DNA from: G963667145 sp963676515 [NCBI: Candidatus Cloacimonadota bacterium]
Lineage (GTDB): Bacteria; Cloacimonadota; Cloacimonadia; G963667145
Length of the DNA stretch: 64,000 nucleotides
Assembly (NCBI GenBank): GCA_963676515.1
Contig: OY781061.1
Location: 1,302,001 to 1,366,000 of the forward strand
Reading direction: 5' to 3'
Shown here piece after piece: positions 1-64,000 of the stretch. A program made the translations under genes and the position numbers. Position 1 is the stretch's first letter. Each line of letters begins with the position of its first letter. Below the pieces are notes generated by a model. It was not told the DNA's origin and searched no databases. It was given only the letters and a program-made list of their open reading frames with translations.

Positions 1-2187
1 GTAAAATCTTCGGAAGGAAATCCCGTGCAGATTGCCAAGAGTGTGAAGGAGAAAATCGAAACATTGTTGGGCATTTTGCCTCAGGGCACGAACATGAAGA
101 TTGTGAAAAATGATGCTGACTTCATAGAAGGCTCGGTAAACGACACCATCAGCACGCTTTTTTTGGGGGTTTTGTTTACGGCGATAGTGCTGTTGTTTTT
201 CTTGCACGACCTTCGCTCGACCTTGATTGTGGCTCTTTCGATGCCAGCCTCTTTAATTTCTACATTTTTGGTAATGAACTGGATGGGCTTTAGCTTGAAT
301 ATGCTCTCGCTAATGGGATTGAGTACCTCTGTGGGGGTGCTGGTGTCCAACTCGGTGGTGGTGATCGAGAACATCTTTCGGCATATGCATACAGGCGATG
401 GCAGACGAAATGCCTCGGCTAAAGGTACTGCGGAGGTAGTGGTGGCAGTAGTGGCTGCTACGATGACCAACATCGTGGTGTTTGTGCCTATCGGTAGTAT
501 GGACTCGCTAATGGGGATTTTCTTTCAAGAGTTTGCTTACACGGTGGTGATAGCCACGGCGTTCTCGTTGATTTACTCTTTTACGCTCACGCCGATGTTG
601 GCGTCGCTCATATTACCCGAAAACCAAAAGAAAGGCAAGCTGGGAGAGAGCATCGAGAGGCTTTTGGACAAGGTAGATATGGGGTATGGCAGATTATTGG
701 AAAAAATTATCCACACGAAATTTAGAGCTGTGATGACGGTGTTTGTGCCTTTTGTGTTGCTGGTGATAACGATTATGTGTGCTGGTATGCTTGGTTCGGA
801 TTTTATCCCTTATATGGACAACGGCGAGATTACCATGGATGTGAATATGCCCAGTGGCACGAGTATGGACAAGACGGAGGAGACTTATCTGGAGCTGCAA
901 GAGAAGGTGGCGAAATTCCCTGAGGTGAAGTTGATAATGACCAAACTAGGTAGCCAAGGGGAGCTGGACAAGGGCGACAACCTGGGGACGGCGTACATCA
1001 AGCTGGTGGACAAAGACCAGCGTAAAGCTAGTGCTCCAGAGGTGGTGGAAAAAATCTCTAGGGAGCTTGCGGATTACCCAGGAGCGGAGATAAAAATCGA
1101 GGTGACCACAGAGGGGTTGGGTGCAGCCGTGCAGTTCAATCTGCGGGGACCAGACCAGCAAGGTCTGGAAAGATACAAAGAAGTGATAATGGCAAAATCT
1201 CGCGATATACAGGGACTGGTGAATTTCAAGAACTCTATTGGCGATGCCAAATTGCAAGTGGAACTACGACCTAAGCGGAAGATGTTGCAGGAGCTGGGCA
1301 TAGATATTGCCACTCTTGGCAGCATGGTGAGGGCTTCGATACAAGGGCTAACTCCGACACAGTACGACATCGACGGCGACAAATACGATATTCGCGTGAG
1401 CTACACAGAAGAGTCGGTGAACTCTTTGGGCAAGATAGAAAGCATTCCTATCGTGACCTCCAAGGGCGTGTTTGTCCTTTCGCAACTGGCAGAGGTGAGT
1501 TTTACCAGTGTCGCTAATAAGATAATTCACGACAATAGGATTAACTCTATCCAATTCACAGGAGCAAACGCTGATGGGAGCTCTCTCTCGGAGGTGGTCA
1601 GTCAGGTTCAGCAGATGCTTGCTGATTTGGACTTGCCAGCAGAATATACGGTTGCTTGGGGTGGCAACGCCAAAGAGATGCAGACGACGATGACGGAGAT
1701 GATGAAAGCGGGGTTATTGGCAATAGTGCTCACTTATATGCTTTTGGCAGCGATATTGGAGAGTTTCATCCAACCGTTGTACATCTTGGCGACTTTACCC
1801 TTGGCAGCTATCGGCGTGATATGGTCGCTCATCCTTGCGGGACTTAGCCTGAATATCGTTACGATGATGTCGATGATTATGCTCATCGGGATTGTGGTTA
1901 ATGCGGCGATATTGCTACTTGACTATACCAATCAGCTCAAGGCCAGTGGGCTTTCGCCGCGGCAAGCTCTTTTGCAGGCGTGTCCCATTAAACTGCGACC
2001 AGTGATAATGTCGGCTATCGCTATCGCTCTGGGAATGCTACCGATGGCTATGGGGATAGGTGATGCCGGTGCGGAGATGCGGATCGGGATGGGAGTGGTG
2101 AGTATTGGTGGATTGCTAGTGGCAACTTTGCTGACGCTGTTTGTTATTCCCGCGATTTATTTTTTGCTCTCGCATAGAGTGAAGTAA
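1..2187 (+). CDS. RND-family efflux transporter, inner-membrane subunit (5' end outside window)
   Basis: This is the C-terminal part of a resistance-nodulation-division exporter of the inner membrane. The frame is open from base 1, so the GTG at 25 is internal and the true start lies upstream. Hydrophobic blocks around residues 40-60, 65-85, 90-115, 150-195 and 235-255 (counted from base 25), followed by a soluble porter region and a last block of helices at about 565-715, match the second half of TM1-6, the second large loop and TM7-12. The TM4 motif at bases 325-373 reads G-V-L-V-S-N-S-V-V-V-I-E-N. Classical proton-driven members have one or two Asp where this protein has S-N. TM10 reads G-I-V-V-N-A-A-I, without the Lys of AcrB. 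Membrane-fusion and outer-membrane partners would lie upstream. The substrate is unknown. Confidence 0.9.
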   Translation, partial: VKSSEGNPVQIAKSVKEKIETLLGILPQGTNMKIVKNDADFIEGSVNDTISTLFLGVLFTAIVLLFFLHDLRSTLIVALSMPASLISTFLVMNWMGFSLNMLSLMGLSTSVGVLVSNSVVVIENIFRHMHTGDGRRNASAKGTAEVVVAVVAATMTNIVVFVPIGSMDSLMGIFFQEFAYTVVIATAFSLIYSFTLTPMLASLILPENQKKGKLGESIERLLDKVDMGYGRLLEKIIHTKFRAVMTVFVPFVLLVITIMCAGMLGSDFIPYMDNGEITMDVNMPSGTSMDKTEETYLELQEKVAKFPEVKLIMTKLGSQGELDKGDNLGTAYIKLVDKDQRKASAPEVVEKISRELADYPGAEIKIEVTTEGLGAAVQFNLRGPDQQGLERYKEVIMAKSRDIQGLVNFKNSIGDAKLQVELRPKRKMLQELGIDIATLGSMVRASIQGLTPTQYDIDGDKYDIRVSYTEESVNSLGKIESIPIVTSKGVFVLSQLAEVSFTSVANKIIHDNRINSIQFTGANADGSSLSEVVSQVQQMLADLDLPAEYTVAWGGNAKEMQTTMTEMMKAGLLAIVLTYMLLAAILESFIQPLYILATLPLAAIGVIWSLILAGLSLNIVTMMSMIMLIGIVVNAAILLLDYTNQLKASGLSPRQALLQACPIKLRPVIMSAIAIALGMLPMAMGIGDAGAEMRIGMGVVSIGGLLVATLLTLFVIPAIYFLLSHRVK

Positions 2188-2200
2188 TAGTTTAAGTTCT

Positions 2201-2239
2201 GACCACTAAAAAATATTTTTTTAGTGGTCATTTTTTTTT
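2201..2239 (+). terminator. Rho-independent terminator after the RND gene
   Basis: A 13-bp perfect stem (GACCACTAAAAAA at 2201-2213 with its complement at 2217-2229) has a three-base loop and is followed by a run of nine T. It begins 14 bases after the RND stop codon. Confidence 0.9.
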
Positions 2240-2396
2240 GTCTCGCATTTTTTATAGAGACACACTATTTCGGACACTGCCACTATTTTTGTAGGAGTGC
2301 ATATTAACCCAGTCGTTAAGGACGGTTATATAAGGTTTTTCTTGACATTCTTCTTTTCTTTTTTTCGCTTACTAATAATGAAAACAAGGAGAAAAA

Positions 2397-2654
2397 ATGA
2401 ACACAGTCAGAGCAATAGATATGAATTTTTTTGACACATTAGCATATGCAAAAGACCTAGAAAAAGCAGGTTTTACGCAAATACAAGCAGAAACTCTTGC
2501 GGAAAAAAATAAAGAGATTTTTAATAACAATTTGGTTACAAAAAAAGATTTATCTGAAGGACTTGCAAAAACAAAATATGAAATGATTAAATGGTTTGTA
2601 GGGGCTCTAGTCGCTCAATCAGCAATAATTGTTTCTTTGATAAAATTTTTATAG
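2397..2654 (+). CDS. small DUF1640/CCDC90-like membrane-anchored protein
   Basis: An 85-residue protein with a good ribosome binding site (AAGGAG) 6 bases before the ATG. The first two thirds are charged and helical, with the pattern A-Y-A-K-D-L-E-K-A-G-F near residue 16. The last 20 residues form one hydrophobic helix. This is the architecture of the DUF1640 (CCDC90/MCUR1-like) family, short coiled-coil proteins with a C-terminal membrane anchor and no settled bacterial function. The gene is richer in A+T than its neighbours and stands alone between a terminator and a repeat block, which fits an acquired gene. The family assignment comes from pattern recognition only. Confidence 0.65.
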   Translation: MNTVRAIDMNFFDTLAYAKDLEKAGFTQIQAETLAEKNKEIFNNNLVTKKDLSEGLAKTKYEMIKWFVGALVAQSAIIVSLIKFL

Positions 2655-2700
2655 ATATAATATATCTTCCTCACACATAATTTGAGAGGTATTCCTTAAG

Positions 2701-3045
2701 ACTTTTTCTCGCTCCCAAGCTCCAGCTTGGGAGTGTATATGTTTTAGTTGTCTGCTTTTTGTTTGTATGTTCTCTTACCAGAGGGGTTTACCTTTCTTTT
2801 TGTCTGAACAAAAATAAATGTAATGAAAGAAAAAATCAAAATACGAAAGCAGTCAGCTAAATTCTAAACCTTAATCGCACGCTGTTAGTCTTGTGCTATG
2901 AATCACTTCTATTCTTTTTGGGTGATATAGCACTTCGTCGCTAGCGTAGCTCAGTCGGTCAACGAATTTCACGCTTCCTGCTTTAAGTATTTGCTAGTTC
3001 CACCATCCCCCACCCTTGGATTCCCGTTTTCACGGGAATGAGGGG
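2701..3045 (+). repeat. composite intergenic repeat, copy A
   Basis: The gene-free stretch 2655-3203 is almost filled by repeats that recur elsewhere in the window. In order: a palindrome with arms CTCCCAAGCT/AGCTTGGGAG (2712-2733); the short palindrome CTCTTACCAGAG (2772-2783); a roughly 110-base A-rich lead matching 24016-24110; the two-stem hairpin 2879-2947; a tail containing AACGAATTTCACGCTTCC (2960-2977) shared with copies C and D; and an ATTCCC-N8-GGGAAT palindrome (3020-3039). I see no coding potential. Copy C at 24004-24240 is the closest relative. Confidence 0.85.
2879..2947 (+). repeat. two-stem hairpin repeat, copy A
   Basis: The outer stem pairs ACGCT (2879-2883) with AGCGT (2943-2947). 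The inner stem pairs GTGCTAT...AATCAC with GTGAT-ATAGCAC and closes a loop of about 14 bases. The same arrangement is seen in copies B (6869-6938), C (24111-24180), D (7125-7195, inverted) and E (31359-31430). Confidence 0.8.
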
Positions 3046-3203
3046 AGAGGGCAGGCGAGTTTTGCCTAACCACTAAAAGAAATAGAGACAGACTCAGTAA
3101 TTAGACAATATCTGACAATTTGGGGTGGACAGTTTCATGAAGGTTGTTTTTTTGGAATTTATAGTCGAAGTTGACTAAAAACAAGCTATTAAGGAGATTT
3201 GCA

Positions 3204-4859
3204 ATGCAAAAATTAAGCAAAATGACGAATTATGAAAAAACCTACCAAGAGTTCAAATGGGACATACCAGAGTATTTTAATTTTGCCAAAGATGTTTTCG
3301 ATAAATGGGCTGATGATAAGCAAAAGCTTGCAATGATATGGGTGGATGACGATGGCACGGAAAAGAAAATTACTTATGACGAACTTAGGCAACGGTCGAA
3401 GAAAGTCGCTAATGTCTTAAAAAATAGCGGTATAAAGAAAGGTGACATCGTTTTTTTGGCGATGCCCAAGATAGTGCAATGGTGGGAGATAAACTTAGCT
3501 TGTATCAGACTGGGAGCGGTAATCTCGCCAGGGACTACCATCTTGACAGATAACGATATCCGCTATCGGCTGGAGCTTTCGCACGCCAGTTGCGTGGTTT
3601 GCGACGAGGATTTTGCCAAGAAAGTCAATTTGGTGAAGAAGGTCGACAATAAGCTGAAAACCTTTATCTATGTAAAAGACAAGGGCAAAATCGACGAAGA
3701 TGGCTGGTTGGATTACGAGGCAGAGGTCTCGAAAGCGTCGCCCGAGATTGCCACAGAGAACACCAAAAGCGACGATATGTGCTATCTGTACTTCACCTCG
3801 GGGACTACGGGCATGCCCAAGATGACAGTTCATACGCAGGTGAGCTATCCGTATTGCCACAGGCTCACGGGCAGATATATGCAAGACATCCAAGAGAACG
3901 ACATCATGCTTACGATTACCGACACAGGTTGGGCGAAGCTTGCTTGGGGAGCTTTTTTCAATGTGTGGAACCTCGGTGCTACAGCTTTTGTGCACAATGG
4001 TAAAGCGTTTGACCCAAAAATAACGCTGGATCTTCTGGCGAAATATCCAATTACTCATTTTTGTGCACCACCCACGGTTTACAGACTGTTTTGCCTTGAG
4101 GATTTATCGCAATATAAATTTCCTGCCTTGAAAAAATGCTTGTCGGCTGGAGAGCCGCTTAATTCTGAGGTTTTCAATGTTTGGCAAAAGCACATCGGTC
4201 TGCCTATTTGCGAGTACTATGGGCAAACAGAGACGATTTGCCTCGTGGGGACTTTCCCTTCGATGCATCCTAAACCCGGCTCTATGGGCAAGCCAGCTCC
4301 GGGATACACCGTTTCTATTATCGACAAAGAAGGAAACGAGCTCGGCTCTGGGCAAGAAGGCGACATCGCCGTGAAGGTGAAGCCCCACAGACCACCAGCG
4401 TTGTTCAAAGAGTACCTGAACAATAGAGAGATGACAGAGAGCGTTCTCTTGGGAGACTGGTATCTCACGGGAGACAAGGCGTATAAAGACGAAGACGGCT
4501 ATTTCTGGTTTGTGGGTCGCAGCGATGATGTCATCATCAGTTCTGGCTATAGAATAGGACCTTTCGAGGTAGAGAGTGCTTTGCAGGAACACCCTGCTGT
4601 GGTGGAGTCGGCAGTCGTCTCTTCACCCGATGAGATTCGTGGCGAGGTGGTGAAAGCTTTTGTAATCTTGGCAGGCAACTATGAGGCGAGCGATGAGCTT
4701 GTTTTAGAGTTGCAAGAGCATGTGAAATCTTCAACCGCTCCGTATAAATATCCTCGCAAGATTGAGTTCGTGCAGTCGCTGCCGAAAACTATCAGCGGGA
4801 AAACCAGAAGAGTGGAGCTGCGGGATAAGGAGTGGGGGTTGGCGAAGCCCACAGTGTGA
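3204..4859 (+). CDS. acyl-CoA synthetase (AMP-forming), medium-chain/ACSM type
   Basis: A 551-residue ANL-superfamily enzyme that activates a carboxylic acid to its acyl-CoA through an acyl-adenylate. The phosphate-binding motif T-S-G-T-T-G-M-P-K lies near residue 208. The adenylate motif Y-G-Q-T-E-T is near 340, Y-L-T-G-D-K-A near 425, and the hinge and catalytic C-terminal region ends with P-K-T-I-S-G-K-T-R-R, holding the adenylation lysine. The overall pattern resembles medium-chain acyl-CoA or acetyl-CoA-like synthetases, but the substrate cannot be read from the sequence. I chose the ATG at 3204 because AAGGAG lies 7 bases upstream. An in-frame TTG at 3171 lacks a ribosome binding site. 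The gene stands alone between repeat blocks. Confidence 0.9.
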   Translation: MQKLSKMTNYEKTYQEFKWDIPEYFNFAKDVFDKWADDKQKLAMIWVDDDGTEKKITYDELRQRSKKVANVLKNSGIKKGDIVFLAMPKIVQWWEINLACIRLGAVISPGTTILTDNDIRYRLELSHASCVVCDEDFAKKVNLVKKVDNKLKTFIYVKDKGKIDEDGWLDYEAEVSKASPEIATENTKSDDMCYLYFTSGTTGMPKMTVHTQVSYPYCHRLTGRYMQDIQENDIMLTITDTGWAKLAWGAFFNVWNLGATAFVHNGKAFDPKITLDLLAKYPITHFCAPPTVYRLFCLEDLSQYKFPALKKCLSAGEPLNSEVFNVWQKHIGLPICEYYGQTETICLVGTFPSMHPKPGSMGKPAPGYTVSIIDKEGNELGSGQEGDIAVKVKPHRPPALFKEYLNNREMTESVLLGDWYLTGDKAYKDEDGYFWFVGRSDDVIISSGYRIGPFEVESALQEHPAVVESAVVSSPDEIRGEVVKAFVILAGNYEASDELVLELQEHVKSSTAPYKYPRKIEFVQSLPKTISGKTRRVELRDKEWGLAKPTV

Positions 4860-5044
4860 GCTTTGCACGCAGTGGACAATTGGTAGTTGATTGTTATTAG
4901 TTAAGAGAGTTTGCAAGGGGCTGTAGAGACGCAAAATTTTGTATCTTCGTCGTGTGGGAGAATGGATTTCCGTTTTCACGGGAATGAGGGGAAAGAGCAG
5001 GCGGGCTTTGTCTCTTTGTCTTGGTCTGCTAACGCAGGGTTTTC
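4860..5044 (+). repeat. repeat remnants between acyl-CoA synthetase and IS element
   Basis: Contains a degenerate copy (4928-4945) of the palindrome found intact at 24716-24733 (GACGCAAAATTTTGCGTC) and one ATTTCC-N8-GGGAAT palindrome (4966-4985) followed by GAGGGGA as in the other copies. I see no gene. Confidence 0.6.
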
Positions 5045-6736
5045 TATTTCTTTGAGCCCAGTCTAACTACCTAAAATTTAATTACAGCTTATTATAAGGA
5101 AAATTGAAATTCAAAACGATAAAATAAAAATTTTTTAAAATAATTAAAAATTTGAGACTCATTCTTGCCAATACTTCGATATATTCTCCCAAAATTGATT
5201 CCCATAGTAGTTAAAAAAGCAAAATTAGACGCTGAAAATAGACCTCTGACTTTCAATTTGTGTGCCTTCGTGCGGCAAGTAAGCTCGTTCATTGTGGCTT
5301 CTACATTGTTGCGGATATTTTTTATTTTATCTGGTAGAGTATTGTAAAATACTCCCTTTAAAAAACTTCTGCTCGGCTGGTTTTTAAAATAGTAAGCTGT
5401 TTTAAGCTTTCCAAAAAAAGTAGGGCAATCACTTTTACACTGACAATTTTTACAAATTTTTTTATCAAACTCACCTCTAAATTTACTCTTACCTTTAACC
5501 AGTGGTACTATTTGGCCGCCTTTACACTCTGCTTTGTAATCACCATTTTCGTTTTTAATATTAATAAATGAAAGCTTTTTAGGAGGAACTTTCTGCACGA
5601 CTTTTACGCGATTTTTTTCAAATATTTCATCATTACTAGGTTTGGAATAACCATTATCTTGAGAAAAAAGGATCAAGTCTTTATGGATTCCTAGTACTTT
5701 ATCCAAGCGAGAGTGCAAAATATCCGCATCGTTGATATTGTTTTTTGTGACTACCACATCTGTGATGAGGTTAAACTTATTTTTAGGATTTGCCGTCTCT
5801 ACTGCACTTACCACAAATCCCTGATAGCTCTTTCCATTTTTATTACGAAAAGTCGCATCCAAATCGTCTGGAGACTGTACAGAGCCTGAACCCACATCTT
5901 TGGGATCCTTTAAGTTTGGCTGATTATTTTCTATAAAAAATTGCTCTTTGAACACTCTAAAAAAAGTTTTATATTCAAGCGTATGATGATATTTTTCATG
6001 CAAATTTTTCACAATCCAGAGGTATAAATTGCCGATTTTATCCAATTCGTGTGTTATCTCGGCTCTCTTTAAATTAAACACAAATCTGTCAGAGCTGGTC
6101 TTAATATAGTCAGGAAATTTGACTTTTATCTTTGCTTTATCTCCTTCTTCTAGAATACGATGCAGCCTCAAAAACACTTCCAAAATCAGTTGAAGTCGGG
6201 TGGTTTTTCTGATATTGGAGCAAATCATAGTCGAGTCGGTGCGTGCTATATTTGTCTTTACCTTTAGTTTTGTGAGTTGATTCTTGGTAAGAGCGGTGAA
6301 AACTTTTTCAAAAAGATTTATCTCAGTTTTGCTTTGGTAGGAAGATAAACGATTCAGAAAATTAAAAATCGTAGCTTTGTTAAAAGGGACTTTCTCGAAG
6401 TTATCAATCCCGACAGCGTAACGATTGGCGATGTTGAAGTTAAGTTCATCCAGTAGCTCTCTATAAGACCAATTGTTCTTTTCACGCAAAATCAAAGCGG
6501 AAACCAGACAATTTATTGGAGCGTTAGGGCGACCACCACTCTCAGCAAAAAGCACTTTGAAAATATTTTGATCAATATTCTCAAAAATAAGTTTTCGAAA
6601 ATAATCTTTTTCTGTACCTTTTACACTATTCAGAAAACATTCACTTTCGGGATCAAAAAAGATTTTACCCTGGCTAGAGCTTTTACCTAATTTAAACATA
6701 ACCACCTCAACAACAATATTTTATGCCAAAGAAATA
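5045..6736 (-). mobile_element. IS1182-family insertion sequence (ends tentative)
   Basis: The element carries one transposase gene on the minus strand. A 10-bp inverted match, TATTTCTTTG at 5045-5054 and CAAAGAAATA at 6727-6736, lies just outside both ends of the gene and may be part of the terminal inverted repeats. The resulting length of about 1.69 kb fits the family. I could not define a target-site duplication, so the ends are a proposal. The element sits among repeat fragments on both sides. Confidence 0.45.
5092..6705 (-). CDS. IS1182-family transposase, full length
   Basis: A 537-residue DDE transposase. Residues about 55-125 match the DUF772 domain typical of IS1182/IS5-like enzymes (A-P-I-N-C-L-V-S-A-L-I-L-R, W-S-Y-R-E-L-L-D). 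The central region has S-P-D-D-L-D-A-T-F-R-N-K followed by G-Y/F-V-V-S-A-V-E-T-A, which includes the first catalytic Asp region. The C-terminal part has a Cys cluster (C-K-N-C-Q-C-K-S-D-C) and ends with the C-G-R/E-N-like DDE segment (N-V-E-A-T-M-N-E-L-T-C-R-T). There is no frameshift or internal stop, so it may be active. Its codon use is clearly more AT-rich than the flanking housekeeping genes, consistent with recent arrival. Confidence 0.9.
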   Translation of the reverse strand: MVMFKLGKSSSQGKIFFDPESECFLNSVKGTEKDYFRKLIFENIDQNIFKVLFAESGGRPNAPINCLVSALILREKNNWSYRELLDELNFNIANRYAVGIDNFEKVPFNKATIFNFLNRLSSYQSKTEINLFEKVFTALTKNQLTKLKVKTNIARTDSTMICSNIRKTTRLQLILEVFLRLHRILEEGDKAKIKVKFPDYIKTSSDRFVFNLKRAEITHELDKIGNLYLWIVKNLHEKYHHTLEYKTFFRVFKEQFFIENNQPNLKDPKDVGSGSVQSPDDLDATFRNKNGKSYQGFVVSAVETANPKNKFNLITDVVVTKNNINDADILHSRLDKVLGIHKDLILFSQDNGYSKPSNDEIFEKNRVKVVQKVPPKKLSFINIKNENGDYKAECKGGQIVPLVKGKSKFRGEFDKKICKNCQCKSDCPTFFGKLKTAYYFKNQPSRSFLKGVFYNTLPDKIKNIRNNVEATMNELTCRTKAHKLKVRGLFSASNFAFLTTMGINFGRIYRSIGKNESQIFNYFKKFLFYRFEFQFSL

Positions 6737-6774
6737 CATTCTGCTTATTTGTAAAGAGATAGAGATTTTTAGAC

Positions 6775-7000
6775 CATACTCTTCTTTTTGACAGACCAAA
6801 AAGAAGTAGAAGGAAAGAAAAAGTCAAAAAACCTAAGCTCCTAGCAAAATTACTAAGCCTTGCCTCTCACGCTGTCAGCCTTGAGCTATAAATCACATCT
6901 TGTCTCTTTTTGGTGATATAGCTCGGCGTCGTCAGCGTAGCTCCGCAAGGCGTAAGTAATTGTAAGCTAGTTGCTTAAAGTTTTTATTTAGTGGTTGTTT
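6775..7000 (+). repeat. composite intergenic repeat, copy B (subfamily 2)
   Basis: The A-rich lead (AAAGTCAAAAAACCTAAGC then CTAGCAAAATTACTAAGCC) and the tail (AAGTAATTGTAAGCTAG then TTGCTTAAAG) match copy E at 31290-31480 better than copies A, C and D. The hairpin at 6869-6938 pairs ACGCTG with CAGCGT outside and GAGCTAT with ATAGCTC inside. The inner pair differs from copies A and C at one base on each arm, so pairing is kept. With copy D it fills the gap 6737-7330, where I see no gene. Confidence 0.75.
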
Positions 7001-7030
7001 GTGGCTGGTGGTGTGTTTTCTTGCTTTTTT

Positions 7031-7275
7031 ATCCTCTTTCCCGCGAAAGCGGGAATCCAAGGATGGGTTGGGTTAATAAATACTTAAAGCAGGAAGCGTG
7101 AAATTCGTTAGCCGCCCTGAGTTTACGCTAAAGAGCTATGTGCTATATCACCTCTATTAAAATAGCTGTGATTTCTAGCACAAGCCTTTCAGCGTGCGAA
7201 GAAGGTTTAGAATTTAGCTTACTGATTTGGTATTTTGACTTTACCTTTTGTTACTTTTCGCTTTGGTCATCCAAA
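7031..7275 (-). repeat. composite intergenic repeat, copy D (inverted, subfamily 1)
   Basis: Read on the minus strand this matches copies A and C: lead AAGTCAAAATACCAAATC, AAGCTAAATTCTAAACC, hairpin 7195-7125 (ACGCT/AGCGT outside, GTGCTAG/CTATAGCAC-type pairing inside), tail AACGAATTTCACGCTTCC with GCTTTAAGTATTTATTA, then the palindrome TTTCCC-N8-GGGAAT at 7037-7056. Copies B and D therefore face each other with a gap of only about 30 bases. Confidence 0.75.
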
Positions 7276-7377
7276 GGGAAAAGTAAATCTCTGCGATAGC
7301 AGACCAATCTAAAAGTAACCTTAAAAAAGGTTGACACAAAAACGGTAGTCATCTTATTTGTCCTTGGTTATTGAGTT

Positions 7378-7441
7378 TATAATGAAGCGAAACTTTGTAA
7401 ATCTCGGTTTTTTTTAATGAAAGCCGCTTTGCAAAGTTTCG
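7378..7441 (+). promoter_or_regulatory. candidate -10 box and 5' leader hairpin of nusA
   Basis: TATAAT occurs at 7378-7383 but no convincing -35 lies 16-18 bases upstream. Beginning 5 bases later, CGAAACTTTG (7388-7397) pairs perfectly with CAAAGTTTCG (7432-7441) around a 34-base loop. If transcription starts near 7390, the nusA mRNA would begin with this hairpin, 12 bases before its ribosome binding site. NusA synthesis is autoregulated in several bacteria. A link here is inference. Confidence 0.35.
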
Positions 7442-7465
7442 TTTGTTAATACGGAGATTAAGATT

Positions 7466-8686
7466 ATGAGTATGATTTCTATTATCAACGAGTTAGCTAA
7501 TCTAAAGCAACTTGACAGAGAAGACCTTTTGGTGGTGCTAAAAGAGAGCTTGTATGCAGCTATCGTTAAGCGATTGAGAAGACCTGGCTCGCTAGAGATA
7601 GTGGTAGACCAAGCCAAAAATGAGGTGTTTGCCAAACTCGCCAAAGAGGTGGTGGAGAACGATTTGTACTTCGACGAAGTTTCGCTGGAAGATGCTCGCC
7701 TCACCGACTCAGCTGTTAGTGTGGGAGATGTGATAGATTGTCGTGTGATGGTCTCGGATTTTGAGCCAAAGACGATCAAGATTGCCAAGAAGCTGATCCA
7801 AGACAGGATAAAAGAGCTGGAAAACGATCGGGTGATGTTTGATTTTAACAAGCAAAAGCATCAGGTGGTAACTGGCAAGATTAGAGAGATGAATTTTAAC
7901 GATTATATTGTGGATCTCGGTTACACGGATGCAGTACTGCCAGCGGATGAGCAAATCTCGGGCGAGTATTACCGTGTGGGCAATATCGTGCAGGCGTATA
8001 TCGTGGATGTGCGGAAGATACGCAATAGAGTGCGGATAGTGCTTTCGAGGACTCATCCTGAATATATCAAGAAGCTTCTGGAGAACGAAGTGCCAGAGGT
8101 TGCCTCGGGTGATGTGTTGGTGAAGAAGATAGTCCGTGACCCAGGTGTGGAGACCAAGATTGCCCTTTATTCCGAAAATCCTAAGATCGATGCGGTGAGC
8201 TCGTGCTATGGTCCTAAGGGCTTGCGGATAAAAGAAATTTGCAAGAATCTGGGCGATGAGAGTATCGACCTTGTGTACTGGAGTGAGAATCTGGAGCAGT
8301 TTATTGCCAACGCTGTGGGGATAGATTTTGTGGATAAGGTTTATCTGGCTGAGCACGGCAAGTTTGCTCGCGTGATAACAAGTCAGAAAAATAAAGCTAT
8401 AGGTAAGGGCGGAATTAATGTCAAATTGGCTGCCAAACTCACGGGTTACAAGATAGACATTTTTTTGCAAGAGGAGTTCGAGGCACAGCTGGAGACAGAA
8501 CGCAGAGTGATGAGCCATATTGACGATTTGGATGGGATTACGCAAAAATCTTCGGAGATCCTCAAAAGCAATGGTTACACCTCGGTGGAAGATATTCATA
8601 GAGCATCGGTAGAGGAGTTGTCTCACCTAGAGGGGATAAGTCTGAAGATGATCGAGAAGTTGAAAAGGTCTGCCGAAAATTTTTAG
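7466..8686 (+). CDS. nusA: transcription termination/antitermination factor NusA
   Basis: A 406-residue RNA polymerase-associated factor. The N-terminal polymerase-binding domain occupies residues 1-120, an S1 domain about 128-195 (V-T-G-K-I-R-E-M-N onward), two KH domains about 225-345 (including A-I-G-K-G-G-I-N-V-K-L-A), and a C-terminal helix-hairpin-helix stretch 370-406. The ATG at 7466 is preceded by GGAG at 7453-7456. A second ATG two codons later is possible. The order nusA-ylxR-infB is a classical bacterial arrangement. The usual upstream rimP is absent, and repeats with an IS element lie there instead. Confidence 0.96.
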   Translation: MSMISIINELANLKQLDREDLLVVLKESLYAAIVKRLRRPGSLEIVVDQAKNEVFAKLAKEVVENDLYFDEVSLEDARLTDSAVSVGDVIDCRVMVSDFEPKTIKIAKKLIQDRIKELENDRVMFDFNKQKHQVVTGKIREMNFNDYIVDLGYTDAVLPADEQISGEYYRVGNIVQAYIVDVRKIRNRVRIVLSRTHPEYIKKLLENEVPEVASGDVLVKKIVRDPGVETKIALYSENPKIDAVSSCYGPKGLRIKEICKNLGDESIDLVYWSENLEQFIANAVGIDFVDKVYLAEHGKFARVITSQKNKAIGKGGINVKLAAKLTGYKIDIFLQEEFEAQLETERRVMSHIDDLDGITQKSSEILKSNGYTSVEDIHRASVEELSHLEGISLKMIEKLKRSAENF

Positions 8687-8704
8687 AGAAAAAAGTGGTC
8701 GGTG

Positions 8705-8890
8705 ATGAAGATAAAATCTTTGCGAACTTGTGTGGTGTGCCGAGCTAGGCATAAGCAGGATGAGCTCCTTAGGTTTGTGCTAATGGGTGTAAGACCTGTG
8801 TTTGATTGTAAAAGAAAAGTGTTTGGCAGAGGCTACTATGTTTGCCGCGAGTGTTTGGGTTTGTTAGACAAAAAGCTAAAAAAGTTTTGA
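8705..8890 (+). CDS. ylxR: YlxR/DUF448 RNA-binding protein
   Basis: A 61-residue protein with the family landmarks R-T-C-V-V-C near the N terminus, E-L-L-R-F-V, and F-G-R-G-Y-Y-V-C-R-E-C-L. The family is a small nucleic-acid-binding fold regularly encoded between nusA and infB. The paired cysteines C-V-V-C and C-R-E-C are typical of the Firmicutes-like form. GTG (8702) and ATG (8705) are adjacent and I chose the ATG. It follows nusA by 18 bases and precedes infB by 34, so the three genes are probably one operon. Confidence 0.9.
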   Translation: MKIKSLRTCVVCRARHKQDELLRFVLMGVRPVFDCKRKVFGRGYYVCRECLGLLDKKLKKF

Positions 8891-8924
8891 GCTATCGGGA
8901 TTCCGATGGCTATGGAGGGAAATT

Positions 8925-11270
8925 TTGAGTATAAAAGTAAAAGATTTGGCTAAGGAGATGAAGATTGCCTCAGGAGCTCTGAAATCTTATCTAAAGATAG
9001 TGGGAGTGGAGGTAAAGAATCATTTGAGTGAAGTCAGCGATGAAGACGCTCAAAAGGTCAAACAGTTTGTACAACAAAAGGTTACGAAGATCCAAGATGC
9101 TCAAAGGAAGACCAAGAAGATACATCAGGGCAGGAGTCCTCGCACAGGGCAAGCTGCGGGTAGTGGCGGTGGAGCTAGTGATAGCAGAGGCGGTAGGAGT
9201 GACCAGAAGAAATCTTACGGTCAGTGGAGCTCGATGGGCAAGCTGGACAAGCCCAAAACTCCTAGTGGTGGTGGATATGCTGGACGGACTAGTGATGCCA
9301 AGAAAAGCGTAAGCGTGAGTGATGATGTTTACAAAAGCAAAGCTAAGAAAAAAAGAGTTTTCAAAGATACTAAGGACAGTGGTGGTGCTAACTACAACAA
9401 GTCCAAGAAGCGGAAGAAGGATGAGGATATTGCCAAGAGCGTAAAGCAAGTGTTGGTGGGTCCTGCCAAGAAGAAGAAGTACAAGAAAGAGGCGAAAAAA
9501 GTAGATGGTGAGATCACGAAAATTATCGTGAGCGAGTTTACTTCTGTTTCGGAGCTTTCCAAATTGATGGATATTGACCCGACTGAGATTGTGTCTTATT
9601 TGTTCAAACAGGGGCAGATGGCGACGATCAATCAACGCTTGGATAAAGACACTTTGGAGTTTATTTGCTCCGAGTTCAATTTTGAGGTGGAGTTCGAAGA
9701 GGAGTATGGTGCTGAGATTATAGAGCAAGAGACGGCTATCGAGTCTGCAGACGCTCCTTTGGAGAACAGACCGCCTATCGTGACGGTGATGGGTCATGTG
9801 GATCACGGCAAGACCTCTATCTTGGATTATATTAGGAAGACAAAAGTGACCGCTGGCGAGTCTGGTGGCATTACACAGCATATAGGAGCTTATCAGGTAA
9901 CCTCGAGCAAGGGTGTGATAACTTTTCTGGACACTCCTGGTCACGAAGCTTTTACAGCGATGCGTGCTAGAGGTGCGAATGTGACGGATGTGGTGATCAT
10001 TGTGGTGGCTGCTAACGACGGTGTGAAACCGCAGACTGTGGAGGCGATAGATCACGCCAAAGCCGCTGGGGTGGAGATTGTGGTAGCTATCAACAAGATG
10101 GATTTGCCCGGTGCAAATATTGACAAGACTATCGGCGATTTGGCTGCACAATCTCTTTATTTGGAAGGTTACGGCGGTAATGTCGTATGGGCGAAATGCT
10201 CGGCAAAGACTGGAGAAGGAATAGATGAGTTGTTGGATTCTGTGGCGTTGGTGTCCCAGATGAAAGAGCTCAAAGCGAAAGTGGATTGTAACGCCAAGGG
10301 CGTGGTGATAGAGGCTCAAAAAGACCAACAAGTGGGTACGAAGACGACTGTCTTGGTGCAAGAAGGCACGCTGAACAAGGGCGACATCATCGTGTGTGGC
10401 TCTACGCATGGCAGAGTGCGGAAGATGGTGGATGAGACAGGCAAGCAGATAATGCAGCTTAAGCCTTCTGGTGTGGCTGTGATTTATGGTCTGAAAGAGG
10501 TGAGTAAAGCTGGCGATGTGCTGAACAAGATGGACAGTGAAAAGTTTGCTTATCAGATTGCCCAAGAAAGGTTTAACATCCGTAAGAAGCAGAAAGGGTT
10601 TATGACTCACACCAATATGGGTAACCTTTTCAAGAGGATTGATCAAGAGAACCTGCACAAGATAAACTTGCTGATAAAAGCGGATAGTGATGGCTCTATC
10701 GAGGCACTGAAAGACTCTTTCCAAAAACTGTCCACAGACGAGGTGGAGGTGAAGATTATCCACGCTGCAGTGGGCGGAGTGCTAGAGACAGATGTTTCTT
10801 TGGCTGCGGCTTCGGATGCTATTATCGTGGGATTTCATGTGCGGACGAGCAACGCGGCTAAAGTTTTGGCAGACAACGAGAGTGTACAGATTAGGCTTTA
10901 CACCGTGATTTACGATGCTATCGACGACTTAAAAGACGCTATGTCTGGTTTGCTTTCGCCCGAGGTTATCGAGATTGCTGGTGGTATGGCTAGGTTGAAG
11001 AAGGTGTTCAAAATCAAGGGCGTTGGTACTATCGCTGGTTGTGTGGTAGAAAAGGGCGTGATTCGTTCGGACGCTTTGGTGAGACTCTATAGGGACAACA
11101 TCCAAGTTTACGAGGGCAGTCTCTCTAGCCTGAAACATTACAAGGAAGAGGTGAAAGAGGTGAAGTCTGGTACAGATTGTGGACTGAGCATCGAGGGGTT
11201 CAACGACCTGAAAGAGGGCGATGTGATCGAGACTTTCTCCAAAGAGGAAAAAGAACGAAGGATTCAGTAG
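8925..11270 (+). CDS. infB: translation initiation factor IF-2
   Basis: A 781-residue GTPase that places initiator tRNA on the 30S subunit. The N-terminal IF2_N helical domain (residues 1-50) is followed by a Lys/Gly/Ser-rich linker (about 60-190), a second IF2_N-like domain (about 200-260), and the G domain with G1 G-H-V-D-H-G-K-T at about 289, G3 D-T-P-G-H-E and G4 N-K-M-D. Domains II-IV run to the end. Start: TTG at 8925, preceded by GGAGGGA with a spacing of 5. No ATG nearby fits the IF2_N domain. It is the last gene before a terminator. Confidence 0.97.
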   Translation: MSIKVKDLAKEMKIASGALKSYLKIVGVEVKNHLSEVSDEDAQKVKQFVQQKVTKIQDAQRKTKKIHQGRSPRTGQAAGSGGGASDSRGGRSDQKKSYGQWSSMGKLDKPKTPSGGGYAGRTSDAKKSVSVSDDVYKSKAKKKRVFKDTKDSGGANYNKSKKRKKDEDIAKSVKQVLVGPAKKKKYKKEAKKVDGEITKIIVSEFTSVSELSKLMDIDPTEIVSYLFKQGQMATINQRLDKDTLEFICSEFNFEVEFEEEYGAEIIEQETAIESADAPLENRPPIVTVMGHVDHGKTSILDYIRKTKVTAGESGGITQHIGAYQVTSSKGVITFLDTPGHEAFTAMRARGANVTDVVIIVVAANDGVKPQTVEAIDHAKAAGVEIVVAINKMDLPGANIDKTIGDLAAQSLYLEGYGGNVVWAKCSAKTGEGIDELLDSVALVSQMKELKAKVDCNAKGVVIEAQKDQQVGTKTTVLVQEGTLNKGDIIVCGSTHGRVRKMVDETGKQIMQLKPSGVAVIYGLKEVSKAGDVLNKMDSEKFAYQIAQERFNIRKKQKGFMTHTNMGNLFKRIDQENLHKINLLIKADSDGSIEALKDSFQKLSTDEVEVKIIHAAVGGVLETDVSLAAASDAIIVGFHVRTSNAAKVLADNESVQIRLYTVIYDAIDDLKDAMSGLLSPEVIEIAGGMARLKKVFKIKGVGTIAGCVVEKGVIRSDALVRLYRDNIQVYEGSLSSLKHYKEEVKEVKSGTDCGLSIEGFNDLKEGDVIETFSKEEKERRIQ

Positions 11271-11296
11271 TTAGCTATTTTTTAATAAGATTATAT

Positions 11297-11341
11297 GTGT
11301 CTTATCGGCTGTATGCTGCAGCTGGTGGGGCACTTTTTTTA
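11297..11341 (+). terminator. probable terminator after infB
   Basis: GTGTCTTATC (11297-11306) can pair with GGTGGGGCAC (11324-11333), including several G-U pairs, around a 17-base loop. Eight T follow (11334-11341). It lies 26 bases after the infB stop and before the convergent gene ending at 11355. Confidence 0.5.
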
Positions 11342-11354
11342 TAGGTAAAAAATT

Positions 11355-13733
11355 TTAGCTGAAGAGAAATTTTTGTCGCTCTATCTGGTTGATATCTGAG
11401 GATGTTATGCCAAAAAGTTTACTCAATATAAGGCTGATGGGAGCTCCCTCGATTTTTTTGCTGACCAGCAGGGTGTTACTTGTGGGCAATTTGATGTCTG
11501 TCACCAGTTTTCTGAGGTCTATCTCTTTTTCTTTGCGGTTGAGCACTAGGAAACTCTCTTGTGCTAAAAATGTGTCGATTTGTGCAGGGTCGATAATATT
11601 TTGGCATTCTACTTGGTAGATTTCGCCTGTGGGCATCGATTGTTTGGCAACTTTTTGCACATCCAAAATTGGCAAGAGGTAGTTAGCTTTGAGCTGCTCG
11701 AACACTTGCTGTGTGGGGCGATCTTCCCGCAGGAAGATGTCCAGATACTCGTTTTGTCCCTCTACTCCCAGAGGCAAAGGAGGACAAAATTTCAGCTTTG
11801 GTTTTTTGTGATAGCCACTGGTAAAGATTAGCGGTAGCTCGTCGGTGAGCACTACACGGTAAAGATGTTTGATGAAATCTAGGTGCCCTAAATATTTCAA
11901 GTCTCCACTTTTGCGGTAAAAAACGCGGTAGCGGAATTGGATATTTTCAGGGATATTAGACTGGACTAGAGGCGGTAGCTGATGCTGTGGTATCGGTGCA
12001 GAGAACTGCAACTGCAAATCCCCAGAGCAAACTCCACAGCCTGTGCAGTCGCCGTGGTAGCAGTCGCCAGTGGTGGCACAGTCTTTGGACTTTTGTAGCT
12101 CCTGCAAGAGGAACTCTCTTGTTACGCCACAGTCGATAAACTCCCAAGGCAATGGTTGATCCAGAGGTTTGGGAGCAACGATTTTGGCATCTAGGTGTTT
12201 GCTCCAGATCTCGCTACTAAGGTGTTCGCTCCAGCCGTCCATTTTGGCTCCGTCTTGGTAGGCGTGCAAGATAGCTTTGCCTGTAGCAAGGTCGCCGAGG
12301 GCTAAGTGAGCTTCCAGCAAAAAAGAGAAAAAATCTAAGTGGTTGAGTTTGACGAAGCGATATTTTTTTAGTTCGTTTTTCAGCCAAAAGAAATTCTCGC
12401 GGATATAATCTACACTGGCACATTCTTGCCATTGGAATGGAGTAAAAGGCTTAGGAATAAACGGCGAGATGGTGATGTTGATATGCAATTTTTTCCCAGC
12501 TAGCTTCACTATCTGCTCTATCAGCTCTGGGATAGCGGCGATGTCCGATTTTTGCTCGAAAGGTAGTCCAATCATAAAGTAGAGCTTGAGGTTTTGCCAT
12601 TGGTGAGCTAAGGCGATGCGGATAGTTTTCAGGATATCTTCTTCGCTGATATTTTTGTTGATGATATCGCGAAGCCTTTGACTGCCAGCTTCGGGGGCGA
12701 TAGTGAGTCCTTTTTGCCCAGCGGAGTGGATGAAGCTGATAAACTCGTCGTCCAGCGAGTCTAGGCGGAGTGAGGGCAAAGACACCTTGCTGTGCTCTCT
12801 TTGCAAGGCGGGGACGATTTCTTGCAGCAGTGGCTTGATTTGGCTGTAGTCGCCAGTGGAGAGGCTCATGAGAGAGGTGTCTTCCCAGCGACAAGCGTGT
12901 ACCTGCTCCAGAGTGGATTTGTAGATAGATTCGGCGTCGTATTCCCGCAAAGGGCGGTATATGTAGCCTGCTTGGCAGAATCGACAGCCTCGAAGACAGC
13001 CTCGCATCACTTGGGCGACATAGCGGTTGTGGACGGTGTCTATCAGCGGCATTAACTGGTTGTTGTATTGATACTTAGGGTTGCCGAGGTCTGTGCATTT
13101 GCGGGCTGTGACTGGACACTCTCCCACAGATGGCAGATATGTCCCATCGATTTTTGCTAGTAGCTCCAGCTTTTGCTTTCTAGTGAGGGATTTTTGGGCA
13201 AAGACGCTTGCTATCTCTAGGATTGCCTCTTCTCCATCGCCCAAGAGGAAGAGGTCGAAGAAATCGGCAAGAGGCAACGGATTGTAGGCACATGGACCGC
13301 CAGCGATGACGATCGGGTCGCTTTCGCCTCTGTCTTCGGCTAGCAGAGGGATGCGGGCTATATCTAGGCAATAGAGGATGTTAGAGTAGGTTAGCTCTGT
13401 CTGTAGGGTGAAGCCGAGGCAATCGAACTTCTGCACGGCGAGTTTGCTCTCCACTCCGAAGAGCGGTATATCTAGCTTTTGCATCAGCTCGGCAGTCTGC
13501 GTGTCGGGTGCGTAGGCACGGTCACAAACTATGGCTTTTTCTTTGTTGAGGATAGTGTAAAGCACTTTGATGCCGATATGGGAAAATCCAACCTCGTAGG
13601 TGTCGGGATAAACTAGGCAAAAGTTGGTCGTCTGGTTGCTGGGGATTTTTTGGCTAGCTCCGATTTCATTTCCCAGATAACGCGACGGCTTAAGTGTATT
13701 TTTGAGCAGTGGGCTGATATCAAGCGGTTTCAT
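11355..13733 (-). CDS. B12-binding-type radical SAM protein fused to DUF2344
   Basis: A 792-residue protein of the TIGR03960-like radical SAM family. The N-terminal 200 residues form the cobalamin-binding-like domain (F-C-L-V-Y-P-D-T-Y-E-V-G-F-S). The iron-sulfur motif C-L-R-G-C-R-F-C is at about residues 243-250, and the TIM-barrel part reaches about 490. A Cys-rich linker (C-Y-H-G-D-C-T-G-C-G-V-C) near 570 is followed by the DUF2344/TIGR03936 domain from about 600 to the end (F-R-Y-R-V-F-Y-R-K-S-G-D-L-K-Y-L-G-H-L-D). Such fusions are often encoded beside ribosome and division genes; their reaction is unknown to me. It is the last gene of the murC-to-11355 run and overlaps the MFS gene by 14 bases. 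Confidence 0.88.
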   Translation of the reverse strand: MKPLDISPLLKNTLKPSRYLGNEIGASQKIPSNQTTNFCLVYPDTYEVGFSHIGIKVLYTILNKEKAIVCDRAYAPDTQTAELMQKLDIPLFGVESKLAVQKFDCLGFTLQTELTYSNILYCLDIARIPLLAEDRGESDPIVIAGGPCAYNPLPLADFFDLFLLGDGEEAILEIASVFAQKSLTRKQKLELLAKIDGTYLPSVGECPVTARKCTDLGNPKYQYNNQLMPLIDTVHNRYVAQVMRGCLRGCRFCQAGYIYRPLREYDAESIYKSTLEQVHACRWEDTSLMSLSTGDYSQIKPLLQEIVPALQREHSKVSLPSLRLDSLDDEFISFIHSAGQKGLTIAPEAGSQRLRDIINKNISEEDILKTIRIALAHQWQNLKLYFMIGLPFEQKSDIAAIPELIEQIVKLAGKKLHINITISPFIPKPFTPFQWQECASVDYIRENFFWLKNELKKYRFVKLNHLDFFSFLLEAHLALGDLATGKAILHAYQDGAKMDGWSEHLSSEIWSKHLDAKIVAPKPLDQPLPWEFIDCGVTREFLLQELQKSKDCATTGDCYHGDCTGCGVCSGDLQLQFSAPIPQHQLPPLVQSNIPENIQFRYRVFYRKSGDLKYLGHLDFIKHLYRVVLTDELPLIFTSGYHKKPKLKFCPPLPLGVEGQNEYLDIFLREDRPTQQVFEQLKANYLLPILDVQKVAKQSMPTGEIYQVECQNIIDPAQIDTFLAQESFLVLNRKEKEIDLRKLVTDIKLPTSNTLLVSKKIEGAPISLILSKLFGITSSDINQIERQKFLFS

Positions 13734-14880
13734 CGGCGCTCTCTTTTATTAAAATGATGAAAGGCAGACACAGCAGGTTGATGGCGGCGGCGATGTAAAA
13801 GGTGGAGTGGAAGCCGTAGAGGTCGAAAAGTTTGCCTGCAGCGAACGTCATCAGGGCGTTGATGCCAAGGTTGATTGCCATAAATACAGCGTTGATGAAA
13901 GCGGGGTTGTCTTTGTCGGCACTGTTGATGACCGCCAGCAGGATAGGTCCATTGGCGAAGATGCTCAGTCCTAGTCCCACTAAACAAATGATGGTGAGGG
14001 TCGTGCTGAACGAGCAGAGGTTGAGCCCGAGCAAGAAGGCGGAAGCAGCAATGGAGGTAGCTACCAGAAGTTTTCGCTTGGAGAGCTTGTCGGAGAGTGT
14101 GCCAGAGGAAAGTACACCCAGTGCTCCGAAGAACTGGACTATTGCCAAGGCAGAGCCGCCGATGATTAAGCTTTTCCCCAATGAGGTGTAGTAGGTAGGC
14201 AGGAAGATGGTTACGGAAGATTTCAAGATGCCAGCGGCAGTGTATATTCCGCCGATGCCGACGATTAAGCCTAGATGTTTTTTCAGAGAGTGATGGGCTT
14301 TTATTCGCTTTGTTTTCTCTTTCATATCTTGTTTGATATCTTCGTTTTTTAGTTTCCAGAAGAGATAAAAAGTGGATAGGATTACAGGGAGTAGTAGGTA
14401 GTAGAGTTTGTGTATCCCGAAAGTGGATATTGCCCAAATGAAGACGATGGGACCTACGAAGCGAGCACCTTCTCCGCCGAGCATATAGATGCTCATTCCT
14501 CTGCCGATCATCTTGTCCGAGAGGTGTTTGACCATCACGGGAGCTGGTATGTGGAAAAGCAAAACATTTGTTCCGCAGAAGACAAGCAAGAGCACCAAGG
14601 AGAAGTAGCTAGTACATTCTGCCAAAAAGCACATACAGATGGCGGTGATAAGAGGACCGAAAATGACGAAAAATTTAAGATTTACTCGATCGGCTATCAT
14701 TCCCAAAAAAGGGTTGATGAGAGAGGGAGCACGAAAGGCTACATTGAGCATAGCCGCTTGAGAGTAGTTGAGCGAAAGGTTTTTGATCAGAATGGGCAAA
14801 AAGGGAGCGATGAAAGATGAGTAAACATCGTGCATAAAATGTCCGAAGGAGACTAACACTACTTTGGAGGTTTTGAACAT
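13720..14880 (-). CDS. MFS transporter, fosmidomycin-resistance (Fsr)-like
   Basis: A 386-residue major facilitator with about 12 hydrophobic segments. The first helix carries G-H-F-M-H-D-V-Y-S-S-F-I-A-P-F-L-P, close to the pattern of Fsr-type drug exporters, and a loop 2-3 MFS motif-like G-M-I-A-D-R follows near residue 65. The substrate cannot be read from sequence. It is encoded 58 bases after the upstream radical SAM gene and overlaps the next gene by 14 bases, so it is probably co-transcribed. The family name is recognised by pattern only. Confidence 0.82.
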   Translation of the reverse strand: MFKTSKVVLVSFGHFMHDVYSSFIAPFLPILIKNLSLNYSQAAMLNVAFRAPSLINPFLGMIADRVNLKFFVIFGPLITAICMCFLAECTSYFSLVLLLVFCGTNVLLFHIPAPVMVKHLSDKMIGRGMSIYMLGGEGARFVGPIVFIWAISTFGIHKLYYLLLPVILSTFYLFWKLKNEDIKQDMKEKTKRIKAHHSLKKHLGLIVGIGGIYTAAGILKSSVTIFLPTYYTSLGKSLIIGGSALAIVQFFGALGVLSSGTLSDKLSKRKLLVATSIAASAFLLGLNLCSFSTTLTIICLVGLGLSIFANGPILLAVINSADKDNPAFINAVFMAINLGINALMTFAAGKLFDLYGFHSTFYIAAAINLLCLPFIILIKESADETA

Positions 14881-14938
14881 AAAGGTTCCTTTATAATCTT
14901 AAAATTGTTCTTTTATCAAAGGGAAAAGCGGCTTGGGA

Positions 14939-15964
14939 CTAGAGGCTCTTCTTGTATTCCCAGACACCAGCATCGTTGAAACAGATGGAACAGGCTTCAA
15001 TTCCTTTTCTGTTTTGCAAAATTTTTTGTCTGAAATTTTGGAAGCTTTTCTTTTTCCAGATTTTTAGAGGAGACTCTTTTTGGACATCTCCGATGATAGT
15101 GGAGAGTTTGTCGAAACAGCAAATTTCCACTTCGCCATTGTAGTCGATTACCAGTTCGTGCCAGATAGATGAGCACTTGTTTGGTGTGTCGTAGTCTAGA
15201 TGGAAACATCCATCTTCGTCCACTTTGTAATTGGAGTGTTGTTTATCGAGATATTTTGTGTCTTCTTTGTCGATGATAAAAGGTTTAACAATTTTTATCT
15301 CGTTGGCACCGCACTCTTTAGCCAGTTTTTTTACATCTTCTATCTCTTCGTGAGAGTTGTGTGCAAAATACATATAGCGAAATGAGATAAGAGGCATAGA
15401 GGTTCGCAGTTTCTTTTTGGCTTGAGCTAATTTTTTGATATTATCCAGAGCTAGCTGGAGATTGCCGCCCACTCTGTATTTTTCATAACTCTCTTGGGTT
15501 AGCCCATCGATGGAAACATTGAGTTTGCTCAGTCCCGTTTTCACTAGCAGTTCAGCGTCCAGAGGGAAGTTCATATTGGTTATTCCCGTTACGATGAAAC
15601 CTTGTTTGCGAGCGTAGGAGATCATCTTGTAGATGTCTTTGTGCAAAAAAGGCTCTCCCATATGAGCTAGAGTAATCATCGTGCTTTTTTGTTTCAGAGA
15701 GTCGATGATGCTGGTGTACAGGCTGTAGTCCATAAATCCTTTCCCTCGTTTGAGGATGCCGCGGGTAGTGTGGCAGAGTGGACACCTTAGGTTGCAACAA
15801 GTGGTAGGTTCTATCTTTACTACTGGTGGAGCTCCCCAGACCAGAGGTCTTTTGCAAATGTTGGATAGATGGTAGCTGAGCTTGGATATAGCGTAGTTGT
15901 ATAACCTCTTGACAGATAGTCTTTGGGTTAGCAGTATTTTGATTCCAGAGTTAAAAACACTCAT
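14939..15964 (-). CDS. radical SAM protein with C-terminal SPASM domain
   Basis: A 341-residue enzyme. The radical SAM cluster motif C-C-N-L-R-C-P-L-C lies near residue 53 (C-x3-C-x2-C), followed by the G-E-P motif (H-M-G-E-P-F-L-H) near 105 and I-S-I-D-G-L near 155. The C-terminal SPASM-like region has Cys residues in E-I-C-C-F-D-K and A-C-S-I-C-F, which bind auxiliary clusters in the family. The substrate is unknown; relatives modify peptides, sugars or cofactors. Its ATG overlaps the coaD stop by 4 bases, so it is translationally coupled to coaD. Confidence 0.85.
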   Translation of the reverse strand: MSVFNSGIKILLTQRLSVKRLYNYAISKLSYHLSNICKRPLVWGAPPVVKIEPTTCCNLRCPLCHTTRGILKRGKGFMDYSLYTSIIDSLKQKSTMITLAHMGEPFLHKDIYKMISYARKQGFIVTGITNMNFPLDAELLVKTGLSKLNVSIDGLTQESYEKYRVGGNLQLALDNIKKLAQAKKKLRTSMPLISFRYMYFAHNSHEEIEDVKKLAKECGANEIKIVKPFIIDKEDTKYLDKQHSNYKVDEDGCFHLDYDTPNKCSSIWHELVIDYNGEVEICCFDKLSTIIGDVQKESPLKIWKKKSFQNFRQKILQNRKGIEACSICFNDAGVWEYKKSL

Positions 15965-16446
15965 CTTTTCTCCATTTTGTTTAAGATAGCTGTGTAGACA
16001 GCTTTGGGGATGAAATCTTGCAGGTCTCCGCCGAGCGATAAAATTTGCCTGACTATAGATGAGGAAAGGTAGAGATTTTTGAAATCGGGCAAGAAAAAAA
16101 TCGTCTCTATCTCGGGAGAAAGTTTTTTATTGGTTAGACTTTGTTGAAGTTCGTACTCGAAATCGCTCACAGCTCTCAAGCCCCTTATTAAGGTGGAAGA
16201 TTTGCGGAGTTTGGCGTAGTTGACGATCATTCCCGTGAAACTTTCCACTTCTACATTGGGAAAATCTTGCAAAGCTTTTTTGCAAAAGTCTGTTCTTTCC
16301 GCCAAGGGAAACAAGGAGTTTTTGCCTGTGTCGTTAGCTACGGCAACGATGATTTTATCAAAAAGTTTACTCGCTTTTTCTACGATATTTAGGTGTCCAT
16401 TGGTGATCGGATCGAAAGTGCCTGGATAGATAGCAAGGTTAGTCAT
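15961..16446 (-). CDS. coaD: phosphopantetheine adenylyltransferase
   Basis: A 161-residue enzyme, the family's usual length, that makes dephospho-CoA from ATP and 4'-phosphopantetheine, the penultimate CoA step. The nucleotidyltransferase motif is T-F-D-P-I-T-N-G-H (residues 10-18), the mid-chain motif L-I-R-G-L-R-A-V-S-D-F-E-Y-E is near 87, and the second ATP-binding motif Y-L-S-S-S-I-V-R is near 126. It overlaps the end of ftsZ by 8 bases and the following radical SAM gene by 4. Its position directly behind ftsZ is unusual to me. Confidence 0.95.
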   Translation of the reverse strand: MTNLAIYPGTFDPITNGHLNIVEKASKLFDKIIVAVANDTGKNSLFPLAERTDFCKKALQDFPNVEVESFTGMIVNYAKLRKSSTLIRGLRAVSDFEYELQQSLTNKKLSPEIETIFFLPDFKNLYLSSSIVRQILSLGGDLQDFIPKAVYTAILNKMEKR

Positions 16447-17581
16447 TTTTTGAGTTTGGTTTGGACAAAAAGCTAGGCAGGTAGTTGTTTTTGGCAGATT
16501 GGATATTTTTAATTCTACGAATGTTGATAGGTTGTTCTTCAGGCAAGCTTTTTATTTCTTTGTGGACGAAGTTCATATTTTTATCGCTGTTCTCTTTTTC
16601 TTTTGTTTGGGCAAATTTATCGGTGAGATTTAATCCTGTGGCGATCAAAATTATTTTGATTACTCCCGAGAGGCTTTGCTCCATCACGAGCCCTTTGATG
16701 ATATCAACATCGGCGTTTATTCTATCGGCGACTATTGCTGTGGCTTGTTCAAACTCGTTCATCTGTAGGTCATTGCCTCCGATGACATTGATTATCACCG
16801 AACCGCAACTTTTCAGATTCATATTGGTGGTGATGACATTCTCAAAAATCTCGTCGAAAGCGTCCCCAATCCTATTCTCCCCTCGTCCCGTGCCGCTACA
16901 GATGATAGCATGGCCTTTGTCTTTGATCACTCTTTTGATGTCGGCAAAATCTACATTGATATAGCCAGTTTCGTTCATAGTCAGGCAAATGCTATCAATA
17001 ATATCCAAGAAAGTGTTGTTTGCTTTGGAAAAAGCGTCGAACACAGAGAGGTTCTCAAATCTTTCTAATATTTTTTGGTTGGGAAAGATAATCAACACAT
17101 CGGAAGCTTCTTTCATCTTGATAATCCCTTGGTTGGCGTTCTCTAGACGAATTTTCCCTTCGGAGTCGAAGGGAAGAGTCACGGCGGAGATAGTCAGGAT
17201 ATCCATCTCTCGGGCTGTCTCCACTATAAAAGGTGTAGCTCCTGTGCCTGTACCACCGCCCATGCCAGCTAGGCAAAAAAGAATATCTGTATTTTCTAGA
17301 GCGTCCACGATTAACTGTTTGGACTCTTTGGCAGACTCCAGACCTATCTTGGGGTCTGAGCCAGCTCCCAGTCCCGAGGTAATCTCCGCACCGATATTGA
17401 AAATGTTGGGTAGCTTTTTGTTGTTGAGGTCGTTACAGTCAGTGTTGATCGCCAGCGGATAAAAAGAGCTTTTCGATTTATTTACGATGTGCGACAAGAT
17501 ATTTGAACCCGCTCCGCCGATGCCGAAAACCTTGATGTTGCCTTTGTAGGCTTTGGGGTGTGTTGCTAGTTCTATTTCCAT
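16439..17581 (-). CDS. ftsZ: cell division GTPase FtsZ
   Basis: A 380-residue tubulin homologue that forms the cytokinetic ring. The nucleotide-binding loop G-I-G-G-A-G-S-N is at about residues 21-28, N-T-D near 46, G-L-G-A-G-S-D near 70, and the tubulin signature G-G-G-T-G-T-G-A near 109. The catalytic T7-loop region contains N-V-D-F-A-D-I-K near 205. A variable linker leads to a C-terminal peptide Y-L-P-S-F-L-S-K-P resembling the FtsA/ZipA-binding tail. It follows ftsA by 6 bases. Confidence 0.96.
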   Translation of the reverse strand: MEIELATHPKAYKGNIKVFGIGGAGSNILSHIVNKSKSSFYPLAINTDCNDLNNKKLPNIFNIGAEITSGLGAGSDPKIGLESAKESKQLIVDALENTDILFCLAGMGGGTGTGATPFIVETAREMDILTISAVTLPFDSEGKIRLENANQGIIKMKEASDVLIIFPNQKILERFENLSVFDAFSKANNTFLDIIDSICLTMNETGYINVDFADIKRVIKDKGHAIICSGTGRGENRIGDAFDEIFENVITTNMNLKSCGSVIINVIGGNDLQMNEFEQATAIVADRINADVDIIKGLVMEQSLSGVIKIILIATGLNLTDKFAQTKEKENSDKNMNFVHKEIKSLPEEQPINIRRIKNIQSAKNNYLPSFLSKPNSKND

Positions 17582-17587
17582 ATCTGC

Positions 17588-18823
17588 TTAAACGAAGTCT
17601 TTGAAAAATTTAGCTATCTTGGAGAAAAAATCGTCTTTAAAAAATTTCTTGTTCATTTTAGCAGAGTTGCTCTTGCGTACGCATTGCAGGAGTAAGCCTA
17701 CGGTAGAGGCGAACTCTACATCCTGCAAGCGAGTGATTTTTTCGCCACAAAATTTTTCCAGATTGGGCTTTTTGGCACAGACGAACATCTGAAAAGTTTC
17801 TGTGAGTAGTTCGTGTAAGATGGGCAGTTTGGCACAGCCACCGCAAAGCACCACGCCCACGGAGATGTTTTTTAAGATGTTGTTATTCAAAAAGTTGCTG
17901 TATATTTCGTCGACCAGCTCTTTGGCACGGTAATGGATAAAAGAGTTTATAGTTTCGGTAGTCACAGCTTTCACTCTTTGTCCATTTAGTTCAGTAACAT
18001 CGATGCTTTCTTCGTCGCCTAGCTCGGACAATTTCAGCTTCTCGGCTGTGTCTGTCTTGGTATTCAGTCCGATAGCCAGCACCTCGGTGATGCTTTTACC
18101 ACCAGTGGGCACGACCTTGGTGTAATAGAGAGTGCCGCCAGAGTAGATGCTGATATCGCAGGTGCCAGAGCCGATATCTAGGCAGATCACACCGTAATTT
18201 TTTTGTTCTCGCTCTAAGACCGCCGAAGCAGAAGCCAAGCCATTGTAAACAAAGCGAGTTACCTGATAGCCAGCGAGCTCCACGCATTTTTTGATATCGC
18301 GGAGGTTAGAGCGTTTGGCGAAGATGATATGAACCTCAGATTTTAGCTCGCAACCGTATTTCCCGACAGGATTCTCTATTAGCGTAGGATCGCTGTCTAT
18401 CGCGTAGTTGCGGGGGATAGCATGGATAATGATTAGATTTTCTTTATCTTTATTTTCGAGTGTAGCTTTGCTTTTGGCTTTGTCGATGACATCTTTGATG
18501 TTTTTTTCTTTTATCTCGGCTTCGTCGTAGTTGCTGATAGTCACGGTGCCTTCCACATTGCGGTGCTCTATGTAATCGCCAGAGATGCCCACCAAGACTG
18601 AGTCAATTTTGGTTTCCGCCTCATTTTCCGCTTGGCTCAGAGCCGAGAGGATGCTGTCGCGGGTGCGATAGATGTCACTTACGATTCCACCTTTTAGTCC
18701 TTGCGAAGAGCTTTGCCCACTGCCCAAGATTTCTATTTTGCCCTCGGGAGATAGGCAGGCGATGACAGCACAAATTTTGCTGGTGCCGATATCGATAACG
18801 CCAAAGTTTTTGGAACGGTTCAT
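17588..18823 (-). CDS. ftsA: cell division protein FtsA
   Basis: A 411-residue actin-like ATPase that tethers FtsZ to the membrane and signals to the divisome. Phosphate-1 region V-I-D-I-G-T-S-K is at residues 9-16, the FtsA-specific 1C domain lies around 80-165, and phosphate-2 D-I-G-S-G-T-C-D-I-S is near 213. The adenosine region V-L-C-G-G-C-A-K-L near 327 follows the actin fold order. The last 13 residues (K-F-F-K-D-D-F-F-S-K-I-A-K-F-F-K-D-F) form an amphipathic helix, as expected of the membrane-targeting sequence. Its start overlaps the ftsQ stop by one base. Confidence 0.95.
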   Translation of the reverse strand: MNRSKNFGVIDIGTSKICAVIACLSPEGKIEILGSGQSSSQGLKGGIVSDIYRTRDSILSALSQAENEAETKIDSVLVGISGDYIEHRNVEGTVTISNYDEAEIKEKNIKDVIDKAKSKATLENKDKENLIIIHAIPRNYAIDSDPTLIENPVGKYGCELKSEVHIIFAKRSNLRDIKKCVELAGYQVTRFVYNGLASASAVLEREQKNYGVICLDIGSGTCDISIYSGGTLYYTKVVPTGGKSITEVLAIGLNTKTDTAEKLKLSELGDEESIDVTELNGQRVKAVTTETINSFIHYRAKELVDEIYSNFLNNNILKNISVGVVLCGGCAKLPILHELLTETFQMFVCAKKPNLEKFCGEKITRLQDVEFASTVGLLLQCVRKSNSAKMNKKFFKDDFFSKIAKFFKDFV

Positions 18824-19500
18824 TATCTGTTTGACTCCTTGTAAATCAGTTGATTCTTGTAGGATAAGTCTATCATTTTGTTTTTGAGGTCAATACTTTT
18901 CTCCAAACTTTTTAGCTTCTTAATTTTGTCCAAAATGTCGTCTGAGCCAAGGCAAACATAGTTTGCGGGCGAAGATTTGAGGAAGTAAAGTTTCTCTCCA
19001 AGGTAAAAAAATTCGGAAATCTGTTCTGCAAATTGAGGATTGTTATCCAAAATTAGTTGGTAAAGAGAGTAGATTTGCTTTATTTTGGGGTCTCGGATAG
19101 TGTCGCCCAAGCTATATTGTGGCAGCTCTAGGTCGATAATCGGCACAGGTGAGTAGCCTTGGAACTCCATCACAATTTTTTCTTTGCTCAGAGGTGTGTA
19201 GTAGTTTTTCGTTTTGAGCAGGAAGTAATCTTTGCGGAGGAGCGGAGTGATGCGAATGCTGTGAGGTAATACCTTGTTCATCTTACAGTCGTAAATTCGA
19301 GCCGATTTGAGTTTGCTCATTATCATCTGTTTGTTGACACTAAAAAGGTTTTTTCCCAAAAGCTCAGAAAAGCGAGGATCGTTTTGAGGGTGTCCTTTTA
19401 TGCGGATGGAGCCGATTTTGAAATAGGAAGAGCTGATAAAGATGAAAAATATTAGGGCAATTAGTGAAAATATTAAAAGATACAGATGTTTTTTTTTCAT
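18823..19500 (-). CDS. ftsQ: cell division protein FtsQ (POTRA domain)
   Basis: A 225-residue bitopic membrane protein. A short basic N terminus (K-K-K) is followed by one transmembrane helix (about residues 6-27) and a POTRA-like domain starting F-K-I-G-S-I-R-I-K-G-H (about 28-100). A beta-rich FtsQ C-terminal domain follows with R-I-T-P-L-L-R-K. Divisome FtsQ/DivIB proteins have this layout. It overlaps murB by 4 bases upstream and ftsA by 1 base downstream. Confidence 0.88.
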   Translation of the reverse strand: MKKKHLYLLIFSLIALIFFIFISSSYFKIGSIRIKGHPQNDPRFSELLGKNLFSVNKQMIMSKLKSARIYDCKMNKVLPHSIRITPLLRKDYFLLKTKNYYTPLSKEKIVMEFQGYSPVPIIDLELPQYSLGDTIRDPKIKQIYSLYQLILDNNPQFAEQISEFFYLGEKLYFLKSSPANYVCLGSDDILDKIKKLKSLEKSIDLKNKMIDLSYKNQLIYKESNR

Positions 19501-20291
19501 AAAAATTTTATCTCCGGGGTTAAATCTATTTGGAATTTTGCAGACACCTTAGTTTGGACGAGCTCCACCAGGTTTTGGACATCTCTGGCAGTAGCCTTGC
19601 CTGTGTTGACGATGAAGTTGGCGTGCTTGGTGCTGATCATAGCTGCACCGACTTTTCTCCCCTTCAATCCAGCTGTGTCGATGAGCTTGCCAGCGGAAAG
19701 CTCAGAGCTGGGATTAGTGAAGATGCAACCGAGATTGGGCTGATGCAGAGGCTGTGAAGCCAGTCTGTGGCAGATGTTCCTGGTGATGGCCGCTTTTATC
19801 TCGTCGGGTGCTGTAGGCTGTAGTCGGAGTTGCACTTGGTAGATGTAGTCGCTGATGTCGCTGTGGCGGTAGGAGTAGGCGAAGTCCTTCGTTTCCCTTC
19901 TTTTGCCCTCTTTGTCGATGGTAAACACCGCCTCTACAAGGGGGCAGATGGTTTTGCCGTAAGCTCCAGCGTTCATCTTGACCAGTCCGCCGACTGTAGC
20001 TGGGATGCCGACCAAAAACTCCAGACCACCGAGGTTTTGCTGAGCTGCAAGGTAGATGAGATAGCCGATGTTCACGCCTGCGGACACAGTTACGCTGTTT
20101 TGCAGGAACTCAATATTTTGCGGTAGGAGCTTGTCGGAAAAAATCTTATTACGACCTGTCAAGAGGGTGTTCGAGCCGCCGCTGACTATCGAAGCATCTT
20201 GTGCTAAGAGCTGGCTGAGTTCTACTAAGTTTTCTGGAAAGTAGCCGGGAGTGTTTATTTGGATGTGGCTTTTGATTGTTCCAGTTTTGAT
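19497..20291 (-). CDS. murB: UDP-N-acetylenolpyruvoylglucosamine reductase MurB, start codon uncertain
   Basis: MurB makes UDP-N-acetylmuramate with NADPH and FAD in peptidoglycan synthesis. Visible landmarks are G-G-S-N-T-L-L (FAD-binding), G-L-E-F-L-V-G-I-P-A-T-V-G-G, M-N-A-G-A-Y-G, the catalytic S/Y-R-H-S region, and P-N-L-G-C-I-F-T-N-P with A-G-K-L-I-D-T-A-G-L-K-G. The open frame continues far upstream but only as a shadow of murC. Between an ATG deep inside murC (about 130 bases further up) and the G-G-S-N motif there is no ATG, GTG or TTG in frame. The best-placed candidate is ATC at 20289-20291, 5 bases after AAGGAG, overlapping murC by 37 bases. A frameshift from murC is the alternative. 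The N terminus is short and lacks the usual T-F-x-x-G-G-x-A motif. Confidence 0.85.
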   Translation of the reverse strand: MKTGTIKSHIQINTPGYFPENLVELSQLLAQDASIVSGGSNTLLTGRNKIFSDKLLPQNIEFLQNSVTVSAGVNIGYLIYLAAQQNLGGLEFLVGIPATVGGLVKMNAGAYGKTICPLVEAVFTIDKEGKRRETKDFAYSYRHSDISDYIYQVQLRLQPTAPDEIKAAITRNICHRLASQPLHQPNLGCIFTNPSSELSAGKLIDTAGLKGRKVGAAMISTKHANFIVNTGKATARDVQNLVELVQTKVSAKFQIDLTPEIKFL

Positions 20292-21646
20292 AGAATCTCC
20301 TTGCCGTATTGGTAGATGTCGCCAGCACCGAATGTTATCAGGATGTCTCCAGGTTTCAAGAGGCTCAAAGTGGTCTTGACGATATCTTGGTTGCTCTCTA
20401 TTTTGTGCACGCCTTGGTGATTGCATCTGATAGCTGCTTCGCTGATAAGGGAGTTGTCCACGCCTTCTATCTTGGTCTCTCTTGCGGGGTAAATAGGGGC
20501 GACGAGCACCAAGTCTGCATCCATAAAAGATTTGCCGAAATCCTCGGCGAAGTCGCGAGTGCGTGAGTAGAGATGTGGTTGGAATAAAGCTACTATCCTT
20601 CCGTCGGTGGTGTTGCGGACTCCCTTGAGGGTGGTCTTGATTTCGGTGGGGTGATGAGCGTAGTCGTCGAATAACAAGATGTTTTTGGCAGTACCCACTT
20701 TCTCTAGTCTCCGTTTCACTCCTTTGAACTCTTGGAGAGCTTTTTGGATGGTGGCGAAGTCCAAGTCCATTTCTAACCCTAAAAGGATAGCTAGCAAGGT
20801 GTTGAGTACATTGTGTTGCCCTACCAGATTGGTCTGTATCTGTCCTAGTTTTTGTTGGTGATGGTAGAGGTCGAAATAGGTGCACGCCTTGTGATAGGTA
20901 ATGTTCTCGGCTCTGAGGTTGGCTTGCCGAGAAAAGCCATAGGTGGCGATTTTTTTGCTAATGCGTGGCAAGATGTCTTTGATGTTTTCGTCTTCGAGGC
21001 AGACGGCTACCAGTCCGAAGAAAGGTACGCTGTTGGCAAACTGCACGAAAGCATCTTTGACATCTTCTAGGTCTTTGTAGCAGTCCAGGTGCTCTAGCTC
21101 GATGTTAGTGATTCCCGCGAGGATTGGATTGAGTGAGAGGAAAGTCCTATCGTACTCGTCCGCCTCTACTACTATGCAATTGCCTTGTCCCATCTGGGAG
21201 TTGGTGCCGATGTTTTTGACGATGCCACCGACGATAATGGTAGGTGAGAGGTTGGCGTAGTTCAGGATGTGTCCGACCATCGATGTGGTAGTGGTCTTGC
21301 CGTGTGTGCCAGCCACGCCGATACCAAACCTCATTCGCATCAGCTCGGAGAGCATCTCTGCCCTTTTGATCACAGGGATATTCAGGTGCTTTGCGGTGAT
21401 GACCTCGGGGTTGTCGTCTTTGATAGCCGAGGAGATTACTACCACATCCAGACTCTTGTGAATAAGAGTGGCGTCGTGTCCTTCGGTGATTTGGGCGCCT
21501 TTCTCTAGCAAGTATTGGCAGTTTTCGTTTAGTCTCATATCCGAGCCCGTGATGGTGAAGCCTTCTTTTATCAAGATGGCTGCGATTCCGCTCATGCCGA
21601 TACCGCCGATACCGATTATATGGATTTGTTTTGTTTTTCGTAACAT
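20255..21646 (-). CDS. murC: UDP-N-acetylmuramate--L-alanine ligase
   Basis: A 463-residue ATP-dependent ligase adding L-Ala to UDP-MurNAc. The N-terminal Rossmann motif is G-I-G-G-I-G-M-S-G (residues 13-21), the ATP loop G-T-H-G-K-T-T-T-T lies near 117, and E-A-D-E-Y-D-R and N-I-E-L-E-H-L-D follow. The C-terminal domain has D-D-Y-A-H-H-P-T-E and F-Q-P-H-L-Y-S-R-T. The ATG at 21646 is the first gene of the minus-strand division run, and the 203-base gap to the divergent gene at 21850 should hold its promoter, though I see no clear box. ftsW, murG and ddl are not in the window. Confidence 0.96.
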   Translation of the reverse strand: MLRKTKQIHIIGIGGIGMSGIAAILIKEGFTITGSDMRLNENCQYLLEKGAQITEGHDATLIHKSLDVVVISSAIKDDNPEVITAKHLNIPVIKRAEMLSELMRMRFGIGVAGTHGKTTTTSMVGHILNYANLSPTIIVGGIVKNIGTNSQMGQGNCIVVEADEYDRTFLSLNPILAGITNIELEHLDCYKDLEDVKDAFVQFANSVPFFGLVAVCLEDENIKDILPRISKKIATYGFSRQANLRAENITYHKACTYFDLYHHQQKLGQIQTNLVGQHNVLNTLLAILLGLEMDLDFATIQKALQEFKGVKRRLEKVGTAKNILLFDDYAHHPTEIKTTLKGVRNTTDGRIVALFQPHLYSRTRDFAEDFGKSFMDADLVLVAPIYPARETKIEGVDNSLISEAAIRCNHQGVHKIESNQDIVKTTLSLLKPGDILITFGAGDIYQYGKEILSKLEQSKATSK

Positions 21647-21849
21647 TTATTTCGTGCCTTTTTTTATTGAAATTGAACTGTTAATAAGTAATTAAACAGC
21701 GTGAAATTTATAAATAAAGCGAGGGTTAAATTGACAAGCTATTTTTGGGAAATTTGCTAGTTGCTTGATTTGAAGAGAAATAGCTTGACCATTTCTCTAA
21801 TATATTTCTTTTCGCTTACAATAAGTTTTTTGTGTAGTAAGGTGGAAAT

Positions 21850-22728
21850 TTGAAAGTAAGAAATTATTTTAATTCTCGAAAAGTCTTAATAGAAAAGTTT
21901 ATCCAAGAGCGAATGGATGGCAGTGACTGTCCAGAATTGCTCAAAGAAGGGATGCTTTTTGCCCTTTTGAGAGAAGGTCGCAAGGAGAGGGGGATTTTCC
22001 TTTTCGCTGTGTACGAGATGCTGAAGGGGAAAAACAATACCAGTAGCATCAAGAAGATGGTGCCGGTGGCTGTGGCTATAGAGTACATCTTTGCAGGACT
22101 TTTCGTGCACGATCATTTGCCGTGTATGAACACTTATGATAAGAAAAGTGGGCAGGAACCTTGCTATAAGAAGTATGGTTTGGCAAACGCTGTTTTGATT
22201 GGGGACGCTTTGATTACCGAAGGTTTTGCTATCTTGACACAGACGAGCAAACCAAAGATGGCGATTTTTTGCATTAAAACCTTGGCGGACGCTTTTTCTA
22301 GCAGAGGCTCTATCGCTGGTTATGCTGTGGAGAGTAGTTCCATTGGCAAGAAGATCAAAGAGAATGTGCTGAAATATATCCATACCAAGAAGACTGCTAA
22401 TGTTTTCCAAGCGATTGTGAGTATTGCTTGTCAATATTACGGTGAGGTGAGCCAAGATATTTCTTTTGACCTAAAAGAGTATGCACTAAATTTCGCTGTT
22501 GCCAAGGAAATATTGCGGGAGACGGTTCTTTTTGTGGACATTAAAGAGGGAAATACCAAAATTGAGAAAATTAGCGATAAATTGACTTACCCAGAAGTGG
22601 AAGGGTTGGACAAGTCTATCAAAGCTATTCGAAGATTGTTGAAGAGTGCTCAAGTTGTAATCGAGGGTTTTGAAAACAATATCGTGTTGTTGGAGCTTTT
22701 GAATATGATTCGGCACGATATCCCGTAA
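21850..22728 (+). CDS. polyprenyl synthetase-like protein lacking the Asp-rich motifs
   Basis: A 292-residue all-helical protein whose overall pattern (E-Y-I-F-A-G-L-F-V-H-D-H-L-P-C-M, Y-K-K-Y-G-L-A-N-A-V-L-I-G-D-A-L) aligns with FPP/GGPP synthases of the IspA type. The first Asp-rich motif, normally D-D-x4-D followed by R-R-G, reads D88-H-L-P-C-M-N94 followed by K-K-S-G. The second motif, normally D-D-x2-D, reads K-E-I-L-R-E-T near residue 228. The N-terminal G-K-R-x-R-P is G-R-K-E-R-G. The residues that bind magnesium and diphosphate are therefore lost, so prenyl transfer is unlikely. TTG start at 21850 with GGTGG upstream. It may be a repurposed scaffold, or a decaying ispA, although the frame is intact. 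Confidence 0.75.
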   Translation: MKVRNYFNSRKVLIEKFIQERMDGSDCPELLKEGMLFALLREGRKERGIFLFAVYEMLKGKNNTSSIKKMVPVAVAIEYIFAGLFVHDHLPCMNTYDKKSGQEPCYKKYGLANAVLIGDALITEGFAILTQTSKPKMAIFCIKTLADAFSSRGSIAGYAVESSSIGKKIKENVLKYIHTKKTANVFQAIVSIACQYYGEVSQDISFDLKEYALNFAVAKEILRETVLFVDIKEGNTKIEKISDKLTYPEVEGLDKSIKAIRRLLKSAQVVIEGFENNIVLLELLNMIRHDIP

Positions 22729-22786
22729 GATAGATCTTGATGATAGCAAGAGTCTAAAAAACTATTAAGACGAAAAAAAAGCAAAA

Positions 22787-23740
22787 ATGAACTTAATGAA
22801 TTTTACAAGAAAACTTTTTATTTCGTTTTTTTTTATATTTGCCTTTAGTGGATTGCTTGGATTTCGCGTAAATAATCAGATGCCTTTTTTCCAAATCTTC
22901 GGCGTGCCGAGTCCAGAACCTCCTCAGATAGTGGCTGGCAAAGTGCAATTTGTTTCCGATGTGGCACATCACTGTTCTTATTACAATGAGGGTAGCAATG
23001 TTTTGTATATTAGAGGCGAAACTTACACTTTCAATTTCATTTACGATTATGGCTTGGGCGAAGATTGGCAATTCGGATTTGGACTGCCTTTTGTTTTGCA
23101 ACGCTCTGCCAACTTGCAAGGAATAATCGATGAGTATCATAATTTATTGGGATTGAACAGGATAGGGACAAATAAAGGAGAAAATCCTGGATTTTACCTG
23201 TGGCTACCAGATGGTTATTGTTTTTTTAATGAAGAAGATGAGGCTTTTGGCGATTTGCTTCTGAAGCTCAAGCGGAATATTTATCGATCGAAAACTTTTT
23301 TGGCGAGTGCGTTAGTTTATTGGAAATTGCCTACTGGCAAAAAAGATGTTTTCACTGGTAGCGGTAGTCAAGATTATTCAGTCGCTTTTAGCTTTGCTCA
23401 CTTAGGGAAGAGGTTTGGCTTTGACCACTTTTGGAGTTACTCTTATTTGGGAGATTTCTCTACTTTTAGTGCTTACCAAAGAAAAAATTTGTACACCGCT
23501 AATTGCGGATTAGATTATTATTGCACTCCAAGGTTGAGTCTGCGGGCACAACTAAACGGAAGCTCAGCTTATTATAAAAATACTGGGTTCTCTGTTTTGG
23601 ATGCTGGCTCCTTGCAACTTTTTACAGGCATCGTTTACAAGAAAAATCGCTGGGAGTGGCAGTTTTTCTTGGGCGAAGATATTTGGGTGAACCATTCTCC
23701 AGATGTTAGCTTGAGTATGTTGATGGGCTATTCGTTTTAG
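22787..23740 (+). CDS. DUF3187-family outer-membrane beta-barrel protein (candidate)
   Basis: A 317-residue protein with a hydrophobic N-terminal signal segment (residues 8-26, ending near S-G-L-L-G). Many short strands alternate polar and aromatic residues. The segment Y-T-F-N-F-I-Y-D-Y-G-L-G-E-D-W-Q-F-G-F-G followed by G-I-I-D-E-Y-H-N-L-L-G-L-N-R matches my memory of the DUF3187 family. It ends in aromatic Phe after alternating residues (M-G-Y-S-F), typical of barrels folded by BAM. The function is unknown. It lies 58 bases after the prenyl-synthase-like gene on the same strand. Confidence 0.72.
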   Translation: MNLMNFTRKLFISFFFIFAFSGLLGFRVNNQMPFFQIFGVPSPEPPQIVAGKVQFVSDVAHHCSYYNEGSNVLYIRGETYTFNFIYDYGLGEDWQFGFGLPFVLQRSANLQGIIDEYHNLLGLNRIGTNKGENPGFYLWLPDGYCFFNEEDEAFGDLLLKLKRNIYRSKTFLASALVYWKLPTGKKDVFTGSGSQDYSVAFSFAHLGKRFGFDHFWSYSYLGDFSTFSAYQRKNLYTANCGLDYYCTPRLSLRAQLNGSSAYYKNTGFSVLDAGSLQLFTGIVYKKNRWEWQFFLGEDIWVNHSPDVSLSMLMGYSF

Positions 23741-24250
23741 CTTTTTGCTGGGCATACCTTTTTTTTGGTTTGTTCTCTTATCAGAGGGCAAGAAGCACCC
23801 ATCGCCCATCATTTCTGCGGACGCGGGAATCCATACACCACGCTTTGTCATTGCAGGCTTCGACCCGCAATATCCTTTGGTTAGCTCTCTTACCAGAGTG
23901 GAGTTTATTTTTCCCCTCGTTCCCAAGCTCCAGCTTGGGAATGCATACGAAACAAAACATACAGTCAAAATACCAAATCTGAAGGCTAAAAAGCGGGCAT
24001 CCTCTCTTATCAGAGTGATTTACCTTTCTTTTTGCCTGAGCAAAAATAAATGTAACGAAAGAAAAAATCAAAATACCAAAGCCGAAAGCTAAATTCTAAA
24101 CCGACCTCGCACGCTGTCAGCCTTGTGCTATGAATCTCATTTGTCATTTTATAGGTGATATAGCACTTCGTCGTCAGCGTAGCTCTGGGCGGTCAACGAA
24201 TTTCACGCTTCCTGTTTTAAGTATTTGCTAGCCCAACTTTTCCCTTAGCA
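23741..24250 (+). repeat. composite intergenic repeats including hairpin copy C
   Basis: Holds three CTCTTAYCAGAG palindromes (23775-23786, 23887-23898, 24004-24015), an ATTTCT-N8-GGGAAT palindrome (23811-23830), an ATTGCAGG...CCCGCAAT palindrome (23850-23871), the palindrome with arms TTCCCAAGCT/AGCTTGGGAA (23920-23941) and hairpin copy C. Copy C spans 24111-24180, with ACGCTG/CAGCGT outside and GTGCTAT/ATAGCAC inside, and its tail AACGAATTTCACGCTTCC is at 24195-24212. No coding region is credible here. Confidence 0.85.
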
Positions 24251-25125
24251 CGCTTTGGGGATTGGTTGGGCTTCACTTTTGGCATAAGTTTGAGCATAAG
24301 AAAAAACCAGTATCTATTCGCCGTCAGACGACACTCCTCAGCACACAACAAAGCTTATGGACATTACACGGAAGGAGCTCTACTCCGTTGGTTTGCCTCA
24401 CTCTCCTCTCGTCGCCCTTATAAGCGAGTTTATGCCAAAAGGAACTTTTCTTTTTGTTTCGGTTTTTCCTTTGGTTACAAAAGAAAAATGAAAACCACTC
24501 TGGTAAGAGAAACCACAGTAATAGGTAAGTCTTTCAGGTCTTAGTTTTTCATCCTCATTCCCGCGGAAGCGGGAATCCATTCTCCCACACGATGCACGAG
24601 AGGGGCAGGGTTCCCCTCGTTCCCAAGCTCCAGCTTGGGAATGCATACGAAACAAAACATACAGTCAAAATACCAAATCAGTAAGCTAAATTCTAACCCT
24701 ACCTTGCACACCGAAGACGCAAAATTTTGCGTCCCTACAGTTCCTTGCACAGTCATTTGTTTCAGGCGGCTAACGAATTTCACGCTTTCTGCTTTATGTA
24801 TTTATTAGCCCAATCCCGCCCTTGGATCCCCGCTTTCGCGGGGATGAGGAAGAGGAGCAAGCAAGCACCCACACCAGTCATTGTGTCCGCATACCGCACG
24901 CCTTGTATTTCCACCAGCCTTCACTTTTGCTCACTACCAGTCTTGTGTCATCACCAGCCTTTGTGTCTGCTCACCACTCGACTTGTATCCCCACCAGCCC
25001 TCATTCCCGTGAAAACGGGAATCCATTTTCCACACCGCTCGCTTTGCGGTCTACTTGCTAGGCAGGGCTGTAGTTTATATCACTTTTTTAAAAGCTGATT
25101 TCAAAAAGCTAAAAAGCAGAAAGCA
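24251..25125 (+). repeat. repeat-rich gene-free region before dxs
   Basis: Contains an inverted CTCTGGTAAGAG palindrome (24498-24509), ATTCCC-N8-GGGAAT-type palindromes at 24557-24576, 24826-24845 (arms changed to ATCCCC/GGGGAT) and 25003-25022, and a second copy of the block 23912-23980 at 24612-24680. It also has an intact GACGCAAAATTTTGCGTC palindrome (24716-24733) and a tail-only fragment of the hairpin repeat with AACGAATTTCACGCTTTC (24774-24791). Short open frames here are made of repeat sequence. I see no gene. Confidence 0.75.
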
Positions 25126-25127
25126 TC

Positions 25128-25133
25128 TATAAT
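25128..25133 (+). promoter_or_regulatory. candidate -10 box upstream of dxs
   Basis: A perfect TATAAT lies 109 bases before the chosen dxs start. No good -35 is seen. A short inverted repeat AGCCTC/GAGGCT (25144-25162) would lie in the leader. Confidence 0.25.
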
Positions 25134-25241
25134 TGACAGGGAAGCCTCAGAATAATGAGGCTCTATAGTTTCTTATTCTGGAAACGAAAAAAAACTTTGA
25201 CAGAAAAACTCGCCAGCGAAGAGTATGACGGTGGAGGAATT

Positions 25242-27083
25242 TTGAGCGAAGAGCAAAAACTTACGGATCTCTCGGGATATAATATAAAGCAACTGTCCGA
25301 TTTGGCGAGTGAACTACGCCAGCAGATAATAAGCGTGTGTGCTACAAATGGTGGGCATTTAGCACCATCTTTGGGGACTGTGGAGCTTACGCTTGCCTTG
25401 CTCAAGGTGTTCAATCCCAAGAACACACCGATCGTTTGGGATGTGGGGCATCAGAGTTATGCTTACAAGATATTGACTGGTCGGAAGCAGAGATTTCACA
25501 CTTTGCGTCAGTTTGGTGGTGTTAGCGGATTTAATAACATCTTCGAGAGCGAGTACGACGCTTTTTCCGTGGGGCACTCTTCGACTTCTATCTCGGCTGC
25601 TTTGGGGCTTGCTGCGGCTTACCCTGAGCGGAAGGCGGTAGCGGTGATAGGAGATGGAGCTTTGACTGGGGGTATGGCTTTTGAGGCGATCAACCATGTG
25701 GGACATCTCAAGCCAGATAACCTGATAGTGATTTTGAACGATAATCAGATGTCGATTTCTCCCAATGTGGGTGGCGTGCAAAAAGCTCTGACGAATTTTT
25801 TAGTGTCCAAAACTTACAATTTTTTCAAAAAAGAGGCTTACGATTTATCGAAGTTGCTGCCTGAAAACATCCGCAAAACTTTGCTGCATGGCTCTAAGAA
25901 GATGGAAGAGAGCTTGCTGAATATTTTTACGAAGAGCATTTTTTTTGAAGATTTTGGATTTACTTATGTCGGACCAGTCAATGGGCACAATCTGAGCCAG
26001 CTGGTGAAGTTACTTGCCAAGGTGGATGCAAATGTGGCAGGTCCGGTGCTGGTGCATGTCATCACCCAAAAAGGCAAAGGGTACAAGTTTGCCGAGGAAG
26101 ATCCCCAGAGGTTTCATGGCGTGTCGCCTTTTGATATAAGCACTGGCAAAAGCAAGAAGCCAGCGGAGCGAGGGTATGCTGCGGTGCTGGGCGAGACGAT
26201 GAGCAAGCTAGCGGGGCAAAGGGAAGATGTATGTGCGGTGGTGGCGGCGATGTGTCAGGGAGTGGGGTTGGATAAGTTCTCGCAAGAGTTTCCCGAGAGA
26301 TTTTATGATGTGGGTATTGCCGAGCAGCATGCGGTTACTTTTGCTGCAGGTTTGGCACGCGGAGGCAAGAAGGTCTTTGTGGCGATTTATTCCACCTTTA
26401 TGCAGCGAGCTTTTGACCAGATGATCCACGATGTGGCTATGCAAAAATTGCCGCTGGTGATGTGTCTGGATAGAGCTGGGTTGGTGGGAGCTGATGGTGC
26501 TACACATCACGGAGTGTTCGATCTGGCTTATTTGCAGATGATTCCAGGGCTAGTGGTGCTTGCTCCAGCTAGTGGTAGTGAGCTTGCTCAGATGTTGGAG
26601 TGGGCTGCCGATTACCAAGATGGGCCTGTGGCTATTCGATATCCCAGAGGAAAAGCTTCCTTAGAAGATAGAGGTGAGTTTGCACTGGGCAAGGCTGTGA
26701 GTGAGGGGAAAGGGGAAGATGTGGCGATTTGTTCCATCGGAGATAGCCTAAAAGATGCCAGAGCGTTGGTGGATTTGATGAGTGGCGACCAGATAAAAGC
26801 AAGGATTTTGCATTATAATTGCTTAAAACCTTTTGACAAACAGGTGTTGCAAGAGAGTTTGACCGACGGAGTCAAGGAGTTCATCACGATAGAGGATGGC
26901 GTGCTGAGTGGTGGTTTTGGTGGAAGAGTAAACGATTATTTGTGTTCTAAAGGGGTGAATGTGATGAATTTTGGTTATAAGGATGAGTTTGTACCACACG
27001 GTACTGTGAGTGAGTTGAAAAGTAGTCTTGGCTTAGAGCCAAGCCAGATTTATAAAAAATATCTTCAAGGGAGGGAGGTATGA
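25242..27083 (+). CDS. dxs: 1-deoxy-D-xylulose-5-phosphate synthase
   Basis: A 613-residue thiamine-diphosphate enzyme condensing pyruvate with glyceraldehyde 3-phosphate, first step of the MEP isoprenoid pathway. Landmarks: N-G-G-H-L-A-P-S-L-G near the N terminus, the ThDP-binding G-D-G-A-L-T-G-G-M-A-F-E-A-I-N-H with N-D-N-Q-M-S-I-S, and the transketolase-like pyrimidine domain with Y-D-V-G-I-A-E-Q-H-A-V-T-F-A-A-G (catalytic Glu). H-G-V-F-D-L-A-Y and R-Y-P-R-G follow. I chose TTG at 25242 (GGAGG at 25233-25237), which starts the protein where the family normally starts. An ATG at 25155 would add 29 basic residues. The next gene overlaps by 4 bases. Confidence 0.94.
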   Translation: MSEEQKLTDLSGYNIKQLSDLASELRQQIISVCATNGGHLAPSLGTVELTLALLKVFNPKNTPIVWDVGHQSYAYKILTGRKQRFHTLRQFGGVSGFNNIFESEYDAFSVGHSSTSISAALGLAAAYPERKAVAVIGDGALTGGMAFEAINHVGHLKPDNLIVILNDNQMSISPNVGGVQKALTNFLVSKTYNFFKKEAYDLSKLLPENIRKTLLHGSKKMEESLLNIFTKSIFFEDFGFTYVGPVNGHNLSQLVKLLAKVDANVAGPVLVHVITQKGKGYKFAEEDPQRFHGVSPFDISTGKSKKPAERGYAAVLGETMSKLAGQREDVCAVVAAMCQGVGLDKFSQEFPERFYDVGIAEQHAVTFAAGLARGGKKVFVAIYSTFMQRAFDQMIHDVAMQKLPLVMCLDRAGLVGADGATHHGVFDLAYLQMIPGLVVLAPASGSELAQMLEWAADYQDGPVAIRYPRGKASLEDRGEFALGKAVSEGKGEDVAICSIGDSLKDARALVDLMSGDQIKARILHYNCLKPFDKQVLQESLTDGVKEFITIEDGVLSGGFGGRVNDYLCSKGVNVMNFGYKDEFVPHGTVSELKSSLGLEPSQIYKKYLQGREV

Positions 27084-27550
27084 TTAAATTTAATCTTAAT
27101 GGAAAAGATGTGTCTGTGGATGCAGATCCTTTAAAATCTTTGGTAAGAGTGATTCGAGAGGATTTGGGAATGACGGGCACCAAGATTGGTTGTGCGGAAG
27201 GTGAATGTGGGGCGTGTACAGTGCTTTTTGAGGGGAAACCCGTGACGAGCTGTACGATGAATCTTATTCATGCGGAAGGTAAAGAGATCAAAACTGTCGA
27301 GTGGGTGGCAAAAAGCAAATTGGGCGAGATCATCAAGACCGCTTTTTATGAGGAAAACGCTGTGCAATGCGGATTTTGTTTCCCTGGATTTATGGTGAGT
27401 ACTTATTATTATATATCCAATGGCGGCACTGACGACAAAGAGAGTATCAAAAAAGCTATGTCGGGCAATGTGTGTCGTTGCACAGGATATGAGAAAATAA
27501 TTTCTGCCATTCAAAGAGCGTGTAAAGACGCTGGAAGGGGTGTAAAATGA
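27080..27550 (+). CDS. [2Fe-2S] subunit of a molybdenum hydroxylase-type dehydrogenase
   Basis: A 156-residue protein like the small subunit of xanthine dehydrogenase or aerobic CO dehydrogenase (CoxS/XdhC type). The plant-type cluster motif C-A-E-G-E-C-G-A-C is near residues 38-46 with the fourth Cys in T-S-C-T. The second, helical cluster uses C-G-F-C near 96 and C-R-C-T-G-Y near 132. These subunits pass electrons from a molybdopterin subunit to FAD. No molybdopterin subunit gene is present next to it. Its ATG overlaps the dxs stop (ATGA), and its stop overlaps the next start the same way. Confidence 0.92.
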   Translation: MIKFNLNGKDVSVDADPLKSLVRVIREDLGMTGTKIGCAEGECGACTVLFEGKPVTSCTMNLIHAEGKEIKTVEWVAKSKLGEIIKTAFYEENAVQCGFCFPGFMVSTYYYISNGGTDDKESIKKAMSGNVCRCTGYEKIISAIQRACKDAGRGVK

Positions 27551-28368
27551 GTAACAGTTTAGTAAGAGTTGCGAGTTTGTCCGATCTTTTCGAGAAAAGT
27601 GGTGCTTGCCAAGGGAGTTATTACTATTTGGCAGGAGGCACAGATCTTAATGTGCAAATCAACAAGCAGATGATAAAAGATAGCACGCTTTTTTTTATCG
27701 GCAATCTGAGCGAGCTCAAAGGGATTGAGGTGAAGAATGACGAGCTTTTAATCGGTGCGGGAGCGAGTTTTGGACAAATTATCGACTCTAAGTTGGTAAA
27801 AGCTAACGCCTGTTTGCTCAGCGATGCGTTGGTAAACTTTGCGTCTCCTCTTCTGCAAAACACGGCGACTATCGGTGGTAATATTGCCAATGGCTCTCCC
27901 ACTGCTGATGCTACTCCGATTCTTTTGGCATTGGATGCTCAGGTGGAGATGGTGAGTGCCAAAGGTAGCAGAAGAGTTAAACTATGTGACTATTTCACTG
28001 GTTATAAGAAATCTGTATTGGCAAAGGGTGAAGTGATAAAAGCTTTGGTGATCCCTATTGAGAAAGATAAGAGTAGCTTTTACAAGAAGGTGAGCTCGCG
28101 TAAGTCGCTGACGATTGCAAAAGTGTCGCTGGCTGCTGTTTATAGCAAGAGCGGTGGCAAGTTTGATAGTTTGCGGATAGCTGTGGGTAGTCTCAACGAG
28201 TATGCCAGAAGGTTGCCAAAAGTGGAGAAGGTGCTTTTAAGCGGAGGTAGCGACTCAGAAATGAAAGCTGCTTTGCAAAAAGAGATCACACCGATTACCG
28301 ACCTTAGATCTGATGCTGATTATCGTTTTGATGTTACTTACAATCTAATAAAAGCTCTCGGGGAGTAA
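27547..28368 (+). CDS. FAD-binding subunit of a molybdenum hydroxylase-type dehydrogenase
   Basis: A 273-residue CoxM/XdhB-like flavoprotein. FAD pyrophosphate-binding motif L-A-G-G-T-D-L is near residue 29. The second motif T-I-G-G-N-I-A-N-G-S-P-T-A-D-A-T-P lies near 111-127. The C-terminal CO_deh_flav_C-like domain covers about 175-270. It pairs with the preceding [2Fe-2S] subunit (4-base overlap). A third, catalytic subunit would be needed for a normal hydroxylase, but dnaX follows directly (one-base TAATG overlap). Confidence 0.9.
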   Translation: MSNSLVRVASLSDLFEKSGACQGSYYYLAGGTDLNVQINKQMIKDSTLFFIGNLSELKGIEVKNDELLIGAGASFGQIIDSKLVKANACLLSDALVNFASPLLQNTATIGGNIANGSPTADATPILLALDAQVEMVSAKGSRRVKLCDYFTGYKKSVLAKGEVIKALVIPIEKDKSSFYKKVSSRKSLTIAKVSLAAVYSKSGGKFDSLRIAVGSLNEYARRLPKVEKVLLSGGSDSEMKAALQKEITPITDLRSDADYRFDVTYNLIKALGE

Positions 28369-30101
28369 TGCAATATACTGTTTTAGCTAGGAAGTACCGG
28401 CCACAAACTTTTGAGCAGATTTATGCTCAAGACCATGTTACCAAGATTTTGGTGAGTTCTGTGGAAAAAGATAGAATAGCTGGTGCGTATCTATTTACCG
28501 GGCCAAGGGGAGTGGGTAAAACCTCTTTGGCTCGGATTTTTGCGAAAAGTCTAAACTGCCAGAGTGGACCTACGGTGCATCCTTGTGGGCAGTGTAGCAA
28601 TTGCACGGAGATAGAGAAAGCTATCTCTTACGATGTGGCGGAGATAGATGGAGCTTCCAACACGGGAGTGGACGATATACGGGAGTTGCAGCGAGAGCTG
28701 ATGTACACCACGACCTCGTCAAGGTACAAGATATACATCATCGATGAGGTGCATATGCTCTCTACGAGTGCTTTCAACGCTTTGCTCAAAACTTTGGAAG
28801 AGCCTCCAGATAAAGTGATTTTTATGTTTGCGACGACAGAGCCGCACAAGATTTTGCCGACAATTTTGTCTCGCTGTCAGCGGTTTGACCTCAAGCGGAT
28901 TCCTTTTGGAGCTATCTTGGAAAATCTAAAATCTATCTGTGAAAAAGAGAGTGTGCGGGCAGAAGATGAAGCTTTGGCGATAATCGCCCACAAAGCAGAT
29001 GGTGGCATGCGAGATGGTTTGTCGCTACTGGATCAGATGATCTCTTACTCTTCTGATAAGATTGTGCAAAAAGATGTGCTTTTTATGTTTGGGATTATCT
29101 CGTGGCAAGTTTACCTAAATATCTTGGAGAAGGTGCTAGTCGAAGATACTACTGGGGTGCTAGAGGAGTTTGCGACTGTAGTGGACGATGGCAATGGGGT
29201 GGTGGAGTTTATGATGGGCTTCTTGGATTTTTTGAGTTCGCTTTTGACTTTGTTTTACAGCGGAAAGAGCCAAGAGATGCCTGCAGATGTTGCCAAAGAG
29301 GCTTTAGAGTTGGCACAGAAACTTGGGGAGAGGACACTGATATTGATAATTGACATATTGGCGGAAGCGGTAAGGAAGATAAAGTTCTCTGGTAACCAAG
29401 CTTTTGCTGCCGAGCTGGCTTTGATCCGCCTATCCAAAGTGGAGCAGATGAAGTCGGTGGATAAGATTATCACTTATCTGAAAAGCAATGCGGGAAAAAA
29501 TAGCACGCAATCTTTGGCGAGTACGCCAGTGAAAATTGCAAGAAAAGAAACCGTGCCCAAAGAAAAGAAAGTAGTCAGAAGTTTGCCTGCCGAAAAAGCT
29601 ATGACTGAAGTGGAGCAACCTCCTGCTAAACAGCCAAAGAAACAAGCTGTGATAAACAAAGAGGAAAAACCTCTGGCGAAAGAGGAAGAGAGCGTTGCTG
29701 GCAAGGAAACAAAAGAGCTGACTCAGGAAGATTTTGATGCGGCTTTGCCCGAGATAAATGACCTACTGAAGGCGAACGATTTTGGTGTGTATGTGATTAA
29801 TTTCTTCAACGAGTACCCTAAGAAAATTTTGCCTGGGAATGTTTTGCAGATAGAGTTTCCCAATAAGTTTGAGCAGTCTTCTTTTGGGCGAGATGCGGCT
29901 AATTTTGTTAAATTATTGTCCAACTTTTTCGGAGTTAGTTTGCAACTAGCGGTGAGAGTGAGTAGTGGCAAAGTGGCAAAAAAAGCACAATCGACGCAGG
30001 CTCAAGAGAAAGAGCCAGAAAAAGATATCGTCGATATTGAAGAGAAAGACACCAAAGTGGCGGCGTTTATCAAGAAGATAGACGGCGAGATAATAAGGTG
30101 A
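28368..30101 (+). CDS. dnaX: DNA polymerase III subunits gamma/tau
   Basis: A 577-residue clamp-loader AAA+ ATPase. Walker A G-P-R-G-V-G-K-T-S is at residues 45-53, the zinc-binding Cys set C-G-Q-C-S-N-C near 67-75, Walker B I-I-D-E-V-H-M near 122, and sensor 1/SRC motif L-S-R-C-Q-R-F near 165. The Lys/Pro/Glu-rich stretch at about 380-440 separates the gamma part from a tau-like C-terminal domain. I looked for an A-run slippage site like that of E. coli and saw none obvious. The gene ends one base before the convergent hrcA stop. Confidence 0.94.
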   Translation: MQYTVLARKYRPQTFEQIYAQDHVTKILVSSVEKDRIAGAYLFTGPRGVGKTSLARIFAKSLNCQSGPTVHPCGQCSNCTEIEKAISYDVAEIDGASNTGVDDIRELQRELMYTTTSSRYKIYIIDEVHMLSTSAFNALLKTLEEPPDKVIFMFATTEPHKILPTILSRCQRFDLKRIPFGAILENLKSICEKESVRAEDEALAIIAHKADGGMRDGLSLLDQMISYSSDKIVQKDVLFMFGIISWQVYLNILEKVLVEDTTGVLEEFATVVDDGNGVVEFMMGFLDFLSSLLTLFYSGKSQEMPADVAKEALELAQKLGERTLILIIDILAEAVRKIKFSGNQAFAAELALIRLSKVEQMKSVDKIITYLKSNAGKNSTQSLASTPVKIARKETVPKEKKVVRSLPAEKAMTEVEQPPAKQPKKQAVINKEEKPLAKEEESVAGKETKELTQEDFDAALPEINDLLKANDFGVYVINFFNEYPKKILPGNVLQIEFPNKFEQSSFGRDAANFVKLLSNFFGVSLQLAVRVSSGKVAKKAQSTQAQEKEPEKDIVDIEEKDTKVAAFIKKIDGEIIR

Positions 30102-30102
30102 T

Positions 30103-31137
30103 TTAGTACTTTATTATTCCTCGGTCTCGTGTGGTGGCAGTGATGGTTTTGGCAACAGCTTTTAGGCACGCGATGGTTTTGGCGTAGTTGGTGCGGATAG
30201 GGCTGATGGTGCCTAAGTACCCAGGTATGCCGAAAAGATTGTATTTGGCGTAGAGCAAGACGAATTCTCCCCAGTTCTTATCGGGGAAATCTTCTCCCAA
30301 AATGGCACCGATTTTTTCATTGGGATTGTTTTCTTGCATCAATTTTACCAAGATTTCTTGGCGACGCATCATCGCGAAAAAGTTGAGGATGTTGTTTTTG
30401 TCGTCAAATTCTGGTTGTTGCAAAAATGAGATGTTGCCATCGAAATTCAAAAAGTATCCTCCCATCTTGGTGAGAGCTTCGTATAGTTCCGCCAGAAAAA
30501 GGTTTAGCAGAGAGTTCTCTTTTTGCAATGTGGAGTCTAGCAGATATTTAGTTTGGATGTCGTAAATTCGCATTCCAGAAAATTTTTGATTTACATAGCG
30601 AACTAGTGCGTCGAGTTGTTTGGTGGTGATCTGGTAGCTGCATTCTGTGAGCAAAGTTTTGTCCATGCCAGAACTAAGGCTTACTACGAAAAGTAGCTTG
30701 CTGGCGGAGATTTTGAACACGCTGAGTTTTTGCAGATATTCGTAGCCCATTTCTGGTTCGGCTACGAAACACAGTTGCCCTGTGGAGACAGCTAATATTT
30801 GTAAGATGTTGTCGAGCATAGAGGTAGCGTTGCGGAAGTTCTCGCAAATTATTTGTTTGAGGTGGTTGGTGTTGCCGAATAGTGCAGAGGAAAAGTCGTT
30901 TTGCCGCAAGTACTCTCTATATCCTAATATCGTGGGAATTCTGCCGGACGAGGTGTGGGGTTGGTAAATATAACCCTTTTCTTCGAGGCGGACTAAGTCG
31001 GTGCGAATGGTGGCAGGGCTTTTTTCGGCAAAGTATTTTTTGCAGATGTAGCCTGATGCCAGTGGGGTAGAACATTGGCAATACTCTTGGATGAGATAGT
31101 CGAGCAGTTTTTTTCTGCGGATATTTTTTTTGTTCAT
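30103..31137 (-). CDS. hrcA: heat-inducible transcription repressor HrcA
   Basis: A 344-residue DNA-binding repressor. The N-terminal winged helix contains S-P-A-T-I-R-T-D-L-V-R-L-E-E-K-G-Y-I (near residues 40-57) followed by Q-P-H-T-S-S-G-R-I-P-T, the strong HrcA signature. A GAF-like domain follows, with G-P-I-R-like S-P-I-R-T-N-Y near the C terminus. HrcA represses groE/dnaK operons by binding CIRCE, but grpE, dnaK and dnaJ are not adjacent and I see no CIRCE (TTAGCACTC-N9-GAGTGCTAA) in the 120 bases upstream or elsewhere in the window. Confidence 0.93.
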   Translation of the reverse strand: MNKKNIRRKKLLDYLIQEYCQCSTPLASGYICKKYFAEKSPATIRTDLVRLEEKGYIYQPHTSSGRIPTILGYREYLRQNDFSSALFGNTNHLKQIICENFRNATSMLDNILQILAVSTGQLCFVAEPEMGYEYLQKLSVFKISASKLLFVVSLSSGMDKTLLTECSYQITTKQLDALVRYVNQKFSGMRIYDIQTKYLLDSTLQKENSLLNLFLAELYEALTKMGGYFLNFDGNISFLQQPEFDDKNNILNFFAMMRRQEILVKLMQENNPNEKIGAILGEDFPDKNWGEFVLLYAKYNLFGIPGYLGTISPIRTNYAKTIACLKAVAKTITATTRDRGIIKY

Positions 31138-31254
31138 ATCTTTAAGATTTCCTTAAAAAAATTATTTTAGCAATATTTTTGTAAGTTGTAGGAAAGTCAA
31201 GCGGGGATTTTTATTTTCATTTATTTTTTGCTTAAAGCAAAATAAATAATAGAT

Positions 31255-31640
31255 TGTTTTCCTTTTGTAACCAATAGAAAAACTAAAAGCAAAAAGTAAC
31301 AAAAGGTAAAGTCAAAAAAAACCTAAGCAACTAGCAAAATTACTAAGCCATCCCTCGTACGCTTACAACCTCTTACTATGAATCACATTCATTCTCTTTA
31401 GCGGTGATATAGCACATCGCTTTTCAGCGTAGCTCGATAGGCAGAAGTGATTGGAAGCTACTTGCTTAAAGTTTTTTCTTAGCCCACCCCATCTCTGGAT
31501 CCCCGCTTTCGCGAGGATGAGGATAGAGAAGCAAGAAAGCACACCACCAGCCATCATTCCTGCCCACCACTCGCTTTGCGTTATCACCAGCCCTTATTCC
31601 TGCCCACCACACCTCATTCCCGTGAAAACGGGAATCCATT
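31255..31640 (+). repeat. composite intergenic repeats including hairpin copy E
   Basis: The gene-free stretch 31138-32046 contains copy E of the hairpin repeat (subfamily 2). The lead has CTAGCAAAATTACTAAGCC, hairpin 31359-31430 pairs ACGCT with AGCGT outside, and the tail has TTGCTTAAAG. It is followed by ATCCCC-N8-GAGGAT (31499-31518) and ATTCCC-N8-GGGAAT (31616-31635) palindromes. The inner hairpin arms (TACTAT/ATAGCA) pair imperfectly, so this copy looks older. From 31640 to 32046 I see only AT-rich DNA without a clear feature. Confidence 0.75.
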
Positions 31641-32046
31641 CTCTAACACGATGCACGAAAGTCGTAGGGCTTTCTCACTTGCTAGTTAGATTGAAATTCC
31701 TCCGCTTCACGGGTTAGAGCCAGAGACACTAAGCACTATCTGTAGATTGCAAAGCAAGCCAAAGCAAACGCCAAGACTAAGTGCATATACGGGAACGACC
31801 CACACTTTTTTCTATGTTGGTGACACGAAATGTTTCTGGCGGATTGAAGCGGAGCGGTTTTCTTTTCTCCTCTATCTTTTCTTCGAGCGTTTAAAGAAAA
31901 AATAGAGCTCAGCTGAAAGCTATTCTCCAGCTGAAAGGGAATAAAAAAACTGTTTACAATTTCCACGCTTGTTTATCTTTGGATTAATAGATTTTTCTTA
32001 CCAATCTGAAAGAATTAAAATTAAATTTGTGAAGAAGGGAGTCCGA

Positions 32047-33690
32047 TTGAGAACGAAGCATATTTTTGTTTTGGGAGGAGTTTTGTCCTCTCTGGGGAAA
32101 GGAGTAGCGGCAGCCAGTATAGGATTGTTGCTGAAAAAAATGGGTTACAGAGTTAATATGCAGAAGCTCGACCCATATTTGAATGTGGATCCTGGCACGA
32201 TGAGTCCGTATCAGCACGGAGAGGTGTTTGTGACAGATGATGGAGCCGAGACGGATCTGGATCTTGGTCATTACGAGAGATTTATCGATGAGTCGCTGAG
32301 CCAAAGCTCTAACGCTACTTCTGGTGGTGTGTATGCGAAGGTGCTTTCCAAGGAACGCAGAGGCGAGTATTTGGGTAAGACTGTGCAGGTGATTCCTCAT
32401 ATTACAGATGAGATCAAAAGTCTGCTTTATGGTGCACGCAAAGATTATGACATCGTGATCACAGAGATAGGCGGCACGATAGGCGACATCGAGTCTTTTC
32501 AGTTTTTGGAGGCTATCAGGCAGTTTACTCTGCAAGAGGAAAGCGAAGATTGTATGGTGATCTTGCTGACTTACATTCCTTTCATCAAAGCTGCTGGCGA
32601 GCTGAAGACTAAACCTACTCAGCATGCGGCGGTAAAGTTGCGAGAGCTGGGTTTACATCCCGATATGCTTTTTTGCCGTAGCGAGTTGCCCTTTTCGGCA
32701 GAGATTACAGATAAAATAGCTTTGTTTACCAATGTGCGAGCCTCGCATGTGATCAACGCTATTGATGTTAACTCTATCTATAAGTGTCCAGCGAGTTTTA
32801 TGAGCCAAGATGTGCACAATCTGATATGCCGAAGGTTGCAGATTAAAGCTAAAAAAATAGATTTTAGCGACTGGCAGGCGATGATAGAAGCTATAGATCA
32901 TCCCAAAGATGAGGTGAGTGTGGCTGTCTGTGGGAAGTATGTGGAGCATCAAGATGCGTACATGAGCATAGTAGAAGCTTTTATCCATGCGGGAGCTTAC
33001 AGTGCTGTCAAGGTAAGAATCAAGTGGATAGACACGAGGAAGGTGGATAGTAAAAAGAAGATGGAAGAGGCTTTGGCAGATGTGAGCGGGATTTTGATTC
33101 CAGGAGGCTTCGATAAAAAAGGGACGGAAGGTAAGCTTTGGGCAACCTGTTTTGCCCGAGAGCATAAAATCCCGTTTTTCGGGATTTGTCTTGGGATGCA
33201 GGTAGCTTGTATAGAGTTTGCTCGTAATGTGTGCCATTTGTCAGATGCTACTTCTACAGAATTTGACAGCGATACCAAAAATCCGATTATTCATATAATG
33301 GAAGATAAAAAATATTTAGAGAATTATGGAGGCACCTTGCGTTTGGGTGCGTACGAATGCGTGCTAGGTGATGGGAGTTTGGCAAGGGAAATTTATGGGA
33401 AGTCCAAAATAAAAACAAGGCATCGGCATCGCTATGAGTTCAATAACGCTTATAGGAAGGTGTTGCAAGATGCGGGGCTGAGTATTTCGGGGTTGTCCCC
33501 AGATGGTTTGTTGGTGGAGATTGTGGAGCTAAAAGAGCATCCTTTTTTCATTGGAGTGCAGTACCATCCAGAGTTTCAGTCCAGACCGACTAGACCAGAG
33601 CCAATTTTTAGAGAATTCGTAAAAGCTGTGATGAAGCATCAGAGCAAAAAAATAGATAAGGGGTTATTATGTCAGAATTTAGCAACTTAA
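32047..33690 (+). CDS. pyrG: CTP synthase
   Basis: A 547-residue glutamine-dependent enzyme that aminates UTP to CTP. The N-terminal synthetase domain begins T-K-H-I-F-V-L-G-G-V-L-S-S-L-G-K-G with the nucleotide loop. L-D-P-Y-L-N-V-D-P-G-T-M-S-P and E-I-G-G-T-I-G-D-I-E follow. The glutaminase domain has the nucleophile motif F-G-I-C-L-G-M-Q and the C-terminal H-P-E of the triad. TTG at 32047 is chosen because AGGGAG lies 5 bases upstream and the family begins there. An upstream TTG (31969) would add 26 residues. It overlaps hflK by 22 bases. Confidence 0.96.
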   Translation: MRTKHIFVLGGVLSSLGKGVAAASIGLLLKKMGYRVNMQKLDPYLNVDPGTMSPYQHGEVFVTDDGAETDLDLGHYERFIDESLSQSSNATSGGVYAKVLSKERRGEYLGKTVQVIPHITDEIKSLLYGARKDYDIVITEIGGTIGDIESFQFLEAIRQFTLQEESEDCMVILLTYIPFIKAAGELKTKPTQHAAVKLRELGLHPDMLFCRSELPFSAEITDKIALFTNVRASHVINAIDVNSIYKCPASFMSQDVHNLICRRLQIKAKKIDFSDWQAMIEAIDHPKDEVSVAVCGKYVEHQDAYMSIVEAFIHAGAYSAVKVRIKWIDTRKVDSKKKMEEALADVSGILIPGGFDKKGTEGKLWATCFAREHKIPFFGICLGMQVACIEFARNVCHLSDATSTEFDSDTKNPIIHIMEDKKYLENYGGTLRLGAYECVLGDGSLAREIYGKSKIKTRHRHRYEFNNAYRKVLQDAGLSISGLSPDGLLVEIVELKEHPFFIGVQYHPEFQSRPTRPEPIFREFVKAVMKHQSKKIDKGLLCQNLAT

Positions 33691-34685
33691 ACTTTGAGAA
33701 GTTTAAAAATAAAAATAAACAAAATTTGCCCAATTTTCCTCAAATCCCTGATTTTTCAGGGAAGAAATTTTTGTTAGGTTTTTTGGCTGCTTTCGTGTTG
33801 TTGTTTCTTTACTCGGGATTTTACACGATAGATCCAGACGAAGCAGGAGTGGTGATGCGTTTCGGCAAGTATCAAGAGACCACCGAACCAGGTTTGCATT
33901 TCAAGTTGCCAATGGGTGTGGACGAAGTGAAAAAAGTGAAGATTACCAGAGTCCACAAGGTGGAGTTTGGATTTCGGACTGTTTCCTCAGGCGTGGTGTC
34001 TAAATTTGCTAAAAGCGGTTACAAAGGGGAATCTTTGATGCTGACCGGAGATCTGAATATCGCTGATGTGCAATGGATTGTGCAGTACCAGATTAAGAAT
34101 CCTTACAACTATCTTTTTCATATCAGAGATGTGGAAAATACTATCCGCAACCTCTCGGAGGCTGTGATGCGTGAGCTGGTGGGTGATCGTTCTGTGGATG
34201 AGGTGATAGTGATGGATAGGCAAAAGATAGCTATCGGTGCTAAAGAGAAGTTGCAAAATAATTTGGACGAATATGGCGCTGGTGTGATGATCAATATCGT
34301 GAAGTTGCAAAATGTGAATCCACCTCAGCCTGTGCAAGCTGCATTTAATGAGGTGAACTCGGCAAAACAGGAGCAGAAGAAGATTGTCAATCAAGCATGG
34401 CAAGATTACAACAAAATAATCCCCGAGGCAAAAGGTAAAGCTAAGCAACTTTTGGAGCAAGCGAAAGGTTACGCTATCAACACAACTAATCGTGCCAAAG
34501 GTGATGCTGACAGGTTTAACCAGATATATGCTAAGTATCGTTTGGCGAAGACGGTAACTCGCACAAGGATGTACATCGAGGCTATGCAAGTGGCTTTGCC
34601 GCAGGTAGATAAGATTTACATAGTAGACGAGAGTCAGAAGTCCATCTTACCGTTACTGGATTTGGGCAAAGGGGAGGCAAAATGA
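33669..34685 (+). CDS. hflK: HflK-like membrane protease modulator (SPFH/band 7)
   Basis: A 338-residue membrane protein. A short polar N terminus and one transmembrane helix (about residues 33-53) are followed by the SPFH domain, starting I-D-P-D-E-A-G-V-V-M-R-F-G-K-Y and containing P-G-L-H-F-K-L-P. A long charged helix near 225-290 ends the protein. In Proteobacteria HflK with HflC encloses FtsH and restrains its proteolysis. ftsH is not in the window. The start overlaps the end of pyrG, and hflC starts inside its stop (ATGA). Confidence 0.92.
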   Translation: MSEFSNLNFEKFKNKNKQNLPNFPQIPDFSGKKFLLGFLAAFVLLFLYSGFYTIDPDEAGVVMRFGKYQETTEPGLHFKLPMGVDEVKKVKITRVHKVEFGFRTVSSGVVSKFAKSGYKGESLMLTGDLNIADVQWIVQYQIKNPYNYLFHIRDVENTIRNLSEAVMRELVGDRSVDEVIVMDRQKIAIGAKEKLQNNLDEYGAGVMINIVKLQNVNPPQPVQAAFNEVNSAKQEQKKIVNQAWQDYNKIIPEAKGKAKQLLEQAKGYAINTTNRAKGDADRFNQIYAKYRLAKTVTRTRMYIEAMQVALPQVDKIYIVDESQKSILPLLDLGKGEAK

Positions 34686-35614
34686 GACATTGGAAATATG
34701 CAGGAATCTTAGGTGTAGCGTTGATTTTGATGTTCAGCAGTTTTTATACTCTGGGCGAGGGGCAACAAGTAATTATTACTCAGTTCGGTGAGCCGATAGG
34801 TGGTGCTATCAAAGATGCTGGTTTGAAGTTCAAGATCCCTTTTGTGCAAAAGCTACATTTTTTTGATAAGCGGATTTTGGAATGGGATGGCGATCCACAG
34901 CAAATCCCGACTTCTGACAAAAGGTACATTTGGCTAGATATGTTTTCTCGCTGGCAAATAGAAGATCCTTTGAAATTTTACCAAACTGTGCAAATGGAAC
35001 GATTGGCACACGGAAGATTGGACGATGTTATCTCTGGCTCTGCACGGGATATTGTCTCGTCGAACAAGCTGATAAGTGCTGTGCGTACTAGTAATCGCGA
35101 GATGTTTTATTCCGAAGACACACAGTCGGAAGTGAGCAACGAGGTGGCGAAGGTAGTCGTGGGAAGGTCAGACTTGGAGTCGAGAATCTTTGACCTAGCG
35201 AAAGACGAAATCGCCAAGTATGGAATAAAGCTGATCGATGTGAAAATCAAAAGAATAAATTATGTGGAAGATGTGCGAGAAAAAGTGTATGAGCGGATGA
35301 TTTCCGAGAGGCAAAAGATTGCCGAGAAGTACCGCTCGCTGGGTAAAGGCAAGAAAGCTGAGATAGAAGGTATGAAAAACCGTGAGTTGGACAACATTGA
35401 GTCCGCAGCTTATCAAAAAGCTCAAACGATAAAAGGTAAGGCGGATGCTAAGGCGATAGCAATTTATGCGAAAGCTTATAACAAAGATCCTGAATTTTAC
35501 CGTTTTACGAAATCGCTGGAATCTTATAAGCTGACTTTGACCAACAAATCGAGTCTGATTTTATCTACCGATTCGGAACTGTTTAAGTTCTTAAAAGGCA
35601 CTAGCATCAAGTAA
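34682..35614 (+). CDS. hflC: HflC-like membrane protease modulator (SPFH/band 7)
   Basis: A 310-residue partner of HflK. One N-terminal transmembrane helix (residues 8-24) is followed by an SPFH domain with V-I-I-T-Q-F-G-E-P and G-L-K-F-K-I-P-F-V-Q near 30-60. D-V-K-I-K-R-I-N-Y and a coiled-coil stretch rich in Lys, Glu and Ala (about 200-265) with the A-x-A-x-A-I-A-I-Y-A-K-A-Y pattern typical of HflC follow. The tadA GTG directly abuts its stop codon. Confidence 0.92.
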   Translation: MRHWKYAGILGVALILMFSSFYTLGEGQQVIITQFGEPIGGAIKDAGLKFKIPFVQKLHFFDKRILEWDGDPQQIPTSDKRYIWLDMFSRWQIEDPLKFYQTVQMERLAHGRLDDVISGSARDIVSSNKLISAVRTSNREMFYSEDTQSEVSNEVAKVVVGRSDLESRIFDLAKDEIAKYGIKLIDVKIKRINYVEDVREKVYERMISERQKIAEKYRSLGKGKKAEIEGMKNRELDNIESAAYQKAQTIKGKADAKAIAIYAKAYNKDPEFYRFTKSLESYKLTLTNKSSLILSTDSELFKFLKGTSIK

Positions 35615-36079
35615 GTGGATTTAGTTTCAGACGAAAAATATATGCAGATGGCTCTCCGCCAAGCCCAGCGCGCGGCTTTGGCGGGGAACATCCCTATTGG
35701 TGCTGTGCTGGTGAAAGAAGATAAAGTGTTGGCTGCTACGGCTAACGGTGACAAGTCAAACAGATTGGCGCATGCCGAAAAGTTGGCGATCGAGTCCTTG
35801 ATTTCTCAAGGGGAGATATATTTCTACGACTACACCCTTTATGTAACTTTAGAGCCGTGTGTGATGTGTGCTGGCATCATCCAGTGGGCGAGAGTCGGAA
35901 CGGTGGTGTATGGTGCGAGCGACCCCAAATCTGGGGCGATGGGCTCTGTGTATGACATATCCGCCGACAAAAGGCTCAATCACAACCCCCAAGTGCGAAA
36001 GGGCGTGCTAGCCAAGGAGTGCGGTGATATTCTGCGTGAGTACTTCCGTTGCAAGAGACAAGAGAGGCAAAAAGATTGA
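35615..36079 (+). CDS. tadA: tRNA-specific adenosine deaminase
   Basis: A 154-residue zinc deaminase that converts A34 to inosine in tRNA-Arg. The zinc ligand and catalytic motif H-A-E is near residue 51 and P-C-V-M-C-A-G near 84. The family N terminus Y-M-Q-M-A-L-R-Q-A and P-I-G-A-V-L-V match. The GTG at 35615 directly follows the hflC stop. An ATG at 35642 would cut the conserved first helix. A relative acting on free bases cannot be excluded, but the pattern and context favour TadA. Confidence 0.9.
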   Translation: MDLVSDEKYMQMALRQAQRAALAGNIPIGAVLVKEDKVLAATANGDKSNRLAHAEKLAIESLISQGEIYFYDYTLYVTLEPCVMCAGIIQWARVGTVVYGASDPKSGAMGSVYDISADKRLNHNPQVRKGVLAKECGDILREYFRCKRQERQKD

Positions 36080-36342
36080 GTTTCTTCGAGATTTTGATGC
36101 TGGTGTGCTTTGGAGTCAGCTGGCCAGTGAGCATCGCCAAAGCTCTGCGTACCAAGCAAGTAAACGGCAAAAGCCCTTTGTTTATGATGCTTCTGCTCCT
36201 AGGTTATCTCAGTGGAATGTTGAACAAGTTTTATAACAATATGGACGGCGTGATTTGGCTGTATGCCCTCAATTTTTGTCTCGTCAGTGTGGACTTGTGG
36301 CTATATTATAAATATGTGAAGCAGTCATCCAAACTAAAATAA
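36076..36342 (+). CDS. small polytopic membrane protein, PQ-loop-like
   Basis: An 88-residue protein with three hydrophobic segments (about residues 3-25, 30-50 and 60-80). The stretch S-W-P-V-S-I-A-K-A-L-R-T-K-Q-V-N-G-K-S-P recalls half-transporter PQ-loop (SWEET-like) proteins. The TTG start at 36076 overlaps the tadA stop (TTGA) and has AGAGG upstream. Function unknown. The resemblance is at the pattern level only. Confidence 0.65.
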   Translation: MSFFEILMLVCFGVSWPVSIAKALRTKQVNGKSPLFMMLLLLGYLSGMLNKFYNNMDGVIWLYALNFCLVSVDLWLYYKYVKQSSKLK

Positions 36343-36351
36343 GAGGGAATT

Positions 36352-37296
36352 ATGCCATTATTTCAAAGAGATAAACAGAAATTAGAAATGATTAGACCAA
36401 CGAAATTTTCTAATGAAAAAGAACTCCAAACATTGATTGAAGGGAATCTTTACGAAATGTTTAGTTGTCATTTTATTGCCACTGAATTTTCAACAGGTTC
36501 TGTTCACGGTGGCAGAATCGACTCTTTAGCTTTGTCAGAAGATAACAACCCCGTGATTATTGAATATAAAGTGGTTGAATCTTCGCAACTTGTAAATCAA
36601 AGTTTGTATTATCTGTCATGGATTAACGACCATCAAGGTGATTTTGAAATAGCTGTTCAAAAAGCTTTCCCGAATAAAAAAATAGAAATAGATTGGTCAA
36701 ATATTAGAGTTCTTTGTATCGCTCCAGACTATAAAAAATACGATTTGCATGCTGTGAAAATGATGGGTTCAAATATTGAGTTGTGGCAATATAGATATTA
36801 TGAGAACGGAGCTTTATTTTTTGAGGAAATCTATAAACGGTCAATAGTTTCTTCTGCTAAAATAGATTTGTTTTCTAATAAAAATCCCATTATGGTGGAA
36901 GCAGGCAAAAAAGCTGCTTTGACAAGAGCTTCAGGGGTTTATTCCTTTGAAAAACATTTGGATAAGATTGAGAAATCAAAGTGTGATTTGGTAACATCTT
37001 TGCAAGATTGTATCTTAGGTCTTGATGAGTCAATAGAAGAAGTGCCTAAAAAATATTATATTGCTTATAAAGTGTCTCAAAATTTTGTTTGTATGGAAAT
37101 TCATAAGAGCAATATTCTTTTATATTTGAAAATAAATCCTGATACTGTTGAGAATATGCCAAGTAACTGCAGAGATATGAGGAATATTGGACATTATGGT
37201 ACAGGAGATTTTGAAATTAGAGTTTCTAACGATGAAGATGTTGAAAATGCAAAAGAGCTTATTTCTTTAGCATTCAATAATATTGGTGGCAATTAA
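36352..37296 (+). CDS. PD-(D/E)XK nuclease-like protein with C-terminal DUF5655
   Basis: A 314-residue protein, clearly AT-rich against its neighbours. Residues 22-75 carry an endonuclease-like core: an N-terminal Glu-rich helix, then R-I-D57-S-L-A-L and V-I-I-E71-Y-K73, the D...E-x-K pattern of the PD-(D/E)XK fold. Residues about 205-314 match DUF5655 (G-H-Y-G-T-G-D-F-E-I-R-V near the end). Relatives are often labelled predicted transport protein, without proof. A DNA-related or defence role is inference. AGAGGG precedes the ATG. It follows the membrane protein by 9 bases but looks acquired. Confidence 0.72.
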   Translation: MPLFQRDKQKLEMIRPTKFSNEKELQTLIEGNLYEMFSCHFIATEFSTGSVHGGRIDSLALSEDNNPVIIEYKVVESSQLVNQSLYYLSWINDHQGDFEIAVQKAFPNKKIEIDWSNIRVLCIAPDYKKYDLHAVKMMGSNIELWQYRYYENGALFFEEIYKRSIVSSAKIDLFSNKNPIMVEAGKKAALTRASGVYSFEKHLDKIEKSKCDLVTSLQDCILGLDESIEEVPKKYYIAYKVSQNFVCMEIHKSNILLYLKINPDTVENMPSNCRDMRNIGHYGTGDFEIRVSNDEDVENAKELISLAFNNIGGN

Positions 37297-37327
37297 AGTT
37301 CTAACATCTTCATTTTGAAATAATAAA

Positions 37328-38011
37328 CTAATTTTTCTCTTTCTTATTTTTCGCTTCCCAGACGATTTCCGCTTGGGATTTCCGCAGGTACATCGGCTCC
37401 AGATTGGACAAGGTGTCGAAGTCGAACTTCAGCTCTGGGTCGCTTTTTTGCACGAGGTATGAAGCCAAAGGGATGCTTTGGGCGAGAGTAGCTTTGCTCA
37501 GGTGCAGATGCTGGGAGTGCTCTTGGATTATTTGGTAGTTGTCGCCGCTGATGAAATAATCCCCTGTTAGCTCGCCAAAAAACTTTTCACAGTTGTAGCA
37601 ACCCGCTGGCACCAGAGGTGTAAGGCTTTGGTCGTAGACGGAGGCGTAGATTTCCTTAGTTTTGGCATCGCAAAAGCTGATAATATTTTTCCCACAATTA
37701 GCCAGAGCCATCGCTCGCATCTCCAGAGAGCAAACGGGAACGATGGGAATATTATGGGCAAAAGACAGACCTTTGGCGGTAGCCAAGCCAATCCTGATGC
37801 CCGTAAAAGAGCCCGGTCCAATGCTGAGGACGATTTGGTCGATATCTTTCACCGCTAAAGCACAGATTCGCAGAGCTTGGTCGATCATCTTCATTAGGCG
37901 AGTGCTGTGAGTGCCCTTGATGTCCAAATAGGCAAGGTAACGCATCTGTCCGCCTGAGGCTATGGCGATGCTGCCAGAGGTGGAGTGGGAGTCGATTGCC
38001 AGGATATTCAT
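37328..38011 (-). CDS. tsaB: tRNA N6-threonylcarbamoyladenosine synthesis protein TsaB
   Basis: A 227-residue ASKHA-fold protein that supports TsaD in adding threonylcarbamoyl to A37 of tRNAs reading ANN codons. The start A-I-D-S-H-S-T-S-G-S-I-A-I and the signature S-I-G-P-G-S-F-T-G-I-R-I-G-L-A-T-A-K-G-L (near residues 64-83) are diagnostic. Its start overlaps the stop of the preceding dehydrogenase gene by 4 bases. A TsaC-like gene lies at 48515, while tsaD and tsaE are not in the window. Confidence 0.93.
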   Translation of the reverse strand: MNILAIDSHSTSGSIAIASGGQMRYLAYLDIKGTHSTRLMKMIDQALRICALAVKDIDQIVLSIGPGSFTGIRIGLATAKGLSFAHNIPIVPVCSLEMRAMALANCGKNIISFCDAKTKEIYASVYDQSLTPLVPAGCYNCEKFFGELTGDYFISGDNYQIIQEHSQHLHLSKATLAQSIPLASYLVQKSDPELKFDFDTLSNLEPMYLRKSQAEIVWEAKNKKEKN

Positions 38012-38955
38012 CTTGGGGCAACGCTAAATTTTGCAGACTCACCAGCTAGCACGGCGAAGCAATCGTTGAAGCTCATCTTCGCCATCTTGGTGCGTGTCTC
38101 CAGCGTAGACGAGCCGATGTGGGGAGTGAGGACGACCCTGTCGTTGTTTAGCAGTCCTGCATTGATTTTTGGCTCCTCTTCAAAAACATCTAGCCCTGCT
38201 CCAGCGATTTCTCCTTGGCTGAGAGCGTCCACGAGGTCTTGCTCTTTGATGATAGCTCCTCTTGCTGTGTTGATGAGGATGGCAGAATTTTTCATACTCT
38301 TCAGCTCCTTGGCGGTGATGAGGTGCTTGGTGGCTGGTGTCAGCGGGCAGTGCAATGAGATGTAGTCGGATGCAGCCAGCAGAGTGGGCATATCGACCAT
38401 CTTGCCACCGATGGCATCCAAATCAGGGTTGTGCTTGTGTGTGTAAAGGATAGGCATCCTGAAGCCTTGTGACATCTTGCCCAGAGCAGTGCCTATCCTG
38501 CCAGAGCCGATGATACCCAAAGTCTTACCCACGATGTCGTGTCCGAGCATCAGGTCTGGTTGCCAGTCTTGGAACAGCCCATTTTGGATGAAGCGGTCGG
38601 ACACTACGGTGAGGCGTGCTACGGACATCAGGAGCGACCAAGCCAGCTCGGCGGTGGTGTCTGTGAGGACATCGGGAGTATTGCAAACGACAATGCCTTT
38701 GCTCTTGGCGTAGTTTAAATCGATGTTGTTGTAGCCCACGGCGTAGTTGCAAATGACCTTTAGGCGAGGAGCAGCGTCGATGATATCTTGGTCTATTTGG
38801 TCTGCCAAGATGCTCACGAGAGCATCGGCATCTTTGATTTGTTCTTTTATCTGTTGGCGGGACATTTGTGAAGTTGAGTCGTTGATGTATGTTTGGTAGC
38901 CGAGGGCTGAGAAGTCAGGCATATAGGGGAGTCTTTTGGTAATTAAGATTTTCAT
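38008..38955 (-). CDS. D-isomer-specific 2-hydroxyacid dehydrogenase
   Basis: A 315-residue NAD(P)-dependent reductase/dehydrogenase. The Rossmann motif G-I-I-G-S-G-R-I-G-T-A-L-G is near residue 146. The catalytic triad is visible as Arg in N-T-A-R-G-A, Glu in F-E-E-E-P and His in T-P-H-I-G-S-S. The pattern fits the glyoxylate/hydroxypyruvate reductase group more than lactate dehydrogenase or SerA, since no ACT domain follows. The substrate is not certain. It is co-transcribed with tsaB (4-base overlap). Confidence 0.88.
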   Translation of the reverse strand: MKILITKRLPYMPDFSALGYQTYINDSTSQMSRQQIKEQIKDADALVSILADQIDQDIIDAAPRLKVICNYAVGYNNIDLNYAKSKGIVVCNTPDVLTDTTAELAWSLLMSVARLTVVSDRFIQNGLFQDWQPDLMLGHDIVGKTLGIIGSGRIGTALGKMSQGFRMPILYTHKHNPDLDAIGGKMVDMPTLLAASDYISLHCPLTPATKHLITAKELKSMKNSAILINTARGAIIKEQDLVDALSQGEIAGAGLDVFEEEPKINAGLLNNDRVVLTPHIGSSTLETRTKMAKMSFNDCFAVLAGESAKFSVAPR

Positions 38956-39042
38956 TCCACTTCCTTTTTTATTAAAATAGCTTTATTGCCTTAGCAGAAA
39001 TTTTTTCTGAAGTAGGTCAAGAGGAAATTTGAATATTTTTCT

Positions 39043-39074
39043 TAAAAAAAAGCCGCTTTAAAAAAAGCGGCTTT
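39043..39074 (-). terminator. Rho-independent terminator of the RRM gene
   Basis: Read on the minus strand, AAGCCGCTTT pairs with AAAGCGGCTT (39073-39064 with 39059-39050) around a four-base loop and runs into seven T. It starts 22 bases after the stop of the RRM gene. Confidence 0.88.
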
Positions 39075-39095
39075 TGAACAAAATTAATACTGAAA

Positions 39096-39353
39096 CTAAA
39101 ATTTATTCTTTTTTGGTAAAGCTTTGTTAACACGCAAAGCTCTTCCTTTAATGTCTTTTTCGTTAAGAGCTTCGATGGCAGCCATGCCAGCGTCTTCGCT
39201 GTCCATTTCTACAAAGCCAAAACCTTTAGAACGACCGCTTTCACGATCCATGATAATTTTTGCGGAACTAACTGTTCCGAATTCAGCAAAAAGCTCTTCT
39301 AACTTTTGCTCTGATATGTCCCAAGACATATTTCCTACATAAATGCTAATCAT
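39096..39353 (-). CDS. RRM-type RNA-binding protein
   Basis: An 85-residue single RNA recognition motif. RNP2 is I-Y-V-G-N-M (residues 4-9) and RNP1 is K-G-F-G-F-V-E-M (about 43-50), with Gly/Phe at the RNA-stacking positions. The tail P-K-K-N-K-F is short and basic. Bacteria of several phyla carry such small RRM proteins, often induced by cold. AGGAG sits ahead of the ATG. The gene is monocistronic with its own terminator. Confidence 0.94.
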   Translation of the reverse strand: MISIYVGNMSWDISEQKLEELFAEFGTVSSAKIIMDRESGRSKGFGFVEMDSEDAGMAAIEALNEKDIKGRALRVNKALPKKNKF

Positions 39354-39548
39354 TTAATCTCCTATGATCTGTTGAGGTCATTATTTTTGTCAACCTCATT
39401 CTTGAAGACATAACAAATTCCTGTGTAAAGATGTCAAACATTGATTTGCTTTTTTTTATTTTGCCGTAAAAATTTCTGAAAAATATTCAGATTTTGGGGT
39501 GCAGATCAGGATGGATTCTTTTTTTTCACTTTGTGCCGAAAAGAATTC

Positions 39549-39579
39549 TTGACAGAAATTGAGGGCAAAAAGATTTAAT
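39549..39579 (+). promoter_or_regulatory. candidate promoter of ileS
   Basis: TTGACA (39549-39554) and TTTAAT (39574-39579) are separated by 19 bases, a little long. The ileS ribosome binding site begins 21 bases later. No T-box leader (no AGGGTGG-type T-box sequence or terminator) is present in the 260-base gap 39354-39615. Confidence 0.4.
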
Positions 39580-39615
39580 TTGATAAATTTTAGTTAGGAA
39601 AAGGAGGAGGATGCG

Positions 39616-42600
39616 ATGTATAAAACGATTGATCCCAAAAAAAAGAGTGCGAATATAGAAGCTGAAGTAGCCAAAAAATGGGATAAGATAGATATTTTGG
39701 GCAAGAGTAGTAGCAAAGGCAACCAAGAGTTTATTTTTTTTGAAGGTCCTCCGACTGCCAACGGTAAGCCGGGCATCCACCATGTGATGGCACGCTCGAT
39801 AAAAGATACCGTATGTCGCTATAAGACGATGCAGGGATTTTGTGTGAAGCGAAAAGCTGGCTGGGATACGCACGGATTGCCTGTGGAGATAGAGGTGCAG
39901 AAGCAACTGGGCTTGGACGACAGGAAGAAGATTTTGGATTACGGAGTGGAGCAGTTCAACCAAAAGTGTCGCGACTCTGTGTTTAGCTACGAGAAGCTCT
40001 GGCGGAAGATGACCCAGCAGATGGGTTATGAGATAGATTTGGATAATCCGTACATTACTCTGGATAACGATTATATCGAGTCGGTCTGGTGGTTATTGAA
40101 TCAGATATGGAAAAAGGGGCTTTTGTATCAGGGTCACAAGGTTGTGCCTTTTTGCCCGAAATGTGGGACTCCGCTCTCGTCGCATGAGGTGGCACAAGGT
40201 TACAAAGAGGTCAGCGAATCTTCTGTTTATATCAAATTCCGCAAGAAAGGTGAGGCGAATACTTACTTTTTGGCGTGGACGACGACTCCGTGGACAATGG
40301 CTGGGAATGTGGCTCTGGTAGTGGGAGCGAAGATAGATTATGTGAAAGTGGAAGTCGGTGGTGAGTTTTATATTTTGGCGAAAAATCTTTTGAGTGTGCT
40401 GGATGAAGATTACAAAGTAGTGGAAGAGTTCAAGGGTCAAGAGCTGCTGGGACAAGAGTATGAGCCACTTTTTACCGTGGAGAAGCTGCAAAACGAGAAC
40501 TCGCACAAGATATATGCGGGCGATTTCGTAACCACGGAAGATGGTACGGGGATAGTGCATACTGCGGGGATGTATGGCGAGGACGATTACCAAGTGTGTA
40601 AAAAGCACAACATTCCTCTGGTGCATACTGTGGGCGAAGATGGCAAGTATAACGAAAATTTCCCGATGTTGCAAGGGCTTTTCGTGAAAGATAAAGAGGT
40701 GGAGAAGCAAATCATCATTGCCCTGAAGGAGAAAGGTTTGTTTATGAAGAAAGAGAACTTCAAGCATACTTACCCTTTTTGCTGGCGATGCGATAGTCCG
40801 CTTTTGTATTATGCACGCATGAGCTGGTACATCAAGACCACCGATTACAAAGATAAGATGATTGAGGAGAATAAAAAGGTCAACTGGGTGCCGCCTTTCG
40901 TGGGTGAAGGTCGCTTTGGCTCGTGGCTGGAGAATAATACCGATTGGGCTATATCTCGAGACAGATTCTGGGGGACACCACTGAATGTCTGGATATGCGA
41001 CGACTGTGCGTGCGAAGAGAGCATCGGCTCTAAGGCTGACCTGCGAAGCAAAGGGAGCATCGCTGGTGGCGGAGCTGTAGGAGCGAATCCCGAGCTGCAC
41101 AAGCCGTTTGTGGACGAGATAGTCCTAAAATGTCCCAAGTGCGGCGGAGTGATGCACAGAGTGCCGCAAGTGATAGACTGCTGGTTTGATAGCGGGGCGA
41201 TGCCTTTTGCTCAGCATCATTACCCTTTTGAGAATAAAGAGAACTTTGACAAACTGTATCCTGCCGATTTTATCTGCGAGGGCATAGACCAGACCAGAGG
41301 TTGGTTTTACTCGCTTCTGGCGATTTCTACGATTATCAAGGGACAATCTCCTTACAAAAATGTGCTGGTCAACGACCTTATCTTGGACAAGAAGGGCAAG
41401 AAGATGAGCAAGTCCAAGGGCAATACTGTGAATCCTTTTGATGTAATGGATGAATATGGAGCTGATGCTGTGCGTTGGTATCTTTTGGCTGGTAGTCCTC
41501 CGTGGGTGCCGACCAAGTTTGACCCTAGCGGAGTGAAAGAGGTGGCAGGGAAATTTTTTGGCACGCTTAAAAATGTTTACTCATTTTTCGCTACTTATGC
41601 CAATATAGATGGCTATAGCGTGGAGGAATCTAGGGAGGTCACTAGCAGTATAGACCGCTGGGTTTTTTCTAAACTCAATGGGTTAATAGCTTTCGTGCAA
41701 GAGCGGATGGATGCTTATGACCTGACCAAAGCGGTGCGAGCTATCCAGAATTTTGTTTGCGAGGAACTTTCTAATTGGTATGTGCGTCGTTCTCGGGAGC
41801 GGTTCTGGTCTTTTGAACTGAGTGATGACAAAAAGGATGCTTATTACACTTTGCACACTGTGCTGGTGGCTATCACCAAGATGGTCTCTCCAGTGTCGCC
41901 TTTCTTGGTTGACCACATTTATGGTGTACTCACTGGCGAAGATTCTGTGCATTTGGCAGCTTTCCCCATGAGTGACCCCAAGAGGATAGACCCTGAGCTG
42001 GAAACGAAGATGGACACCGTAATTCAGGTGGTGTCACTAGGCAGATTTGCTCGTAACAATGCCAGCCTCAAGGTGCGTCAACCATTAGCGGAGATTAAAT
42101 TGCCCAAAAGATTGCAAGCTGTAATAGCAGGTATGGAAGAGCTGATTTTGGAGGAGATTAACATTAAAAATATCTCTTTCGTGGACGACGATTTTGTTTC
42201 TTATTCTGCCAAAGTGAACTTCAAAAGTGTGGGCAAGAAAGTGGGCAAGCAGATGAAAGCGTTGCAAGATTATTTGCTGCGTGCGGATGTGGAGTCGATA
42301 AAAGGAGCTTTTGAGCGAGGTGAAGATTACAGCGTGCAATTGGATGGTGCTGAGTTTCGTTTGGAAAAAGATGATTTGCTCTTTGAGTTGAACGCTCTGG
42401 ATGGATACCAAGTAGAGGCAGGTGGTGAATTTTTTGTGGCTTTGTCCACAGATTTATCGGATGAGCTTATCGCCGAGGGGTACGCCCGCGAGCTAATCAA
42501 CAAGATCCAGTTTACTCGCAAAAACTCTGGTTACGAGGTGATGGACAGGATAAATGTGAGCTATTATTACAGCGAAGATTTGGCGACGAAATTGGCAGGT

Positions 42601-42723
42601 TATCTGGACGATTTAAAGAAGGAAACTTTGGCGGATAGCTTCCAGAGAGCGGAATCTAGCCACGGGATGACCAAGTGGTTAGTGAACGGTTTGGAGATTT
42701 ATCTGCAAGTAGAGAAAGTTTGA
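39616..42723 (+). CDS. ileS: isoleucyl-tRNA synthetase (eukaryote-like, type 2)
   Basis: A 1035-residue class Ia synthetase. The HIGH-equivalent motif is G-P-P-T-A-N-G-K-P-G-I-H-H-V (about residues 45-58). The editing domain covers about 190-390, with Cys pairs C-P-K-C-G before it and C-W-R-C and C-P-K-C-G after. W-F-D-S-G-A-M-P and K-M-S-K-S-K-G-N (near 596) complete the active site. The C-terminal part lacks the zinc finger of E. coli-type IleRS, and the motif forms are those of the type 2 group, which is often insensitive to mupirocin. AAGGAGG (39601-39607) precedes the ATG. Confidence 0.95.
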   Translation: MYKTIDPKKKSANIEAEVAKKWDKIDILGKSSSKGNQEFIFFEGPPTANGKPGIHHVMARSIKDTVCRYKTMQGFCVKRKAGWDTHGLPVEIEVQKQLGLDDRKKILDYGVEQFNQKCRDSVFSYEKLWRKMTQQMGYEIDLDNPYITLDNDYIESVWWLLNQIWKKGLLYQGHKVVPFCPKCGTPLSSHEVAQGYKEVSESSVYIKFRKKGEANTYFLAWTTTPWTMAGNVALVVGAKIDYVKVEVGGEFYILAKNLLSVLDEDYKVVEEFKGQELLGQEYEPLFTVEKLQNENSHKIYAGDFVTTEDGTGIVHTAGMYGEDDYQVCKKHNIPLVHTVGEDGKYNENFPMLQGLFVKDKEVEKQIIIALKEKGLFMKKENFKHTYPFCWRCDSPLLYYARMSWYIKTTDYKDKMIEENKKVNWVPPFVGEGRFGSWLENNTDWAISRDRFWGTPLNVWICDDCACEESIGSKADLRSKGSIAGGGAVGANPELHKPFVDEIVLKCPKCGGVMHRVPQVIDCWFDSGAMPFAQHHYPFENKENFDKLYPADFICEGIDQTRGWFYSLLAISTIIKGQSPYKNVLVNDLILDKKGKKMSKSKGNTVNPFDVMDEYGADAVRWYLLAGSPPWVPTKFDPSGVKEVAGKFFGTLKNVYSFFATYANIDGYSVEESREVTSSIDRWVFSKLNGLIAFVQERMDAYDLTKAVRAIQNFVCEELSNWYVRRSRERFWSFELSDDKKDAYYTLHTVLVAITKMVSPVSPFLVDHIYGVLTGEDSVHLAAFPMSDPKRIDPELETKMDTVIQVVSLGRFARNNASLKVRQPLAEIKLPKRLQAVIAGMEELILEEINIKNISFVDDDFVSYSAKVNFKSVGKKVGKQMKALQDYLLRADVESIKGAFERGEDYSVQLDGAEFRLEKDDLLFELNALDGYQVEAGGEFFVALSTDLSDELIAEGYARELINKIQFTRKNSGYEVMDRINVSYYYSEDLATKLAGYLDDLKKETLADSFQRAESSHGMTKWLVNGLEIYLQVEKV

Positions 42724-42750
42724 GATTTAGTTTATAAAGGAAGTTAAACG

Positions 42751-43341
42751 ATGCAAAATAAAGAGATTACGAAACTAGCACGAGAGAGCTTACAAGGTAA
42801 ATGGGGCTTTATGGCTTTGGTTACTTTTATTTATGTGGTGATAATGGGAGGGCTGAATTTTGTTTTTCTCGCAGGGACGGTAGGCACATATCTGATAGCG
42901 GGGGCTATGGGAGTCGGTTATTTTTCTCTTAGTCTAAAAATAGCCCGCAAACAAGAATGTGATCTGAGTCAGCTTTTTTCGGGATTCAAGATTTTTCTAA
43001 AATCTCTGTTACTCTATCTGTTGACGATTATTTTCATTTTTCTTTGGTCTTTGCTTTTGATTGTACCAGGTTTTGTGGCAATGCTAAGGTACTCTTTTGT
43101 CTATCTCGTAGCTGCAGACCAGCCAGAGATTTCAGCTTCGCAAATGCTGGATAGGAGCAAAGAGCTGACTTACGGATACAAATGGCAGATTTTTTGTTTG
43201 ATTTGCAGGTTTTCAGGATGGTTTATATTGAGTGTGATGAGTTTTGGAATAGGATTTTTTTGGAGCGTGCCTTATTTTAACCAATCTGTCACTCAGCTAT
43301 ACTTGGAAGTCTTGCAAACAAGAGGTGAAGTTGCAATTTAA
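42751..43341 (+). CDS. DUF975-family integral membrane protein
   Basis: A 196-residue protein with about five hydrophobic segments. It begins I-T-K-L-A-R-E-S-L-Q-G-K-W and contains A-M-L-R-Y-S-F-V-Y-L-V-A-A-D-Q-P and S-K-E-L-T-Y-G-Y-K-W, the landmarks of DUF975 (COG5523) proteins. Function unknown. It is encoded 27 bases after ileS. Confidence 0.8.
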   Translation: MQNKEITKLARESLQGKWGFMALVTFIYVVIMGGLNFVFLAGTVGTYLIAGAMGVGYFSLSLKIARKQECDLSQLFSGFKIFLKSLLLYLLTIIFIFLWSLLLIVPGFVAMLRYSFVYLVAADQPEISASQMLDRSKELTYGYKWQIFCLICRFSGWFILSVMSFGIGFFWSVPYFNQSVTQLYLEVLQTRGEVAI

Positions 43342-43413
43342 GGGTTGACAACAAACAGGCAATCAAAACATTAGCTCTATTAAAATGAAATAGTAGAAAC
43401 AGGAGACTAGCAG

Positions 43414-43731
43414 ATGTACGCAATAGTTGATTTTAAAGGTATGCAGTTCAAAGCTGAAAAAGATAAAGTGATTAAAGTGCCTTTTCTTAATGATGTTGAG
43501 ATTGGTGCTAATATGAGTTTGGATAGCGTGATTTTTTACAAGGATGACCAAGATGTGGTTTTGGGTACTCCTGTCGTGGATGGCACCAAGGTTACCGTAG
43601 AGGTGATAGCTCATAAAAAAGAGAAGAAAGTGATCGTTTTCAAGAAGAAGAGAAGAAAAGGTTACAGAAGAACGCAAGGACACAGACAAGATTTCACCGA
43701 GATAAAAGTAAAAGATATAGTAAGGAGCTAA
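43414..43731 (+). CDS. rplU: 50S ribosomal protein L21
   Basis: A 105-residue ribosomal protein. It begins [13 protein letters not shown] and has the C-terminal signature [30 protein letters not shown] precedes the ATG. rpmA follows after 3 bases, the usual pair. Confidence 0.97.
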
Positions 43732-43734
43732 CCA

Positions 43735-43983
43735 ATGGCACATAAGAAAGGGGTCGGATCATCCAAGAACGGCAGAGACAGTAATCCTAAGTATCTAGGT
43801 GTGAAGAAGTACGGTGGCGAGTCCGTAATCGCGGGAAATATCATCGTGCGTCAAAGAGGCACCAAACTCAAAGTTGGCAAAAATGTTGGCTTGGGCAAGG
43901 ATCACACTATTTTCAGTTTGGTTGATGGTAATGTACTTTTTACTACGGGAAGAAATGGACGAAAGTTCGTAAATGTAGTATAG
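43735..43983 (+). CDS. rpmA: 50S ribosomal protein L27
   Basis: An 82-residue protein of the peptidyl transferase region. The N terminus [15 protein letters not shown] starts directly at the functional tail, without the cleaved extension found in Firmicutes. [11 protein letters not shown] and G-K-D-H-T-I-F-S are conserved. It is followed 17 bases later by a terminator. Confidence 0.97.
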
Positions 43984-44000
43984 AAGATTTTTTTTGCAAA

Positions 44001-44032
44001 AGCAAACTTGTTTAGCGAGTTTGCTTTTTTTT
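44001..44032 (+). terminator. Rho-independent terminator after rplU-rpmA
   Basis: AGCAAACT (44001-44008) pairs with AGTTTGCT (44018-44025) around a 9-base loop and continues into a run of T. Confidence 0.9.
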
Positions 44033-44051
44033 ATATTTAAATGGAGATAAA

Positions 44052-44423
44052 ATGACGCGAAAATTAGAAGTCAAACTTTTCAAGATTTTTAGTACGATTT
44101 TGAGAAAAAGTATAGATGACCCTATATTACAATTTGTGAGTATCAACGAGGTGACGATTGCCAAAGATTTGTCGCTAGCGAATGTCTATGTCTCTTGTTT
44201 CGATGCCAAGAGGAAAAAAGGTGAAGTGATACAGCATTTGACGAAAAGTTCGGGCGTGTTCAAGAGCGAGCTGGCGAAGCTGAAAACTATCCGCAGGATA
44301 CCAGAGATGAAGTTTATCTATGATGACACCACAGAAAAAGCTGTGAATCTGAGCCAGAAGATAGAGGGGTTGACTAAGACGCAGGTAGAGCCTGAGCCAA
44401 CAAAAAATAAAAGAGAAGAGTAA
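44052..44423 (+). CDS. rbfA: ribosome-binding factor A
   Basis: A 123-residue 30S maturation factor with the KH-like fold pattern: a basic start R-K-L-E-V-K-L-F-K-I-F, V-S-I-N-E-V-T-I-A-K-D-L-S-L-A-N-V-Y-V-S, and I-R-R-I-P-E-M-K-F-I-Y-D-D-T. The charged tail is poorly conserved. It starts 20 bases after the L27 terminator, with GGAG upstream, and is followed 5 bases later by the TfoX-like gene. Confidence 0.88.
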   Translation: MTRKLEVKLFKIFSTILRKSIDDPILQFVSINEVTIAKDLSLANVYVSCFDAKRKKGEVIQHLTKSSGVFKSELAKLKTIRRIPEMKFIYDDTTEKAVNLSQKIEGLTKTQVEPEPTKNKREE

Positions 44424-44428
44424 AAATT

Positions 44429-44755
44429 ATGGCGACCACAGCCGACTTTATCGAGTTTGTTTGTGACCAAATCGACACCAAATGGGATAAGCGTTATAGG
44501 AAAATGTTTGGTGAATATATGATTTATGTGAACGATAAACCGATATTGCTTGTTTGCGATAATACCGTTTTTGCGAAAAAGCTGGATTGCCTGAAACCGC
44601 TTGTAAGGCAGGAAGATACGGGATTCCCATACAAGGGAGCCAAAGAGCATTATATCGTCGATGTCGATGACCAAGATGGCTTTAATAAGGTTGTGCAGGA
44701 GCTGGAGAAAGTAACCAAGGTGCCAGTAAAAAAGAAGAAGAAAGTGGCGAAATAA
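44429..44755 (+). CDS. TfoX N-terminal-domain protein
   Basis: A 108-residue protein matching the TfoX_N fold: R-Y-R-K-M-F-G-E-Y-M-I-Y-V-N-D-K-P-I and V-F-A-K-K-L, with a lysine-rich tail. The domain is named after the competence regulator, but stand-alone copies like this have no proven role. It lies 5 bases after rbfA, so it is probably in the same transcript. Confidence 0.8.
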   Translation: MATTADFIEFVCDQIDTKWDKRYRKMFGEYMIYVNDKPILLVCDNTVFAKKLDCLKPLVRQEDTGFPYKGAKEHYIVDVDDQDGFNKVVQELEKVTKVPVKKKKKVAK

Positions 44756-44840
44756 AAAGATGTTATTGGATTTAGATGGAGTTTATAAACATTAAAATTT
44801 TGGTTTGGCAGATATTGAAGAGAAGGGAAGATTTGTTTTG

Positions 44841-45128
44841 ATGATGAGTAAAGATAATGTTGAAGATCGTGCAAATCTAGCAGAAGTTTATTATTTAAAA
44901 AATGGTATTGTTACCAGAAATGAAGTTAAATGTTTAGATATGAGACCTTTTGGCAGACAAATTGCTTCTGAAATAAGAAAAAGAGGTTATGAGTCTTCGT
45001 GTTATTTAGATCCATTTCTTGAAGGATATAGTGATTATACTGGAGTTTTATTTGATTTAAAAAGATATTCTATTGATGATGCTATTAATTATTTAAAAGA
45101 GAATATTTTGAATAAATTTGATTTTTGA
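44841..45128 (+). CDS. AT-rich hypothetical protein
   Basis: A 95-residue product I do not recognise. It is acidic to neutral, contains R-N-E-V-K-C-L-D-M-R-P-F-G-R-Q-I-A and ends in a helix I-D-D-A-I-N-Y-L-K-E-N-I-L. Base composition is much richer in A+T than the flanking rbfA and lpxL-like genes, which suggests transfer. The ATG at 44841 has GAAGGGA about 10 bases upstream. A TTG at 44805 would add 12 residues but lacks a binding site. Confidence 0.5.
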   Translation: MMSKDNVEDRANLAEVYYLKNGIVTRNEVKCLDMRPFGRQIASEIRKRGYESSCYLDPFLEGYSDYTGVLFDLKRYSIDDAINYLKENILNKFDF

Positions 45129-45139
45129 ACGGTAAATAA

Positions 45140-45985
45140 TTACCACCTCTTATGCATCCAAAACCATTGCTCGGGATATTTTAAGATATACTTTTCCAGA
45201 GATTTGCTGATTTCTTCGGTGAGCTCTGGAATTTGCTTTTTGGTGTAGTTGCTACCGTCCAGAGGCTTTTCGGCTATGACTTTGAAGCCCTTTTTTGTAC
45301 GAACGCAGATGATGGGCTGGAGCATTGCCCCAGATTTTATGGCAAATTTGGCAGGTCCCTGAAAAACAGAGGCTGGTATTCCTAGCCAGTCTTGTTTTAG
45401 TCCAACTTTGCGGGCATTTTGGTCGATCATTATGCCGATGCCTTCGTCGTTTTTCAGAGCGGTGAGCGTGCCTTTGAAGGCGTTCGCAAGGAAGATACTG
45501 GGTACGCCATTGCTAAGGCGAATTTTCTCGATGTATTTATCTAAGTGGGTGTTACGCATCCTTTTTGCCAGAGCGTTCACTTTCAGGTTCATCTTTTCGC
45601 TCATATATTTCATCCCGATTTCCCAGTTGCCGATGTGCAGATTTGGGTAGATAATTCCTTTGTATTGTGCTATAGAGTGTTGCAAATTTTCTACTCCTTC
45701 GAACTCAAAATTTCGCAGGAGTTTTTTTTGATTGCAAAAGAAAAACTCGTATGCTAGCAGAGACAAGTTCCGATATATTTCACGGCAAAGGGTGGAAATC
45801 TCTTTTTCGGTTTTTTGGGGAAAGACCATCTTGAGCTGTTTTATGACCAGCTTTTTTCTGATGGGTATTAACTGCGTAAGGCGAATAAGGAAGATTTTTT
45901 GTAGAAATCCAGGCAGAGGCGTGAGCAGAGCTTTGAAGAGAAGAAATGCACAGTATTCCCAGAGATTTTTTTGTTTTTTATTCAT
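45140..45985 (-). CDS. lipid A acyltransferase, LpxL/HtrB-like
   Basis: A 281-residue inner-membrane acyltransferase. An N-terminal hydrophobic segment (about residues 10-35) is followed by the catalytic motif N-L-H-I-G-N-W-E (H-x4-E) near 116. N-G-V-P-S-I-F-L-A and M-I-D-Q-N-A-R-K-V-G lie near 165-195. The family adds secondary acyl chains to lipid A, which implies a lipopolysaccharide outer membrane. It overlaps the upstream secreted-protein gene by 8 bases. The acyl donor cannot be predicted. Confidence 0.88.
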   Translation of the reverse strand: MNKKQKNLWEYCAFLLFKALLTPLPGFLQKIFLIRLTQLIPIRKKLVIKQLKMVFPQKTEKEISTLCREIYRNLSLLAYEFFFCNQKKLLRNFEFEGVENLQHSIAQYKGIIYPNLHIGNWEIGMKYMSEKMNLKVNALAKRMRNTHLDKYIEKIRLSNGVPSIFLANAFKGTLTALKNDEGIGIMIDQNARKVGLKQDWLGIPASVFQGPAKFAIKSGAMLQPIICVRTKKGFKVIAEKPLDGSNYTKKQIPELTEEISKSLEKYILKYPEQWFWMHKRW

Positions 45986-46757
45986 AATAGGTGTCCAACC
46001 TTTTGTTCCAGCCAGCGAGCCAGCTTTTTTCGTGGGGTGCTAGTTTTATCCTGCAAGCCAGTACAGCTTTGGCTGCGTTGGCGAAATCGTGAGCAGGCGT
46101 GTTTGTGGTGGCTTCCATATTTTCCAGCACTTGCAGTAGCCCCCAGTAGCGACCGTCGTAGCTCTCTTTGGGGTCTAATCCTTCACCTTTGAAATTCACA
46201 TAGTCCAGCATCGCATATATTCCGTTCATCGACTTGGAAAGCTTTTTGATGTTGGTTTCCACTTTTTCTTTTTGCGAGCTTGCTTCAAGCATCTTGGGGA
46301 CAGATTGTTGCAGACGGAGGATGAGGAAGTCGGTTTGCTCTTGGCGACAGCTTTGCAAGAATTTGTAGAGTTGTTTCTTTTTGACTGAGTCGCGATCGGT
46401 GTAAAAATCTTTTTCGGTTTGCCAAGGGCAAGCGGTGGTGTCACAAAGCCATTTAGGTGCTGGGTAGTTGCTTTTTTTTAGATAAGAAAGCAGCAGAGGA
46501 AAACTTTCTACAAAACGCTTTTCTTGCCCTTGCGGATACCAGATGAAATGTGCTATGCCGAGAGAGAGAAAATTTTCTTTTTTGTTCCATTGCAGGAGCT
46601 TGGCGTGACGGAGGTCTGTTTCGTTGATGAAGATCCTCTGGGATAATAGAGCCGCTTGAGTCTTGGAGATGCGGATGTCAATAGAGCTTAATTCATTGCA
46701 AAATAGGCTAAATACGATAAAAAGAAAAATGCACAATATCTTGTATTTTGAGTTCAT
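45978..46757 (-). CDS. secreted protein with a G-I-A-H-F-I-W-Y-P core
   Basis: A 259-residue protein with a signal segment (residues 5-20). The core N-F-L-S-L-G-I-A-H-F-I-W-Y-P near 66-79, a C-D-T-T-A-C-P-W pair of cysteines near 105, and Y-V-N-F-K-G-E-G followed by Y-W-G-L-L-Q-V-L near 195-215 recur, as I recall, in an uncharacterised family of Gram-negative exported proteins. The G-L-L-Q-V element resembles transglycosylase-like folds, but that is a weak hint. It is encoded just upstream of, and overlapping, the lpxL-like gene, which points to an envelope role. Confidence 0.6.
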   Translation of the reverse strand: MNSKYKILCIFLFIVFSLFCNELSSIDIRISKTQAALLSQRIFINETDLRHAKLLQWNKKENFLSLGIAHFIWYPQGQEKRFVESFPLLLSYLKKSNYPAPKWLCDTTACPWQTEKDFYTDRDSVKKKQLYKFLQSCRQEQTDFLILRLQQSVPKMLEASSQKEKVETNIKKLSKSMNGIYAMLDYVNFKGEGLDPKESYDGRYWGLLQVLENMEATTNTPAHDFANAAKAVLACRIKLAPHEKSWLAGWNKRLDTYYE

Positions 46758-46910
46758 ACTTCCTTTGTTATTATGTAGTTAATAATTTTTATGTTTCATT
46801 CAAAAAAAAGTTGTGCCTATTTCGAGCAAGTAAATTTTGTTTTTTTTTGACACTTGGTCAAATAGGTAAATGTTGGCGTTGTTAAAATATAGATAAAAGT
46901 AGGTTTGATT

Positions 46911-47498
46911 TTGATAAGAATAGTAGAATCCAGTTTTGTAACGAGTGCCGTAAAGCCAGAGGGATATCCACCTGTGACTTGCAAAGAGGTGGCTTTCGTG
47001 GGTAGATCCAATGTGGGTAAATCTTCGCTGATTAATTCTGTCTTGGGCAGGAAATTGCTAGCGAAAACTTCTGGTCGCCCGGGTAAGACTCAGTTGATTA
47101 ATTTTTTCCGTGTAGTGAGTAAAGACGATGAGCAAGATTTGAAAGGTGATCTTAGTTTTGTAGATTTGCCAGGATATGGCTATGCCAAGATAAATTTGCG
47201 GGAAAAAGAGAACTGGCGACGAATGATCCAGACATATATCACGAAGCGTCCGCAACTTTTGGGAGTGGTGATTTTGGTCGATATCAGGCACAAGCTGGAT
47301 TTCAAAGATCAGCTGATGAAGGAGATGTTGGAAGAGCAAAATATTCGCTATCTGATGGTGGCGACTAAGAGCGACAAGTTGGCGGCAGGCAAGGTAAATT
47401 CTGCGTGTAAGAAAAACTTCCCGTTTGCTGTTTTGCCTTTTTCTTCCAAAAGCAAAAAAGGTGTGGATAAGGTGCTACAATGGATAAACGAGCTTTAA
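46911..47498 (+). CDS. engB: ribosome biogenesis GTP-binding protein EngB/YsxC
   Basis: A GTPase of about 195 residues required for 50S assembly. G1 is G-R-S-N-V-G-K-S-S-L, G2 region T-S-G-R-P-G-K-T-Q, G3 D-L-P-G-Y-G-Y-A-K and G4 T-K-S-D-K. The start S-F-V-T-S-A-V-K-P-E is typical. TTG at 46911 is favoured by AAGTAGG 7 bases upstream. A TTG two codons earlier (46905) sits too close. It overlaps the next gene by 19 bases. Confidence 0.93.
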   Translation: MIRIVESSFVTSAVKPEGYPPVTCKEVAFVGRSNVGKSSLINSVLGRKLLAKTSGRPGKTQLINFFRVVSKDDEQDLKGDLSFVDLPGYGYAKINLREKENWRRMIQTYITKRPQLLGVVILVDIRHKLDFKDQLMKEMLEEQNIRYLMVATKSDKLAAGKVNSACKKNFPFAVLPFSSKSKKGVDKVLQWINEL

Positions 47499-48505
47499 TC
47501 TTCTTTCTTATTTTTAGTTTTGGGCTTTGCTATGCGGGGCAGGAGCAGAAGCTGGATATAGTGCTGGAAGAGATAGAAGAGCAGAAGCAGGAGATAGATA
47601 GGATTAAGAGCCAGCAGAGTGATTATTCTCAAAAGATAGATGTTTACAACAAGAAACTGAAAAATGCACAGTCGCGGATGGACTTTTTGCAGGGCAAATA
47701 TTCTGGGAAGAGTAAAGAGAAGCGAAAATTAAATAAGCAGATTTTGGATCTGAAAGAGAGTATTAAGGAGATAAAAATACTTTATCTTTTGTCTTTTACA
47801 AGGCTCTATGAGGCGGAATATATAGAGGAAGAGCCGATAAGTTCTAGCGTATTGAGTTCGCTGATGCGTAGTTCAGACAAGAAGGTGACACAGTACAGTC
47901 AAAAAAAAACGAAATTGAGTCAGAGTACGGTGAGCCTGAATAAACAGATAAAAGATTTGGAGCAAAAGAGAGATAAAGAGCAGAAGAATATTTCCTTTTC
48001 CCGCTATGTAACTTCCGCGGTGAGCAAAGATATGGTGGCGAGCAAGAAAAAGGAGAAAGAGGTCAGCAAGAAGCTGGCTTTTTTGCAAGAGGAGCGGGAC
48101 AAGCTGGAGAAGATTATCGCAGATTTGCGTTTGGAAACACAAGTAACTGGTTACTCTTATAAGTTTAGTGCTCCGTATATTTTGTGGCCAGCAAAAGGCA
48201 AAATTGTGGAAAACGAGTTGCGTCGTAGTGGGCTGGATATTTGCACACAAGATAATTACTGTAAAGCTGTGGACGACGGTGTGGTGGTCGATTATAAGAA
48301 GATTGGTAATAAAATCTGCTTGATAGTAGATCACAGGAATGGCTACATCAGCGTGTATATTTACAAAGGCAGCACTCTGGCAGAGCTGCGAGGCAAGGTG
48401 AAGCGAGGGCAAAATTTGGCGATATTGCAGTCTGAGATTATTCACTTTGAACTAAGAAAAGATCTCAAAGAGTCTGTAGATCCGCGGCTCTTTTTTCAAA
48501 ATTAG
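47480..48505 (+). CDS. EnvC-like murein hydrolase activator with degenerate LytM domain
   Basis: A 341-residue exported protein. A signal peptide (residues 5-19) is followed by a long coiled coil (about 25-225) and a C-terminal M23/LytM-like domain from about 238. In active M23 peptidases zinc is held by H-x3-D and H-x-H. Here the first site reads S-G-L-D-I-C and the second only I-H-F-E, so zinc ligands are missing. This is what EnvC and NlpD show: they activate amidases at the septum without cutting peptidoglycan themselves. A cognate amidase is not in the window. Confidence 0.82.
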   Translation: MDKRALIFFLIFSFGLCYAGQEQKLDIVLEEIEEQKQEIDRIKSQQSDYSQKIDVYNKKLKNAQSRMDFLQGKYSGKSKEKRKLNKQILDLKESIKEIKILYLLSFTRLYEAEYIEEEPISSSVLSSLMRSSDKKVTQYSQKKTKLSQSTVSLNKQIKDLEQKRDKEQKNISFSRYVTSAVSKDMVASKKKEKEVSKKLAFLQEERDKLEKIIADLRLETQVTGYSYKFSAPYILWPAKGKIVENELRRSGLDICTQDNYCKAVDDGVVVDYKKIGNKICLIVDHRNGYISVYIYKGSTLAELRGKVKRGQNLAILQSEIIHFELRKDLKESVDPRLFFQN

Positions 48506-48514
48506 AGGCGAAAA

Positions 48515-49069
48515 ATGACAAAGATAAATCTTCATTTTACGGGTTCTATGTTCGGATTGGGAGCAGCTGTAGACGATATAGATTCTTTGCAAGCGATAAA
48601 TCGGCACAAAAAACGGAAGGACGGAAAATCTTTTATCGTGCTTCTGTCGAGATTGGAAGATTTGTGGGAATATGTGAAATTTGATGCTAAACTAGAGGAT
48701 TTCTTGAGCAAATTTTGGGCAGGAGAGCTTACGGTGATTTTGCCTTGTGTGGAGTTGCCACATCTTTGCTTGGATGGATTTGTGGGCTTTCGAGTGCCAT
48801 CAGATAGACATCTGCGGGGTCTATTGCAAAATGGTGCGGTGGTGAGCACGAGTGTGAACTGCTCGGGAGAAAGTGCGATGCAAGATTATGAACAGATAGT
48901 GGATAGGTGTGGCGATTGGTTCGATGAAGATTGGGTGCCTGCGGGAGTAATGAAGGCTAAGGGGATACCATCCACAGTGGTGAAGATAGATGAAGGAAGG
49001 TTGCTCTGTGTGAGAGAAGGTGCGGTAGATATAGGCTTGGTGCAAGAGGTGTGGGATGCTATTAGATAG
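48515..49069 (+). CDS. tsaC: divergent TsaC/Sua5/YrdC-type threonylcarbamoyl-AMP synthase
   Basis: A 184-residue YrdC-fold protein. Conserved parts are K-K-R-K-D-G-K-S-F-I-V-L-L, F-W-A-G-E-L-T-V-I-L-P, V-G-F-R-V-P-S-D and S-T-S-V-N-C-S-G, all at the usual spacing. The N-terminal substrate motif, normally P-T-D/E-T-V/S-Y-G-L, reads H-F-T-G-S-M-F-G-L-G. Together with tsaB in this window it should serve t6A synthesis, if active. It overlaps nrnA by 14 bases. Confidence 0.78.
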   Translation: MTKINLHFTGSMFGLGAAVDDIDSLQAINRHKKRKDGKSFIVLLSRLEDLWEYVKFDAKLEDFLSKFWAGELTVILPCVELPHLCLDGFVGFRVPSDRHLRGLLQNGAVVSTSVNCSGESAMQDYEQIVDRCGDWFDEDWVPAGVMKAKGIPSTVVKIDEGRLLCVREGAVDIGLVQEVWDAIR

Positions 49070-50003
49070 TTTGTGGCAGTACGAGAAGGTGGGCATCTTT
49101 ACCCATATGGATCCAGATGCCGATGCTTTGGGCTCGTGTTTTGCTTTGCAGATGGCTTTGGGCAAAAAAAGAGCGAGTGTGGTGTTGGAAGCTCAACCCA
49201 GAGATTCTCTCTTTGATGAGTTTGGTGCTGTGTCGTTGCAGGCGACTGAGGCAGAGTATGATGCTGTGGTGGTGCTGGACGCTCACGAAAAGGGGAGATT
49301 GGGTAAATGGGAAAAGTTTGTGGGGGATTTCAAAAAAGATATATTTGTAGTGGATCATCATCAAATCGGGAATGAGAAGTTACTCACAAAATGCGAAATA
49401 ATCGACCCTACGGCTGTCAGCACAGGAGTTTTGATTTTCAATATGTGCCAGAGGCTTGCAGATGGTTGGAGCGATGCCCAGCGGGTGAAATTTGCCCGAG
49501 CGGTTTATTACACAATCCTTGGCGATACAGACGGATTCCAAAATCGCAATCTGAATGCGGAGTGCTTTGCGGTGTGCTCGACTTTGCTAGATTGGGGTTT
49601 AGAGCCAGCCAAAGCTTACGAAGATTTTTTTTGCAAGATGAAGCTGCGGGAGTTTGCTTATTTGGCGGAAGTTTACAAAAGTGCTCAAGAGTATGAAAAA
49701 GGCAAAATTGTGTTTGCTTTCAGTGGCTTGGATTTGCAGGAAAAGCTCGGATTTGCTTACGACGAGTTACCGTCTGTCATTGGCAGACTTAAACAACTGA
49801 AAAACTATGAGATTATTGTCGTTTTCAAAGAGAAAGAAAGAAATTTATACAAACTCAGTTTTCGCTCCAAGTCGGCAGATGTGCGAGCTATCTGTGCCAA
49901 TTACGGGGGAGGTGGACATTTGCTGGCGGCTGGATGCCAGATACGCGGAGAGCGAGAGGAAATAGAGAAGGAAGTGCTGGATATATGCAAGAAGAAGCTT
50001 TAA
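49056..50003 (+). CDS. nrnA: NrnA-type DHH phosphoesterase (nanoRNase / pAp phosphatase)
   Basis: A 315-residue manganese phosphoesterase. Motif I is T-H-M-D-P-D-A-D-A-L-G-S, motif II V-V-L-D-A-H-E, motif III V-V-D-H-H-Q and motif IV G-D-T-D-G-F. The C-terminal DHHA1 domain ends with G-G-G-G-H-L-L-A-A-G. NrnA degrades short RNAs and pAp. The gene overlaps tsaC upstream and truB downstream (19 bases). In other bacteria nrnA, truB and ribF are neighbours, as here. Confidence 0.92.
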   Translation: MLLDSLWQYEKVGIFTHMDPDADALGSCFALQMALGKKRASVVLEAQPRDSLFDEFGAVSLQATEAEYDAVVVLDAHEKGRLGKWEKFVGDFKKDIFVVDHHQIGNEKLLTKCEIIDPTAVSTGVLIFNMCQRLADGWSDAQRVKFARAVYYTILGDTDGFQNRNLNAECFAVCSTLLDWGLEPAKAYEDFFCKMKLREFAYLAEVYKSAQEYEKGKIVFAFSGLDLQEKLGFAYDELPSVIGRLKQLKNYEIIVVFKEKERNLYKLSFRSKSADVRAICANYGGGGHLLAAGCQIRGEREEIEKEVLDICKKKL

Positions 50004-50845
50004 ACGGAGTGCTCTTGGTGGATAAGCCCGCAGGGATTAGTTCTTTCGGGGTGATATCTCAGATAAGACGGATTTTGGGCATCAAGAGAGTAGGGCACTG
50101 TGGCACTTTGGACAACTTTGCCACTGGCGTGCTAGTGGTGATGCTGGGCAAAGCGACTCGACTGGCGAGATTTGTGTCGGTGCAAGATAAATGTTACAAG
50201 GCAAAGATTGTTTTTGGGCAGAAGACAGATACGGCGGACATCACAGGGGAAGTGATAGGAACAAGCGGTTTACCTAGTGAGTTGGATGCAAACCTGCGGA
50301 CGAAGGTTTTGGACATTACATCGCAAGTACCACCGATATACTCGGCGATCAAGGTGGACGGCAAGAGGGCTTACGCTCTAGCTCGCAAAGGTGATGTGCC
50401 ACAGATGAAGCCGCGGGCGATGGAGGTTCTGGATTTCGAAGTGGACTCTTTTGATTGTGAGAGCCTTTGTTACACGGCGAAGGTGTCCAAGGGGACATAC
50501 ATCAGGACGCTTAGCGAGGATATCAGCGAGCTTTTGGGAGTAGTGGGCACTACCGAGTCTCTTTGCAGACAAGAGTGTGCAGGATTTCGCCTAGAGGAAT
50601 GCGTGAGAGTAGAGCCGAATATGGACAGAGATTTTTTGCTGAGCAAGGTGCTTTCTCCCGATGTATTGCTAAAAGATTTGCCTGCTATAGAGCTAGATGA
50701 GAGCAAGTATAGCAAGTTTATTTGCGGTAACTCTTTTGGCGAAGAAAGAGGCAAAAATGGCTTTACAAAAATTTACCACTGCGGAGTGTTGGTGGGTGTA
50801 GCGTGGGTGGAGCAAGGCGAAATAAGACCGAAAATAGTGTTTTAG
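49985..50845 (+). CDS. truB: tRNA pseudouridine-55 synthase
   Basis: A 286-residue enzyme making psi55 in the T loop. L-V-D-K-P-A-G-I-S-S-F near the N terminus, the catalytic Asp in G-H-C-G-T-L-D-N-F-A-T-G-V-L, P-P-I-Y-S-A-I-K-V-D-G-K-R-A-Y and G-T-Y-I-R-T-L are all present. A PUA-like C-terminal segment follows. The ATG at 49985 starts the family domain; the frame is open 51 bases further up inside nrnA. The ribF fusion starts 14 bases downstream. Confidence 0.95.
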   Translation: MQEEALNGVLLVDKPAGISSFGVISQIRRILGIKRVGHCGTLDNFATGVLVVMLGKATRLARFVSVQDKCYKAKIVFGQKTDTADITGEVIGTSGLPSELDANLRTKVLDITSQVPPIYSAIKVDGKRAYALARKGDVPQMKPRAMEVLDFEVDSFDCESLCYTAKVSKGTYIRTLSEDISELLGVVGTTESLCRQECAGFRLEECVRVEPNMDRDFLLSKVLSPDVLLKDLPAIELDESKYSKFICGNSFGEERGKNGFTKIYHCGVLVGVAWVEQGEIRPKIVF

Positions 50846-50859
50846 ATGGGATTTAATTT

Positions 50860-53214
50860 ATGAGAAGATGGATAAAGTTTTTTATTGTAATTTTATTTTT
50901 GCAAGGTACCTTGTGGTCGGCAGCCCAAAATTTGCCTGTAAGCAGTAAATTTGACAGTGAAACCAAAAGAACTGCTTGGTGGAATCGGCAGGAGTATCAG
51001 TGGAAAGTAGCTTTCAATAAACTTTTGGGAAAAGGTAAAACGACCAAAAAGCCCAAAGATGAAGCTTTGCATCGCTTGCTGGGAAGAACCACACTTTTTT
51101 TGTATGGATATGAGCTTACCGACATCAGCGGATTGTCTGAGCTAGATCATCTGGAAAATGTAAACTGTTCTTACAACAAGATATCTAGCATAAAAGGTAT
51201 AGAAAATCTGGTAAACTTGAAAGAGCTAAAGTTAAGTGATAACCGCATAACATCTTTAAGGCGAATCAAGAATCTCAAAAAATTGGAGTATCTGCGTGCC
51301 GACTTCAACGATTTGCACGATCTCAAAGGACTGGAGAACCTAAGCAATCTTAAAAGGGTTTATGTGAAGAGGAACTTTCTCTCGTCCATAGAGCCTTTGG
51401 CGGATAAACCTCTTCTGGAGGAGCTGTCGATTAGCTATAACAAAATCACCTCTTTGCAACCACTAAAGACAAGCCCCAAGTTGAAGATTTTGCTGGTGCA
51501 ACACAATTCTCTAAGTAATATCGAAGGTTTAGAAGGGTTGCTAGAGTTGGAGCGAGTGTTTATTTTCAAAAATCGGCTCACCAATCTGGAGGGCGTGCAA
51601 AAGTTAAAAAAACTAAAAGTTTTTATGTTCTCACAGGAGAGTAAGATTTTGCCTGAGGTGGAAAAAGAGAAGGTAAGGCGATTTTTTGCACGGAAAAAAG
51701 CTTTTAAATTTGGCTTTGGTGGTGGATTGTTGGTGCTATTTTGTTTGGGGTTTTTTGGCTATATCTTGGTAAAAATAAGCATAAAGATGAAAAGACGCAA
51801 AGAACGGAAAAAAGAGTTTTTGCGGTTACGGAAGCTTTTTGCTAACCAAAAAGCTTCATTTTTTGACAATAAAAATCTTCTTTATCAATGGTGGAATAAT
51901 CTAGAAGATCAGTGGAAGCGGATTTTTAATGTGCAGCTGGATAATGGAAGCTCGCTCTTTTTCCCTAAAGAGTATGAGCTGCGAGATTTGCTAAATAGCC
52001 GATTTTTTAGGATGCGAGGCGACAATTTGACTAATCTTTCGGGGCTAAAAAATTGCACTAAATTGGAAAGGCTGAGTTTTTATAACGAGAGTCCAAAATT
52101 TTTAAAGCTGTTTTCTGATTTGAATTTTTTGGCGAGATTTGCTAACTTGAAAAGAGTGGAGTTTTCCACTAGCGAAGTGAGAAAGATTAAAGATTTTGCG
52201 AAGCTAGAGAAAATGTTTGAGATTGTAACGCCGTTGAGTGAGATTCCTTATACTCCTGAGGGTAGCATTATTGATATCTCGGACGATACGCAGGTGCGGT
52301 ACAAATATCCGATAGTGGCGATTGGCAATTTTGAGGGGTTGCACCTGGGGCACGCCAAGATACTCAATCGCCTCTATGCTAGGGCTGAAGACACAGGTGG
52401 AGAGGCTTTAGTGCTGACTTACAGAGTACACACGCGGGAGCACTTTCTCAAGAAAGCGAATAAGCCGATAGAGCCCTATATGATTTTGGAGAAGGAGCAC
52501 AAAGAAAATATGTTGTTTCATAAGTTTGGGGTGCATTCGATTTTGTATTTGGATTTTGAGAAAGAGGTGGTAAACCTCTCGGCGGAAGATTTTTTTAAGA
52601 AGATTTTGCTTGAAAAGTTGCATATCAGGGAGATAGTTTGCGGACACGACACAAGATTTGGGAAGGACAGAACGGGCGACTATAGGCTTTTGGTGGAGCT
52701 ATCTAAGCCTTATGGGATTAAGGTTCGCTTGGTAGAGCCATTGATGATGGGTGATGAGATAGTGTGTAGTCGGCTGATAAGAGAGAAGATAAAGCAAGGA
52801 GAGGTTAATAGTCTCAAGCGTTATCTATCGAGGAATTACTCGATAGTGGGTACGGTAGCACAGGGGCGAAAGATAGGAGGGAAGCTAGGTTTCCCGACTC
52901 TGAACCTAACACCCAAAGAGCCGTGTAAACTTTATCCTGCACAAGGGGTGTATATAACGCATACCAAGATCGGCAATAAGGGCTACTATGGTTTGACCAA
53001 TATTGGTTTTGCTCCGACTATCAGGGAAGATCTCAGCGAGAAAACGATAGAGAATTACTTGTACAAGTTTAGCAAATCTATTTATGGACAAGAGGTAAAG
53101 ATAGTGTTTTTGCAGTATTTACGGGAGGAGAAGAAGTTTGCTTCGCGTGACGAGTTGGTGCAGCAGATGAAAAAAGATTTGAAATTGCTCAGGCAATATA
53201 TAAGGGTGCATTAG
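50860..53214 (+). CDS. ribF: membrane-anchored leucine-rich-repeat protein fused to RibF (riboflavin kinase/FAD synthetase)
   Basis: A single 784-residue frame. Residues 5-20 form a signal-like helix, with a possible cleavage site near W-S-A-A-Q. Residues 38-53 carry a W-W-N...Q-W-K...F-N motif, and 78-257 hold about eight internalin-like 22-residue leucine-rich repeats. Residues 285-308 are a transmembrane helix followed by K-R-R-K-E-R-K-K, placing the rest in the cytoplasm. A second W-W-N...Q-W-K...F-N motif (343-357) with degenerate repeats follows. RibF begins near 483: G-N-F-E-G-L-H-L-G-H (adenylyltransferase), G-H-D-T-R-F-G-K-D-R-T-G-D, C-S-R-L-I-R, then the kinase G-K-L-G-F-P-T-L-N-L, L-T-N-I-G-F-A-P-T and I-E-N-Y-L-Y-K-F. 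Ordinary RibF has about 310 residues and no membrane part. Bifunctional FMN/FAD synthesis is likely retained. The role of the sensor-like half is unknown. Confidence 0.88.
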   Translation: MRRWIKFFIVILFLQGTLWSAAQNLPVSSKFDSETKRTAWWNRQEYQWKVAFNKLLGKGKTTKKPKDEALHRLLGRTTLFLYGYELTDISGLSELDHLENVNCSYNKISSIKGIENLVNLKELKLSDNRITSLRRIKNLKKLEYLRADFNDLHDLKGLENLSNLKRVYVKRNFLSSIEPLADKPLLEELSISYNKITSLQPLKTSPKLKILLVQHNSLSNIEGLEGLLELERVFIFKNRLTNLEGVQKLKKLKVFMFSQESKILPEVEKEKVRRFFARKKAFKFGFGGGLLVLFCLGFFGYILVKISIKMKRRKERKKEFLRLRKLFANQKASFFDNKNLLYQWWNNLEDQWKRIFNVQLDNGSSLFFPKEYELRDLLNSRFFRMRGDNLTNLSGLKNCTKLERLSFYNESPKFLKLFSDLNFLARFANLKRVEFSTSEVRKIKDFAKLEKMFEIVTPLSEIPYTPEGSIIDISDDTQVRYKYPIVAIGNFEGLHLGHAKILNRLYARAEDTGGEALVLTYRVHTREHFLKKANKPIEPYMILEKEHKENMLFHKFGVHSILYLDFEKEVVNLSAEDFFKKILLEKLHIREIVCGHDTRFGKDRTGDYRLLVELSKPYGIKVRLVEPLMMGDEIVCSRLIREKIKQGEVNSLKRYLSRNYSIVGTVAQGRKIGGKLGFPTLNLTPKEPCKLYPAQGVYITHTKIGNKGYYGLTNIGFAPTIREDLSEKTIENYLYKFSKSIYGQEVKIVFLQYLREEKKFASRDELVQQMKKDLKLLRQYIRVH

Positions 53215-53580
53215 ATGAAAGTAAAAGAAATGTTGAAGTTGGTCGATGGTAAGTTGCTGAGTGCAGAGGGACATCTGGAATACGATGTGTTTTTTGGAGT
53301 AGCATCAGATCTTATTAGCGATATTTTGATGTGTGTGAAAGATCCAGCAGTGCTTTTCACTGGGCTTATCAATCATCAGATTATCCGTGTAGCTGAGATG
53401 GTAGATATGCAGGCTATCGTTTTTGTGCGAGGAAAAAAGCCAAATAAGGAAATGTTGCTATTGGCAAAGGAACACGATTTGCCTGTTTTATGCACAAACT
53501 TGTCTTTGTATGAGGCTTGTGCTTTGGCGTATCAGGGTGGATTGCAGCCGCTAGCTATAAAGATTAGTATTGATGAATAG
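53215..53580 (+). CDS. stand-alone DRTGG-domain protein
   Basis: A 121-residue protein that is almost entirely a DRTGG domain: V-K-E-M-L-K-L-V-D-G-K-L-L-S, then V-F-F-G-V-A-S-D-L-I-S-D-I-L-M and L-F-T-G-L-I-N. The domain occurs in regulatory proteins and next to CBS domains; ligand and function are not established. The same domain is found at the C terminus of the hydrogenase-like protein two genes downstream, to which it is clearly similar. Its ATG directly follows the ribF-fusion stop, and it overlaps the next gene by 8 bases. Confidence 0.85.
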   Translation: MKVKEMLKLVDGKLLSAEGHLEYDVFFGVASDLISDILMCVKDPAVLFTGLINHQIIRVAEMVDMQAIVFVRGKKPNKEMLLLAKEHDLPVLCTNLSLYEACALAYQGGLQPLAIKISIDE

Positions 53581-54052
53581 TTTTGCCTATAGTAAAGATG
53601 CGGAAGTAGATCCTGAGCAATTTTTGGCTGAACTGGGGCAACCTGCGATAAATTTTGAATTTACCATCAAAGCCAAAGATTTCGTGGAGTCTGGCAAAGC
53701 TACCACTAAGGTGAAAAAATATCTCAAGGTTTTGGGAATAGACGCAGGTTCTCTGCGACGCTTTGCTGTGGCGAGCTACGAGGCGGAGATCAATGTGGTG
53801 GCACACTCCAAAGGTGGCAAGATGATGACAGGGATTTACCCAGAGTTTGTGCATCTGAAGTTTATAGACCAAGGTCCCGGGATAGAAGATGTAGACAAGG
53901 CGATGAAGCCTGGCTATTCCACGGCGGACGAATTGGCTCGTTCGATGGGATTTGGTGCAGGGATGGGATTGCCCAATATCAAAGATAATGTGGACATCAT
54001 GAGACTCAGCTCCGAGCAGAATACGGAGATGGATTTGGTGGTGTTTTTTTGA
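53573..54052 (+). CDS. HATPase_c anti-sigma-factor-like ATP-binding protein
   Basis: A 159-residue protein with a GHKL ATPase fold. The N box reads A-V-A-S-Y-E-A-E-I-N-V-V-A-H-S, the G1 box F-I-D-Q-G-P-G-I-E-D, and the G2-like region G-F-G-A-G-M-G-L-P-N-I-K. Without a receiver or dimerisation domain it resembles RsbW/SpoIIAB-type serine kinases, which bind or phosphorylate partner proteins. Similar genes accompany [FeFe]-hydrogenase loci of anaerobes. ATG at 53573. Confidence 0.85.
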   Translation: MNSFAYSKDAEVDPEQFLAELGQPAINFEFTIKAKDFVESGKATTKVKKYLKVLGIDAGSLRRFAVASYEAEINVVAHSKGGKMMTGIYPEFVHLKFIDQGPGIEDVDKAMKPGYSTADELARSMGFGAGMGLPNIKDNVDIMRLSSEQNTEMDLVVFF

Positions 54053-54054
54053 TA

Positions 54055-55677
54055 ATGAAAGATGAAAAAATGATAAGTAAAGGTTCTGTTCAAGAGAACA
54101 AAGAAAAGTGTATCGGATGCACAAGATGTGTGCGAGTTTGCCCTGTGTCTGCTATCAGGCTCAGAGATGGGAAAGTGGAGCGTTATACTCAAAAGTGCAT
54201 CAGCTGTGGGCAGTGTATCAAGATTTGCCCCGTGGGTGCTATTCAGAGCGTTTACGACGACTTTGATCAGCTTTTGCAAGATTCCCGATTTAAGTATCGG
54301 GTGGCACTTTTGTCAAATGTGTTTATCGGGCAACTCCCTCAGAAGGTAGATTATAAGATGGCGATGGACGCCCTTTTGCAGCTAGGATTCGATAAAGTGA
54401 TAGATGAAAATATGATTACTGGGGTGATGGCTCCGATTTTTGCCAAAAAGTTAAACGAAGCAAAAATAAGACCTTTAATCTCATCTAATTGTCCAGCGAT
54501 AGTGCGATTGATCCGCATCAAATATCCATCTTTGTTACCTCATATCTTGCCCTTAGAGAGTTCTGTGGGGATACTCAGTACATATTACCGACATTATCTA
54601 GCTAAGCAAAAGGGATGTAATCTGGAAGAGATCGGCATTTTTTTTATTGCACCTTGTTCTGCTCAAATCACCGCACAAAAAAATCCTGTGGGAAGAGAAG
54701 TGGCTTCTTTAGATGGTGCTTTGGCGATGAAAGATGTTTACAATCGGGTAATGAATGTTTGCTATAATCAGAAGCAAGAGGATAAGAAAGAGGAGCAAGA
54801 GAATAAAAGCAAAAAACGCCATGAGAATTGGGGTATCTATGTTGCCGAAGGGAATCAAATAAAAAAGAGCAACTTTAAAACTTTGGCGGTCAGTGGGTTC
54901 AAGGGGACAAAAGATATTTTGACCAAGATTGAAGGTGGACAGCTGGATTTTTACGATTATGTGGTGTTGCGGAGTTGCACGAATGGATGCGTGGGTGGAG
55001 ATCTGAATGTCGAAAATCCTTTTATCGCTTCCAATAGGATGGCTTCGTCAGATATTGAATTTGAAAAGATAGATAAGGAACTTTTTTATAAACTTTTTGA
55101 GCAAGGGGAGTTTGGATTGCAAGAAGATTTGACCCCCGTAGATTATGGAGTAGAGACCTTGTCGATGCAAGAAAAGATAGTAAAGATGAAAAAATATAAA
55201 GATATCCAAAAACTTTTGCCCGGGAAAGATTGTGGAATATGTGGCTGTCCGACTTGTGCAGATTTGGCGAAGGAGATAGTGGATGGCAAGGCAAAATTTT
55301 CCGATTGCGTATTTAATATGCAGGAGCAGAAGAAAGTCTCATTGCCTAGGATCATAGAGTCTATCGGTGGCAAACTGCTGACGGATGAGAAAAACTTGTC
55401 AGGTGTCGAGGTTAGCAGCGTTTATGCGGGAGATTTGCTCTCGGATGTGATGGCGTCTGCAGGTGATAGCCAGGTGTGGGTGACGATAATGCAACATCAG
55501 AATACGATAGCTGTGGCGTCACTCTTGGAGATAGAGGCGGTAATCTTCGCCAAAGATAAGATGCCGGAGCAAAAATTGATAGAGAAAGCGAATGAAGAGG
55601 GGATCGTGCTGATTAGTAGCTCTCTTTCTTCTTTCCAGATTTCGGGGATGCTGTATAAGATGGTGGTGGTCAGATAG
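54055..55677 (+). CDS. hydrogenase-like iron-sulfur sensor with C-terminal DRTGG domain
   Basis: A 540-residue protein. An N-terminal pair of [4Fe-4S] motifs (C-I-G-C-T-R-C-V-R-V-C-P and C-I-S-C-G-Q-C-I-K-I-C-P, residues about 19-60) is followed by an [FeFe]-hydrogenase large-subunit-like domain (about 80-350), a Cys-rich Fes-type motif C-G-I-C-G-C-P-T-C near 402, and a DRTGG domain (about 430-540). The three H-cluster loops deviate. L1 is S-S-N-C-P-A-I instead of T-S-C-x-P-x-W, L2 A-P-C-S-A-Q instead of M-P-C-x-x-K, and L3 R-S-C-T-N-G-C-V-G-G-D. It is therefore more likely a sensor or regulatory protein than a fast hydrogenase. It has weak start signals, and I chose the ATG at 54055. Confidence 0.87.
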   Translation: MKDEKMISKGSVQENKEKCIGCTRCVRVCPVSAIRLRDGKVERYTQKCISCGQCIKICPVGAIQSVYDDFDQLLQDSRFKYRVALLSNVFIGQLPQKVDYKMAMDALLQLGFDKVIDENMITGVMAPIFAKKLNEAKIRPLISSNCPAIVRLIRIKYPSLLPHILPLESSVGILSTYYRHYLAKQKGCNLEEIGIFFIAPCSAQITAQKNPVGREVASLDGALAMKDVYNRVMNVCYNQKQEDKKEEQENKSKKRHENWGIYVAEGNQIKKSNFKTLAVSGFKGTKDILTKIEGGQLDFYDYVVLRSCTNGCVGGDLNVENPFIASNRMASSDIEFEKIDKELFYKLFEQGEFGLQEDLTPVDYGVETLSMQEKIVKMKKYKDIQKLLPGKDCGICGCPTCADLAKEIVDGKAKFSDCVFNMQEQKKVSLPRIIESIGGKLLTDEKNLSGVEVSSVYAGDLLSDVMASAGDSQVWVTIMQHQNTIAVASLLEIEAVIFAKDKMPEQKLIEKANEEGIVLISSSLSSFQISGMLYKMVVVR

Positions 55678-56391
55678 ATGAGGTGTAAAGCCGATTTGCA
55701 TATGCACTCTGTTTTGTCTCCTTGTGGGAGTTACTCTATGTCGCCCTCGCTTTTGTTTGAGAAAGCTGTGCAAAATGGCTACAAGATGCTTTCTATTACC
55801 GAGCATAATAGCCTGGCGAATTCATCGGCTTACGCGAGCATTGCCCAAAAGTTCGGTATCCATTTTATCTATGGTGTGGAGATTCAGACCGATTTGGAGG
55901 TGCATATTTTGGCTTATTTGCCCGATAAAGATGCGGCACAAGCTTTTGACAAAGAGCTCTACCAGAGTTTGCCAGAGATACAGAATAAGAAAAATTTTTT
56001 TGGCGATCAGGTGCTGATAACGGAAAATGAAATGGTGCTCGGGTTTGAGAATAGACTTTTGCTCAATTCCGTCTCTTGGGATTTGCAAACGACTTTCGCT
56101 AAGGTGAAAAGTTATGGCGGACTGCTCGTGGCGTCGCATGTTGACGCCGATAGTTTTAGTATTAGCTCTCAGCTGGGGTTTTTGCCCGAAGATTTATTGT
56201 TTGATGCTCTAGAGGTGGTGGGCGATACAGCTCCTTGGGAAAAATATGGTTTGCCTTTGGTCAAGAATTCCGATGCTCATTACTTAAAAGATTTTGGCAA
56301 AAGGTATACGGAGTACCAGATGGATGAGATTGGATTTGCAGGTTTGAAAAACGCTTTGCAAGAAAAAAGATTTGAAATAAAAAGTAGCTAA
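55678..56391 (+). CDS. PHP-domain phosphoesterase-like protein
   Basis: A 237-residue protein of the polymerase-and-histidinol-phosphatase fold. Metal-binding motifs are visible: D-L-H-M-H-S near the N terminus, T-E-H-N near 41, Glu in G-V-E-I-Q, S-H-V-D near 154 and S-D-A-H near 200. The substrate is unknown. PHP genes are frequent neighbours of hydrogenase-like sensor genes in anaerobes. The ATG directly follows the preceding stop codon. Confidence 0.88.
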   Translation: MRCKADLHMHSVLSPCGSYSMSPSLLFEKAVQNGYKMLSITEHNSLANSSAYASIAQKFGIHFIYGVEIQTDLEVHILAYLPDKDAAQAFDKELYQSLPEIQNKKNFFGDQVLITENEMVLGFENRLLLNSVSWDLQTTFAKVKSYGGLLVASHVDADSFSISSQLGFLPEDLLFDALEVVGDTAPWEKYGLPLVKNSDAHYLKDFGKRYTEYQMDEIGFAGLKNALQEKRFEIKSS

Positions 56392-56403
56392 AGAGGGGGA
56401 GAA

Positions 56404-56874
56404 GTGGAAAAATGTAAAAACGCACTTTACGATGAGCTGAAAAAAATAATTCAGGCGAAGTCTGAGTTGAAAGATCCTTTGATTGAGATTTTGAGAGAGG
56501 CTCAAGAGCTGTTTGGTTATTTGCCGGAAGAGGTGCAAATATTTGTCGCTGAGCAGATGAATTTGCCAGTAAACAAAATTTATGGGGTGGTAACTTTTTA
56601 CAATTTTTTCTCGATGAAGCCTCGCGGGAAATTTGTGGTCAATGTCTGCACGGGGACAGCTTGCTATGTGAAAGGTGCGGGTAAGGTGATAGAGATGATA
56701 GAGCAGGAGCTGGGCATCCATTTGGGGCAGACCAGCGAAGATGGGAAGTTCACGCTTTCGTCTGTGCGGTGTGTGGGAGCTTGTTCTTTGGCACCAGTGG
56801 TGGTGGTAGGTGAAGACACTTATGGCAAGGTTGCCAGCAGAGCACAAGTCAAAGAGATTTTGGATAAGTATTAG
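56404..56874 (+). CDS. hydC: NuoE/HydC-like [2Fe-2S] subunit, first copy
   Basis: A 156-residue thioredoxin-like ferredoxin subunit of NAD(H)-linked hydrogenases. Four cluster cysteines are present as C-T-G-T-A-C and C-V-G-A-C. The N-terminal helices contain I-L-R-E-A-Q-E-L-F-G-Y-L-P, and I-Y-G-V-V-T-F-Y-N-F-F is the standard NuoE element. GTG start at 56404 with GGGGGAG just upstream. It probably relays electrons between HydB flavin and HydA. A second copy lies at 59679. Confidence 0.9.
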   Translation: MEKCKNALYDELKKIIQAKSELKDPLIEILREAQELFGYLPEEVQIFVAEQMNLPVNKIYGVVTFYNFFSMKPRGKFVVNVCTGTACYVKGAGKVIEMIEQELGIHLGQTSEDGKFTLSSVRCVGACSLAPVVVVGEDTYGKVASRAQVKEILDKY

Positions 56875-56917
56875 TCAGAGTAGAGAAAAGCAAAAATTAA
56901 CGGGAGAGCTAGAGGTT

Positions 56918-57463
56918 ATGCAAGATATTTCTTTACATCTATTGGACATTCTGCAAAATTCGGTGAGTGCGGGAGCTTCGTTGATAGTTTGTCGATTTGT
57001 CAAATCTGCAGATATTTTGCGATTGTCGATAGAGGACGATGGCAAAGGAATGGACGAAGATACTTTGCAGGCTGCTCTGGATCCTTTTTACACTAGCAAG
57101 GTGCATCGCAAGAAAAAAGTCGGCTTGGGCATTCCGCTTTTTGCCCAGAGTGCCAAACTTTCGGGCGGATTTTTTGATATGGAGTCCACTCCTGGTAAAG
57201 GTACGAAGCTGGAGGCAAGTTTTGTCCTCTCGAGCATAGATGTTTTGCCACTGGGCGATATCACTGCGACGATGATTAATTGCGTTGTTGCTCATCCTGA
57301 GGTAGATTTTGTATTGGAGAGTGTAGTGTCAGGGGAAGAAGAGTGTTTTGATACTCGTCTGATTAAAAAGGAGCTAGATGGTGTGCCTTTGGATCAGCCT
57401 GAGATAAGAGTTTTTATAGAAGAGATGCTTAACCAGCAGATTGTAAAATTGGAGGAAAAATGA
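56918..57463 (+). CDS. HATPase_c histidine-kinase-like ATP-binding protein
   Basis: A 181-residue protein: L-H-L-L-D-I-L-Q-N-S-V-S-A-G-A (N box), I-E-D-D-G-K-G-M-D (G1 box), D-P-F-Y-T-S-K (F box) and K-V-G-L-G-I-P-L-F (G2 box). It lacks a His-phosphotransfer domain. A C-terminal extension of about 60 residues has no domain I can name. Similar genes sit between NuoE and NuoF genes of hydrogenase loci in anaerobes. The ATG at 56918 was chosen because the family domain begins there; the frame is open back to 56810 inside hydC. It overlaps the next gene by 4 bases. Confidence 0.83.
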   Translation: MQDISLHLLDILQNSVSAGASLIVCRFVKSADILRLSIEDDGKGMDEDTLQAALDPFYTSKVHRKKKVGLGIPLFAQSAKLSGGFFDMESTPGKGTKLEASFVLSSIDVLPLGDITATMINCVVAHPEVDFVLESVVSGEEECFDTRLIKKELDGVPLDQPEIRVFIEEMLNQQIVKLEEK

Positions 57464-57813
57464 AGTCGTTAGCTGATTTGAAAAAATTAAAAGAAGAAGT
57501 TCAAAAAAAGATGAACTTGAGGAATTCGGATTACAAATATAAAATCGTAGTGGGTATGGGTACTTCTGGTATCGCCATGGGAGCCAGAGAGGTGATGCGG
57601 GCTTTTTTGGATGAGATATCCAAACGAGATGTCGCTGGAGTGATAGTAACCCAGAGTGGAGAGAAAGGTGCCTCTAGTATGGAGCCTGTGGTGGATGTGT
57701 TAGAGAAGGATGGCAAGGTTGTGACTTATTGCCAAATGAGTGCCGAGAAAGCGAAAAGAGTGGTCAGCGAACATATTGTGAATGGAAATGTTATTAGTGA
57801 ATATTTGATTTAG
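57460..57813 (+). CDS. HndB-like thioredoxin-fold protein lacking cluster cysteines
   Basis: A 117-residue homologue of the NADP-reducing hydrogenase subunit HndB: S-L-A-D-L-K-K-L-K-E-E-V-Q-K-K-M-N-L-R, then G-M-G-T-S-G-I-A-M-G-A-R-E-V, E-P-V-V-D-V and I-V-N-G-N-V-I-S-E-Y. In the cluster-binding form I know, G-T-C and T-G-C-I-G-x-C occupy the positions that here read G-T-S and S-G-E-K-G-A-S. The only Cys (V-T-Y-C) is elsewhere. A [2Fe-2S] cluster is therefore not expected. It may be a structural or regulatory subunit. AAATG overlap with the preceding gene. Confidence 0.8.
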   Translation: MKSLADLKKLKEEVQKKMNLRNSDYKYKIVVGMGTSGIAMGAREVMRAFLDEISKRDVAGVIVTQSGEKGASSMEPVVDVLEKDGKVVTYCQMSAEKAKRVVSEHIVNGNVISEYLI

Positions 57814-57822
57814 AAGGTTAGT

Positions 57823-59646
57823 ATGTTAAAAAGAATTGATGTTTTACTGTGTTTTGGCTCAGGGTGTGTGTCTGCTGGAGCCAAAAAGATTAAGGAAGAG
57901 CTTCAAAATCAGGTAAAAGCGTACGATATAGATAGCGAAGTGAATATTATAGAGACGGGCTGTATGGGACCTTGCGATCAAGGACCATTGATGCTTGTTT
58001 ATCCAGAAGGTGTTTTTTACAAGCAACTTAAACCAGAAGATATGAAAGAGGTGGTAGAGGAGCATTTTGTGAAAGGCAGGGTCGTGGAGCGTCTTTTGAT
58101 GAGAGATGAGTCCGTGGCTGCGAAAGCTATTCGTAATGTGGAAGATGTGCCTTTTTACCAAAATCAGACCAAGATAGCTCTTAAGCATTGCGGATATTTA
58201 GATCCAGAATCTCTGGAGGAGTATGTGGCTGTCGATGGCTACTCTGCTTTGGGTAAAGTGCTTGAGCAGATGTCGCCTGATGATGTGATCAAGCAGATAC
58301 AGGTCTCTGGACTGCGAGGTAGAGGTGGTGGCGGATTCCCGACGCATCTCAAGTGGAAGTTCGCTAAAGCAGCCAAAAGCGATGATGGTAAGAAGTACAT
58401 GATTTGTAACGGCGACGAGGGAGATCCAGGAGCTTTTATGGATAGGTCTTTGCTCGAGGGCGATCCTCATAAGGTTTTGGAAGGAATGATGATAGCTGCA
58501 TATGCAGTGGGAGCTTGTGAGGGTTTCTTTTACATCAGAGCGGAGTATCCTTTGGCTATCCAGCGGATAAAGTTGGCTATCGAGAACGCTAAAGAGTATG
58601 GGCTTCTTGGCGATAATATTTTGGGAAGCGACTTTTGTTTCGATGTGGAGGTGCGTACTGGTGCGGGAGCTTTTGTGTGTGGAGAGGAGACAGCGTTGAT
58701 CTCGTCCATCGAGGGCAAGAGAGGTCATCCGAAACCTAAGCCTCCGTTCCCTGCGAACAAAGGACTCTGGGGTAAGCCGACCAATATTAACAATGTGGAA
58801 ACTTTTGCTAATGTTCCACCGATTATCTTAAAAGGTGGTGAGTGGTTTGCCTCGATGGGCACACAGAAGAGCAAAGGCACAAAGGTTTTTGCTCTTACTG
58901 GCGATGTGAAGAACACTGGGTTGGTGGAAGTGCCGATGGGCATCACTATTGGTGAGTTGATAGGCAAAGTGGGTGGTGGAATGAGTTCTGGGCAGTTCAA
59001 AGCTGTGCAGCTGGGTGGACCGTCTGGCGGTTGCCTGACCAAGCAGCATTGGGATGTGCCCATAGATTACGATTCGCTCATCGCCGAAGGTGCTATGATG
59101 GGCTCTGGCGGTGTGATAGTGATGAACCACGAGAAATGTATGGTTAATGTGGCTAAATTTTTCTTGGAGTTCTCTTTGGAAGAGTCTTGTGGTAAGTGCT
59201 CGCCTTGCCGTGTGGGACTCAAGCATATGCACAATATTTTGGAGAAGATTACCGCTGGCAAGGGGACTATGGAAGATATTACTGAGCTGGAGAAAATAGG
59301 CTCTGTGGTCAAGAAAACTTCGCTGTGTGGATTGGGGCAGACCGCTCCTAATCCTGTGCTTTCTACGCTGAAATATTTCCGCAACGAATACGAAGAGCAT
59401 ATCAAAGAAAAAAAGTGCTCATCTTTGGTTTGTGCAGATCTTTTGCATTTCGAGATTAACAAAGATAAATGCGTGGGCTGCTCGCTCTGTGCGAAAAAGT
59501 GCCCAACTGGTTGTATAGAAGGCTCTAAAAAAGAAAAATTCACTATATTGCAGGGTGAATGTGTGAAGTGTGGAAACTGTTTGGAAGTTTGTCCTGTGGG
59601 TGCTGTGGCGAAGTTGCCGGGAATATTGTCGGAAGATGAAGAATAG
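57823..59646 (+). CDS. hydB: NuoF/HydB-like flavin and iron-sulfur subunit, full version
   Basis: A 607-residue subunit. The N-terminal thioredoxin-like [2Fe-2S] domain has four Cys (C-F-G-S-G-C and T-G-C-M-G-P-C). The NuoF core has G-R-G-G-G-G-F-P-T (NADH/FMN-binding), N-G-D-E-G-D-P-G-A, G-A-G-A-F-V-C-G-E-E-T-A-L and the [4Fe-4S] set E-S-C-G-K-C-S-P-C-R plus L-C-G-L-G-Q. A C-terminal ferredoxin has two [4Fe-4S] motifs (C-V-G-C-S-L-C-A-K-K-C-P and C-V-K-C-G-N-C-L-E-V-C-P). This is the HydB/HndC architecture of trimeric electron-bifurcating hydrogenases. Confidence 0.94.
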   Translation: MLKRIDVLLCFGSGCVSAGAKKIKEELQNQVKAYDIDSEVNIIETGCMGPCDQGPLMLVYPEGVFYKQLKPEDMKEVVEEHFVKGRVVERLLMRDESVAAKAIRNVEDVPFYQNQTKIALKHCGYLDPESLEEYVAVDGYSALGKVLEQMSPDDVIKQIQVSGLRGRGGGGFPTHLKWKFAKAAKSDDGKKYMICNGDEGDPGAFMDRSLLEGDPHKVLEGMMIAAYAVGACEGFFYIRAEYPLAIQRIKLAIENAKEYGLLGDNILGSDFCFDVEVRTGAGAFVCGEETALISSIEGKRGHPKPKPPFPANKGLWGKPTNINNVETFANVPPIILKGGEWFASMGTQKSKGTKVFALTGDVKNTGLVEVPMGITIGELIGKVGGGMSSGQFKAVQLGGPSGGCLTKQHWDVPIDYDSLIAEGAMMGSGGVIVMNHEKCMVNVAKFFLEFSLEESCGKCSPCRVGLKHMHNILEKITAGKGTMEDITELEKIGSVVKKTSLCGLGQTAPNPVLSTLKYFRNEYEEHIKEKKCSSLVCADLLHFEINKDKCVGCSLCAKKCPTGCIEGSKKEKFTILQGECVKCGNCLEVCPVGAVAKLPGILSEDEE

Positions 59647-59678
59647 ATTTGAAGTTGTATAATTAAAAGGAGGTTGTG

Positions 59679-60116
59679 TTGACTAATTTTGAGAAATATC
59701 TACCAAAACCAGAAAATATTTTGCAGTTGTTGCATTTGGCACAAGATGCCAATCCTTTGCAATATTTGAGCAAAGATGCTCTGATGGAGGTGGCAGAATT
59801 TTTGAAGATGCCTTATAATCAGGTTTATTCTGTGGCGAGTTTTTACTCGATGTTTTCTTTGAAACTTAGAGGTAAATTTGTAATCAAGGTTTGTCTGTCG
59901 CCACATTGCGTGGTGCAAGGGTCGGATAACCTTTTTGATTATTTGAAAAAAGCGACTAAAAAAATGGATGAAGTCAGCCTGGAGGCTTGTCAGTGCTTGG
60001 GTGTGTGTGGTAACGCTCCTGTGGTGCTGGTGAATGACAAGGTTTATGGCAATATGACCCAAGAGAAATTAGCAGGGCTAGTGCAAAATCTCAAGGAGGG
60101 TGAAAATGTTTTATAG
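59679..60116 (+). CDS. NuoE/HydC-like [2Fe-2S] subunit, second copy
   Basis: A 145-residue paralogue of the subunit at 56404 with the four cysteines C-L-S-P-H-C and C-L-G-V-C in place. Q-V-Y-S-V-A-S-F-Y-S-M-F corresponds to the NuoE helix. The TTG at 59679 is favoured: AAGGAGG (59667-59673) gives a spacing of 5. A GTG three bases earlier is too close. It is followed by its own NuoF partner, overlapping by 11 bases. Confidence 0.9.
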   Translation: MTNFEKYLPKPENILQLLHLAQDANPLQYLSKDALMEVAEFLKMPYNQVYSVASFYSMFSLKLRGKFVIKVCLSPHCVVQGSDNLFDYLKKATKKMDEVSLEACQCLGVCGNAPVVLVNDKVYGNMTQEKLAGLVQNLKEGENVL

Positions 60117-61671
60117 ATCGCATCTTCTTTTTGTGGTGGACGATCACTCTCTGGGCAAGGGCGTAAAAAAAGTGATAAAAGCTATTCGGGATGAGTTGGC
60201 GAAAAACGGCCTAGACAATGAGGTGGGCGTGCTGGAGACGGGTACTTTGGGTTACATTTCCAAAGGTGTGCATTTCATCGTCTATCCCGACAATCTTCTG
60301 TATCACGATGTTACGGTGGAGGATGTCCCTTTTATCGTGCTAGAGCATTTCCTAAAAGGGCGACCTGTGAAAAAGCTGTGCCAAGAGGCGAAGCAAGAGG
60401 TCGATTTGGCTTATTCTCAGCGGATCGTGCTAAAAAATTCAGGCAAGATAGACCCAGAGTCTATCGATGAGTATATAGCTGTGGATGGTTATCAGTCTTT
60501 GGGTAAAGCTTTGCAGATGGGCAAAGAGGCTGTATTGCAAGAGATAAAAACTTCTAATCTGCGTGGTCGTGGAGGTGCGGGATTCCCCACGGGAGTCAAG
60601 CTGGAGATGACGGCGAAGCAAGAAGAGAAGCAAAAATATATTGTGGTGAACGCCGACGAGGGCGAAGCGGGGACTTTCAAAGACCGCTTGATAATGGAAG
60701 GAGATCCGCATAAGCTACTGGAAGGGATGACGATAGCGGCTTTTGTAGCAGGTGCGGATACAGGCTACATCTATATCAGGGGCGAGTATCAACTTTGCAT
60801 TAGCAGGCTGGAGAAAGCTATCAAGCAAGCCAAAGAGTACGGACTGCTAGGGAAAGACATTTTTGGTAGCGGTTTCGATTTTGAGGTGATGGTGAAAGTT
60901 GGGGCAGGTGCTTACATTTGTGGAGAAGAGACGGCACTGCTGAACTCTCTGGAAGGTGGCAGAGGTAATCCTCGCTGCAAACCGCCTTACCCAGGGGTGA
61001 GTGGACTCTGGGGGAAGCCGACGGTGGTAAACAATGTGGAGACCCTTTCCAATTTGCCAGCTATCATCGAAAAAGGTGGAGAGTGGTTTGCAAGTATTGG
61101 CACTCCCAAATCTTGTGGCACTAAGGTGTACACCATCTTGGGAGATGTGAACAATCCTGGTTTGATCGAAGTGCCTATGGGGACGACTTTGTCGGAGATT
61201 ATTTTCAAATATGGCGGAGGACTCAAAGAGGGTGAACAGTTCAAGGCAGCACTAGTGGGAGGTGCTGCGGGGATGTTTTTGCCCAAAGAGCTTCTTCAGA
61301 TTAAGCTCGATTTTGAAAATCTGTCCAAAGAGTCGGCTGTGCTTGGCTCGGGAGCTATCTTGATTTTGAGCGAGCGGACAAATATGCTTAAAGTTTTGCG
61401 TTCGATTTTGAACTTCTTCTTGCATGAGTCTTGCGGGAAGTGTAGCCCTTGCCGAATAGGGTGTAAGGTGCTAGTAAATATAGTAGATAAGATAGTCGCT
61501 GGTCAAGCTGATGCGAGCGATGTGCAGAGGCTTTTGAGTGTGTCTAAAGTGATGCAAAAGACGGCTTTTTGTGCTTTGGGTCAATCTCCGATTATGCCGA
61601 TAGCTAGTATGGTTAAGTATTTTGGAGATGAAATTGAAAAGTTTATAGGAGAGGAGAGAAAATGCAAATAG
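60106..61671 (+). CDS. NuoF/HydB-like flavin subunit, reduced second copy
   Basis: A 521-residue paralogue of the 57823 gene. The N-terminal thioredoxin-like domain persists but all four cluster cysteines are gone (V-D-D-H-S-L-G-K-G and E-T-G-T-L-G-Y-I-S). The NuoF core is intact: G-R-G-G-A-G-F-P-T, N-A-D-E-G-E-A-G-T-F-K-D, G-A-G-A-Y-I-C-G-E-E-T-A-L, E-S-C-G-K-C-S-P-C-R and F-C-A-L-G-Q. The C-terminal two-cluster ferredoxin is missing. It should still bind FMN, NAD(P)H and one [4Fe-4S] cluster. The ATG at 60106 follows AAGGAGGG by 5 bases. It overlaps hydA by 10. Confidence 0.9.
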   Translation: MFYRSHLLFVVDDHSLGKGVKKVIKAIRDELAKNGLDNEVGVLETGTLGYISKGVHFIVYPDNLLYHDVTVEDVPFIVLEHFLKGRPVKKLCQEAKQEVDLAYSQRIVLKNSGKIDPESIDEYIAVDGYQSLGKALQMGKEAVLQEIKTSNLRGRGGAGFPTGVKLEMTAKQEEKQKYIVVNADEGEAGTFKDRLIMEGDPHKLLEGMTIAAFVAGADTGYIYIRGEYQLCISRLEKAIKQAKEYGLLGKDIFGSGFDFEVMVKVGAGAYICGEETALLNSLEGGRGNPRCKPPYPGVSGLWGKPTVVNNVETLSNLPAIIEKGGEWFASIGTPKSCGTKVYTILGDVNNPGLIEVPMGTTLSEIIFKYGGGLKEGEQFKAALVGGAAGMFLPKELLQIKLDFENLSKESAVLGSGAILILSERTNMLKVLRSILNFFLHESCGKCSPCRIGCKVLVNIVDKIVAGQADASDVQRLLSVSKVMQKTAFCALGQSPIMPIASMVKYFGDEIEKFIGEERKCK

Positions 61672-63410
61672 TAGTTAATGGAAAAAAGCTAGAAGCTAAA
61701 GCGGGTCAGACGATAATGGAAGCTACTCGCGAGGGCGATATTTACATTCCTAGCTTGTGCTATCACAAAGATTTGACACCTACTGGTAATTGCGGAGTGT
61801 GCGTGGTGCAGATAGAAGGCATGGCCGCTTTGAAAAGAGCGTGTGTGACTCCAGTGGAAGAGGGAATGTCGATCATTACCGATTCGCCAGATATCAGGAA
61901 ACTTCGTAAAGAGCTTTTGTCCTTGATATTGCTGGATCACGATGTGAAATGCCCGACTTGCGACCAAAACGGAAAGTGCGAATTGCAAGAGCTGATAAAC
62001 TATATGGACATCTCAGAGTCGGAGTACGAGCCGATATTTACCAAAGCCAAGGTGGACAATCTGAGCGATTCTATCGTGAAAGATACGACTAAGTGTATTC
62101 ATTGTGGGCGTTGTATCACGGTGTGCAACGACATCCAAAAGGTGCACGCTCTTTGCGTAGAAGGCAGAGGGTTTGAGAGCAAGATAACGACTGCTTTCGA
62201 CTCTTCGCTCGTGGATAGCCCTTGTGTCAACTGCGGGCAATGCACGGTCTATTGCCCAGTGGGAGCACTCAAAGAGAAAACGGAGATAGAGGAAGTGCAA
62301 AAGGCTCTCTTCGACCCGAGTAAAATAGTGGTAGTGCAGGAAGCTCCATCTGTGAGGACGGCACTGGGAGAAGAGTTTGGGATGGATGCCACCAAAGTTA
62401 CCGTGGGCAAGATGTACGCCGCTTTGCGTAAGCTCGGTTTTGATAGAGTGTTCGACACGAACTTTGCTGCGGATTTGACGATAATGGAAGAGGGCTCGGA
62501 GCTCATCCAGAGGATAAAAGAAGGCGGAACTTTGCCCCTAATTACCTCTTGTTCTCCAGGTTGGGTGAAATTTGTGGAGACTTATTTTCCCGATTTTCTG
62601 CCCAATGTTTCCAGTTGCAAATCGCCGCAACAGATGTTCGGAGCGATGGTCAAGACCTATTTTGCCAAGCAGGAGGGTATCGACCCCAAAGATATTGTCA
62701 GCGTTTCTATTATGCCGTGCACAGCCAAGAAATTTGAAGCCAAGCGACCAGAGATGAACTCCTCGGGCTATCAGGATGTTGATTGCGTGCTGACTGTTAG
62801 AGAGTTCATCAAGATGATTAAAGGTGCTAAGATAGATTTCAAAAATTTGCCAGAAGGGAGAGCTGACCAGCTGATGGGGCAATATTCGGGAGCAGGCACG
62901 ATTTTCGGAGCGACAGGTGGAGTGATGGAAGCTGCTATCCGTACGGCGTACGCTATCCTTGCTGGCAAGGAGCTAGACAACCTGAATGTGGAAGCGGTGC
63001 GTGGGATGCAAGGCATCAAGGAAGCGAGCTTGGACATCCCCTTGAAGGACAGCTCGACGGTCTTGAAGGTCAATGTCGCCGTAGCACACGGGCTGGGCAA
63101 TGCGAAGAGGCTATTGGAAGATGTAAGAGCGGGTAAGAGGTCTTACCACTTCATCGAGATAATGGCGTGCCCAGGAGGCTGCGTGGGCGGTGGTGGACAG
63201 CCGTATGGCTCAGACATCGCCGATCGTGCCAGAAGGGGCGAGTCTCTTTACAAAGAGGATAGTAAGTGCGAATACAGGGCTTCTCACACCAATCCGATGA
63301 TTAAGAAAATATATGCTGAGTTCTTGGGCGAACCGCTCTCACACAAGTCGCACCAGTACCTGCACACTAGCTACAAGCCAAGAAACAAGGTGACAGGCAA
63401 GCAAGATTAG
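61662..63410 (+). CDS. hydA: [FeFe]-hydrogenase catalytic subunit HydA (M3 type)
   Basis: A 582-residue group A hydrogenase. The N-terminal [2Fe-2S] domain uses C33, C44, C47 and C61. The His-Cys3 [4Fe-4S] site is H93, C97, C100, C106. Two [4Fe-4S] motifs follow (C-I-H-C-G-R-C-I-T-V-C and C-V-N-C-G-Q-C-T-V-Y-C-P). The H-cluster loops are complete: L1 T-S-C-S-P-G-W (295-301), L2 M-P-C-T-A-K-K (351-357), L3 E-I-M-A-C-P-G-G-C-V-G-G-G-G-Q-P (499-514). With HydB/HydC-type subunits it should couple H2 to NAD(P)H and ferredoxin, directionality unknown. Maturases HydE, HydF and HydG must be encoded elsewhere. It is last in the operon, before a terminator. Confidence 0.97.
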   Translation: MQIVVNGKKLEAKAGQTIMEATREGDIYIPSLCYHKDLTPTGNCGVCVVQIEGMAALKRACVTPVEEGMSIITDSPDIRKLRKELLSLILLDHDVKCPTCDQNGKCELQELINYMDISESEYEPIFTKAKVDNLSDSIVKDTTKCIHCGRCITVCNDIQKVHALCVEGRGFESKITTAFDSSLVDSPCVNCGQCTVYCPVGALKEKTEIEEVQKALFDPSKIVVVQEAPSVRTALGEEFGMDATKVTVGKMYAALRKLGFDRVFDTNFAADLTIMEEGSELIQRIKEGGTLPLITSCSPGWVKFVETYFPDFLPNVSSCKSPQQMFGAMVKTYFAKQEGIDPKDIVSVSIMPCTAKKFEAKRPEMNSSGYQDVDCVLTVREFIKMIKGAKIDFKNLPEGRADQLMGQYSGAGTIFGATGGVMEAAIRTAYAILAGKELDNLNVEAVRGMQGIKEASLDIPLKDSSTVLKVNVAVAHGLGNAKRLLEDVRAGKRSYHFIEIMACPGGCVGGGGQPYGSDIADRARRGESLYKEDSKCEYRASHTNPMIKKIYAEFLGEPLSHKSHQYLHTSYKPRNKVTGKQD

Positions 63411-63424
63411 AGAAGATTAAGAAC

Positions 63425-63463
63425 AAAAGCACCTTTGTCTATGACGGTAGGGGTGCTTTTTTT
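63425..63463 (+). terminator. Rho-independent terminator of the hydrogenase operon
   Basis: AAAAGCACC (63425-63433) pairs with GGTGCTTTT (63452-63460) around an 18-base loop and ends in a run of T. It begins 15 bases after the hydA stop. Confidence 0.85.
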
Positions 63464-63500
63464 AGGCAGGTTTTTTTAAAAAAATAATTACGGAGGTAGG

Positions 63501-64000
63501 ATGAAGATTTGTGTTTATTGTGCTTCGGCAGAAAATATCGCTCTGGAGTACAAAAAAGTAGCTCGAGAACTAGGAGCTCAGATGGTGGCTCGTGGGCATA
63601 GCTTGGTGTATGGTGGTGGTGCTGTCGGGCTTATGGGTGAGCTCGCCAGGAGTGCTGCGGCAAATGGAGGCTACACGCTCGGCGTGATTCCTCACAAGCT
63701 GAAAAAATTGGAGCTGGCTTATCAAGGTGCGAGTAAGTTGATTTTCACGGAAAATATGCGGATACGCAAATCTGTGATGCAGGACAACGCCGACGGTTTT
63801 ATCGCGTTGCCCGGTGGCTACGGCACTTTGGAAGAGATTCTGGAGATGATTACTCTGCGGAAATTGGGCTATCATCACAAGCCGATAGTTTTCTTGAACA
63901 CAGCTGGGTTTTATGACAAATTCTTGGAATTTCTGGACTTTACGATAGAGAAAGGCTTTTCGAAAAAAAAGAAACTTTTTGCGGTGGTAGACGATCCTCA
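63501..64000 (+). CDS. LOG-family protein (cytokinin riboside 5'-monophosphate phosphoribohydrolase type), 3' end outside window
   Basis: At least 166 residues, cut by the window end. The Rossmann-like start I-C-V-Y-C-A-S-A-E and the motifs Y-G-G-G-A-V-G-L-M-G and P-G-G-Y-G-T-L-E-E mark the LOG family, once misnamed lysine decarboxylases. Characterised members remove ribose 5-phosphate from cytokinin nucleotides or related purine nucleotides. The arginine between the motifs (M-R-I-R-K) is present. GGAGG precedes the ATG at 63501. It follows the hydrogenase terminator and is an independent unit. Confidence 0.9.
   Translation, partial: MKICVYCASAENIALEYKKVARELGAQMVARGHSLVYGGGAVGLMGELARSAAANGGYTLGVIPHKLKKLELAYQGASKLIFTENMRIRKSVMQDNADGFIALPGGYGTLEEILEMITLRKLGYHHKPIVFLNTAGFYDKFLEFLDFTIEKGFSKKKKLFAVVDDP

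What the first reader, a model, noticed from the sequence alone, without database searches (positions are those of the whole stretch)
50860..53214. A RibF enzyme tethered to the membrane behind an extracytoplasmic leucine-rich-repeat domain
One unbroken frame joins a signal-like segment, about eight internalin-like repeats, a transmembrane helix with a strongly basic cytoplasmic flank, and a complete RibF domain (from about base 52306). The topology is self-consistent: repeats outside, FMN/FAD synthesis inside. RibF is normally soluble, and I know no described case of such a fusion. It lies between truB (the normal ribF neighbour) and a flavin-rich hydrogenase locus. This suggests either surface-signal control of flavin synthesis or supply of FMN/FAD at the membrane for export or flavoprotein assembly. 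The topology is read from the sequence; the role is inference.
Basis: partly seen in the sequence, partly recalled or inferred. Interest (0 to 1): 0.82.

Follow-up and report, generated by a model that had tools for sequence, protein, structure and literature searches.

The report
Leucine-rich-repeat membrane protein fused to RibF
One uninterrupted bacterial gene joins a predicted membrane protein carrying two leucine-rich-repeat domains to the cell's own flavin-cofactor enzyme RibF, an arrangement not seen in the related genomes checked; it may anchor vitamin B2 processing at the membrane, but it rests on a single DNA record.

Summary
Bases 50860-53214 are one 784-codon frame: signal-like segment, eight leucine-rich repeats, a transmembrane segment, complete RibF. 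The ORF frame scores best in all 25 coding-bias windows, and the starts nearest RibF (52213-52315) have ribosome sites no better than chance. New points: (1) between membrane segment and RibF lies a second, decayed copy of the capped repeat module, so the same module flanks the membrane segment on both sides. (2) The RibF half is the lineage's own ribF: behind truB, as in relatives, and inside its unnamed phylum in a tree. (3) Its kinase half keeps 18 of 18 columns conserved at 94% or more; the adenylyltransferase half loses 2 of 18 (GxFDG has E, H-P has T) and has R where 53 of 53 others have S or T. No LRR-RibF frame appears among 109 RibF rows from 124 genomes of the phylum, nor 141 from 150 others. 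Most likely a real, lineage-specific fusion tethering RibF to the inner membrane; an assembly error joining two genes cannot be excluded. Surface sensing is unsupported; in a diderm 'outside' means periplasm.

The parts
49988..50845 (+). truB, normal upstream neighbour of ribF in the phylum
   Evidence: blastp to truB of relatives, 33-44% identity
50860..53214 (+). LRR-TM-LRR-RibF fusion gene, 784 aa
   Evidence: single open frame, best coding log-odds in 25 of 25 windows
50860..50925 (+). signal-like segment, residues 1-22
   Evidence: hydropathy peak 4-22 after MRRWIK; cleavage after SAA read by eye
50977..51081 (+). LRR cap 1 (WWNRQEYQWK..., residues 40-74)
   Evidence: homologous to cap 2: score 77; 1000 shuffles mean 22.7, SD 4.5, max 45
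51094..51669 (+). LRR domain 1, eight 22-residue repeats plus a partial one (residues 79-270)
   Evidence: Pfam LRR_4, NCBIfam and PDB phmmer matches; repeats counted by eye
51709..51783 (+). predicted transmembrane segment, residues 284-308, basic flanks on both sides
   Evidence: hydropathy peak 2.37 at 290-308
51889..52257 (+). cap 2 and decayed LRR domain 2 (residues 344-466), cytoplasmic side if topology holds
   Evidence: residues 332-440 align with 28-130: score 128; 500 shuffles mean 28.9, SD 5.1, max 54; LRR-like reading from 441 to about 466 is by eye
52312..52773 (+). FMN adenylyltransferase (FAD_syn) module with E492, T525, C636, R638
   Evidence: Pfam; column counts
52825..53199 (+). 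riboflavin kinase module, columns conserved at 94% or more all kept
   Evidence: Pfam
53215..63410 (+). downstream hydrogenase-type locus starting on the base after the ribF stop (DRTGG protein, 4Fe-4S/HydA-like protein, PHP, NuoE/NuoF/HydA-like)
   Evidence: ORFs; Pfam for the DRTGG and HydA-like proteins; the other names are by eye

Best explanation
A genuine, lineage-specific gene fusion. A gene for a secreted or membrane protein built of two capped leucine-rich-repeat modules around one transmembrane helix came to lie between truB and ribF, and ran into the cell's own ribF in frame. The product is an inner-membrane protein with repeat module 1 in the periplasm and repeat module 2 plus RibF in the cytoplasm. 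It is the organism's flavin enzyme: it makes FMN with its intact kinase half at the membrane, and FAD with an altered, perhaps weaker, adenylyltransferase half. The repeats most likely act as protein-binding scaffolds that place FMN/FAD production next to a membrane partner. Shown: one frame, domain content, duplication of the repeat module, place and kinship of ribF, residue changes. Inferred: topology, expression as one protein, enzyme activities, scaffold role, and that it is the only RibF of the cell.
For: Single frame, best coding log-odds in 25 of 25 windows. Starts nearest RibF have anti-SD energies at chance level: ATG 52213 -1.7, TTG 52234 -2.7, GTG 52294 -3.2, GTG 52315 -3.1; random median -2.9; median of 34 gene starts of the window -6.2. 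At the place where relatives' RibFs begin, about 18 residues before GTFDG (by eye), this protein has Ile 471. RibF groups inside the phylum (30 rows 99/98; subgroup of 19 rows 99/91), the same side as InfB (60-62% vs 52-54%), and follows truB. Kinase half: 0 of 18 columns conserved at 94% or more changed. RibF joins neighbouring genes elsewhere: TruB-RibF in G418 of the same phylum, RibF-cytidylate kinase in G190.
Against: One record only: no LRR fusion among 109 listed RibF rows from 124 genomes of the phylum (my count; two of the frames, in G423 and G444, are cut by a contig start) or 141 of 150 others. The TM-LRR2 stretch has no homologue better than E 3e-4, and that one runs through 7 stop codons. 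The fusion's own start has only a weak ribosome site (-4.0), while some in-frame starts further upstream of RibF are better (TTG 52027 -6.3, GTG 52177 -5.9). Both TM flanks are basic. The two cap-type LRR proteins found among fetched loci have no hydrophobic segment. RibF is a long row (1.51), whose place the tree tool calls unsure, and by plain identity it is slightly nearer to the other side of the phylum (44-47% to L128-L131, 40-44% to L132, L133, L137, L138). Structure models were too poor to use.
Confidence: 0.55

Rival explanations
1. Artefact: the LRR gene and ribF are separate genes, and a base error or indel in the assembly removed the stop or shifted the frame between them.
For: No relative listed has the fusion. 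The other two frames close within tens of bases of the junction (stops at 52226, 52235, 52239, 52257), so one lost or gained base could fuse two genes. The junction stretch is too short for coding bias to settle. No genome is held to check.
Against: LRR-like sequence seems to run in frame up to about residue 466 (by eye) and relatives' RibFs would begin at about 471, leaving little room for an intergenic ribosome site; the starts nearest RibF have sites at chance level. I did not check the rest of the window for broken frames.
Confidence: 0.25
2. Read-through accident: the fusion is real DNA but the repeats are neutral or decaying baggage; RibF works as a soluble or proteolytically released enzyme, or from an internal start.
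For: LRR domain 2 is irregular (by eye); the RibF branch is long (1.51 against a median of 0.51); the fusion is in no other genome listed; in-frame starts with fair ribosome sites exist in the LRR2 part (TTG 52027 -6.3, GTG 52177 -5.9).
Against: LRR domain 1 is regular, and 784 codons are open. The long branch is not special to RibF: truB and nrnA of the window are similarly distant.
Confidence: 0.15
3. Sensor: binding of a periplasmic ligand or partner to LRR domain 1 regulates FMN/FAD synthesis across the membrane.
For: Predicted topology, with homologous modules on both sides of the membrane segment.
Against: No relative of the N-terminal part in which a conserved ligand site could be seen; a single TM helix and a housekeeping enzyme make simple on/off control unlikely (inference); no direct evidence at all.
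Confidence: 0.05

Closest known systems
Bifunctional riboflavin kinase/FAD synthetase RibF (TIGR00083; PDB 1mrz, 2x0k)
   Same: Both modules, HxGH, PTxN, catalytic Glu, position behind truB
   Different: N-terminal LRR-membrane part of about 470 residues; GxFEG for GxFDG; CSR for SS[S/T]; H-T for H-P
TruB-RibF (G418) and RibF-cytidylate kinase (G190) single frames found here
   Same: RibF joined in frame to a neighbouring gene
   Different: Partners are soluble housekeeping enzymes, not a membrane LRR protein
Higher-plant FAD synthetase fused to an inactivated FAD pyrophosphatase (PMC9678776; search listing with start of abstract only)
   Same: A flavin-cofactor enzyme joined to another domain
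   Different: Plant enzyme with a different partner; nothing on LRR or membranes in what I saw
22-residue LRR class of internalins and of the 5il7 'Rab family protein'
   Same: Repeat class
   Different: Internalin models far below cut-off; a WWN-type cap, of which two further cases were found in the fetched loci (L127, L159)

Membership tests
RibF, bifunctional FAD synthetase | Whole-domain family models above curated cut-off | tested here: met
   TIGR00083 197.7/184.35, NF004162 248/241, FAD_syn 123.1/27, Flavokinase 124.4/19.6; the other RibF-subfamily models (NF004158-61, NF004163) are below their cut-offs
RibF, bifunctional FAD synthetase | HxGH and G-x-[D/N] of the adenylyltransferase | tested here: met
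   H495, G497, H498, G595, D597
RibF, bifunctional FAD synthetase | GxFDG and SS[T/S]xxR consensus (PMC2573891, passages) | tested here: not met
   E492 (D in 53 of 53 others) and C636-S637-R638 (S or T at 638 in 53 of 53; S at 636 in 47 of 53)
RibF, bifunctional FAD synthetase | Kinase motifs PTxN, GxxPT, catalytic Glu, R, D | tested here: met
   P679 T680 N682, G716 P719 T720, E731, R755, D773; 0 of 18 columns at 94% or more changed; departures at less conserved columns S657, K736, M770
RibF, bifunctional FAD synthetase | Riboflavin kinase and FMN adenylyltransferase activity | not testable with these tools
   needs enzyme assay
Internalin | NCBIfam internalin models above cut-off | tested here: not met
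   InlA 77.3/1600, InlH 65.6/1050
Type I inner-membrane protein | Cleaved signal peptide, one stop-transfer helix, positive inside | tested here: inconclusive
   Two hydropathy peaks, but both flanks of the TM are basic; no SignalP/TMHMM available

The most novel reading that the evidence does not exclude
RibF has become an integral inner-membrane enzyme: homologous LRR modules on both faces dock a periplasmic and a cytosolic partner, so that FMN (kinase intact, adenylyltransferase modified) is made where a membrane flavoprotein or hydrogenase complex is assembled or where flavin is handed to the periplasm.
Probability: 0.15. Interest if true: 0.8.

Novelty: new variant of a known kind. Interest (0 to 1): 0.47.

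Why it matters
RibF is usually taken as a free, soluble housekeeping enzyme (recalled). A membrane-tethered RibF would show that cofactor synthesis can be placed where flavoproteins are built, and would give a natural construct for testing flavin channelling at the membrane. The altered adenylyltransferase motifs beside an intact kinase make a concrete, assayable prediction about the balance of FMN and FAD.

Tried and rejected
Second ribF elsewhere in the same genome: not testable, no genome is held. Close relatives of the fusion: genome contigs, 48 pattern matches, none confirmed; viral contigs, 14, none; plasmids, 116 records, none covering 80% of the query. IleS as anchor gave mostly Clostridia, and InfB on 40 chosen genomes no close one (best 48%), so PyrG was used to walk to the right phylum. 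Long RibF open frames in G348, G211, G071, G108, G095, G141 and G178 were fetched; their loci are GC-rich (0.62-0.73) and the stretch upstream of RibF looks low-complexity, so I take it as read-through. Other frames of about 400-475 aa (G293, G224, G339, G195, G205) were not fetched. RibF-specific acceleration: rejected, because truB and nrnA diverge alike. 'Dead adenylyltransferase': not claimed, since other RibFs also carry 2-3 departures in that half (L090, L100, L134). Foreign origin of the LRR part from its composition: GC 0.38 against 0.44 in the ribF part, not decisive. AlphaFold2 on window protein alone gave mean pLDDT 50.9 and 31.9, so no fold search was run. Paper searches, judged from their listings, show no LRR-RibF or membrane-anchored RibF; most subscription papers are outside the library. 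Phylum name: no tool names it; 'Cloacimonadota' is my guess.

Full report
What is there. Bases 50860-53214 form one frame of 784 codons, 14 bases after the truB stop. Pfam finds leucine-rich repeats, FAD_syn (485-638) and Flavokinase (656-780); two NCBIfam RibF models pass their cut-offs. Solved RibF structures align over both modules (1mrz, E 1e-34). The repeats are of the 22-residue class; the best solved match is 5il7, ahead of internalin A. Hydropathy gives two segments, 4-22 and 290-308.

Is the fusion more than a mechanical ORF? Codon log-odds, trained on the other window genes that I listed, are highest in the ORF frame in 25 of 25 windows of 60 codons, with no switch at the junction; the ORF frame's own values are modest (-0.01 to 0.25), and stop codons weigh against the other frames. 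Genes in this window do use ribosome sites: of 34 starts (picked by me, the fusion's own included) 20 reach -6 or lower, against 19% of 2000 random sites; median -6.2 against -2.9. The in-frame starts nearest RibF do not: ATG 52213 -1.7, TTG 52234 -2.7, GTG 52294 -3.2, GTG 52315 -3.1. Further upstream, inside LRR domain 2, TTG 52027 (-6.3) and GTG 52177 (-5.9) are fair, and GTG 52411 inside FAD_syn has -7.0. RibF proteins of relatives begin about 18 residues before GTFDG (read by eye), where this protein has Ile 471. So an independent ribF start is not supported, though not excluded. The fusion's own start is weak too (-4.0).

The missed second module. Residues 28-130 and 332-440 align (Smith-Waterman 128; 500 shuffles mean 28.9, SD 5.1, max 54), and the cap alone (residues 40-74 and 344-378) scores 77 against a maximum of 45 in 1000 shuffles. 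The protein is therefore signal / cap-LRR1 / TM / cap-LRR2 / RibF. LRR2 is short and irregular. A pattern search over the loci then held from L081 on found this cap beside repeats in two other frames, L127 and L159, neither with a hydrophobic segment. Three LRR proteins of the phylum with an N-terminal hydrophobic segment (L162, L163, L166) have a different N-terminal part.

Topology. If RibF is cytosolic, as its need for ATP implies, and the TM crosses once, LRR1 must lie outside. Charge does not decide: 9 K/R in the 22 residues before the TM, 11 in the 24 after. A relative carries a TonB-dependent receptor, so this is probably a diderm and 'outside' is most simply the periplasm.

Where it comes from. 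No whole genome is held. There, 115 of 124 genomes match the query and 109 have a listed RibF row (my count; the list is cut off below about 5e-12). 108 frames are 142-391 aa, two of them cut by a contig start (G423, G444); one, G418, is 575 aa, a TruB-RibF joined frame. None is long enough, or of the make-up, to carry the LRR part. Of 17 ribF loci fetched from the phylum, 11 read nrnA-truB-ribF, three have a frame of about 810 aa between truB and ribF (the L128 copy is a TonB receptor by Pfam), one shows no truB, one is the TruB-RibF frame, one ends before nrnA. In 150 further genomes 141 had a RibF match and no LRR fusion; the longest frame, 556 aa, has a stop inside its aligned stretch. One search (58 of 59 genomes with a match) showed none; (275 of 290) printed only its best rows and showed none among them. 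In the RibF tree of 54 rows the window lies with the phylum (30 rows, 99/98) and in a subgroup of 19 that includes G406, G414, G407 and G418 (99/91), on a long branch of 1.51, for which the tool warns that the place is unsure. By plain identity RibF is slightly nearer the other side (44-47% to L128-L131 against 40-44% to L132, L133, L137, L138). InfB agrees with the tree: 60-62% to that side, 52-54% to the other. The long branch is not RibF-specific: truB (33-43%) and nrnA (28-32%) of the window are likewise far from L132, L133, L137 and L138, which share 48-57% and 44-48% among themselves, and 51-64% in RibF.

Enzyme residues. Against 53 other RibFs (29 of the phylum, 24 not; second copies of the same loci left out), the kinase half keeps 18 of 18 columns that are at least 94% conserved; the adenylyltransferase half loses 2 of 18 (D492E, P525T) and also has R638 where 53 of 53 have S or T. 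At columns conserved at 80-93% it further departs at I542, L543, H559 and C636, and the kinase half at S657, K736 and M770. R638 corresponds to T165 of the Corynebacterium enzyme (motif, alignment); there T165A lowers and T165D abolishes FAD formation while kinase activity is largely kept (PMC3509593, passages). The consensus motifs are given in PMC2573891 (passages). Among the 53 others, three carry 2-3 departures in the adenylyltransferase half (L090, L100, L134), so I call the module altered, not dead.

Known or not. Four literature searches, judged from their listings, show no LRR-RibF or membrane-anchored RibF; one on extracytosolic flavinylation gave background only. The library omits most subscription papers.

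Verdict. The most likely reading is a real, lineage-specific fusion that would tether the cell's RibF to the inner membrane. The single record leaves about a one-in-four chance of an artefact. Sensing or export is unsupported.

Noticed in passing
L157:402-1982 (G190): One 527-aa frame joins complete RibF to complete cytidylate kinase in a low-GC genome.
   Followed up: partly
L158:1428-3152 (G418): One 575-aa frame joins TruB_N to RibF in the window's own phylum.
   Followed up: partly
L128:5845-8265, L129:2162-4591, L130:5680-8115: A frame of about 810 aa lies between truB and ribF in three related genomes, so this spot accepts insertions; Pfam names the L128 copy a TonB-dependent receptor.
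   Followed up: partly
window 39616-42723: IleS has its best full-length genome contigs matches in Clostridia/Tissierellia (about 53%; 60% over part of the protein in L069) although InfB and PyrG place the genome in another phylum; possible horizontal transfer, or relatives missed by the pattern search.
   Followed up: no
window 53215-63410: Hydrogenase-type locus with a DRTGG protein and a 4Fe-4S/HydA-like protein starts on the base after the ribF stop.
   Followed up: no
window 5092-6705: A transposase-like ORF (identified by eye) lies in the window, upstream of nusA-infB.
   Followed up: no
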